Shown here one piece after another: positions 1 through 37,105 of a DNA stretch of 37,105 bases (position 1 is its first letter; the number at the start of each line of letters is the position of its first letter). Made by a program: the position numbers and the translations under genes. Under the pieces are notes generated by a model. That model ran no database searches, was not told the DNA's origin, and saw only the letters and a list, made by a program, of their open reading frames with translations. The stretch comes from an uncultured Chitinophagaceae bacterium (GTDB lineage Bacteria > Bacteroidota > Bacteroidia > Chitinophagales > Chitinophagaceae), in NCBI GenBank assembly GCA_937981995.1, contig CALJNC010000056.1, forward strand, positions 1 to 37,105, read 5' to 3'.

Positions 1-327
1 CAATCTTTGATTTGATGAATATACTTGCTCATTCTCCGCATTATTTGCGGTAAATATAGGCTTTTATCTCCGCAAAAATGATATTCTCTGCATTTTATGC
101 GGTGTATATAGTTGCTATTCGACGCAGTAGCTGTGGCTAACATCTGTGTACACGTATTGGGCATATATCCACTTAGTACCCAATGCTAATTATTTCTTTC
201 AAATTTACATTAAATGTTTGATAGGCAACTTTATAGTTGAGTGTATACGTTTATAATCGTATACACTCGCTTGTAGGAAAAGCATAATTAGAGTAATTAA
301 AATAAATCAGTTTATATTTTTTCAAAT
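1..327. other. Intergenic region with an 11-bp inverted repeat
   Basis: No convincing gene is seen here. The region lies downstream of the minus-strand DUF1501 gene. It contains a perfect inverted repeat, GAGTGTATACG at 239-249 and CGTATACACTC at 258-268, with an 8-nt loop. This could form a hairpin in the 3' untranslated region of that gene about 60 bases after its stop. No T-run follows it, so a classical intrinsic terminator is not supported. Several CCGCA/TGCGG words between 37 and 112 form only short stems. Confidence 0.5.
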
Positions 328-1896
328 TTAGTGCACCACTAATTTCTGTGTAGCTTTATTATTACCTTGAATCAATTCAACATAATATATACCGGCTCGT
401 AGATTTCCTCTTTCGATCGTTATATCTCTACGACCTGCAGGCACTACGTTTTCATAAACTACTCTTACTTTACGGCCTACTTGATCGTACAAATTAATTT
501 GTGTTGCACCACCAGCTGTTGTAAAACTAAGGTTGGTATGATGCACAAACGGATTTGGATAATTTTGATCCAAACCAAATGTTTTTGTTACACCAGGTAT
601 TTCGGGCTCAGTATTTGTTGGGCCTTGGAAAATTGGTAAAGTTGGATAATTTACTCCGTTTAATACACTTTGTGTATCGCTTTGGCTCATGCCTAACCAA
701 TCTTGCAATATGCTTGAGTATACTTGCCTAAAGTCATGCTGCAAAGGTATATTATCGCTAGTAGTAGCATTGGCAGGTAGCACCGGGCTTGTACCTATAA
801 TGGTTGGGTTTACTTTTTTACCAAAGAAAACCATGGGCGCACCGCTACCATGATCACTACCCAAGCTAGCATTTGATTTTATACGTCTACCAAATTCTGA
901 GAAGGTACAACCAGCTACAATATCATCTTTACCTAACATTTGTAAATCAGTTTGGAATGCTTCTATTGAACTTGATAAATCTGCCAATAAATTTGCGTGG
1001 CGTCCTTGGGTTACATCAGCATCTACTTGATTATCATGCGTATCAAAACCACCAAGGGTTACTAAATAAATTGGAGTTTTTAAGCCGCCGCTTATAAGCT
1101 TAGCTACAATTTTAAGTTGCTCTGCTAATCGCGAAACTGGGTAAGTTGCCAGGTTGGCACCTTGACTCGCAGCGTTTTGAATTACCTGTGTGTAGGTTTG
1201 TGTTTGTTGTGTAATAAAACGGATAAAGGTTAGCTCATGACCCGCTGGAGTAGTTGGTGCAGGATCTACGGTTCCGTTTACAATATTGTAAAAACTATTG
1301 ATGCTTGATAAAGCTAGACCATTAATTCCATTCATACCGGTAAGTATAGGTCCAACACTTGAGCCTATTTGAATAGCTAATGGATCTAAAAAGTTAGGGT
1401 CAGGATATGCTTGCGGAGCGCCAGGAAATTGATTGTCAATTGTACGGCCTATCCAACCTGTTTCTTGATATACATTTGAGTCAGAAGCAGTGCTCCAAAT
1501 ATCAGTTGCTCTAAAGTGAGAATAGCTTGGGCTAGGGTAGCTTACCCCTTGTACTAAGTTTACTAGGTTTTGGTTATACATATCGCGCAAGCCAGTCATG
1601 GCAGGGTGTAGCCCGGTAGTTGAGCTGCCGTTTAAACCTAACACACTAGTTTGTGGCATCATGATATTAGGTCGGGCATTTGCTAATTCGCTATATCTAT
1701 CTAAAGGGATAATTGTATTCAAACCATCATTACCACCTGATAGTTGAATGAACACCATTACATTACCATTTGAAGCTCTATTTTTTGCTAACCTACCTAG
1801 GAAATCACCTTCGCCAAAAGCTGATAAAGGCATCCCATTCATACTTAAGGCAGCACTTGCTGCGGCGGTCATTTTTATAAAATCTCTTCTTTTCAT
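328..1896 (-). CDS. DUF1501 protein with Tat-like signal and T9SS sorting domain
   Basis: A 522-residue exported protein of the DUF1501 family (sulfatase/alkaline-phosphatase-like fold, catalytic role not established). The N-terminus reads KRRDFIK followed by an Ala-rich hydrophobic stretch, which fits a twin-arginine export signal. The middle contains family-type segments such as FIQLSGGNDGLNT near residue 50, LVTLGGFDTHDNQ and a later SDHGSGAPMV. The last ~85 residues, beginning FGLDQNYPNPF and ending in KLVVH, are a type A C-terminal sorting domain of the type IX secretion system, so the protein is probably carried across the outer membrane and surface-attached or released. It lies 79 bp downstream of the DUF1800 gene on the same strand. 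DUF1800-DUF1501 pairs are common in Bacteroidota and other bacteria. The pairing suggests a joint role, but substrate and reaction are unknown. Confidence 0.92.
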   Translation of the reverse strand: MKRRDFIKMTAAASAALSMNGMPLSAFGEGDFLGRLAKNRASNGNVMVFIQLSGGNDGLNTIIPLDRYSELANARPNIMMPQTSVLGLNGSSTTGLHPAMTGLRDMYNQNLVNLVQGVSYPSPSYSHFRATDIWSTASDSNVYQETGWIGRTIDNQFPGAPQAYPDPNFLDPLAIQIGSSVGPILTGMNGINGLALSSINSFYNIVNGTVDPAPTTPAGHELTFIRFITQQTQTYTQVIQNAASQGANLATYPVSRLAEQLKIVAKLISGGLKTPIYLVTLGGFDTHDNQVDADVTQGRHANLLADLSSSIEAFQTDLQMLGKDDIVAGCTFSEFGRRIKSNASLGSDHGSGAPMVFFGKKVNPTIIGTSPVLPANATTSDNIPLQHDFRQVYSSILQDWLGMSQSDTQSVLNGVNYPTLPIFQGPTNTEPEIPGVTKTFGLDQNYPNPFVHHTNLSFTTAGGATQINLYDQVGRKVRVVYENVVPAGRRDITIERGNLRAGIYYVELIQGNNKATQKLVVH

Positions 1897-1975
1897 ATCG
1901 TATATTTTTTATCCCTTTTTGTTAGGCATTATTTTATTTTTTATCGTTTGTGTCAAACTGAACGTTGTTGAACTA

Positions 1976-3706
1976 TTAGCCCAAATGGTGCTCAGCCATT
2001 CTAAACATTTCAGTAAGCATTTGTTGCAACCTTGAACGTACTATACCCAAATAGGTTGTGTTAGTAGGGCTGCCCGCATAATCATTCCAGGCATTGGTCC
2101 AATAGTAATTAGATGTTTGTCCTGCTAGTAAAATGGATTTGTAATAATCTTTTAAACTTTGCGATAAGGTCAACCCTAAAAAGAACTCAACGCAATAATC
2201 TACCACCGCAACTGGGTCACTTGGAGTAGCTAAGGAGTTTGCAAAATCCATAACGTCAAATCGTAATCTTGCCGTAGCACTTACATAAGCTCCATTAGGC
2301 GTCAATAAATAATCCGTTGTTTGTAGTCGCTTTGGTAAGGTATCGGAGTTGATCCACATTTCATGAAAATGAGGCACCTGATAAAAAGCAGGCCATCCAC
2401 TTACTGATGGTGGGTCACCAATATTTTGAGCCGCATTGGCAGCGTATTGTACTAGTTTGTAATAACTTTTATATTGATCTTCAATGCTTAGCGTTGGCGA
2501 AACTGAGCTTTCCAATCCTCTAAATGTTCCTGCAAAAAACTCAATAGGTGAGCTTATGTAACAGTCCATGGTTAAGGAATCAAAGAAGTGATCGCTTTTT
2601 AAAAGTTGTGCAATCATCGGTTTTACATCCCAGTTGTTATTTATCAAAGTTTGCGCTAAGCCATTGATAATTGTGGTTTCAATATTTGCATCTATATCAT
2701 AGTACACAAAAAAGCGATAAATTTTACGAGCATAAAACTTAGCAATATCTTGCGACCCATTAGAAAAAATCATATCCACCAGATTATCCAATTCATTAGC
2801 TCCTGCTGCTCCACTTAACCCATTTAATATTTGATTGTTATAGTAAGACGAAAACAGCTTATTGGTATCATCATGCAATGAGTCATTAAAACTTACTGTT
2901 GCTGTATTGATATCAACACGCCATCCGGTAAGTACTTTAGCCGCCGCTTTTACGTCGGGCTCAGTAAACTGAACCGGGCCATCTTTTCCTACTGTAAAAA
3001 GTTCTTGCAGCTCCCGTGCATAATTTTCATCGGGGGAGTTTTTTACATTGAAATGTCCATTCAAGTATCTAAGCATCGCACCATCTTTGCTTAATGCTTT
3101 TATAAAATCTTTTAGGTTGCCTAATGCGTGCGTGCGCAATAGATCCAAATACTTATAGCATAAAATAGCACCAGGAACGGCAGCCATTTCAATAGGATAG
3201 TTATTACTCATGAAAAGAACCATCTTTTCAATAATGCTTGTATTCTGATTTGCGATATTGCTCATCCACCAAGATTTTAATGAAAGTGTTCTATGATAAT
3301 CTAAGGTGCCATCGCCATAAGTTGCATTAACCCATGTAGAGCCTGCCGGTACACTTGTAGTATCAGCATAAGTATTTTCATAATTATTAATAGGCGGTGC
3401 AGGAGCGGCTGATACGTTGTTTAATAAATAATCAACGGCAGCACCTGGTGTAAGCGCAGATATGTTTGCCATATCTGTTTTTGTTACACCAAACATAGTT
3501 CGGCGCAATAAATGTTTTTGCTGTTTTACAGTCCAAGCCGCAGTATAAGGCGTTAAGCCCGCACGCGTTCTTTTTTTACTTATAGGTAGTGATTTGTTGG
3601 CATATTTTTTAAATATCTCATCTTGCTGAATATCATATGCTCCGTCAACTGTTTTGCCAATTTTCCAATTGGCAGGATATACCTTATTGTCTTTTAAATC
3701 ACCCAT
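1976..3706 (-). CDS. DUF1800 family protein
   Basis: A 576-residue protein of the DUF1800 family, function unknown. Family-type features include QQKHLLRRTMFGVT near residue 65, a long helical middle, NYARELQELFTVG with the following KAAAKVLTGWRVD, and FYARKIYRFFVYYDID. These are the usual landmarks of DUF1800. The start used here gives no obvious signal peptide (MGDLKDNKVYP), so its export is uncertain, although the partner DUF1501 protein clearly is exported. The gene is upstream of DUF1501 and probably co-transcribed with it. It is divergent from the dipeptide epimerase gene across 59 bp, which must hold both promoters. Confidence 0.9.
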   Translation of the reverse strand: MGDLKDNKVYPANWKIGKTVDGAYDIQQDEIFKKYANKSLPISKKRTRAGLTPYTAAWTVKQQKHLLRRTMFGVTKTDMANISALTPGAAVDYLLNNVSAAPAPPINNYENTYADTTSVPAGSTWVNATYGDGTLDYHRTLSLKSWWMSNIANQNTSIIEKMVLFMSNNYPIEMAAVPGAILCYKYLDLLRTHALGNLKDFIKALSKDGAMLRYLNGHFNVKNSPDENYARELQELFTVGKDGPVQFTEPDVKAAAKVLTGWRVDINTATVSFNDSLHDDTNKLFSSYYNNQILNGLSGAAGANELDNLVDMIFSNGSQDIAKFYARKIYRFFVYYDIDANIETTIINGLAQTLINNNWDVKPMIAQLLKSDHFFDSLTMDCYISSPIEFFAGTFRGLESSVSPTLSIEDQYKSYYKLVQYAANAAQNIGDPPSVSGWPAFYQVPHFHEMWINSDTLPKRLQTTDYLLTPNGAYVSATARLRFDVMDFANSLATPSDPVAVVDYCVEFFLGLTLSQSLKDYYKSILLAGQTSNYYWTNAWNDYAGSPTNTTYLGIVRSRLQQMLTEMFRMAEHHLG

Positions 3707-3765
3707 GATGCTTAAATTTTGATTTAGCGTTACCGCCTGCCTGAAAGGTAAGAATTTTTTAACAA

Positions 3766-4782
3766 ATGAAAAAAAGGGATTTCAGCTTATTATTGCCGTT
3801 GATGCTCAAAGTTCGATTTAGAAAAATAAGTACACCATTTAAACAAGCGTTTACCACAAATCATGAAACCAAAACCGAGCAAACTGCTTTATTGGTGGCA
3901 ATTGAGTTTAAGGGTTTGCGTGGTATTGGGGAAGCGCCTGTTATTTCATACTATCCGCAAACGATGGATAGCCTTATTGCAGATTTACAAGCTAAGGCTC
4001 AAATGATTGAGCAGTATGCGCTTACAGCACCGGAGCGTTTTTGGCATTTTTGTCATCATTTATATCCCAAAAATCCATTTTTGGTTTGTGCCTTGGATAT
4101 GGCCTATTGGGATTTATATAGTCAAATAGAAAAAAAATCAATAGCTCAAATTGTATATAAAGAGGAAGTGAAAAAACTACCCACTTTTTATACTTTGGGG
4201 CAAGATACTTTTGAAAACATGCTTGCAAAAATGCAAGAGCAGCCCTGGCCAAACTATAAAGTCAAACTTACAGATAAGGCCTCAATAGAAACGATTACTA
4301 AGCTCAAAGAGCACACCCAAAGTAAATTTGCGATAGATGCAAATGCTGCCTGGAGCTTAGCCGAAGCAAGGGAATTTATTCCTCAATTAGAAAAAGTAGG
4401 CGTCTTATTTATTGAGCAGCCTTTAGCAAAAGAAGCCTTTAAGGATATGAAAGTGCTAAAGAGTGAATTTGAAGTTCCTTTTTTTGCTGATGAATCTTTT
4501 CAATTAGAAAGTGATATAGAAAAATGTACCGAAGCCTTTGATGGGATCAACATAAAACTAACCAAATGCAGTGGGCTAACGCCTGCCGTACGAATAATTG
4601 CTAAGGCCAAAGAGCTCCAACTCAAAACAATGCTTGGCTGTATGAATGAAACAGAAGTGGGGATATTTGCCGCTGCTCAAATTGGTGGCAATGTAAATTA
4701 TTGCGATTTAGATGGTGCCTTACTTCTAGATGCGCCACTTAAAAAATTGAGCTATCAAAATGGCAACATTATTTTAAGCTAA
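3766..4782 (+). CDS. Dipeptide epimerase (L-Ala-D/L-Glu epimerase type)
   Basis: An enolase-superfamily enzyme of the muconate-lactonizing subgroup, 338 residues. These enzymes epimerise dipeptides, classically L-Ala-D-Glu released from murein, so that the peptide can be degraded. Catalytic and metal-binding residues are visible in order: the KxK motif K165/K167 in NYKVKLT, D191 in AIDANAAWS, E217 in FIEQPL, D242 in FFADES and K267 in NIKLTKCSG. The CDLDGALLL segment near residue 313 matches the Asp-containing loop that binds the dipeptide amino group in this subfamily. It heads a plus-strand run that also includes an M23 murein peptidase and PBP1A, so murein peptide recycling is a reasonable inference. 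Exact dipeptide specificity cannot be read from sequence. An in-frame internal Met at residue 13 is an alternative start. Confidence 0.9.
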   Translation: MKKRDFSLLLPLMLKVRFRKISTPFKQAFTTNHETKTEQTALLVAIEFKGLRGIGEAPVISYYPQTMDSLIADLQAKAQMIEQYALTAPERFWHFCHHLYPKNPFLVCALDMAYWDLYSQIEKKSIAQIVYKEEVKKLPTFYTLGQDTFENMLAKMQEQPWPNYKVKLTDKASIETITKLKEHTQSKFAIDANAAWSLAEAREFIPQLEKVGVLFIEQPLAKEAFKDMKVLKSEFEVPFFADESFQLESDIEKCTEAFDGINIKLTKCSGLTPAVRIIAKAKELQLKTMLGCMNETEVGIFAAAQIGGNVNYCDLDGALLLDAPLKKLSYQNGNIILS

Positions 4783-4841
4783 TTGTGTGATGCGTTTTGC
4801 TTACGAGCCTTACTTTTGGCGGGAATTATCAAATTATACTT

Positions 4842-5534
4842 TTGAAATTAAAACACGTTTTACTTATTATTTTAGCCATACTCTTAGTTGATCAAGGGTC
4901 CAAGTTTTACATTAAGTTAAACTTTGCATTGGGCGATGAAGTATCTGTAATAGGTAATTGGTTTAAGCTACATTTTATTGAAAATTCAGGGATGGCGTTT
5001 GGTATGAAGTTTGGCGAGCAAGCTTGGGCAAAATTGGCTTTGAGTTTATTTCGTTTAGCAGCAGTAATCTGGGGCTTGTTTTTTATCAAAAATAAATTAG
5101 TGGGCAAGGGGTTTCCTAATGGTCTATTAATTTGCGCAGCCTTAATATTAGCTGGTGCATTGGGTAACTTGATTGATAGTATTTTATTTGGCAAAATTTT
5201 TACTGTAAGTAGTTATCATAGCGGGCAAGCTGCCCAACTAGTTCCTTGGGGGCAGGGCTATGCCGATGTATTTTATGGCAAGGTGGTAGATATGCTTTAT
5301 TTCCCACTGTTTACATTTCAGTGGCCTGACTGGATACCAGTGGTAGGTGGCAATATGTTTCAGTTTTTTAAGCCAGTTTTTAATGTAGCCGATGCTTCTA
5401 TTTTTATGGGTGTGGTAAGTATTCTTATTTTTCAAGGTCGTTTTTTGGATAATGGCGAAGAAAAAGAAATCATACCGGTTAAAAAAGAAGAAATAGCTGA
5501 TAAGGATGACGAGGCTGTTACACCTCTTGTGTAA
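4842..5534 (+). CDS. lspA: Lipoprotein signal peptidase (signal peptidase II)
   Basis: Inner-membrane aspartyl peptidase that cleaves the signal peptide of diacylated prolipoproteins. Conserved motifs are present in order: VDQGSK, FIENSGMAFGM, GALGNLID, GKVVDML and FNVADAS. The Asp of GKVVDML and the Asp of FNVADAS are the catalytic pair. Between GNLID and GKVVD there is an insertion of about 30 residues, and a charged C-terminal tail follows the last membrane segment. The insertion is usual for Bacteroidota LspA, so the protein is longer than the ~160-residue proteobacterial form. No ATG fits the reading frame. I chose the TTG at 4842 because translation from there (KLKHVLL...) matches the family N-terminus. 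A TTG at 4797 would add 15 residues. The several lipoproteins in this window would be its substrates. Confidence 0.93.
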   Translation: MKLKHVLLIILAILLVDQGSKFYIKLNFALGDEVSVIGNWFKLHFIENSGMAFGMKFGEQAWAKLALSLFRLAAVIWGLFFIKNKLVGKGFPNGLLICAALILAGALGNLIDSILFGKIFTVSSYHSGQAAQLVPWGQGYADVFYGKVVDMLYFPLFTFQWPDWIPVVGGNMFQFFKPVFNVADASIFMGVVSILIFQGRFLDNGEEKEIIPVKKEEIADKDDEAVTPLV

Positions 5535-5578
5535 AACAATTTTCTTAAAACATTTATTCTCTATTTACTTTTAGCGCA

Positions 5579-7324
5579 ATGAAAAAGTGTGTGCTGGTTT
5601 TAGTTGGTTTACTTATTTGCGTTTGTGTAATGGCACAACAAAAAAAACCGGCAGAAACTCCTAAAAAGAAACCATTTTTTGCGCCTATAAATTACAAGGC
5701 TAATTTTGGTAGTCCGGTAAAAATTCCAATATCACTGGCAGGTAATTTTGGTGAGTGTAGGCCAAATCATTTCCATTCAGGATTAGATGTGCGCACGGAG
5801 CAGCGCGAAAATCTAAACTTATATTCTATAGGTGACGGCTATGTAAGCCGAGTAACCATAAGCCATACAGGCTTTGGTACGTGTTTATATATTAGTCATC
5901 CGGGTGGCTTTACATCGGTATATGCTCATTGTAATAAGTTTTATCCGCTCTTTTGGAATTACTTAAAAAAGAAGCAATACGAAAAAGAAAAGTGGGATGT
6001 GGACCTTCGTTTTCCTCCACATTTTTTTCCTGTAAAAAAAGGACAGTTTATAGCCAAAAGTGGAAATACAGGTAGTAGCCATGCACCTCACTTACACATG
6101 GAAATAAGAAACACCCAAACCGATAAAACATTAAATGGTTTATTGTTTTATAAAAAAATGGGCGACAGAAAAAAACCAATCATTAATCGATTGGCAGTTT
6201 ATGATGCAAATGAAAGTATCTATCATCAAACGCCTAAAGTTTTTAAAGCCATTAAAAACGGGAATCATGATGTACCTACTACCAAAATGATTAAAGTAAA
6301 TACTGATAAAGTTTATTTTGGGATACAGGCAAATGATTACATGGAAAACTCACTACGCTTAGGAGTTTTTAGAATGAAATTGATGGTAGATGGCAAAGCG
6401 TTATTTGGTTGGCAGTTGAATAATATTGGATATGATGAAACACGTTATATGAATTCAATAGGTGACTATAAAACAAAAATGAGTAAAGGTTTTTGGCTAC
6501 AGCTATGCCATAAATTACCCAATGATAAATTGGGTATTTATATAAATGGTACGCAAAAAAATGGCGTGGTTGATGTAAGCGATGGCAAGACGCACAATGT
6601 AGTAATTCGAGTGTACGACGTAAAAGGAAATAGTAAAGATGTAAAGTTTCAGGTGCAAGGAGTAGCAGCTAGTGCTGAGGTGGATGCAACATGTAGTACT
6701 TTATTTGAACAAGGAAAAATCAACAAGTTTGACAATGGTAAAATCGCTCTTACGCTAGCTAAGGAACAATTGTATGATGACTTATGTTTTAAGGCAAGTG
6801 CATCTAGTAGCTCCTTACCGTATTCTTACTTTTATGGGGTGCACAATAGTGGGGTGCCTGTGCATGATTTTTTTGACGTAAAGCTTAAGCCAAAGCAGCC
6901 AATACCAGGCGATGCAAGGGATAAAGTGGCCGTATTGTATACGCCTGAAGAAGAGTTGGATATGGAAAACGTTGATGGCATGGCTGCAGAATATAAGAAC
7001 GGATGGGTAGTTGCTAAGGTTAAAAAATTTGGGAATTACGTAATTACAATTGACAAATCGCCGCCTGCGATTATTCCTTATTTTAAAAACGGACGCAAAG
7101 TAAGTAAAGGCAATTTATTAAAATTTGGGGCCGAGGATAATGTAAGTGCGTTGAAAGAAGTACGTATGGAAGTAGATGGCAAATGGTTACGATGCTCACG
7201 CAGAAAAAATAATTATTACTATTATGTGGATGAGCATTTTCCCGTAGGTAAACATGAGCTAACAATCAAAGCAATTGATGGAAACGGTAATACGTCTATT
7301 AAAAAAATGAGTTTAAGCAGATAG
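5579..7324 (+). CDS. M23 family metallopeptidase, secreted
   Basis: A 581-residue exported murein hydrolase of the lysostaphin/LytM type. An N-terminal signal peptide (hydrophobic core LVLVGLLICVCVMA, then QQ) is followed by the M23 domain at about residues 50-180. Zinc ligands are visible: H66 and D70 in HFHSGLD, and H173 in the HxH of HAPHLHME, with H171 as the catalytic partner. The remaining ~400 residues look like beta-rich extracellular domains and contain no further recognisable motif. A segment near 500-580 (FGAEDNVSALKEVRMEVDG, then KAIDGNGN) resembles an Ig/FN3-like fold. It presumably cleaves peptide cross-links in the periplasm. Its neighbours lspA and PBP1A also serve the envelope. 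All key metal ligands are intact, so an active enzyme is likely. Confidence 0.92.
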   Translation: MKKCVLVLVGLLICVCVMAQQKKPAETPKKKPFFAPINYKANFGSPVKIPISLAGNFGECRPNHFHSGLDVRTEQRENLNLYSIGDGYVSRVTISHTGFGTCLYISHPGGFTSVYAHCNKFYPLFWNYLKKKQYEKEKWDVDLRFPPHFFPVKKGQFIAKSGNTGSSHAPHLHMEIRNTQTDKTLNGLLFYKKMGDRKKPIINRLAVYDANESIYHQTPKVFKAIKNGNHDVPTTKMIKVNTDKVYFGIQANDYMENSLRLGVFRMKLMVDGKALFGWQLNNIGYDETRYMNSIGDYKTKMSKGFWLQLCHKLPNDKLGIYINGTQKNGVVDVSDGKTHNVVIRVYDVKGNSKDVKFQVQGVAASAEVDATCSTLFEQGKINKFDNGKIALTLAKEQLYDDLCFKASASSSSLPYSYFYGVHNSGVPVHDFFDVKLKPKQPIPGDARDKVAVLYTPEEELDMENVDGMAAEYKNGWVVAKVKKFGNYVITIDKSPPAIIPYFKNGRKVSKGNLLKFGAEDNVSALKEVRMEVDGKWLRCSRRKNNYYYYVDEHFPVGKHELTIKAIDGNGNTSIKKMSLSR

Positions 7325-7371
7325 TTATTTTTCTAAGTGAAAAACACGAACTTTACATTCAAAATAAAATC

Positions 7372-7836
7372 ATGACAACATTAGCCAAAGGAGATAAAGC
7401 ACCACTTTTTACTCTTAAAAATCAAGATGGTGCATCAGTAGCTTTAAAAGATTTTAAGGGCCAGAAAGTAGTACTCTATTTTTACCCTGCTGATGATACG
7501 CCCGGTTGTACTAAGCAAGCTTGTAACGTTCGAGATAATTCTAAAATTCTTAAAAAGCATAAGATTAATGTTTTTGGTATTAGCCCTGATGATGAAGAGA
7601 GTCATCAAAAATTTATTAAAAAGTTTAAACTTAACTTTCCCTTATTAGCTGATCCAAAAAGAAAAGCGATTGAGAAGTATGGCGTTTGGGGTGAGAAGAA
7701 TATGTACGGTAATAAATTCATGGGCCTAAAACGTACCACTTTTTTGATAGATGAGGAAGGTATGATACACCACATAATTAAGGGTGTAAAAACTGCCGAA
7801 CAAACTGAACAAATACTTAAATATTGGAACCTGTAA
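7372..7836 (+). CDS. bcp: Thioredoxin-dependent thiol peroxidase (PrxQ/Bcp)
   Basis: A 154-residue peroxiredoxin of the PrxQ/BCP subfamily that reduces hydrogen peroxide and organic hydroperoxides, with electrons from thioredoxin. The active-site segment FYPADDTPGCTKQAC holds the peroxidatic C46, and C51 five residues on is the usual resolving cysteine of the atypical 2-Cys PrxQ type. No signal peptide is present, so it acts in the cytoplasm. Length is normal for the family. Its last 13 bases overlap the start of the next gene, which implies coupled translation. Confidence 0.95.
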   Translation: MTTLAKGDKAPLFTLKNQDGASVALKDFKGQKVVLYFYPADDTPGCTKQACNVRDNSKILKKHKINVFGISPDDEESHQKFIKKFKLNFPLLADPKRKAIEKYGVWGEKNMYGNKFMGLKRTTFLIDEEGMIHHIIKGVKTAEQTEQILKYWNL

Positions 7837-8159
7837 TCAAGGTTCGGATTAAAGAAAATGCACTTGTGGCGCGTATTGCGGCGTTTAATTTAGGCGCGAG
7901 TGATGCTGGTGCCGCAATTGTTTTTGGTAAAACCATTTACTTATATAAAGTTACTCGTGAGCAGTTATTGGCTAATATTCCTTACTTGCGCCATGAAGTA
8001 GCTCATGTATTACAATATCAGCGCGAAGGCTGGTTTGGCTTTTTGGCTAAATATGTGTGGTTATCTATCCGTTTTGGTTATCGTAAAAATCCCATGGAGA
8101 TTGAAGCTCAAAATGCTCAGAATGATAAAGAAATATTAAACCAAGTAACCATACTTTAA
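7824..8159 (+). CDS. Small HExxH motif protein (zincin-like)
   Basis: A 111-residue protein with the zinc-metallopeptidase-like motif HEVAHVLQ at residues 57-64 (H57, E58, H61). It is followed by an aromatic region (FGFLAKYVWLSIRFGYRKNP) and an acidic helix with EIEAQNAQ, where a third ligand could lie. No signal peptide is present. Similar short HExxHxxQ proteins are frequent in Bacteroidota but I know of no assigned function. The start is a TTG at 7824 that overlaps the peroxiredoxin gene by 13 bases. No in-frame ATG upstream of the motif was found, so the exact N-terminus is uncertain. It could be a true peptidase or a degenerate zinc-binding protein. Confidence 0.75.
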   Translation: MEPVIKVRIKENALVARIAAFNLGASDAGAAIVFGKTIYLYKVTREQLLANIPYLRHEVAHVLQYQREGWFGFLAKYVWLSIRFGYRKNPMEIEAQNAQNDKEILNQVTIL

Positions 8160-8183
8160 AAAATCTTATATTTACCAACGTTC

Positions 8184-8570
8184 ATGCAGCAGCAAATCAC
8201 ACAAGGTATATGCGTAACCGTTGAAACTACATACAACCAAGAGATGTCCAATCCTGGTTTAAATGAGTACATTTATTCCTATGAGATTAGCATTGACAAT
8301 TTATCTGATTTTCCTTTTCATTTAAAAGCACGTCATTGGGAGATTACCGATGCCTTAGGCAACGTGCGCACCGTAGATGGCGAGGGTGTAGTGGGTCAGC
8401 AGCCGCTCTTAGATCCTGGTCAAGGGTTTAATTATACTAGTGCGGTAGGTGTAAAAACGGATATGGGTAAAATGACCGGTTATTATGTGATTGAAAACCT
8501 TTTGACTAAAAAGGAGTTACACATATCAATTCCTGTATTTTATTTATACCCGCCTTTTAAAATGAATTAG
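8184..8570 (+). CDS. apaG: ApaG domain protein
   Basis: A 128-residue single-domain ApaG protein. The family has a fibronectin-III-like beta fold, and loss of ApaG has been linked to cobalt resistance and magnesium efflux phenotypes in enterobacteria. The biochemical role remains unclear. The hallmark segment GEGVVGQQP is at residues 66-74 and is followed by LLDPGQGFNYTS. Length and architecture match stand-alone ApaG. It starts 24 bp after the HExxH gene, so the peroxiredoxin, HExxH and ApaG genes may be one transcript. Confidence 0.93.
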   Translation: MQQQITQGICVTVETTYNQEMSNPGLNEYIYSYEISIDNLSDFPFHLKARHWEITDALGNVRTVDGEGVVGQQPLLDPGQGFNYTSAVGVKTDMGKMTGYYVIENLLTKKELHISIPVFYLYPPFKMN

Positions 8571-8624
8571 CATAATTTTTCATTAAATACGTACTATTTT
8601 AGGGTTCTCTAACAAACTAAAGAA

Positions 8625-8632
8625 TAGATTTG
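8625..8632 (+). promoter_or_regulatory. Candidate -7 promoter element of PBP1A gene
   Basis: TAGATTTG matches the Bacteroidota -7 consensus TAnnTTTG and lies 56 bp upstream of the PBP1A start. The upstream TTG/TTTG box is not clear at the usual spacing (only a TTTT run at 8597-8600), so this is a consensus match and not a demonstrated promoter. Confidence 0.35.
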
Positions 8633-8688
8633 TGGTGCAATTTGTAATTGTAGTTTTCGGATTATTAATTACATAAACAATTGAAAAA

Positions 8689-10980
8689 ATGGCGAAGAAA
8701 AAACCAGCTCAAAAAAAGAAAACAAAAGGTATAATTAAGTTCATGTGGTTCTGCGTGCTCTTTGGTTTAATAGCTTTTGCTGCTCTTATATTCCTTATAG
8801 ATGCAGGTAAACTAGGCGAGATGCCAAGTATGTCTGAATTGCAGGACCCAAAATCTGCCGTTGCCTCAGAAATATATGATGGCGATGATAATCTTATAGG
8901 TAAACTATTTGCTGAAAACCGAGAACCTGTAAGCTATAAAGAAATTGCTCCATCGGTAATTGATGCATTAGTGGCTACTGAGGATGAGCGTTTTTATGGT
9001 CATTCAGGCATTGATGCCGAAGCCTTAGGCCGTGCTATTATGGGTGTAATTACTGGTAACAGACAAGGTGGTGGTAGTACGATTACCCAACAGTTAGCTA
9101 AGAATTTATTTCCACGTGATAATGGATCCATTTTTAGTTTAATCTATGACAAACTAAAAGAAAATATTCTTGCGGTAAAAATTGAAAAGAACCTTACTAA
9201 GCAAGAAATACTTACTGCATATTTAAATACAGTTCCTTTTGGATATAATTCATGGGGGATACGTTCAGCATCGCGTACTTTTTTTAGTAAAGAACCATTA
9301 GATCTTGAGCCGCAGGAAGCGGCCGTGCTTGTAGGAATGCTTAAAGGAAATACCTTATACAACCCTATAAGAAACCCTGAGAAATCTAAGGATAGAAGAA
9401 ATACGGTTTTGTTTCAAATGCGCAAGAACAAAAAAATTACCAATGCTGAATATCAACGATTGAAAGCAACTGAATTGGTTACTGTATTTAAGCCAGCATC
9501 AGCTCAGAAGCATGAAGGATTGGCACCTTATTTTAGGCAAGTAGTGGAGCTTCAAGTAAAAGATTGGTGTAAGAAAAAAGGGATGGATGTATACCGCGAT
9601 GGTTTAAAAATATATACCACAGTAAATCCTAAAATGCAGGAATATGCTGAGCTAGCTGTAGCTCGAAATATGTATAATAAAACACGCCGTGTCAATAATT
9701 TTAGATGGAAGAAGCACCAAAAAACACTGAAAAGAATCATTAGAAATACGAAGCGTTATAAAGCGTTAAAGGCGCAAAATTTTACTGAAAAAGAAATTGA
9801 AGAGAACTTTAATACAAAAGTAAAAATGACTGTTTTTGCTTGGAATGATAAGCGAGAAAAAGAAGTGGTAATGACACCATTGGATAGTATTAAATACATG
9901 CGTGCTTTTGTACAAACTGGTTTTGCAGCTATGGATCCTGCAACAGGCGAAGTAAAAGCTTGGGTAGGTGGAATTAATCATAAATACTTCCAATATGACC
10001 ACGTAAATGAACATACCAAACGTCAGGTAGGTTCTACTATGAAACCATTAGCATATTGCCTAGCAGTAGATAATAACTACTCGCCTTGCATGCAAATAAG
10101 CTGTAGACCTGTATTTTTTCCTGGGCATAGATTATACAATGCTGGTGGCTCTCGTTTAGGTAGTTTGCCTATGAAAAAATGTTTAGCTTTCTCAGTAAAC
10201 AATGGCTCATTGAACGTATTAAAATTAGTAGGTATTGAGGCCTTTGTTGATTTTTGTAAGAAAATTGGTATTACCTCTGAACTAAGAGCTTATCCTTCTA
10301 TCGTATTGGGTGCACAGGATATTTCGGTAATAGAAATGTTAAGATCCTATACAATGTTTCCTAATTACGGAATCAATATTAAACCCACCTTCGTATCGCG
10401 CATCGAAGATAAGAACGGCAACTTACTCGAAACCTTTGTTCCTGAACGAAAAGAGGTTATAAACGAACGAACTGCCTATAAAATGATAAAAATGATGCAG
10501 GGAACTGTAAACTTTGGAACCGCAAAAAGACTTAAAGGGCGATATGGCCTTAGAGGTGAGCTTTGTGGTAAAACAGGTACTACCAATGATGAAGCGGATG
10601 CTTGGTACATTGGTTACTCGCCTCAATTGTTAGCAGGAGCTTGGGTTGGTTGTGAAGATCGTTTTATGGGATTAGGTTTAGGCGAAGGTTCTCGTGCAGC
10701 AATGCCAATTTGGGGTTCATTTTTTAAAATGATTCAAAATGATAAAAGCTTAGGTTATAACACCGTAAAGAAATTTGCAGAACCACTTTCAATGGAGGGC
10801 GTAGATATTTGTGATAGTTATGATCAAATAAGTATTCAACGTAGTGAATCTGTTGAAAATGTATCACGAGGGTTAGACTTAGAGGATGTGAGCGAATCAG
10901 AGATTAACCGTGTAATTGGTAGCGATCCTGTAGAGAAAGTGAATACGAGAAGTGGCGCAAGAGAACTCGATTATGAATAA
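8689..10980 (+). CDS. Penicillin-binding protein 1A (transglycosylase/transpeptidase)
   Basis: Class A penicillin-binding protein of 763 residues that polymerises glycan strands and cross-links peptides in the periplasm. A Lys-rich cytoplasmic tail and one membrane anchor (about residues 15-37) come first. The GT51 transglycosylase follows, with EDERFYGHSGID (catalytic Glu near residue 98) and GGGSTITQQLAKNLF at 127-141. The transpeptidase has all three active-site motifs: STMK with S449, SVN at 502-504 and KTGT starting at K628. Between the two domains is a Lys/Arg-rich insert (about 330-390) that includes a predicted helical segment. The C-terminal tail is acidic. The next gene starts within the last codons, so the two are translationally coupled. 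Confidence 0.95.
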   Translation: MAKKKPAQKKKTKGIIKFMWFCVLFGLIAFAALIFLIDAGKLGEMPSMSELQDPKSAVASEIYDGDDNLIGKLFAENREPVSYKEIAPSVIDALVATEDERFYGHSGIDAEALGRAIMGVITGNRQGGGSTITQQLAKNLFPRDNGSIFSLIYDKLKENILAVKIEKNLTKQEILTAYLNTVPFGYNSWGIRSASRTFFSKEPLDLEPQEAAVLVGMLKGNTLYNPIRNPEKSKDRRNTVLFQMRKNKKITNAEYQRLKATELVTVFKPASAQKHEGLAPYFRQVVELQVKDWCKKKGMDVYRDGLKIYTTVNPKMQEYAELAVARNMYNKTRRVNNFRWKKHQKTLKRIIRNTKRYKALKAQNFTEKEIEENFNTKVKMTVFAWNDKREKEVVMTPLDSIKYMRAFVQTGFAAMDPATGEVKAWVGGINHKYFQYDHVNEHTKRQVGSTMKPLAYCLAVDNNYSPCMQISCRPVFFPGHRLYNAGGSRLGSLPMKKCLAFSVNNGSLNVLKLVGIEAFVDFCKKIGITSELRAYPSIVLGAQDISVIEMLRSYTMFPNYGINIKPTFVSRIEDKNGNLLETFVPERKEVINERTAYKMIKMMQGTVNFGTAKRLKGRYGLRGELCGKTGTTNDEADAWYIGYSPQLLAGAWVGCEDRFMGLGLGEGSRAAMPIWGSFFKMIQNDKSLGYNTVKKFAEPLSMEGVDICDSYDQISIQRSESVENVSRGLDLEDVSESEINRVIGSDPVEKVNTRSGARELDYE

Positions 10981-11782
10981 GATAAAAAACATATTTAAAC
11001 TACTACTACTTTTTATTTTTTTTGGAGGACAGATACAAGGGCAAGGTTTTACAAATTGCAACCTAGTAAATACTTCGACTAAAAAAAATGAACAAATTAC
11101 TTATAAAGTCTATTACACTTTTGCGGGAGCGTGGATTGGTGCCGGCATTGCCACTTTTACCAATAAACTTGAAACCTACAAAGGAAAACCTGTTTATCAT
11201 ATAGTAGGCGATGGTAAAACATTGCGTACATACGATTGGTTTTTTAAGGTAAGAGATAAATACGAATCTTATATTGATACTACAACTATGCTGCCGTACA
11301 AATTTGTACGTCGAGTAAATGAAGGAGGGTATAAAAAATTTAATATCGTAAACTTTAATAGAAAAATGAAAACGGCTAGTTCCAACGATGGGATAAAAAA
11401 AGTGCCGGCTTGTGTACAGGATGTTGTTTCATCAATTTATTATGCACGCAATATTGATTTCAATAAATATAAAAAAGGAGATAAAATACCATTCAACATA
11501 TTTTTAGATAATAAGGTATATCCTATTTATTTACGTTATTTAGGCAAAGTGAAACTGACTACTAAACATGGTGTATACAAGACGATTAAGTTTAAACCGC
11601 TACTAATAGACGGAACTATTTTTGAGGGAGGTGAGAAAATGACAGTTTGGATTACTGATGATGCCAACAAAATACCTGTTCATATTGAAACACCAATACT
11701 TGTAGGTAAAGTACGAATTGATTTATTAAAGTACAAAAACCTTAGAAATCCTCCCAAAGGGATACTTAAAACCTATAATTAA
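10973..11782 (+). CDS. DUF3108 domain protein, exported
   Basis: A protein of about 269 residues with a signal peptide (NIFKLLLLFIFFGGQIQGQG) and one DUF3108 domain. Typical features are EQITYKVYYTFAGAWIGAG near the N-terminus, DWFFKVRDKYESYID in the middle, and MTVWITDDANKIPVHIE with VGKVRIDL at the C-terminus. The family is beta-rich, periplasmic or outer-membrane-associated, and of unknown function. I chose the ATG at 10973, which overlaps the end of the PBP1A gene by 8 bases and gives a clean signal peptide. A GTG at 10952 would add seven non-hydrophobic residues. The overlap suggests that it is made together with PBP1A. Confidence 0.88.
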   Translation: MNKIKNIFKLLLLFIFFGGQIQGQGFTNCNLVNTSTKKNEQITYKVYYTFAGAWIGAGIATFTNKLETYKGKPVYHIVGDGKTLRTYDWFFKVRDKYESYIDTTTMLPYKFVRRVNEGGYKKFNIVNFNRKMKTASSNDGIKKVPACVQDVVSSIYYARNIDFNKYKKGDKIPFNIFLDNKVYPIYLRYLGKVKLTTKHGVYKTIKFKPLLIDGTIFEGGEKMTVWITDDANKIPVHIETPILVGKVRIDLLKYKNLRNPPKGILKTYN

Positions 11783-11848
11783 TGCTTTTCCTTCTCCTTT
11801 ATTTCAAAACTTAAATTATATTTAAGCTTTGAAAAACCGATGATTATA

Positions 11849-12916
11849 ATGAAGAAGAGTTTATTGAGTGTGATTCTGTTATTGAGTATTCTTTTTACTC
11901 AAGCCCAATCTTATTATCCATTAGCTGACCCTTGTGATGCTGATAAGGTTTATCTAAAATTGCCTTCTGCATCATACGATAATAATTGTGTACAGCAGTT
12001 AAATCTTACGAGTCAGTATTTTACTGCTTTCCCAATGGAAGTATTAAAGCTGCCTAATTTAAGGTACCTAGCAATTCAAAATGCTGATATTAAGGAAGTT
12101 CCAGTTGATATCTTTTTATTAAAGAACTTAGAAGTACTTGACCTATCAAATAATAGCATTAGCAGTTTACCTAGTACGCTAGGCGAAATGAAAAAATTAC
12201 GAAAAGTAATCGTGCGTAATAATAAATTGACTTCGGTACCTACCTCATTAGCTAATTGTAAAAACTTAGAGGTAATTGACCTAACGGGTAATCCCATTAC
12301 TTTTTTACCAGATGAAATAAATGACCTACCATCTCTTACTAATTTTAGGGTAAGCGGCAGCAGTGCGGGCGATCCAAATGTATTATTTGATTTACTGCGC
12401 CGCATGAAGCATATAACGCATTTAGATTTAAGTAATAAAAAATTAAACTATCTACCTACAACGATTAAACACATGAAAAACTTAAAGGTGTTGGATATTA
12501 GTGGTAATAATTTACATTGGCTACCAAGTGAAATTGGCGACCTTCAAAATTTAGAAAAACTAGTTTTAGGAACTTCTGGCAAGGAAGGGAATAAGATTTT
12601 TGCTCTGCCAAACTCATTTAGAAATTTACAAAGCTTGCGTGTTTTAGAAATGGCCAATAATGGTTTAGTTTCCTTCCCTATGGAGCTTACCGGTATGAGC
12701 CAGCTTACAAAGGTTGATTTAAGTAATAATAGCTTGGTAAATTTACCTGGTGAAATTTCGTCTATGAAATCTATACAACAGTTAGATATTCGTAATAATA
12801 ACATTAAAAAAATACCTACTTCAATTCAAAAGTTGAGCAACTTAATTAATTTTTCTTATTCAGGTAATCCTTTATCTACCGAAGAGCAAGGAAAAATTTA
12901 TAAGTTGTTGCAATAA
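11849..12916 (+). CDS. Leucine-rich repeat protein, exported
   Basis: A protein of about 355 residues with an N-terminal signal peptide (KKSLLSVILLLSILFTQAQS) followed by about eleven leucine-rich repeats of roughly 23 residues. Repeats are of the bacterial type, LxxLxxLxLxxNxLxxLPxxI, for example LEVLDLSNNSISSLP and LKVLDISGNNLHWLP. One repeat is interrupted by a short insert (GTSGKEGNKIFALP). The protein is probably periplasmic or surface-exposed, and LRR proteins usually bind other proteins. No partner can be named. An ATG at 11840 would add three residues (MII). The gene ends 24 bp before a hairpin terminator and is convergent with the Omp85 gene. Confidence 0.88.
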   Translation: MKKSLLSVILLLSILFTQAQSYYPLADPCDADKVYLKLPSASYDNNCVQQLNLTSQYFTAFPMEVLKLPNLRYLAIQNADIKEVPVDIFLLKNLEVLDLSNNSISSLPSTLGEMKKLRKVIVRNNKLTSVPTSLANCKNLEVIDLTGNPITFLPDEINDLPSLTNFRVSGSSAGDPNVLFDLLRRMKHITHLDLSNKKLNYLPTTIKHMKNLKVLDISGNNLHWLPSEIGDLQNLEKLVLGTSGKEGNKIFALPNSFRNLQSLRVLEMANNGLVSFPMELTGMSQLTKVDLSNNSLVNLPGEISSMKSIQQLDIRNNNIKKIPTSIQKLSNLINFSYSGNPLSTEEQGKIYKLLQ

Positions 12917-12940
12917 CTTATTTTAAAATTTTGATTTATT

Positions 12941-12969
12941 AAAAGTGTCATGCCTAGCGTGACACTTTT
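12941..12969. terminator. Bidirectional intrinsic terminator
   Basis: Perfect 10-bp stem AAAAGTGTCA (12941-12950) / TGACACTTTT (12960-12969) with a 9-nt loop, followed by more T on the plus strand. It sits between the stops of the convergent LRR gene (12916) and Omp85 gene (12975), so it likely ends both transcripts. Confidence 0.85.
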
Positions 12970-12974
12970 TTTAT

Positions 12975-14777
12975 TTAAAAGAAATTGACATAGCCAAAGT
13001 GAATTTTTGAATTACGGAATTGTATTCCTGTATTGCCCAATGTACCGGCAGCATAGCTAATATTAAAAAGCCCAGCCTTAGTCTCAAATACCATTCCTAA
13101 TCCTACGCTATATGGGGTATCATTACGATTTAAACCAGGATAACTACGTTGTATTAGACCAATATCTCCAAACAAAAAGAAATAAGAATTTTGAGAGAGT
13201 AAATATCTAGGCTCGATTGTTCCAACGTGGTACTGATTTACAAAAAGACTTCCTTCATCAAAACCACGTAGCAATCTAAAGCCACCGATTTGGAAAATTT
13301 CGTTTCGGTATAGGTCTTGCTCGCTTAGCATGATAGCTCCTCTGTAGCGCGAGGCCAAAGTCATTCTTTTACCTAAGGGTAAAAAGTAAGCTAGATCTGC
13401 TTCTAGCTGAAAACGATAGGAGCGCAAATTGATACTATCGTATAGGTAAGAAAAATTCTCATTGGCAATGGGGTCAAAGGTGTCTTCAATTTCATTATTC
13501 GTAATAAAATCACGAATACTTGCCGCGCCTTTTATTCTTGCTTGCCATCCTTTACGTGGGTTTAATCTATAATCTACTCGACGTATGCTACCTTCTAAGC
13601 CAAAGCTGCGGGTTTGGATATCAGCATTGGCAGGTAATGCCCTTGAGGATATCAATTCGGATATATTAACTGTAATAAGTCTTGTGCTACCCGTTTCATA
13701 AAAAGCTTTAATTTGATCCTGGGCATTAAATTGGTATATAAATCCTAGCTGACCGTTTACTGTTCTAAAGCTGGTGTCTTTTTTATAGTAATCAAAGGTG
13801 GCAGATAAACCAATTTGTGTATTGAGCAGATAAGGGTAGGATGCCGAGGCGGTTAAACGCGGAGATTGAAATTGTAAGTTTTGCCAGTTTACTTCAAATT
13901 TTTCACCTCGCTCTAGCGCATTTACAAATGCAAATTTTATATCACCGGTAAGCAAAAACTTATTTCCTATCTCAGCATTGTTTGGCAATAAACCAATTAG
14001 AACATCGGCTCGATTAGCAGATTTATTTTTGAGGTAAAGATTTAACCGAGTTTCGGAAGAACTAAAATAGATTTTCCATGGGAAGGATTCTTCAAGGAAG
14101 GGTAGCTCTCGTATCAGTTGACTTATTTTTCTAATTTTAGTTTCATTATAAAGTTCGCCTTCCTCAATATCTAGGTATTTAGTTATAAAGCCTTTATGGA
14201 TTCCTGCATCATTATTTAAAATAATAGTGTCTATTTTAATAAGGGGTCCTGTTTTTACCTTTAATTGCGCTGATACTTCACCTTTGTTTATTAGTACGCT
14301 ATCAAGCTGGGTGCTTACAAATGGGTAACCATTATTTTCATAATAAGAAATCATTTTTCCCATTACCCTAGCTAACAATTTTGGTTGAATGGGTTTATTT
14401 AAAATTTGTTTTTCATCAAATCCACTCAAACGAATTAAGTTAGAAGGGATATTGGTGGTTGTAATATTAGCCCATTTGTATTGCTCCCCCAGAAATACAT
14501 TTGCATATGCCATGTTTTTATTCTCCCAAATGGAATCTATCGCAGCTGATAAATAACCTTTTTTATATAAGTTGCGCAATCCATCCTGTAAGGCATTATT
14601 CGCTTGCAAAAAATCAGGAAAATTTGTTTTTAGGTTTGCTTCTTTTTCAAATTGTTGAGCATCATTTCCTTGTAGCTGTAATTGGAAGCTTTGCGCATGA
14701 GTAGTTGTGCTACTATAATTAATAATAATTATAGCTAGCACCACTCGTACTAAAACTGATTGAAGCTTACCTTTCAT
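12975..14777 (-). CDS. Omp85-family outer membrane protein (BamA/TamA-like)
   Basis: A protein of about 600 residues with a signal peptide, POTRA-type periplasmic repeats and a C-terminal 16-strand-type barrel. The POTRA region includes YYENNGYPFVSTQLD and ITKYLDIEEGELYNETKI. The barrel includes the family loop-6 signature RGF in FRLLRGFDEG, followed by YHVGTIEPRYLL. Omp85 proteins insert barrel proteins into, or secrete proteins across, the outer membrane. With two to three POTRA units and ~600 residues it is smaller than BamA itself, so it is more likely a TamA-like or accessory member. I preferred the Met at 14777, which begins the signal peptide directly. A Met at 14801 adds eight residues. 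It is divergent from hemW, with only 27 bp between the two chosen starts. Confidence 0.85.
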   Translation of the reverse strand: MKGKLQSVLVRVVLAIIIINYSSTTTHAQSFQLQLQGNDAQQFEKEANLKTNFPDFLQANNALQDGLRNLYKKGYLSAAIDSIWENKNMAYANVFLGEQYKWANITTTNIPSNLIRLSGFDEKQILNKPIQPKLLARVMGKMISYYENNGYPFVSTQLDSVLINKGEVSAQLKVKTGPLIKIDTIILNNDAGIHKGFITKYLDIEEGELYNETKIRKISQLIRELPFLEESFPWKIYFSSSETRLNLYLKNKSANRADVLIGLLPNNAEIGNKFLLTGDIKFAFVNALERGEKFEVNWQNLQFQSPRLTASASYPYLLNTQIGLSATFDYYKKDTSFRTVNGQLGFIYQFNAQDQIKAFYETGSTRLITVNISELISSRALPANADIQTRSFGLEGSIRRVDYRLNPRKGWQARIKGAASIRDFITNNEIEDTFDPIANENFSYLYDSINLRSYRFQLEADLAYFLPLGKRMTLASRYRGAIMLSEQDLYRNEIFQIGGFRLLRGFDEGSLFVNQYHVGTIEPRYLLSQNSYFFLFGDIGLIQRSYPGLNRNDTPYSVGLGMVFETKAGLFNISYAAGTLGNTGIQFRNSKIHFGYVNFF

Positions 14778-14804
14778 TTTCTTAAAGTAAAAATAAAGCA
14801 TTTA

Positions 14805-15926
14805 ATGGCAGGCATTTATATTCATATTCCTTTTTGTAAGCAAGCATGCCATTATTGTAATTTTCATTTTTCAACCTCTTTGCAATATAAGAACGAATTA
14901 TTGACTGCTTTATTGAAAGAAATTAAGTTAAGAAAAGACGAATTAGGTGATGAGCCTATTGAAACGATTTATTTTGGAGGCGGTACGCCAGGTTTGCTAG
15001 ATGTGCAGGAGATTGAGTCCATACTTAATAAAGTGCGTATTAATTATAATTGCAGCAGTGTAAAAGAAACTACGTTAGAAATGAATCCTGATGATGTGGA
15101 GCTACCTAAGATTATAGGTTTTAAAAATTTAGGCATTGACCGGATAAGTTTGGGAGTGCAAAGTTTTTATGAAGAAGACTTAGTTTATATGAATCGTTCG
15201 CACTCATCAGCAAAAGCTGAGGACAGCATTCATATTATTAAAGAACATTTTAAGAATTATACTGTAGACCTAATATATGGTTATCCATTATTGACACACG
15301 AGAAGTTGGCAAACAATGTGGCTAAATTGATTGGTATAGATACACCTCATATTTCCATTTATGGAATGACAGTGGAACCAAAGACGGCCTTAGATTCTTT
15401 TATTAAAAAAGGGAAAGAAAAACCATTAGATCCTTCACAAGGCGCTGGCCAATTTGAATATTTAATGGGTACGCTTGAGGAAAAAGGATTTGAACATTAT
15501 GAAATTTCTTCTTACGCTAAAAAAGGATTTAGGGCAATCCATAATAGTAACTATTGGGCTGGGGCATCCTATTTAGGTTTTGGTCCTGGGGCACACTCTT
15601 ACCATGGCACAAAACGTAAATGGAATATTGCAAATAATACACTTTATATAAAGTCATTGGATCAAAACAAACTGAATCAAGAAGAGGAGGAGCTATCCAA
15701 AAAAGATATTTTAAACGAAAAGGTTTTATTAGGTTTGCGCGTAAAGGAAGGTTTAGATTTAGATGATTACTTAGCTGTGAGTTCTGAGAAAGGACTGAGC
15801 ATATTGCTTGAAAAGGCAACAACTCATATTGCAAAGGGACTTTTAGAAAAAGATGAAACACACTTAAAGCTAACTGTAAAGGGTAGGCTTTATTGTGATG
15901 GAATTAGTGCCGATTTGTTTATTTAA
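14805..15926 (+). CDS. hemW: Heme chaperone HemW (radical SAM)
   Basis: A 373-residue radical SAM protein of the HemN/HemW family. The iron-sulfur motif is CKQACHYCNF, with C11, C15 and C18. The residue after the last CxC position is Phe, as in HemW; true coproporphyrinogen dehydrogenase HemN has a fourth Cys there. GGGTPGLL at about 58-65 is the SAM-binding motif, and the C-terminal HemN domain is present (KVLLGLRVKEGLDLDDY). HemW delivers heme to acceptor proteins and does not itself oxidise coproporphyrinogen. The start at 14805 gives the typical N-terminus MAGIYIHIPFC. A longer reading from 14760 would overlap the divergent Omp85 gene and is unlikely. Confidence 0.93.
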   Translation: MAGIYIHIPFCKQACHYCNFHFSTSLQYKNELLTALLKEIKLRKDELGDEPIETIYFGGGTPGLLDVQEIESILNKVRINYNCSSVKETTLEMNPDDVELPKIIGFKNLGIDRISLGVQSFYEEDLVYMNRSHSSAKAEDSIHIIKEHFKNYTVDLIYGYPLLTHEKLANNVAKLIGIDTPHISIYGMTVEPKTALDSFIKKGKEKPLDPSQGAGQFEYLMGTLEEKGFEHYEISSYAKKGFRAIHNSNYWAGASYLGFGPGAHSYHGTKRKWNIANNTLYIKSLDQNKLNQEEEELSKKDILNEKVLLGLRVKEGLDLDDYLAVSSEKGLSILLEKATTHIAKGLLEKDETHLKLTVKGRLYCDGISADLFI

Positions 15927-15941
15927 ACTATTTGTTTTTGC

Positions 15942-17159
15942 TTAAAAAGCAATTCCCAATACCAACCAAAAAATTACAATAAAGGGTGCTGGTATTTTAG
16001 TAAAGTTGAGAACTAGGGCAGTTGAAGCAATCACAAGCAGGCTGCCCCAATCAATTCCATCGCCACCGGGAAGTGTCTGGTATAGTACAATGGCTGATCC
16101 CCAGAGAATTCCAATAACTGCGGCATGCACGCCTTCTAGGGCTCTAAATATGACGCGGTATTGTTTTAAGTTTTGATATAATGGAAAAAGGAAGAATAAT
16201 ATTAAGGCCCCCGGCAAAAACACGCCCACAGTGCCTATAAAACATCCCAGTACTTGATTTACAGGACTGGTATCCATACACATACCGCCCACATAGGTAC
16301 ACAAAGAAAATACTGGCCCGGGAATAGCATGAACTAAGCCCACACCCGTAAGTAGATTTTCTTCCGAAATTAAAGCCGTTCCATACAATGCCGTTGAGTG
16401 ATCAATAAATTGGGTAGACATCATAGGTATTAATGCATGACCTCCGCCAAAAACAATACTACCAAAACGATAAAAATTTTCAAAAAGATTGAAAGCACGG
16501 GCGTGCTCCCAATTTTGAGTGCGTGCTAATTCTGATAAGACACCCGCCACCACAAAAATGAGCGCAAACCAGCCTAGTCGTTTCCATTTTATTTCAAATG
16601 CCTTGGTGTCATGCGGCGGAAATTCTTTGTTACTAAAGTTTGTAATAAGGCCACCAATCAAAATGGTAAGTGGAAAAACCCAGGGGCTTTTTACAATGGC
16701 GGTTAAGACAGTAGCCAATAACATAATTCCAATACCTACTGGACTTTTGATACTAATTTTCATGGTACGAATTGCAGCATACACAATAAAACCAACCGCC
16801 ATAGGTTGTATGAATTTAAAAATATTGTCATGCAAAATTGCAGCATCAACGTATTTTACAACAAAAGTTAAGGCGCCCATAATAAGGGCGGCAGGGATTA
16901 TCCAAACTAATAAGGTGAGCACGCCTAGTACAATGCCACCTCGCTTGTACCCAATGAGGGCAACCGTTTGAGATGAAGAAGGGCCTGGCAACATTTGACA
17001 AAAACTAAGGTAATCCATTAGTTCTGTTTCGGTAATGTCTCGTCGTTTTTCAACAAAACTTCGCATCATCATACCAATGTGACCTTGTGGTCCTCCAAAA
17101 GCCGTTAAAGAGTATTTCAAGACCTCTTTTAGAAATGGTATGTGTCTAATGATTTTCAA
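15942..17159 (-). CDS. chrA: Chromate transporter, full-length ChrA type
   Basis: A 405-residue polytopic membrane protein of the CHR family, which exports chromate or related oxyanions using the proton gradient. It has the two-domain (long-chain) form. The first half carries FGGPQGHIGMM at 21-31 and LPGPSSSQ at 57-64. The second half repeats the pattern with FGGGHALIPMM at 237-247 and PGPVFS at 280-285. About ten hydrophobic segments are visible. The substrate may be chromate or sulfate, which cannot be decided from sequence. It is convergent with hemW (15 bp between stops) and divergent from the TMTC-like gene. Confidence 0.9.
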   Translation of the reverse strand: MKIIRHIPFLKEVLKYSLTAFGGPQGHIGMMMRSFVEKRRDITETELMDYLSFCQMLPGPSSSQTVALIGYKRGGIVLGVLTLLVWIIPAALIMGALTFVVKYVDAAILHDNIFKFIQPMAVGFIVYAAIRTMKISIKSPVGIGIMLLATVLTAIVKSPWVFPLTILIGGLITNFSNKEFPPHDTKAFEIKWKRLGWFALIFVVAGVLSELARTQNWEHARAFNLFENFYRFGSIVFGGGHALIPMMSTQFIDHSTALYGTALISEENLLTGVGLVHAIPGPVFSLCTYVGGMCMDTSPVNQVLGCFIGTVGVFLPGALILFFLFPLYQNLKQYRVIFRALEGVHAAVIGILWGSAIVLYQTLPGGDGIDWGSLLVIASTALVLNFTKIPAPFIVIFWLVLGIAF

Positions 17160-17253
17160 TCCTAGGTTCTATCAAGGCGTAATTTACAACAGCCTATCTT
17201 TTTTTTAAAAGATAAGGATGATTGTTTATTTTAGTGCTACTATCAAGGAAACC

Positions 17254-19287
17254 ATGACCAAAAAGTCAAATAAATCAAAAGGCCCTAAGAAGGGTAGAAA
17301 GATTAAAAAGAATGGGCTAGCTTCAAAAGAAGCAACTCAAGTAGAAAAAAAGGCAGTTCCTAATTTAGTCACTTCGGGTGTTTTGCAAACTCGTCAGCTA
17401 TGGTTTATGTCAGCTTTCTTTTTTGTATTGTCCTTTGTCTTATACGCCAATACATTTCAACATCGTTTTGTATTAGATGACCATGGTATTATAGCCAACA
17501 ATAAAATTACTAAGGCGGCTTTTAGCGCTGATAATATTGCACTTATGTTTAAAACACCTTTGCGAAAAGGTGACGTGAGTGATAAAGAAAACTCCTTGTA
17601 CAGACCATTTACTAAGGTGATTTTAAACGCTCAATGGAATTTGTTTTCAGGTAATCCGCATCATTTTCATAAAATCAATGTGATATTGTACGGATTGTTG
17701 TGCATGCTTATTTTTTGGGTTCTGTATGATTTATTTGATAAGCGTTGGCTGCTGCCATTTTTAATTACCCTATTGTTTACAGTACATCCTATACATGTAG
17801 AGGTGGTTGCCAATGTAAAATCATTAGATGAAATATTGGCTATGATTGGAATTGTTGGTGCTATGCGTGGCATTCAGTTATATCTTATAAGCAATCGTTC
17901 TATTCATTTGATTTGGGGGACTTTGATTTTTGCTGCCGGTATATATTCCAAAGAGTCGGCAGTAGTTGGAATAGGTATTTTTCCTTTGCTTATTTTCTTC
18001 CATCAGGGTAAAATGAACGTAAAGAAAATTGCTTTATGTTGCGCTCCACTTGTAGTGGTAGCTATTCTTTTTATAATTTCAAGAGATGTTGTTTTGGGGC
18101 AATATCCTCAAAATGCTGAAACTAGTATTATGGATAATTTGATTGTAAAAGTCAAGGATAATATTCCATCACGATTTGCAACGGCAGTAATGATCGTTGG
18201 TTTTTACATTTACACATTTTTTGTGCCACATCCCTTAGCATGTGATTATTCTTATGCTACATTGGAGCCGGTATCAGTTTCGCATTGGGGCTTTGTGTTA
18301 TCTTTTTTACTTTGTTTAATTGCATTTATTTATGCCGTACTAAAATTAAAAAACAGGAGCAAAATATCTTTTGGGATCCTTTGGTTTTTTATTACGTTTT
18401 CAATCGCATCGAATGTATTCTTTTTGATTGGTACCAGTTTTGGTGAACGTCTTTTTTTTACACCAAGCTTGGGCTTGTGCATACTTACCGTGTTGTTGCT
18501 CGCACATTTTTTTAAGAAAGAAAGTGGTGATGGTTTTATGGAAAAAGTAAAAGCATCGCCTGTTTTATGGGGGATATTAGGTGTAGTTTGTGTTTTGTAT
18601 TCTTATAAAACGGTGGCGCGTAATATGGATTGGAAAAATGACTACGAGCTTTTTTCAAGAGATATAAAGTATAATGAAAATGCCACGCACCTATTATACT
18701 ATATGGGCAATCACTTGCCAAGCGAAGACAGAAAAGAGGTGCTAACTGAAGCAATGAGTGCAGCTGGTTATAATCAAAAGCAATTAATTGATTCAATTAG
18801 TAAAGAAGTGGCACAGAGTATCACCTTCTTTAGGCGATCCATGAGTATTTATCCTTACTTACCCGCCGATGGTTATAATCAATTGGGCAAAGCATATTTT
18901 TTACAAGGGCAATTAGATTCTGCTTATAAGTATTATTATAAAGCATTTAAAGAGGATACAACAAGCGGTATTTATACAAATAATGTAGGTACAGTTTATT
19001 TTCAAAGTGGCCAGTTTGATAAGGCAATTCCTTACTTTAAAAAAGCACATAGCTTAGATAATACGGAGGCCGATTTTATGAATAATATAGGCTGTGTTTA
19101 TGGCGAAACCCAAAAAGCAGATAGCGCAATATATTGGTTTAAAAATGCAACAGCCGCAGATTCTATGGATGTAAAATCCTTACAGTTTTTGGAGTTGACC
19201 TATCGTGCCATTGGAGATATACCCAACGCTGATTATTATAAAAGTAAGTTGCTGTATGTGCAGCAGTTGCGCAGGGAACGATTATAG
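17254..19287 (+). CDS. Membrane protein with C-terminal TPRs (TMTC/GT-C-like)
   Basis: A protein of about 677 residues. A very Lys-rich cytoplasmic N-terminus (about 40 residues) is followed by ~10 membrane segments and then, from about residue 540, by three to four TPR repeats (e.g. GYNQLGKAYFLQGQLDSAYKY, AIPYFKKAHSLDNTEADFMNN). The first loop contains FVLDDHGIIANN and later YRPFTKV, which resemble the acidic loop of GT-C glycosyltransferases such as the TMTC and PMT proteins. A lipid-linked sugar transferase role is therefore plausible but not proven. The Met at 17254 was preferred because it begins the Lys-rich tail. 17218 would add 12 residues. It is the last chromosomal gene before the island. 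Confidence 0.8.
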   Translation: MTKKSNKSKGPKKGRKIKKNGLASKEATQVEKKAVPNLVTSGVLQTRQLWFMSAFFFVLSFVLYANTFQHRFVLDDHGIIANNKITKAAFSADNIALMFKTPLRKGDVSDKENSLYRPFTKVILNAQWNLFSGNPHHFHKINVILYGLLCMLIFWVLYDLFDKRWLLPFLITLLFTVHPIHVEVVANVKSLDEILAMIGIVGAMRGIQLYLISNRSIHLIWGTLIFAAGIYSKESAVVGIGIFPLLIFFHQGKMNVKKIALCCAPLVVVAILFIISRDVVLGQYPQNAETSIMDNLIVKVKDNIPSRFATAVMIVGFYIYTFFVPHPLACDYSYATLEPVSVSHWGFVLSFLLCLIAFIYAVLKLKNRSKISFGILWFFITFSIASNVFFLIGTSFGERLFFTPSLGLCILTVLLLAHFFKKESGDGFMEKVKASPVLWGILGVVCVLYSYKTVARNMDWKNDYELFSRDIKYNENATHLLYYMGNHLPSEDRKEVLTEAMSAAGYNQKQLIDSISKEVAQSITFFRRSMSIYPYLPADGYNQLGKAYFLQGQLDSAYKYYYKAFKEDTTSGIYTNNVGTVYFQSGQFDKAIPYFKKAHSLDNTEADFMNNIGCVYGETQKADSAIYWFKNATAADSMDVKSLQFLELTYRAIGDIPNADYYKSKLLYVQQLRRERL

Positions 19288-19299
19288 TTAAAATATAAA

Positions 19300-19317
19300 A
19301 GCCCCAATGTAGGGGCT
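19300..19317 (-). terminator. Hairpin terminator, probably the ancestral ssrA terminator
   Basis: Stem AGCCCC (19300-19305) / GGGGCT (19312-19317) with a 6-nt loop. Read on the minus strand it is followed by TTTATATTTT, a good T-run. On the plus strand the tail is poorer in T. On the minus strand it lies 18 nt beyond the left ssrA remnant, where the terminator of ssrA would have been before integration. It may also end the TMTC-like gene that stops at 19287. Confidence 0.75.
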
Positions 19318-19334
19318 CTTACTTTTATAATTCA

Positions 19335-19347
19335 GTGGAGCTGGCGG
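19335..19347. repeat. Left attachment site (13-bp core), ssrA 3' remnant
   Basis: GTGGAGCTGGCGG, identical to 35903-35915. On the minus strand it reads CCGCCAGCTCCAC, which is the last part of the tmRNA T-stem, the acceptor 3' strand and the discriminator. No other ssrA sequence is found on this side. Confidence 0.85.
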
Positions 19348-19464
19348 TTCTACTTAATTAGTTCGTGGTAGTTTTTTTTGGTTTGATTATTATATTTAGA
19401 CTCAATAAATGCAACTACTCAGACCATTTTAGTTCTTTCCAGTTCGCCTTAGTTTGTTACTTTT

Positions 19465-19485
19465 GGGTAAAAATCGGGGTAAAAA
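19465..19485 (+). repeat. Left copy of island-end repeat
   Basis: A 21-nt element containing AAATCGGGGTAAAAA (19471-19485) that matches 35839-35859 at 18 of 21 positions in the same orientation. It lies just upstream of the integrase start, 117 bp inside the left attachment core. It is also internally repetitive (GGGTAAAAA twice). A binding site for the integrase or an accessory factor is a plausible role. Confidence 0.6.
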
Positions 19486-19493
19486 TACTATAT

Positions 19494-20822
19494 ATGGCTG
19501 TAACATTCGTAATCAATAAAGGCAAGAAACTTAAGCAGAGTATTTATGTTCGGGTTAGAGACTCCATGGGCAAAGAGGCTAAACGGGCGATTCCTGTTCA
19601 AATAAATAAAACGGATTGGAGTAAGAAGGTTGGGGGCTTAATTAAACCTAGTGCATTTTCTAGTGCTATAGAACTTAATGCTAAGATGCGTTCGTTAAAA
19701 AGTAGAATAGAGGAAGAGGTTAGGATTTTAAAAATAGAAGGGCAAGCTATTAATTCCAAATGGCTACAAGGGTTAATCAATAATCACTTTGACCTTACTT
19801 CAAGCGATGCAGAAGATAAGACAATATTTCTTATACCATTCGTACAAAATTTTATTGAAAAGCTACCAAATAGAATTGTAGAAAAGAAAAATAAGCCAGT
19901 CTCTAAAGGAACCATTAAAGCATATAAAACAACTTCGAATAAGTTAAGACGATTTGAAGAGTATAGAAGAGTAGTAGATAAAGAGAAATCACTCAGGATT
20001 AAGATTAAAGAAGTAGATGATAGTTTTTTTTATCGCTTTAAAACTTTCTTAATGGATGAGTATAAAAATGGTATAAATACAGTTAGGGGAGAGCTTAAGC
20101 AACTAAAGTCAATGCTTTATGAAGCTCAAAGGCAAGGGTTAAAAGTTGACTCCTCATTTAAAAGGGTAAAAATCATTTATGCAAAAACTAATCATTTCTC
20201 CATAACCTATGAAGAATTTAATAAGGTGTATGAGCTAGATGTAAGTGAGAATGTTAGACTACAAAATGTCAAAGATATTTTTGTCATAGGTTTTTTTACA
20301 GGATTGCGCATTTCTGATATTTTACGCTTGAATACTTCTATGATAACCTCCGATAATTGTATTAGAATTAAACCAAAGAAAACGGACGATGTAGTTGTAT
20401 TAATTCCAATTAGTAAGCAGGTGCAGGAGATACTTGATAGAAGAAATGGAGCATTCCCAAGAAGTATCTCTGACGTTAAGTTTAACTTATACTTGAAAGA
20501 GTTAACTAAACTATCTGGATTAAATAGATTAGTAGAAGTTGATAAAGCTTTTGTTGAAGAGGCAAAAAACTTTGAGGGTAAAGTAGTTAAAATTCGAAAG
20601 AGTATACGAGGGGAATATCCAATTCATGAGGTTATTTCAAGTCATGTAATGAGAAGAAGTTTCTGTTCGTATTTTTATGGTAAACTTGATACTTTAACTA
20701 TAATGAGAATAAGCGGACACTCTACTGAAAAGCAATTTTTAGATTATGTTCGTATTACACCTGAAGAGCATGCCAATAAGATGAAAGAGCTTTGGTTAAA
20801 AATGGGATTGATAATAAATTAA
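19494..20822 (+). CDS. Tyrosine recombinase (integrase)
   Basis: A 442-residue phage-type integrase that presumably inserts and excises this element at ssrA. An N-terminal arm-binding domain with the Bacteroidota pattern (KKLKQSIYVRVRDSMGK) comes first, then a helical core-binding domain (about 110-235), then the catalytic domain. The full active-site set is visible: R272 in FTGLRISDI, Lys near 296 in KPKKTDD, H384 and R387 in SSHVMRRSF, H409 in ISGHST and the nucleophile Y418 in FLDYVRI. The start at 19494 gives the usual MAVTFVINKGKKLK beginning. A Met at 19365 would add 43 unrelated hydrophobic residues and overlap the end repeat. The gene faces inward from the left attachment site. Confidence 0.94.
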   Translation: MAVTFVINKGKKLKQSIYVRVRDSMGKEAKRAIPVQINKTDWSKKVGGLIKPSAFSSAIELNAKMRSLKSRIEEEVRILKIEGQAINSKWLQGLINNHFDLTSSDAEDKTIFLIPFVQNFIEKLPNRIVEKKNKPVSKGTIKAYKTTSNKLRRFEEYRRVVDKEKSLRIKIKEVDDSFFYRFKTFLMDEYKNGINTVRGELKQLKSMLYEAQRQGLKVDSSFKRVKIIYAKTNHFSITYEEFNKVYELDVSENVRLQNVKDIFVIGFFTGLRISDILRLNTSMITSDNCIRIKPKKTDDVVVLIPISKQVQEILDRRNGAFPRSISDVKFNLYLKELTKLSGLNRLVEVDKAFVEEAKNFEGKVVKIRKSIRGEYPIHEVISSHVMRRSFCSYFYGKLDTLTIMRISGHSTEKQFLDYVRITPEEHANKMKELWLKMGLIIN

Positions 20823-20832
20823 TGGATATAAA

Positions 20833-21558
20833 ATGGACTTGACGGAGAAGATAACGTTTATAGCACTAAGGGAATTGCTATTAGGTAGTAAGCTTGAGAA
20901 TACCTTAAATAGAACAATTGATTTGACCGATGAGAGTTCATTCGGTTCAAAATTTGAATTAGATAGCATTATTGAAGGAGGTCATAATAAGTTTCGATTA
21001 GAGTTTGATAAAATTATTGAAGAGAATGATTTAAAGTTTAAAACAGCATTTTCAATTTTCAAGAATTTTTTAGATAAAACTTTGAATAGCACAGATAATT
21101 GGGTTAGAAAGTATCCCAGAAGCAAAGATTTGCTGCATTATATATATCGCAGACATAAAGAATTTTTAGACAATATGACGTTGCAGTATTTTCCTGAACT
21201 GCTAGAAAGCAATAAGATAGTGTCGGAAGATGAGGAGGTAGATTCTGCAGAATTTGATGAGTTTGGCAGGAATAGTAAATTAATTGAAAAGTATTTGGTG
21301 CTAAAAGAATTGGGTATTATCGATTTACTAATTAGCCGTTCGAAAGAGTGTAATCCGTCAAGTGGGAATCCAAATGAATCAAAGCTGGGTAGATTGTTGA
21401 ATTATCTGTTATTAGAAAATGACAGACCCAACAGCACCACTTTGGGAAAGTACATAAGCAGGTATGGTTATAAAGATAAGGTGGCAAGCTCAGTGCCGTC
21501 TGATATAACTTCAGCGAAAGTCAATGACGTACTTTCCAAGTTTAATTTAAAGAAATAG
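20833..21558 (+). CDS. Hypothetical protein of the island
   Basis: A 241-residue protein that I do not recognise. It is charged and mostly helical, with no signal peptide or membrane segment. The middle (about 75-140) is rich in aromatic and basic residues (DLLHYIYRRHKEFLDN), followed by an acidic stretch (SEDEEVDSAEFDEFG). The end (KLGRLLNYLLLENDRPNS, later VNDVLSKFNLKK) could be a small helical DNA-binding region, but this is a guess. It starts 10 bp after the integrase and precedes the small HTH gene, a position often occupied by regulators of excision or mobilisation. Confidence 0.75.
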   Translation: MDLTEKITFIALRELLLGSKLENTLNRTIDLTDESSFGSKFELDSIIEGGHNKFRLEFDKIIEENDLKFKTAFSIFKNFLDKTLNSTDNWVRKYPRSKDLLHYIYRRHKEFLDNMTLQYFPELLESNKIVSEDEEVDSAEFDEFGRNSKLIEKYLVLKELGIIDLLISRSKECNPSSGNPNESKLGRLLNYLLLENDRPNSTTLGKYISRYGYKDKVASSVPSDITSAKVNDVLSKFNLKK

Positions 21559-21571
21559 GGTTGTCCAGAGA

Positions 21572-21590
21572 TTTAGGACTGAGTCCTAAA
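21572..21590. promoter_or_regulatory. 19-bp palindrome, candidate operator
   Basis: TTTAGGACTGAGTCCTAAA is a perfect inverted repeat with 9-bp arms and a single central base. It is flanked by TGTCC at 21562-21566 and 21593-21597, and by the inverse GGACA at 21636-21640. It lies 25 bp upstream of the HTH gene start, so it may be the binding site of that protein or a control site for the HTH-polymerase pair. Confidence 0.55.
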
Positions 21591-21615
21591 ATTGTCCTAC
21601 GTGTATTTGTCTCAT

Positions 21616-21852
21616 ATGACAGATAACAATTTTCAGGACACAATAAACGAAATTTTAGAGAAATACCAGTTAGGTATACAAGACTTAGTTTGGCTTACAG
21701 CTGTGGAAGCCAGAGACTATCTAAAAATAGGTAAAACTAGTTTTCACGAAAGACAAAATCAAGGGTTAATACTTCCTTTCTATGAAGGTACAAAGCCGAC
21801 ATATTTAAAGGCACAACTAGCTGAATATAAACTATCACTTCTCAACAAATAG
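21616..21852 (+). CDS. Small HTH protein, excisionase-like
   Basis: A 78-residue protein. The C-terminal 50 residues (VWLTAVEARDYLKIGKTSF, then HERQNQGLILPFYEG and KPTYLKAQLAEYK) have the layout of a MerR/excisionase-type helix-turn-helix with a short wing. Small proteins of this type next to integrases usually act as directionality factors or regulators. I used the ATG at 21616; a TTG at 21592 would add eight residues and run into the flanking operator repeats. The stop is 2 bp before the start of the polymerase-like gene, so the two are probably co-translated. Confidence 0.75.
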   Translation: MTDNNFQDTINEILEKYQLGIQDLVWLTAVEARDYLKIGKTSFHERQNQGLILPFYEGTKPTYLKAQLAEYKLSLLNK

Positions 21853-21854
21853 GA

Positions 21855-23219
21855 ATGGATAGTTTTAAAGTAGTTCTCCCGCAAGGGATAGATTGGGATG
21901 CTCTTTTTAAGAATGAAAAGCCTCAAATTAAGGAGTTAGCCAAAATGATAGTTTCTTGTATTTATTTGAAAATTACATATAAATGGGATGCTCACATAAA
22001 TAAAGGGACAGATGAGCCATTTGATTTAAACGATGTTCAAATCCGTTTAAATGCTAAAATTTTAAAAGAAACCTATGGGTCAAATTATAAGAAAGTGCTA
22101 AGCATATTGCACCAAAAAGTACTTTTTAAATATCCTTATACACCTACCAGATGGGTAAATGGTAAAAAAGAACAAGGAAAAAGTTTTGGATACTCTATAA
22201 ATCCGAAATGGTGGTATTGCCAACCTGAAATTCATGAGATAAATTGTGGATATACAATTATCAAGAATTCAATTAAGCGACTAAGAAAACCAGTAAGCTC
22301 TGCTGAGCGTAAAGCTTTTAATAAGTATAAACACACCTATAAGTTTTACAAAGCAGGTAGATTCTCAGTTGATTTTGATGAACTTCAGCAATTTTTAGAC
22401 GAGAGTGATATGCATATTGCAGATAAATTCTACAGCCTTTCTATAGCTTGTAAATTGGTAAATGGTGATTATCGAGCCGTCAATCATACAGAAACTGATG
22501 GTCGTTTTCATACCATAATAACCCAACTGCCAAAAAATATCAGAAAATTCATAAAATATGACAATCAGCCCCTTGCAGAGGTTGATTTGTCTAATTCAGT
22601 ACTCTATATACTGGCTAGCATATTGAATAACACAACACTATATAATAAGCTAGTAAACTCTAATATACTATATATGATTCCAGATTTGCTCAAAAGTGTT
22701 GATATTATTGAATTAGAGCTATTTTGTAAAAAGTGTTTTACTGGTAGTATCTATGACGTTTTTATTGATAAGCTTATTCCAAAATATACTTCAAAAGAAT
22801 TATTTAGCTATAGTGCCAAGACATGTAAAGAGGTCTATAATTACAGCTGCGAGATGAATCGTGCTATCATTAAAAAGAGGTTACTGGCGTTCCTGTTTGC
22901 CCCTAATGGAGATTATGAGGATGTAGGAGAAGCCTTTGAAGAATTATTCCCTAAAGTGTATGGGCTAATCTGGAAGCTAAAGGAAAAAAATCATAAATGG
23001 ATTTCACATTTATTATTTAGCTGCGAGGCGTATTGTATGCATAAATTTTCCAAAGAGATTAATAATTCAAAGGGAGGTAGGATGCCGTTGTTTTTATTGC
23101 ATGATTGTATCGTTATGCAAAAAGGAAATGAAGAATATGTAGAAGAGTATTTACTAAAATCCTTTCAAAAATTCACTGGACAACCGCCCACTCTTAAAAT
23201 TAAATATTGGGATGAATAG
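21855..23219 (+). CDS. Compact family-A polymerase-like protein
   Basis: A 454-residue protein without a name known to me. From about residue 213 it follows the order of family-A DNA polymerase motifs. TDGRFHT (214-220) and LPKNIRKFI (225-233) match the TGR...LPNxR lead-in. Motif A is LAEVDLSNS with D244. A motif B-like helix has R336 and K340 (RAIIKKRLLAFLF), and is followed by FEELFPKVYGLIWKLKEK as in the O-helix region. Motif C is LLHDCIVMQ with H416 and D417. The C-terminal PPTLKIKYW resembles the end of Pol I. No exonuclease domain is present. The first ~190 residues look like a winged-helix region (VLSILHQKVLFKYPY) and may bind DNA. I infer a replication protein of the element. Polymerase activity is not proven, and the metal-binding Asp pair is the main support. 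Confidence 0.72.
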   Translation: MDSFKVVLPQGIDWDALFKNEKPQIKELAKMIVSCIYLKITYKWDAHINKGTDEPFDLNDVQIRLNAKILKETYGSNYKKVLSILHQKVLFKYPYTPTRWVNGKKEQGKSFGYSINPKWWYCQPEIHEINCGYTIIKNSIKRLRKPVSSAERKAFNKYKHTYKFYKAGRFSVDFDELQQFLDESDMHIADKFYSLSIACKLVNGDYRAVNHTETDGRFHTIITQLPKNIRKFIKYDNQPLAEVDLSNSVLYILASILNNTTLYNKLVNSNILYMIPDLLKSVDIIELELFCKKCFTGSIYDVFIDKLIPKYTSKELFSYSAKTCKEVYNYSCEMNRAIIKKRLLAFLFAPNGDYEDVGEAFEELFPKVYGLIWKLKEKNHKWISHLLFSCEAYCMHKFSKEINNSKGGRMPLFLLHDCIVMQKGNEEYVEEYLLKSFQKFTGQPPTLKIKYWDE

Positions 23220-23518
23220 CATTTGCGAACTCATACGAATCAATACAAACTTAAACTTACATTAGGCGAATTAACCTAGCTAGAGAAGTGCCTTTAAATG
23301 GCTCATAGATGGCAATTAAAAGGGTTTTGTTGTTTAGTGGGCATATTGCTTCAGAAGTAAAAGAATGCTAAGATTTCCTCGTTTAGAGCTAGTTGTGTTT
23401 AGTTAGTTGTGTAAAGGATGTCCATTGTGAAAGATGGCTCAAGAACAGCGGATATTAATGCCACAAGGAACTTTTAATCACGGATTGTTTTATAAAGTTT
23501 AAATCATGAAGTAGTGAT
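23220..23518. other. Intergenic region, no gene seen
   Basis: A 299-bp stretch between the polymerase-like gene and the convergent exported protein. It contains a 9-bp direct repeat TAGTTGTGT (23390-23398 and 23404-23412) but no open frame, RNA gene or clear terminator. An origin of replication next to the replication gene is conceivable, but no iterons are visible. Confidence 0.4.
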
Positions 23519-24184
23519 TTATTTCTTTCTGGTTAAAGAAAAATTATGTACTTCACCATTTACTTCAACTTGAATATCAACCTCATTAACTTTTTTCTTT
23601 TTAAAGATGAGAAATCCAGTTATTGATTTTTCAGGCTCCAAAGTTTCTTTAAATAAATAATACTCCCTGAAATAGTCAACCTGATTCATTGTGCGATTTA
23701 CATTAGCCATATGATTTTGCTGTATGACTTGATTATCAATTCTTTGTTCTTGAGCACTCTTAGTGTTTTTGCCGAGGTATGAATTTCTTGTATTTTCCAT
23801 TGTATTACTCAAGGGTTGTGCTGCACTGCTAACAGCTGACCATTGTACGGCTCTTTTTAATTTCTTCATTACTTTATCGCCTGTCATATGCTCTATTATA
23901 GCGTCTGTTTTATAGTTTGTTACAACAATAGATTCTGGTGTAAAATTGAAGGTAGAATTGCTTTCATTATAAACTGATATATCCATTCTAAGCCCTGCAA
24001 GCATTTCTCCAAAAGAAACGATAACTGTTGAATTATTTTGGGTACTTATTAAATAGGGAATACCGTTTTGATACTTGACATTAATAGTTGTATCCGCAGG
24101 TTCGTAATATTTTAAGATTTGATATTGCGCCTTCAATATTTGGCTTGAAATAATAATGAGAGTAAGGAGTAATAACTTTTTCAT
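23519..24184 (-). CDS. Hypothetical exported protein
   Basis: A 221-residue protein with a clear signal peptide (KKLLLLTLIIISSQILKAQ) that I cannot assign to a family. The mature part starts with YQILKYYEPADTTIN and has a beta-rich first half. A Gln/Asn-rich central linker follows (about 135-165, EQRIDNQVIQQNHMANVNRTMNQ), and the protein ends in a short beta region (ITGFLIFKKKKVNEVDIQV). It is convergent with the polymerase-like gene and divergent from the next exported protein across 288 bp. No lipobox, so it is likely periplasmic or outer-membrane-associated. Confidence 0.78.
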   Translation of the reverse strand: MKKLLLLTLIIISSQILKAQYQILKYYEPADTTINVKYQNGIPYLISTQNNSTVIVSFGEMLAGLRMDISVYNESNSTFNFTPESIVVTNYKTDAIIEHMTGDKVMKKLKRAVQWSAVSSAAQPLSNTMENTRNSYLGKNTKSAQEQRIDNQVIQQNHMANVNRTMNQVDYFREYYLFKETLEPEKSITGFLIFKKKKVNEVDIQVEVNGEVHNFSLTRKK

Positions 24185-24426
24185 AATGTACTTTTTTCAA
24201 AATGAAATATAATATTCAGAACATTGGGACTAAAGGAAGATTTTATTCTTTAGTGTATTTTAACAAGAAAATTATTTAGTTGGATAAACAATCCTTTTTA
24301 CTTTAATTGGTCTAGCTATTTATAATCTTTCTAGTTCTATAGATAATCATTAAACTTAAAGTTGTTTAGTCAAAGAATTAAGGTGCTGGATAAAGTATTC
24401 ACGATTTTAGTATTGTAAAATTTTAA

Positions 24427-24434
24427 TACCTTTG
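24427..24434 (+). promoter_or_regulatory. Candidate -7 promoter element
   Basis: TACCTTTG matches TAnnTTTG and lies 38 bp upstream of the start of the 125-aa exported protein. The -33 box is unclear. Confidence 0.4.
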
Positions 24435-24472
24435 ATTAAACCTTTTAATCTGGTATTTAAAACGTTTATATA

Positions 24473-24850
24473 ATGAAATACTTAACTCTACTATTAATAT
24501 GTGCATTCGGCACCAGTTCTTTAGTCGCTCAAACTCAATTTGAATACACTGGTGAATCTAGTTACTTCACTCCAGAGCAAATGAAGAATGATTCACCTCC
24601 TGAAAGTAAATTCAAGGTAAAAGTCTTGTATTATGAGGCAAAGAAGAAGTACGAGATTTATAGCCCCATAAAGCTTGTATATACCCTTTATAAAGGGGAT
24701 TTTATTAAAGATTTAGGCTCTTCTCAACTTTATAAAGGACAAGTCTATGAAAATGAAAAATGGTATACTGTGAAAATAGCTTTTCACTTTTATGATTTTG
24801 CTGTCATATTTGATGATGGTAGTACTTATTACTACAGCCATTACGAGTAA
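24473..24850 (+). CDS. Hypothetical small exported protein
   Basis: A 125-residue protein with a signal peptide (KYLTLLLICAFGTSSLVAQ). The mature part is rich in Tyr, Lys and Glu, with segments such as EYTGESSYFTPEQMKND and YYEAKKKYEIYSP and a C-terminal FDDGSTYYYSHYE. The predicted fold is a small beta barrel or sandwich. I recognise no family. It has its own candidate promoter and is not closely linked to either neighbour. Function unknown. Confidence 0.75.
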   Translation: MKYLTLLLICAFGTSSLVAQTQFEYTGESSYFTPEQMKNDSPPESKFKVKVLYYEAKKKYEIYSPIKLVYTLYKGDFIKDLGSSQLYKGQVYENEKWYTVKIAFHFYDFAVIFDDGSTYYYSHYE

Positions 24851-25124
24851 TCGCTATAATTTATAGTTTTTAAATTGAACTCGTTTGGTTAGAGCAGAAG
24901 AATATCGAATACTGCCTCCGTAGTTACTAGCTTATGGTAAGATTTTAGTTTTGTTAGAAACCTATTTTAAGAGTTTATAGTTAAAAGCCGTCTCTCGTTA
25001 TTTTATTTGTTGGCTCTTAAATGCTATCATAGCCTTATCTACAGCTGACACCGCTAACCGTTATTAAAAAGTTTTTAGAAGAGAAAAACTAGAAATCATA
25101 TCTAATTCCGAATATATTTATTGA

Positions 25125-25802
25125 ATGAAAATTCTCTATATTTTATTTACAGCTTTTATTATTCAATTATTTTGTTTGTCAACCAATGCTCAGAATTTAA
25201 GGAAGTATGAATGTGATGGTATTTCAAGTGTTATGATTGAGGATGTTTACTATAAATTCAAGGAATACGGGTTACCTGTTTATATCCAAGGTGACAGTAA
25301 AGATTTTCTGTTATATATGATTAATAAATTCTCAAGACAGGCGATAACCCAAATTTGCATAGAATCTTGGGTACGTTCATCTGAGAATGGGTTTGAAAAT
25401 TCTTATCAGTCTTTTAAAAAAGAAATTTGTTATTTGCCCAAACAAGGGTATAAAGATAATTATCAAGTATTGGAAATAATAAGACAAATGCATCGTTCAT
25501 GTATAGCAAATGGCGGTTATAAGAAAAGAAGTAAAAGGCAAGGTTCAACCAGCACCAAAACAAACAACTCTTATAAACCTCAAGAGAAGTCTTATGAGAA
25601 ACCTTGTAAATATTTGAAAGTAACAAGCTATAAAGCATATTTCCACAATCTGCCAAAAAGTACGACCAAAAGAAAAGCTTACTTGGTTATAGGAACGTGT
25701 ATTAAACCCCTAGATTATAAAAACGGTTACGCATATATAGTCTTCAAGAATACTAGAGGTCAAGTCTCAAAAGGTTGGATTAGTCTCGATGATGTCGAAT
25801 AA
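25125..25802 (+). CDS. Exported protein with C-terminal SH3-like domain
   Basis: A 225-residue protein with a signal peptide ending near NAQ. An N-terminal region of unknown fold contains three Cys (KYECDG, ITQICIES, FKKEICYLPKQGY). A Ser/Lys/Asn-rich linker follows (about 130-155). The last ~65 residues, CKYLKVTSYKAYFHNLP through KGWISLDDVE, have the layout of a bacterial SH3 domain with its final GWI strand. Such domains often bind cell wall or peptides. The next gene begins inside the last codons in another frame, so the pair is probably co-expressed. Confidence 0.75.
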   Translation: MKILYILFTAFIIQLFCLSTNAQNLRKYECDGISSVMIEDVYYKFKEYGLPVYIQGDSKDFLLYMINKFSRQAITQICIESWVRSSENGFENSYQSFKKEICYLPKQGYKDNYQVLEIIRQMHRSCIANGGYKKRSKRQGSTSTKTNNSYKPQEKSYEKPCKYLKVTSYKAYFHNLPKSTTKRKAYLVIGTCIKPLDYKNGYAYIVFKNTRGQVSKGWISLDDVE

Positions 25803-25833
25803 TAACTTTAATCAAATGAATAAGAAATTACAG

Positions 25834-26340
25834 ATGAAAAAAATTCTAAGTTTAGTAGCCTTAATTACAATTTCGTTTAATTCTTTTGCTCAAGTTTCAG
25901 TTGAAAGAAATGGCGACTATCCTATTTGGGACTGTAAGAACTTTTCTCAAGTTCAATTTATGTGGGTTTATTATTCCTTTGCCAAAGATGGGCATTTCGA
26001 AATTGTAGAGGCAAAATCAGGTAAAACATTGGGTTCCGATGCCTTGTTGAATGAATTAGCTCAAATAGACCGATTTGATTTACCTGTAATATGCGAAAAA
26101 GTTCATAAGGATTGTATGTTCAAAACAAAAATTGAATTATATCATACCTTCATAAATGATGTAGGTTTAATTAGTGAAGAGGACTACTTGAAATTTTATG
26201 ATTACTTAGAAATTATTCATTTTTATCATAACGCAGTTTGGAATGCTATTGTTCGAAAAGGAAACACTCCAGTTACAAAGTATAATACTAAAAGGTCAAA
26301 GCAATACTTAAAAAGAAAAAACAACTATGTTCTTGATTAA
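25834..26340 (+). CDS. Hypothetical exported protein
   Basis: A protein of about 168 residues with a signal peptide (KKILSLVALITISFNSFAQ). The mature part shares its general layout with the N-terminal half of the preceding protein: an early WDCKNFSQVQFMWVYYSFAKDG resembles YECDGISSVMIEDVYYKFKEYG there, and both continue with a region carrying two further Cys. The two genes may therefore be diverged relatives, one with and one without the SH3 domain. I used the Met at 25834, where the signal peptide begins. A Met at 25789 would overlap the upstream gene. Function unknown. Confidence 0.72.
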   Translation: MKKILSLVALITISFNSFAQVSVERNGDYPIWDCKNFSQVQFMWVYYSFAKDGHFEIVEAKSGKTLGSDALLNELAQIDRFDLPVICEKVHKDCMFKTKIELYHTFINDVGLISEEDYLKFYDYLEIIHFYHNAVWNAIVRKGNTPVTKYNTKRSKQYLKRKNNYVLD

Positions 26341-26352
26341 GTTCCAATTCAA

Positions 26353-26706
26353 TCACCTTATTTGTAATTGATACCTTCCTTTTATATTTCTGTGGTAGAA
26401 TTTTCCTAGAGAACTCGCTGATTTAAATCTTTTCCAAACGCTATAAGGCACAGCTTGGAAAGTGTAGTCTTTTCTGTCTGTAGTCAAAATCATAAAGCCA
26501 ATATTCCCGTTACAACTATAGAATTTTGCTTTTCTAATCCATGAGCTATTAGAGCAATTTGCAGATTCTTTAATTTTAAAAGAACTTCTTTTTATTATTG
26601 ACGTAGCTTGATTGTATGAGTTAAAACTATTTGGAATGTTTTCACATGATTGACCACATGCGTTGAGCATTATTGATAGAAGAAGGAGTGTAAAATAGTT
26701 TTTCAT
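26353..26706 (-). CDS. KTSC-domain lipoprotein
   Basis: A lipoprotein of about 117 residues: a signal sequence with lipobox LNAC (FTLLLLSIMLNACGQSC), a short region with two further Cys, and a C-terminal KTSC domain (KDYTFQAVPYSVWKRF, then SASSLGKFYHRNIKGRY). KTSC is a small domain that appears alone or fused to other proteins, with no established activity. A longer reading from 26802 lacks a signal peptide at its start and overlaps the upstream gene, so I chose the Met at 26706. It is the last of three closely spaced exported proteins downstream of hsdR. Confidence 0.78.
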   Translation of the reverse strand: MKNYFTLLLLSIMLNACGQSCENIPNSFNSYNQATSIIKRSSFKIKESANCSNSSWIRKAKFYSCNGNIGFMILTTDRKDYTFQAVPYSVWKRFKSASSLGKFYHRNIKGRYQLQIR

Positions 26707-26725
26707 TGAAAGGGTGTTATATAAA

Positions 26726-27154
26726 TTATTCAAATATTTTACTATACCACTTAGAAACATCATCTCTAATAAACTCATGATATTTATAAATTGTAAGCGC
26801 AAGATTGAAATCTGCTCTTTTGGGTTTGTATTCGTTTAAGGTAAAGTAACCATAAAAATTGCCCTCTTTATCAACTACAACAGGAGGATTAGTACCATAT
26901 TCATTCCAAGGACAATTAGTATTGTAATCATTTCCGTAAGTTCCATATTCGTTCCAAATAGATTTTGCATTATAGCTATTTCCATACGTGCCGTAGTCAT
27001 TCCAAATTGAATTACTATTATAGCTATCACAATTAAGGCAACCTAAGTAAACATCATGATTGCGTCCACCATAGAGGTGTAAAGTTTGCCCAGAACAATT
27101 AAGGCTAGCCAAAATGAATAGAATTATTCCTGCAATATTTATCTTGAATATCAT
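26726..27154 (-). CDS. Exported WNEYG-repeat protein
   Basis: A 142-residue exported protein (hydrophobic start INIAGIILFILASLNCSGQ, which could be a lipobox-like LNC). The mature part starts LHLYGGRNHDVYLGCLNC and is followed by three ~16-residue repeats: YNSNSIWNDYGTYGNS, YNAKSIWNEYGTYGND and YNTNCPWNEYGTNPP. It ends with VVDKEGNFYGYFTLNEY. This YGG...LGCLNC + WNEYG repeat layout belongs to a widespread family of unknown function. The CLNC pair could bind metal. It lies 24 bp after the CxxC lipoprotein gene and 19 bp before the KTSC gene. Confidence 0.8.
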   Translation of the reverse strand: MIFKINIAGIILFILASLNCSGQTLHLYGGRNHDVYLGCLNCDSYNSNSIWNDYGTYGNSYNAKSIWNEYGTYGNDYNTNCPWNEYGTNPPVVVDKEGNFYGYFTLNEYKPKRADFNLALTIYKYHEFIRDDVSKWYSKIFE

Positions 27155-27178
27155 TTTTTCAAAGTTATAAAAATTTAT

Positions 27179-27667
27179 TTACCCTTCACCATTACAATCC
27201 TCACAAACATTTGTGCCTTCTCCCTCACAATCTTCGCATTCAATTCTACCTTCCCCTGAGCAATCCTGGCACTCTATTTTACCATAATTGCAATCTCTAC
27301 AAGTTGTCTCTCCGTCGCCATCACATTCATCGCATTCAATTTCGCCGTCACCATCACATTCATCGCATTCCATATCTCTATATGAACCCGTATCATAATC
27401 GTAATCATTCTTCTCACCAGAACCATAACATTCTCTGCATCTAGTCTCTCCATCCCCATCGCACTCGCTACATTCAATTTCTTCTTCCCCATCGCATTCT
27501 GGGCAATTTATTTCTCCTTCTCCTTCACAGGGTTCACATTCTAAAGTTCCTTCTTGTTCGCAATAAGAGCATTCTATTTCACCCTCTCCATCGCAACTAT
27601 CACAATTAAAGTGACAACCTACCGAAGATAAGAAAAGGACAAAAATGAATAAGTATTTGTATCTCAT
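27179..27667 (-). CDS. Lipoprotein with twelve CxxC motifs (DnaJ zinc-finger-like)
   Basis: A 162-residue, very acidic protein. It has a lipoprotein signal (YLFIFVLFLSSVGC, lipid-attached C18), then twelve CxxC motifs. Most are in the form CxxCxGxG, the repeat of the DnaJ central zinc-finger region (for example CDECDGDG, CEDCEGEG). DnaJ has four such motifs binding two zinc ions, so this protein could bind up to six. A Tyr/Asp-rich break (DYDYDTGSYRD) divides it into two groups of six. No J-domain or other domain is present. It would sit in the envelope, facing the periplasm or exterior. The start codon is 8 bases from the hsdR stop on the same strand. Function unknown; metal binding, redox or chaperone-like roles are possible. 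Confidence 0.82.
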   Translation of the reverse strand: MRYKYLFIFVLFLSSVGCHFNCDSCDGEGEIECSYCEQEGTLECEPCEGEGEINCPECDGEEEIECSECDGDGETRCRECYGSGEKNDYDYDTGSYRDMECDECDGDGEIECDECDGDGETTCRDCNYGKIECQDCSGEGRIECEDCEGEGTNVCEDCNGEG

Positions 27668-27674
27668 TAATTAT

Positions 27675-30600
27675 CTATACTGCTTTATTCAATAATTGCT
27701 TCACCATTGAGAAAACCATAGTATTGAACTCTTCCTTGGCTTCTGGGTTGTCATTGATTATTTTATAAAAATCAAAATTTGTAGTTACATGCTTCAATAA
27801 TTCATCTTGAGCAATTTTATCACTAGTGATTCTTGCGTTCTGTTCGTCTGAGTGTTCTATTGAGTTGAGCATGTCTTTGTTTTTAGCAACTCCACTTACA
27901 ATACTTTCTGCCATTTGCCTTACCTTGTCAGCATCTTCAAATTCAGTGCCATAACGGTCATTAAATGTTTGCAGTATATTGGATAGTTGGTCAATCTCTG
28001 GTTCGTTTACCCCACCTCTCATTTCCGTGGGAATTGGTTGTAAATCATCACCTGGCTCCATAACAATATTTGTAGTTGCTTCCAATTGTAAACGGTAACT
28101 GTCCATATCTATATTGTCCAAAATGCCTTGTGCAAAATCAGGTTCGGCTTGTGTACCTAGTTTATTTTGCAGGTGGTTTAGGAATATATACAAACGTTCT
28201 AGATAAACATTTTCAAAATCTACAATTTGAGACAGGAAGATATATAAACGTACATAAGTTTTAACCTTGACTCTAAAATCAACTTGCTGCTCTTCTTCCA
28301 AATCCTCTCTGAAAATAGCACTAGATTGGTCTAAAATGTCGTGTAGTTGGTCAACTGGGACATTGGCTAGTATCTTATTTGAAAAACCTTCTACCTGTTC
28401 TCTAGAGTAGACTTGATAGTTATCTAATGCATCTTGTAAGTCAAACAATTTATTTGGGTCTGTAGATTCTCCTAGAATAGTATTCTCGAAATAAGGTTTA
28501 AAAGCTTTTTCTGTATCTTCAGAAGAGTTGGCAAAATCCAGAACAAAAGTCTCTTCTTTTTGTGGGTGACTTCTGTTTAATCTAGATAAAGTTTGAACTG
28601 CATTTACTCCTCCTAATTTTTTATCTACATACATTGTATGGAGTAGGGGTTGGTCAAAACCTGTTTGAAATTTATTGGCAACTAATAGAAATTTGTATTC
28701 GTCTTTTTCAAATTCATCTGGAATATTTCCACTTGGAAATCCGTTTAAACTTGACTCTGTTTCTCCTTTAATTTCACCAGAAAAACCAACAATCGCTTTG
28801 TAAGGACTATTGATTGCTCTTAAATGTGCATCAAAGGCATGTTTATATTGTACTGCTTTAGCTCTGCTACTTGTTACAAGCATAGCCTTAGCTTTTCCTC
28901 CTATTTTTTTCTTTCGAATAACGTTATCAATAAAATGGTCAATTATTAAGATTGATTTCTTTTTGATAGCGTGGTCGTGTCCTTCAACATAGGCTTTTAA
29001 TTTTTTCTGCGCCTTTTTCTTATCGTACTCTGGGTCGTCTTCTATTTTTTTGAGTAAAGCATAATAGCTTTGGTATGTTGTATAGTTTAGTAATACATCT
29101 TTTATAAAACCTTCTTCTATTGCTTGTTTCATGGAGTATAAATGAAAAGCTCGATGTTTGGTTTTTCCGTCTTCTTCAAAGGGTTCTCCAAATAATTCTA
29201 AGGTTTTGTTTTTGGGAGTTGCAGTAAAAGCAAAATAACTTGCATTGGGTAGCAATTTTCTAGCCTTTACCATTGCTCGAATAAAATCTTCTCCAGTTAC
29301 TTCAGTATTTTCTGTTTCGTCATAATTTTCTAAGTCATTTTGAAGTTCCTCTTCGTCTGTAACTTTGGCAAGTGTTTCATTTAATTTCCGAGCCATTTGT
29401 CCACTCAAACTACTATGAGCTTCATCTATAATTATTCCAAAGTTATTGGAAGGCAATTCTCCAATGTCTTCAACTATATGTGGAAATTTTTGGATTGTGG
29501 TAATAATGATTTTTTTACCTTCTTCTAAAGCAGATTTCAATTGCTTACTCCCTTCTGTTATTGCCTGTACTACACCTTTTACTTGTTGATATTGCTTTAT
29601 ATTCTCTCGTATTTGCTTGTCTAAAACTCTGCGGTCAGTGATTACTATAACTGTGTCAAAAATGGTTTGAGAACCTGATTTGTCATGCAATCCTACTAGT
29701 TGATGAGCCAACCAAGAAATTGAATTGCTTTTACCCGAACCTGCCGAATGCTGGATTAAATACTTTTGACCTGCTCCTTTCTCCTGAGCATCTTGTAATA
29801 TATTAGTTACAGCAGTTAGTTGATGAAAACGTGGGAAGATTAACTTTTTGGTTTTCTTTATTTTTTTCTTGCCTTTAGCGTCTTTGTATTCTTTTTCTTC
29901 TGTGATTAACTGAGCATAATTTTGTAAAATATTGGTAAGGGTATCCTTAGTTAAAATCTCTTTCCAGAGGTAGTCTGTTTTTATACCTCCATTTGGTTCA
30001 TTCCCTGCTCCGTTATTATTTCCCTTATTAAATGGCAAAAAGTAAGATTTGAAAGATTGTAATTGAGTACACATCCAAACCTCTTCTGTATCTACCGCAA
30101 AATTTACTATCATTCGACCTAATCGAAATATTTCTTCCTTTGGGTCTCGGTCTTTTTTATATTGCTTTATGGCATGTTTTACATTCTGTTTGGTCAATTC
30201 GTTTTTAAGTTCAAAACTTATAATGGGCAAACCATTGATAAAACTAACTACGTCTAAAGAGTTTTTGTTTTTGTTGGAATAATATACTTGACGAATTACA
30301 GAGAATATATTTGCTTGATAAAGAGTTGTATTCTTGGCGTTATATGCAGAAACAGGTTTGTCATAAAATAATCGAATTTTAGTATCTGTAAAGCCATCTG
30401 TGACTCCTTTTCGTAATACTTGAATGACTCCTTTTAGCTTTATTTGGTCATTTATTCGTTTTAGTATTTTTTGCTCATATAACTCTTTATGATAATGTTT
30501 TAGTTTTTCTACTGCTTTGGGTTGAGTAGTTTCTAAAAATTGAAATAGGAGCTCGCTATCTACACAGTTTATACTATCGTAATCTTTTGAAGTGCGAAGC

Positions 30601-30680
30601 ACATAACCATTACTGTCTACCAAATGGTCTACAATGTGCTTTTCAAAGCCGTTTTCTTTGGTATTAGTGGTTTTACTCAT
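27675..30680 (-). CDS. hsdR: Type I restriction enzyme R subunit
   Basis: A 1001-residue HsdR, the motor and nuclease subunit that translocates and cuts unmodified DNA. The nuclease domain has D143 and E157-x-K159 (ISFELKN), the spacing seen in EcoR124I. The helicase domain has Walker A HSAGSGKSNS at 311-320, DEAH at 419-422, and motif III-like FAFTATP. The later helicase domain includes ANKFQTGFDQPLL and LSRLNRSHPQ. A C-terminal helical region that binds HsdM follows. All key residues are intact, so it should be active. It is the last restriction gene of the cluster and is separated from the AlbA_2 gene by an array of 22-bp repeats. Confidence 0.95.
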   Translation of the reverse strand: MSKTTNTKENGFEKHIVDHLVDSNGYVLRTSKDYDSINCVDSELLFQFLETTQPKAVEKLKHYHKELYEQKILKRINDQIKLKGVIQVLRKGVTDGFTDTKIRLFYDKPVSAYNAKNTTLYQANIFSVIRQVYYSNKNKNSLDVVSFINGLPIISFELKNELTKQNVKHAIKQYKKDRDPKEEIFRLGRMIVNFAVDTEEVWMCTQLQSFKSYFLPFNKGNNNGAGNEPNGGIKTDYLWKEILTKDTLTNILQNYAQLITEEKEYKDAKGKKKIKKTKKLIFPRFHQLTAVTNILQDAQEKGAGQKYLIQHSAGSGKSNSISWLAHQLVGLHDKSGSQTIFDTVIVITDRRVLDKQIRENIKQYQQVKGVVQAITEGSKQLKSALEEGKKIIITTIQKFPHIVEDIGELPSNNFGIIIDEAHSSLSGQMARKLNETLAKVTDEEELQNDLENYDETENTEVTGEDFIRAMVKARKLLPNASYFAFTATPKNKTLELFGEPFEEDGKTKHRAFHLYSMKQAIEEGFIKDVLLNYTTYQSYYALLKKIEDDPEYDKKKAQKKLKAYVEGHDHAIKKKSILIIDHFIDNVIRKKKIGGKAKAMLVTSSRAKAVQYKHAFDAHLRAINSPYKAIVGFSGEIKGETESSLNGFPSGNIPDEFEKDEYKFLLVANKFQTGFDQPLLHTMYVDKKLGGVNAVQTLSRLNRSHPQKEETFVLDFANSSEDTEKAFKPYFENTILGESTDPNKLFDLQDALDNYQVYSREQVEGFSNKILANVPVDQLHDILDQSSAIFREDLEEEQQVDFRVKVKTYVRLYIFLSQIVDFENVYLERLYIFLNHLQNKLGTQAEPDFAQGILDNIDMDSYRLQLEATTNIVMEPGDDLQPIPTEMRGGVNEPEIDQLSNILQTFNDRYGTEFEDADKVRQMAESIVSGVAKNKDMLNSIEHSDEQNARITSDKIAQDELLKHVTTNFDFYKIINDNPEAKEEFNTMVFSMVKQLLNKAV

Positions 30681-30688
30681 TCTATTAA

Positions 30689-30798
30689 ATATCTGATTTA
30701 TGTCTAATAAATGTCTAATTTAAGTCTAATAAATGTCTAACTTAACTCTAATAAACATCTAGTTTAAGTCTAATAAATGTCTAATTTAACTTTATTAA
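30689..30798. repeat. 22-bp tandem repeat array (five units)
   Basis: Five consecutive 22-bp units: 30689-30710, 30711-30732, 30733-30754, 30755-30776 and 30777-30798, with partial units on both sides. Each unit consists of two similar halves, TGTCTAATTTA and AGTCTAATAAA, so GTCTAA recurs about every 11 bp, one turn of DNA. The array fills the gap between the AlbA_2 gene stop and the hsdR start and begins 8 bp from the hsdR ATG. It is not CRISPR-like (no spacers). Confidence 0.85.
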
Positions 30799-30809
30799 AT
30801 GTCTAAATG

Positions 30810-32468
30810 TTAGCTCTTAGACATTTTCCATATTTTACCATTAGGCTCAATGAGACCTTGTTTTCTAAGCTTTTGTAAATTATTCTTTATTTTATTCTGT
30901 TTTTGCTTTTCGTCTAAAACGTCAGGAAGTTTAGCTAAAAGGATTCCTTCAAAGTCTGTTTTTTTACCTTCTCCAAACTTATTGAGATAATCCAAAATTA
31001 TCTTCTGACAATATTCATCATCAATGCCTCTTTTCTTAATATAATCTCCCTTTTCTCCAGTAACACTAGCAATAGAGGCGGCAATATGAAAATTAGGTTT
31101 TCTTCCTTCAATTAAGCCTTTACTTTTAAGGTCTTTTATTTCCTGCGGATTAAGAGATTTACCTTTTGCTACTTTATCTAAGGCTATAATATCAGTAAGA
31201 CTTAAGTCGCTCATTGTAGCAAGTTTCTGAGCGTACTTTATATCTACAACTTTACCAGTAATAGTAACCTTTACTTTTTCATCAAAAATATCATAATCAG
31301 GCAACGGGAAATATTTTCTTTTCTGAATCAGGAACATTTTTTTTATACCATTTCCTATAGTATCTATCATGTTAAGATTAACCATCGCATTTGCCAAAAA
31401 ACGATTTCTGTATTTAGATTCAGGAGTATCGCTAATTACTACTTTTTCTACATTTGACGGAATGAACTTGCCCAAGTTACTAAAAATCAATTGACCGTCT
31501 TCATTTTCTACAATTATGATTTTTCCAGCTAAAGAGTAGTCTTGGTGAGCAATACAATTGTTTAAAGCTTCTCTGATAATATATGGGTCATATTGGTCAA
31601 CTTCTTCAGGGAACAATGAGCCATCAGAAATATATCGATACTTTAGATTTCTAATTTTAGAATTAGCTTTTTCTGAACTAAGAATTAATGGGCAGCTAAA
31701 GTGTTCATAATCTTTTTCCAAATTATCCTTGTCTTTTAATATCCAAGTTATCTTACAAGTGGAAGGGGTTAAAAAATGTTCAGACTCTGGCTTGCCCAAT
31801 AGCAGGATGGCAGTTCTTGTAATTTTCCCTTCAATAGTAACCTTTGCCTTATTTAAAAAAGTCTCATCTGACCAACTATCAATATCATCTACAAGATGTG
31901 GGTTCTTAGTTTTATAAGATTGGCGTGCTTTTTCAATGGCTTCCTTTGACAAATCAGCTAGTGTAGCACTTTCAATAATTTCAATACTCCAATCTGTACT
32001 AGTAACTTGTGTTCGTATCCGTTCAATTTCTTCAATATTTAAAGGTTGAAGTTCCTCGTCATCTCTGCCGTAATAATGTCCTTTCCAAGCTATAGGTATG
32101 CCTTTGGGTGCAGCAGGAATTTCAAAAACAATAACACGACCTTTGGGGTCTTTAATTTCGTGAATTTCCTTAAAAGTAATACGGTTGGTTGTGTGATTTG
32201 CTACTTCAGATTTTAAGCTATGCAAATCTGACGGCTTGGGTCTAAACTGAGTGTCATTAAAAGATTTGTCACTATCCTTAATACCAAAAATTAAATAGGC
32301 TACCGCTTGCCCTTTTAGATTAGCTTCATTACTTAAAGCTGAAAAGTATTTACCTATCTTATTAAAATCATAATTTCTATTCGCTTCCTTAAACTCCACT
32401 ATCTCATTCTCATAGCCTTGCGCTATAAGCTCTTGTAATTTTTTTTGTATTTCGACATTCTCTCCCAT
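30810..32468 (-). CDS. AlbA_2-domain / ATPase-type protein in the restriction locus
   Basis: A 552-residue protein. The N-terminal AlbA_2 (Schlafen-type) domain has NEIVEFKEA at 21-29, then FSALSNEANLKGQAVAYLIF at about 42-61, and an IVFEIP strand. The middle contains REALNNCIAHQDYS at 299-312 and GQLIFSNLGKF, then NGIKKMF, typical of the GHKL/HATPase_c_4 region in RecG-like AlbA_2 proteins. The C-terminal part looks like winged helices. Proteins of this type often accompany type I restriction systems and other defence genes, but their role is unclear: regulation or an additional defence activity. It sits between the 116-aa gene (1-bp gap) and hsdR. Confidence 0.85.
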   Translation of the reverse strand: MGENVEIQKKLQELIAQGYENEIVEFKEANRNYDFNKIGKYFSALSNEANLKGQAVAYLIFGIKDSDKSFNDTQFRPKPSDLHSLKSEVANHTTNRITFKEIHEIKDPKGRVIVFEIPAAPKGIPIAWKGHYYGRDDEELQPLNIEEIERIRTQVTSTDWSIEIIESATLADLSKEAIEKARQSYKTKNPHLVDDIDSWSDETFLNKAKVTIEGKITRTAILLLGKPESEHFLTPSTCKITWILKDKDNLEKDYEHFSCPLILSSEKANSKIRNLKYRYISDGSLFPEEVDQYDPYIIREALNNCIAHQDYSLAGKIIIVENEDGQLIFSNLGKFIPSNVEKVVISDTPESKYRNRFLANAMVNLNMIDTIGNGIKKMFLIQKRKYFPLPDYDIFDEKVKVTITGKVVDIKYAQKLATMSDLSLTDIIALDKVAKGKSLNPQEIKDLKSKGLIEGRKPNFHIAASIASVTGEKGDYIKKRGIDDEYCQKIILDYLNKFGEGKKTDFEGILLAKLPDVLDEKQKQNKIKNNLQKLRKQGLIEPNGKIWKMSKS

Positions 32469-32469
32469 A

Positions 32470-32820
32470 TTAGAACTTCAAATTTAACCTTTCTACTTCA
32501 TCTTGTATTTCAGTAAGTAATAAAATACGATTTTGCCTTGCTAAGTCAGGGTGAATCCAAAAACGTGCTTTGTCTTGAAGTTGATTTGCTAAGTCTTGGT
32601 CGATTAAGCGTGTTGCCTGAGCAGCATGATTCCAAAAATCTGAAAGTTCTTGATTAGGAATGTACTCTCCCTCCTGATTTCGTAAATAGTCATAAGTATG
32701 CGACCAAGCAGTGTGAATTGAAGCAATTGCTTCATTGACTCTTACCTTATGTTTGTCACTATAGGCTAATAGTTTATCTATCAACCAATTTAATAATTTT
32801 ATATCTGCAATTACGCTCAT
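32470..32820 (-). CDS. Hypothetical protein in the restriction operon
   Basis: A 116-residue, mostly helical protein without signal peptide. Segments include IKLLNWLIDKLLAYSDKHKVR, SIHTAWSHTYDYLRNQEGEY, FWNHAAQATRLIDQDLANQL and a C-terminal LLLTEIQDEVERLNLKF. I do not recognise a named family. It overlaps hsdS by 4 bases and is separated from the AlbA_2 gene by one base, so it is translated within the operon. A small regulatory or antitoxin-like role is possible but not supported directly. Confidence 0.8.
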   Translation of the reverse strand: MSVIADIKLLNWLIDKLLAYSDKHKVRVNEAIASIHTAWSHTYDYLRNQEGEYIPNQELSDFWNHAAQATRLIDQDLANQLQDKARFWIHPDLARQNRILLLTEIQDEVERLNLKF

Positions 32821-33566
32821 TCTGGACTTATTTCAATATTTTTTTTACTTACTATTGCAAGTTCTTTTTCAATATTAATAATCGTTTCATTATTAGTATT
32901 TATTTCAATTTTACCAAAAACGGCATTAAATATTAGGGATTCTAAATATTCTTTTAATAAACCAGTTTTGGGGTTCGTTTTTCCAAAAATAAGGGAGTTG
33001 TATTCTTTAAGAATTTTTATTTGCTTTTTCTTTAGTTCAATGAAGTTTACAATCTTATTTTGTTCTTCAAGCGAAGGTCTTAAACAAGGGATATTATAAA
33101 ATTTATCAGAATATAAACGAAGTCTACTTTCTATAATTCCTGTAGATTTTCGTTTAAATTCAGCCTTATAAACTTCGGTTTTAAATAGATGTTCATAATA
33201 AATTGGGTTTGTCTTTTCTCTGAATTGATAAACACAATATGCAGGACTAATAATGCCTTCATAATTTGAAACGGCGATAGAGCCATTCCAAGCTAGCATG
33301 ATATTATTTACTAGTTGATTCTTTCGTACTTTTTTATAGCCAATTAATGATTTGGCATTGGTTAAATTATCATTTTTATTTTTTAGTTTATCCTTTTTTT
33401 GTTGCACTCCCGTATATTGGGAAAGGGATAATAATTCTTCATCTCCAGATTCCGTTTTCTCAGAAATTTCATATAAAATATGTTTTACTTTTTGAACTTT
33501 CCAGTTCTTAGGTATTTCACCAAGCCAAGAATATTTTGTTGGCACTAAATTATTTTTATATATCAT
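32817..33566 (-). CDS. hsdS: Type I restriction specificity subunit, half-size
   Basis: A 249-residue HsdS that selects the DNA target. It contains one target-recognition domain, beginning YSWLGEIPKNWKVQKVKHIL, and one conserved helical spacer (CLRPSLEEQNKIVNFIELKK, then KQIKILKEY). The usual HsdS has two of each and 400-450 residues. The remaining ~55 residues after the spacer are not a second recognition domain. Half-size S subunits are known to dimerise and then recognise a symmetric bipartite site. The start overlaps the hsdM stop by 4 bases, and the stop overlaps the 116-aa gene. Confidence 0.88.
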   Translation of the reverse strand: MIYKNNLVPTKYSWLGEIPKNWKVQKVKHILYEISEKTESGDEELLSLSQYTGVQQKKDKLKNKNDNLTNAKSLIGYKKVRKNQLVNNIMLAWNGSIAVSNYEGIISPAYCVYQFREKTNPIYYEHLFKTEVYKAEFKRKSTGIIESRLRLYSDKFYNIPCLRPSLEEQNKIVNFIELKKKQIKILKEYNSLIFGKTNPKTGLLKEYLESLIFNAVFGKIEINTNNETIINIEKELAIVSKKNIEISPE

Positions 33567-35329
33567 TTTAATACGTTCTTTAACAAGCCTAAGGTTTTTG
33601 ATTCTAGTTTTTCAATATCTTCAAGAATATTGGATAAATCCCTATAATTTCCCGCATTATGAAATTTTTCGATAAAGTTTATCGAATATCCAATTTTGAT
33701 AGATTTTTCATCTGGTTTAGCATTTGGGGTATATGTTAAAACTTCATTTTCTAAATATTCATTAATATCTTCATTCAGTGGGATATATTCAAAATCTTTA
33801 AAATCATTTCCTGTTTTAAAATCGTTTTCAGAGTGCTTTATTTTTATTGAATAATAACCAAATTCATTATTGGTGAATATCTTAGAATGCTCATTATCGT
33901 TTTCATTTAAATAGAGACTTACTATCTCTTTTATATGTTTAGAGCTTAAATCATTTTTTTTGTGACCTAAAGCTTTTGTTCTTTTCTTAAAAAAGCCATC
34001 AGCCTTTATAAGCTGTACTTTTCCTTTCCTGCTTTGTTTTTTCTTATTGCTAAGAATTAGCAAATAGGTAGGTTGTGGCGTGTTGTAAAAAATATCTAAC
34101 GGAAGTGCAATTACAGCTTCAAGTAAATCATTTTCCAACAAGAATTGTCGGATCCCACTTTCTCCACTTCCTGCATCGCCAGTAAATAAAGCAGAACCAT
34201 TATGTACAGATGCAATTCGACTTCCGCCATCCTTGGGATCTTTCATTTTAGAGAGCATGTGTAGCATAAACATTAGTTGTCCATCATTGCTGCGTGAGGT
34301 CAAACATTTTTTTTCTAATTCGCCTTTAAAGTTTTTAATCTCAAGGTTAAATCGAGTATCATTTATTTCAATCTTTTTGGCAGTGCCTACATTAAGTTCC
34401 TTTTGGTCTTCTTTCCAACTTGTTCCATAGGGAGGATTGGTTAGCATAAAATTAAACTTTAAGTTAGGGTCAAAACCATACTTGCTAAGTGTAGAGCCAA
34501 ACTGTATTTTTTCTGGGTCTTCCTCCTTTAGTAACATATCTGATTTGCAAACCGCATACATTTCACCAGTATTTTCTTGACCGTATAAGTGGAATGTTGC
34601 TTTGGATTTTATTTCTCCCTCTTGGTTGGTAGCAAACTTTTTAGATTGAGTAAGCATAGCACCTGAACCAGCACAAGGGTCATAAACTAAGAATGTTCCC
34701 TTTTTTATTTTGTCTTTTACAGGAAGATATACCAAGTGAGTCATTAGTTCAATAATCTCTCTTGGAGTAAAGTGTCGTCCTGCTGCTGCATTAGTTTTTT
34801 CGTTAAACCTACGGATAAGGTCTTCAAACATGTAACCCATTGCCATTGGTGAAATCTTCTGTGGACTTAATTCTACTTTTGGGCTACAAAATTTTTCGAG
34901 TACTGAAAAGGTAATTCCTGTTTCTTCAAAAGTGTCTAGCTGATTTCTAAACTTAAATTTTTGAATTATGTCCTGTACATTTTCTGAAAAGCCATTTAAG
35001 TAATCCTCAAGGTTAGAGTCAATGTTTTTAGGGTCGTCCAACAGCTTTTTCATTGTATAGGGTGAAGTGTTGTAAAACTCTAATCCTGAGCCGTGGTCTT
35101 TACTGGTTAATAATCCAGTAAGATTGTCCATTTTGCTTTTATACTCATTGTAAGTTTCAAGTACAAGGTCTTTAGATGGTTCTAGAGCTAAATCCAAACG
35201 TCTCAATACAGTCATTGGTAGAATAACATCTTGGTATTGATTCTCCAAGTATTTATTAATCAATACATCATCTGCAACTGACCAGATAAAATTGATAATA
35301 GGTTGTAAGCTTTGTGTGTCTAAATTCAT
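33563..35329 (-). CDS. hsdM: Type I DNA methyltransferase subunit
   Basis: A protein of about 588 residues, an N6-adenine methyltransferase that protects host DNA and forms the core of the restriction complex. An N-terminal helical HsdM domain (IINFIWSVADDVL, then LPMTVLRRLDLAL) precedes the catalytic domain. The SAM-binding motif is DPCAGSG at about 217-223, and the catalytic motif is NPPYG at about 298-302. HFTPREIIELM lies just before them. The C-terminal region carries additional helices. I chose the Met at 35329 (MNLDTQSLQPI), which matches the family start. A Met at 35359 adds ten residues. It is the first gene of the restriction operon. Confidence 0.94.
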   Translation of the reverse strand: MNLDTQSLQPIINFIWSVADDVLINKYLENQYQDVILPMTVLRRLDLALEPSKDLVLETYNEYKSKMDNLTGLLTSKDHGSGLEFYNTSPYTMKKLLDDPKNIDSNLEDYLNGFSENVQDIIQKFKFRNQLDTFEETGITFSVLEKFCSPKVELSPQKISPMAMGYMFEDLIRRFNEKTNAAAGRHFTPREIIELMTHLVYLPVKDKIKKGTFLVYDPCAGSGAMLTQSKKFATNQEGEIKSKATFHLYGQENTGEMYAVCKSDMLLKEEDPEKIQFGSTLSKYGFDPNLKFNFMLTNPPYGTSWKEDQKELNVGTAKKIEINDTRFNLEIKNFKGELEKKCLTSRSNDGQLMFMLHMLSKMKDPKDGGSRIASVHNGSALFTGDAGSGESGIRQFLLENDLLEAVIALPLDIFYNTPQPTYLLILSNKKKQSRKGKVQLIKADGFFKKRTKALGHKKNDLSSKHIKEIVSLYLNENDNEHSKIFTNNEFGYYSIKIKHSENDFKTGNDFKDFEYIPLNEDINEYLENEVLTYTPNAKPDEKSIKIGYSINFIEKFHNAGNYRDLSNILEDIEKLESKTLGLLKNVLK

Positions 35330-35396
35330 TAATCTTCTTTTTTGTCCTAAACCAATCAAAAGAGGTTGGGTTTAGTAGACTTTAATTAGGGAGTCT

Positions 35397-35404
35397 CAAA
35401 TTTA
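35397..35404 (-). promoter_or_regulatory. Candidate -7 promoter element of hsdM
   Basis: On the minus strand this reads TAAATTTG, a match to TAnnTTTG, 67 bp upstream of the hsdM start. No convincing -33 TTG box lies at the right distance, so it is only a candidate. Confidence 0.35.
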
Positions 35405-35838
35405 AGCTTTCAAGGTGAGGAACATAATTATTTATAGGAGATAATGGATTCTACCAAGGTGGATATACTTAGAGGGTTGCAGGTCAAATTAGTTACAGGT
35501 ACTGAAATTGTGTGAGGTTGGCAAACCAGAAGTGTTGGTATAGGGTATACATAAGAGTGATTTTATTGACCTTCTAAAAAGCATCCCCCCCTTTTTTTCT
35601 ATTTTATAAATTTTTTTTTCAAGTCTGTCGAGCGCATAACCATCTATATGTAATATGTGATGGAGGGGGGGCTTTTTTGGTACTCCCCCCCCCTCTCGGA
35701 TGTTACGGGCAAATTACTATCGGAGAAATTGATTTGTAGGGAATGGAATAAATGAATATTTTAGTAGCGAGTATTTGCATTTTAAGTTGTTCAATACTTC
35801 AACAAGTGGTGCAATGAACTACACTTCAAAATAATATT
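35405..35838. other. Intergenic region with C and G homopolymer runs
   Basis: No gene is seen. In an otherwise AT-rich sequence it holds C7 at 35585-35591 followed by T7, then G7 at 35665-35671 and C9 at 35685-35693. GAGGGGGGG (35663-35671) can pair with CCCCCCCTC (35687-35695) around a 15-nt loop. The G run could instead pair with the C7 run. These tracts lie 256-366 bp upstream of hsdM. Such tracts are prone to slippage, so length may vary between cells, and base-calling in them can also be unreliable. Confidence 0.6.
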
Positions 35839-35859
35839 GGGCGTAAATCGGGGTAAAAA
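35839..35859 (+). repeat. Right copy of island-end repeat
   Basis: A 21-nt element with AAATCGGGGTAAAAA at 35845-35859, matching the left copy at 19465-19485 at 18 of 21 positions. It lies 43 bp inside the right attachment core. Its A-run supplies the T-run of the ssrA terminator on the opposite strand. Confidence 0.6.
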
Positions 35860-35860
35860 A

Positions 35861-35898
35861 ATAGCCAAAACCCTAATTCTAAAGGGTTAAGTGGCTAT
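35861..35898 (-). terminator. Island-supplied ssrA terminator
   Basis: Hairpin with an outer stem ATAGCCA (35861-35867) / TGGCTAT (35892-35898), an inner stem AACCCT (35869-35874) / AGGGTT (35883-35888), and an 8-nt loop. On the minus strand it is followed by TTTTTT. It begins 5 nt after the ssrA 3' end, so it should end the tmRNA transcript. Confidence 0.8.
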
Positions 35899-35902
35899 AT
35901 TT

Positions 35903-35915
35903 GTGGAGCTGGCGG
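35903..35915. repeat. Right attachment site (13-bp core) in intact ssrA
   Basis: GTGGAGCTGGCGG, identical to 19335-19347, here part of the intact ssrA 3' end. The identity ends at both sides of these 13 bp. Confidence 0.85.
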
Positions 35916-36287
35916 GAGTCGAACCCGCGTCCAAACACAATCTCGGAAAGCTTTCTACAAGTTTAGTTTACAATCAGATTTTCGAGTGGTTACAAGTAGA
36001 AAACATACTTAACGCCACCTTATTTGCTGAGCCTCGGCCGAAGCGGAGACTTCATATAAACATAGCAACACTGTTTATACTAGTCGTCGATTTTTGTTGA
36101 TTCAGATGAAGCCAAGTCGTCGACCAGTTGGTTTTCATCCATATATGTCTGCTAATTAATAATTAGGCAGCCATTGCGAAGTTAGATTCGCCATTTCAAA
36201 TTTTGTAAAATGAGATTAAAGTGCAATTCTACAACGCACTACTTGCTTACTATCAAAGAACCTATGCTGTCAAAACCAGTCAGCCCC
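35904..36287 (-). ncRNA. ssrA: tmRNA (transfer-messenger RNA)
   Basis: A one-piece tmRNA of 384 nt that rescues stalled ribosomes. The 5' end is GGGGCTGACTGG (minus strand, from 36287) and the 3' end is GCGGGTTCGACTCCCGC followed by CAGCTCCA, giving a 7-bp acceptor stem (GGGGCTG with CAGCTCC) and a typical T-arm. The CCA tail is not encoded. The tag frame GESNFAMAA with TAA stop lies at 36163-36192. The GC-rich CTCCGCTTCGGCCGAGGC region is compatible with a pseudoknot. The last 13 bases overlap the island's attachment core, so the present 3' end may come from the element while keeping the function intact. Confidence 0.97.
36163..36192 (-). other. tmRNA tag-peptide reading frame
   Basis: On the minus strand this reads G-E-S-N-F-A-M-A-A followed by TAA. 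The tag is added to incomplete proteins and directs them to proteases such as ClpXP. The ending AMAA fits Bacteroidota tags. Confidence 0.92.
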
Positions 36288-36304
36288 AATCTTTATTGGA
36301 AAGA

Positions 36305-36331
36305 CAAAGGTAGAATTTTTTAAGTATCCAA
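36305..36331 (-). promoter_or_regulatory. ssrA promoter
   Basis: On the minus strand TTG at 36331-36329 and TACCTTTG at 36312-36305 are separated by 16 bases, matching the Bacteroidota -33 TTG / -7 TAnnTTTG promoter. Transcription would start about 7 bases further, around 36298, giving a short leader for RNase P to remove before the mature 5' end at 36287. Confidence 0.65.
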
Positions 36332-36370
36332 CGTCCTTAATTTCTTTATTAGTAATATTGAAAATAGTCC

Positions 36371-36958
36371 ATGCGTACTATTTCTCTTATTTTGCTTCTC
36401 TTTCTATTTGCTGCCTGCGCGGATAATGAGCCTTTGAACCCACGTGATCAATACTTTAAGAATAAATTTAATGATGTACAATCGCAGCAATTACCTACTG
36501 CTCGAAAATTAGGCATCAAACCGCAACAAACAAGAGAAGGTATTAATAAGCAAGAACGTTTAATTAAGATAAATTCTGGCAACGGATATAAAATTGCTCA
36601 ACTCACTCATTCGTCGGCTAGGGTTTTACCTCTAACAAAGAAACTGATACGTACTATAGGTCAACGTTTTGCTGATAGTTTGAAAAAAAGAAAATTATTT
36701 AAAGAAAGAGTGGTAGTTACAAGTTTGACTCGTTCCAAACAAGATCAAAAAAGGTTGAGTAGAAGCAATGGTAATGCTGCTGCTCAATCCGCACATTTTT
36801 ATGGAACTACTTTTGATATTAGTTACATCCGGTTTGCAAGAGATAAAAATGACAAGAGAGATATACTAGCTAATGTGCTAGATGATTTACGAAAAGAAAA
36901 ACGATGCTGGGTCAAATATGAAATCAATCAAAGATGTTTTCATATTACGGTGCGATAA
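36371..36958 (+). CDS. DUF5715 lipoprotein, M15 peptidase-like
   Basis: A 195-residue lipoprotein: signal sequence with lipobox AAC (ISLILLLFLFAACADN), a Gln/Lys-rich linker, and a C-terminal domain with the D-Ala-D-Ala carboxypeptidase M15-like pattern VTSLTRSKQDQ, SAHFYGTTFDISY (HxxxxxxxD) and CFHITV. The His, Asp and final His are the zinc ligands in M15 enzymes, so a murein-peptide-cleaving activity is possible, although DUF5715 members have no proven function. It is divergent from ssrA, and its stop is immediately followed by the stop of the convergent rnc gene. Confidence 0.82.
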   Translation: MRTISLILLLFLFAACADNEPLNPRDQYFKNKFNDVQSQQLPTARKLGIKPQQTREGINKQERLIKINSGNGYKIAQLTHSSARVLPLTKKLIRTIGQRFADSLKKRKLFKERVVVTSLTRSKQDQKRLSRSNGNAAAQSAHFYGTTFDISYIRFARDKNDKRDILANVLDDLRKEKRCWVKYEINQRCFHITVR

Positions 36959-37105
36959 TTACACCCCTACAATTTCTATAGCATCGCGTGCTGCTATTTT
37001 ACTGGCTTCTTTTTTAGTAAGGGCTGAACCCTGGCAAATTAATTCGCCGTCTAGTTTTATACCAATATTAAAACGTTGTCTTCCATTGGGAGCATCATCA
37101 TGTTC
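36959..37105 (-). CDS. rnc: Ribonuclease III, C-terminal part (partial)
   Basis: The last 48 residues of a protein that continues beyond the window. The segment RFNIGIKLDGELICQG, then SALTKKEASKIAARDAIEIV, is the second half of a double-stranded-RNA-binding domain, with the KKEASKIAA helix that contacts the RNA backbone. In bacteria this C-terminal domain belongs to RNase III, which processes rRNA precursors and other double-stranded RNA. The nuclease domain is outside the window, so the assignment rests on the dsRBD alone. Confidence 0.82.
   Translation of the reverse strand, partial: EHDDAPNGRQRFNIGIKLDGELICQGSALTKKEASKIAARDAIEIVGV

Follow-up and report, generated by a model that had tools for sequence, protein, structure and literature searches.

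In the window, the 37,105-nucleotide stretch of DNA analysed here, we found an intact open reading frame (21855-23219, + strand, ATG start, zero internal stops) encoding a 454-amino-acid protein that we interpret, with reasonable confidence, as an exonuclease-less, TV-Pol-like family-A polymerase, probably active, that belongs to an integrative element and would start or extend that element's DNA. An earlier sequence-only reading had interpreted the protein correctly at the level of fold but over-claimed in finding no named family with such a layout: the TV-Pols, minimal exonuclease-less superfamily-A polymerases of transposons and viruses (Iyer, Abhiman and Aravind 2008, PMC2579912), fit its description.

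Conservation and predicted fold of the polymerase

The motifs quoted in the sequence-only reading all lie in this open reading frame: TDGRFHT (residues 214-220), LPKNIRKFI (225-233), the motif A aspartate D244, the motif-B-like R336xxxK340, FEELFPKVYG (361-370), the motif C aspartate D417 and PPTLKIKYW (444-452). We aligned the window protein with 79 homologues at 17-29% identity to it (alignment A2, 80 rows), drawn from 98 loci with a polymerase match after setting aside five loci equal in length and score to a kept row (the window's own locus among them), 11 near-duplicates judged by eye on length and score rather than on computed identity, and three short or split genes (L079, L088 and L094). 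In L088 and L094 the polymerase gene lies in two open reading frames, as if broken. Six columns were invariant (D244, S248, Y300, K340, E391 and D417, 80/80 each), followed by R217 and H416 (both 79/80), R230 (76/80) and R336 (70/80, with K in six rows). Because the invariant and near-invariant columns include the TGR-like arginine and motifs A, B and C recognised earlier, the pattern is not a product of chance. The cysteine noted after the HD of motif C is present in the window protein (C418), but it is atypical of the family, which has S in 74/80 rows and C in 2/80.

The window protein departs from its relatives elsewhere as well. Its V249 and L250 are found in no other row of A2 (Q and P, respectively, in 79/80), F388 stands where 76/80 rows have Q, and L414 stands where 72/80 have T. 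It differs at 5 of 22 near-invariant columns, compared to a mean of 0.83 across A2 (three other rows differ at 5 or 6), and its terminal branch measures 1.88 substitutions per site versus a median of 0.59, with support of just 0.22 at the joining node. The long branch, together with changes at columns conserved in nearly all other rows, makes relaxed constraint on the window copy possible. A copy that is decaying or inactive as a polymerase, retaining only a DNA-binding or regulatory role, is nonetheless unlikely in our judgement, as the reading frame is intact and D244, D417, R217, R336, K340, E391 and Y300 are all retained.

Sequence-only methods gave no significant link to known polymerases. 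The window polymerase had no meaningful Pfam, PHROG, NCBIfam or PDB-sequence match, and none to DNA_pol_A (PF00476) at E<=1; PF00476 was absent among the best 25 of the 49 families matched by the 80 members, PDB-sequence searches returned nothing or matches at chance level, and no polymerase in Pfam, NCBIfam or PHROGs reached a convincing score for the window protein or the members. Three of 11 members matched phrog_4756 (function unknown; best E 1.1e-5). The profile match to family-A polymerases envisaged in the sequence-only reading was weak: hhalign against Pol I gave P 0.031 when the whole family was used and 0.015 when its core was used (probabilities of 1.6-3%), although the motifs fell in register and reversed controls scored worse (0.32-0.46 overall, 0.32 and 0.36 in the core comparison). 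With a Pol I profile of 30 Bacteroidota sequences of low diversity (Neff 2.5), we counted only the motif register and the gap to the reversed controls as informative.

Family searches also found no exonuclease domain, as had been claimed. Approximately 140 residues precede the core, a 5'-3' exonuclease domain of the Pol I type is absent, and the window polymerase matched no nuclease family in Pfam, PHROG or NCBIfam. Nuclease-type matches among the 80 members included NUMOD1 (two), GIY-YIG (one) and HNH_3 (one), as well as NUMOD4 and an endonuclease model of group I introns. At L006 (847-2904, + strand), the polymerase relative has a C-terminal GIY-YIG/NUMOD1 extension of the homing-endonuclease type; its length and score are the same as those of L031.

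Structure prediction followed by a fold search gave family-A polymerases and a palm-type fold, bearing out the polymerase I-like palm and fingers proposed earlier. The AlphaFold2 model (79 rows; mean pLDDT 87.8, pTM 0.87) matched 15 PDB chains at E<=1e-3 in Foldseek, every one a family-A DNA polymerase (best 4.5e-5), with low TM-scores (0.25-0.40 by query) and high rmsd, probably because a small core is being compared to larger, differently opened enzymes. All 50 matches listed by VIA-align were family-A DNA polymerases, at Z 13.1-14.7 over 246-263 residues within 141-454, including human Pol theta (Z 14.7; 249 residues, 3.3 A), Bst and apicoplast Pol (14.4) and T7 DNA polymerase (13.7). The two best viral models reached TM 0.65-0.74, the second-best being a 'Putative DNA polymerase I' from an uncultured marine phage (TM 0.65/0.72). 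In the model, strand 238-245 ends at D244, while D417 occupies the turn of hairpin 412-415/418-422, a palm-like placement. Residues 141-454 are predicted to form a family-A polymerase core of palm and fingers, and conservation and predicted fold together support a protein that is probably competent as a polymerase.

We modelled the N-terminal 148 residues alone from an alignment of 76 rows (A4, which also leaves out L012, L021, L030 and L087; pLDDT 87.2). The VIA list for this domain consisted mostly of winged-helix proteins (TFIIE, MarR-type, Fur, ORC regions and a Rep-DNA complex), consistent with the winged-helix N-terminus suggested earlier, but the best Z of 6.4 lies under VIA's own chance level and Foldseek gave no match below E 1. 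We describe residues 1-140 as weakly winged-helix-like, a description drawn from the kind of proteins in the list and not from the Z values.

An integrative element at the 3' end of ssrA

The proposed location of the polymerase in a mobile element is supported by an integrase cluster, direct repeats and the tmRNA gene. A 13-bp sequence, GTGGAGCTGGCGG, occurs as an attL-like core just outside the integrase gene (19335-19347) and as an exact direct repeat, the attR-like core, inside the 3' end of ssrA (35903-35915), so that the repeats bound about 16.6 kb at the ssrA 3' end. The integration target, ssrA (35901-36287, - strand), was detected by Rfam (RF00023, 117.2 bits, E 2.3e-45) and was not called by ARAGORN; its tag reads GESNFAMAA by eye. 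Inside both element ends lies a 15-bp repeat, AAATCGGGGTAAAAA, in two exact copies (19471-19485 and 35845-35859) that are possible arm-type sites.

Four consecutive + strand genes, separated by 10, 33 and 2 bp, end with the polymerase. The first encodes a tyrosine recombinase (integrase; 19365-20822, 485 aa as listed) matching Pfam Phage_int_SAM_5 (3.8e-11) and Phage_integrase (7.3e-7) and a PHROG integrase (6.1e-27); by eye, ATG 19494 is a likelier start than the listed one. A 241-aa ORF (20833-21558) follows; Pfam and PHROG searches gave nothing for it at E<=1, and its one NCBIfam match is at chance level. Some relatives have ORFs of similar size in this place, with little sequence in common (best phmmer E 0.0095 among 24 chosen ORFs). 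Next is an 86-aa HTH-like protein (21592-21852; TTG start as listed, with an ATG eight codons in) that has no Pfam match and matches PHROGs weakly (phrog_7338, E 0.0014; excisionase phrog_4691, E 0.18). All five of the relatives' small upstream ORFs that were scanned, picked by eye from 43 such ORFs, encode HTH_17 proteins alike in position and size to the window's HTH-like protein, which we regard as a candidate excisionase.

Behind the polymerase lie seven small cargo ORFs (23519-27667), of which five have no Pfam match, one has a KTSC domain and one a CxxCxGxG repeat. The latter (27179-27667, - strand) is cysteine-rich and matches Pfam DnaJ_CXXCXGXG and BSD2_CRD; its stretch has a strong GC skew (-0.33). 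A type I restriction-modification (R-M) cluster identified by Pfam and PADLOC (27675-35359, - strand throughout) comprises HsdR (27675-30680), a HATPase_c_4 protein (30810-32468), a 116-aa ORF (32470-32820), HsdS (32817-33566) and HsdM (33563-35359). HsdS has just 249 aa, about half of most specificity profiles matched, and a 22-bp tandem repeat of 5.7 copies (30681-30806) separates hsdR from the HATPase_c_4 gene. Among the element ORFs we recognised neither a primase partner or replicative helicase nor a relaxase or conjugation gene, and near the polymerase there was no clear iteron array, the repeat search giving weak, chance-like families only.

A TPR gene flanks the element on the left. 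We sought it in six genomes (six loci) and scanned L131-L133 for RNAs, finding an adjacent ssrA in one of the three: in this same-genus genome, ssrA is the immediate neighbour of a related TPR gene (56% identical), and neither an integrase nor a polymerase gene separates the two. As ssrA is on the opposite strand in that congener, the locus is not a clean empty site. A second same-genus genome had no ssrA in the stretch scanned, and the gene to the right of ssrA was matched in its own genome only, among 29 genomes (own included). The host's ordinary Pol I is a separate gene on another contig (G000:C18), which rules out the window polymerase as the host Pol I.

Relatives of the polymerase and their neighbourhoods

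With the single protein as query, 10 of 395 sampled Bacteroidota genomes had relatives; with the family profile, 16 of 395 did, counting the window's own genome in both. The weakest profile match has internal stops. A pattern-plus-tblastn scan of one genome per species (84,980 species) yielded at least 79 loci, whose titles we take to be those of Bacteroidota. IMG/VR gave seven matches. When queried with a phage-type member, the phage collection returned six records of 595-735 kb, and viral scans with two phage-type members recovered their own source contigs only. The members in LR756501, LR745206, LR756504 and LR756511 (L012, L140, L141 and L142; 595-735 kb) are about 390-420 aa long.

The protein had been proposed as the likely replication protein, a role that the plasmid data do not support. 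At the limits used (four queries), just 1 of 72,556 plasmid records contained a relative, and that record has its own annotated replication initiation protein, ruling out a general plasmid Rep. The record is a 35-kb plasmid of Hymenobacter qilianensis (L143), which also encodes a ParA family protein.

We then counted neighbours across 86 sources with a called polymerase (85 loci and the window, near-duplicates kept; L021 lacks a called polymerase). A tyrosine recombinase was present in the flank of 68 of 86 sources and missing from 18; in 51 of 86 it was at most five genes upstream, in the same orientation as the polymerase. The distance was two genes upstream in 22 sources, with a single 87-104-aa ORF between in 20, and three genes upstream in 12, five of which (the window, L058, L065, L073 and L082) have a 240-350-aa ORF followed by one of about 90-110 aa. 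At some other loci the recombinase lies behind the polymerase on the opposite strand. At 41 of 64 loci, the 1 kb preceding the integrase start contained a tRNA, versus 119 of 1579 other genes (near-duplicates kept), leaving 23 of 64 loci without one there; 22 of the 41 were tRNA-Ser, largely from one flavobacterial group, and in 9 of the 41 the 3' part of the tRNA is repeated (>=13 nt) elsewhere in the locus.

Proteins encoded nearby included type I, II, IIG and III R-M components and GajB-like helicases (among the best 25 families per table), in a scan of the 90 longest of 145 cluster representatives, a choice that favours large cargo genes. Together with the type I R-M cluster of the window element, these neighbours could place the polymerase in a defence module rather than in element upkeep, an idea also raised for PolA-SSB primases in PMC10061031. 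We consider this very unlikely, because most relatives keep the polymerase close to the integrase, with varying genes behind it.

Likeness to TV-Pols, active site and proposed function

The features published for TV-Pols are two aspartates, an arginine hairpin, RxxxK fingers and no nucleases. They reside in mobile elements that have a resolvase, a lambda-type integrase or a transposase, with R-M genes nearby, and the published species list includes the Bacteroidetes Cytophaga, Polaribacter, Psychroflexus and a Flavobacteriales bacterium (PMC2579912). The window polymerase shares the minimal superfamily-A core with its two palm aspartates and RxxxK fingers and the lack of a nuclease, as well as the mobile-element location, a neighbouring lambda-type integrase and R-M genes, and its occurrence in Bacteroidetes. 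The near-invariant R217 (79/80) is a candidate for the TV-Pol invariant arginine, but DSSP assigns no strand there that would fit a beta-hairpin. Helices 174-183 and 188-202, which precede the palm in the model, are candidates for the two-helix antiparallel thumb. The TV-Pol conserved fingers aspartate is not evident in the window polymerase (the column checked for it, position 301, has E in 60/80 rows and D in 5/80). One TV-Pol subset has an all-helical domain where the window protein appears winged-helix-like by weak fold comparison, and, unlike in TV-Pols, no D5-like helicase fusion or neighbour was recognised in the window element. A search of Microcystis phage Ma-LMM01 with the family profile, run without a positive control, gave nothing at E<=10. 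On the published description of the family, we call the window protein a TV-Pol-like variant that probably belongs to it.

In the weak hhalign alignment, gap-free inside motifs, the active site aligns with that of Pol I as D244/D705, 249/E710, R336/R754, K340/K758, 344/F762, F348/Y766, D417/D882 and 418/E883 (Pol I residues in E. coli numbering). At position 249, where Q fills 79/80 rows, the window protein has V; at 344 (F in 41/80, L in 26/80) it is among the rows with L, and at 348 (F in 58/80, Y in 21/80) it has F. The HDS/HDC of motif C and a non-acidic residue five positions after the motif A aspartate resemble T7 RNA polymerase, and one of the 80 members touches Pfam RNA_pol (E 0.018), so that a single-subunit T7-like RNA polymerase transcribing element genes comes into view. 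We give this highly improbable reading the least credence of all, as the N-terminal model compares poorly to T7 RNA polymerase (Z 4.6); that the 50 VIA matches listed are all DNA polymerases is not counter-evidence, since RNA polymerases may exist at lower ranks.

In Pol I, E710 and F762 discriminate against ribonucleotides, and CcPol retains both equivalents (PMC7581432). With V249 and L344 at these positions in the weak alignment, the window polymerase is expected to discriminate poorly between ribo- and deoxyribonucleotides and thus to tolerate ribonucleotides. Such tolerance would fit a primase-polymerase, the role proposed for TV-Pols in 2008 (PMC2579912). CcPol is counted among the TV-Pols by its authors and acts as a primase together with its partner MP (PMC7581432 and PMC10061031), and its authors called it the sole characterised TV-Pol in 2020 (PMC7581432). 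The CcPol-MP and PolA-SSB primases of SCCmec and other Bacillota elements have in common with the window system a family-A catalytic protein, a site-specific recombinase in the element and perhaps a capacity to prime. In contrast to CcPol-MP, no helicase was recognised beside the window polymerase and family searches with the 241-aa neighbour gave no OB-fold partner. With bacterial Pol I and PolA1-PolA3 the family shares the polymerase fold; unlike Pol I, it has no exonuclease domains and carries HDC or HDS instead of HDE.

In the mechanism we propose, the integrase and the small HTH-like protein would excise the element and also handle its integration. The winged-helix-like N-terminus would grip element DNA or a single-stranded template, and the D244/D417 palm and R336xxxK340 fingers would start and/or extend a DNA strand, either on the excised circle or on incoming single-stranded DNA, leaving host enzymes to complete replication of the element. 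We infer priming, origin recognition and a replication role for the polymerase. The primase activity of CcPol with MP favours priming, whereas the lack of a recognised helicase or partner or of a clear iteron array, and the plasmid carrier's own Rep gene, argue against it. In a bolder version, a single protein of this Bacteroidota branch of family A would both prime and copy the integrative element: its N-terminus would recognise element DNA, and its active site, without either of the sugar-excluding residues of Pol I, would begin chains de novo from ribo- or deoxyribonucleotides, needing no element primase, SSB partner or helicase. This seems to us rather unlikely. We are equally doubtful that the polymerase acts mainly in transfer, synthesising the complementary strand when element DNA arrives single-stranded through natural uptake or hitch-hiking conjugation. 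A second-strand role has been proposed for SCC primases (PMC10061031), and a free-standing priming polymerase would fit an element without a recognised relaxase or conjugation gene; however, the close clustering of the integrase, HTH-like and polymerase genes suggests co-expression with excision.

Exonuclease-less polymerases of this kind are easily overlooked. Searches of Pfam, PHROG and NCBIfam gave nothing meaningful for the window protein, and a 2026 survey of bacterial DNA polymerases names PolA1, PolA2, PolA3 and PolA1-like in its A-family section with no mention of such a group (PMC12926913). In Bacteroidota the family occurs near tyrosine recombinases, often alongside R-M or Gabija-like genes, and it is also present in large phage records; the window copy is distinctive in its V249/L344 active site, HDC motif C and long branch. 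It offers a small enzyme on which to test the reach of the 2008 TV-Pol primase-polymerase proposal, and a handle on the replication or movement of Bacteroidota elements integrated at tRNA and tmRNA genes.
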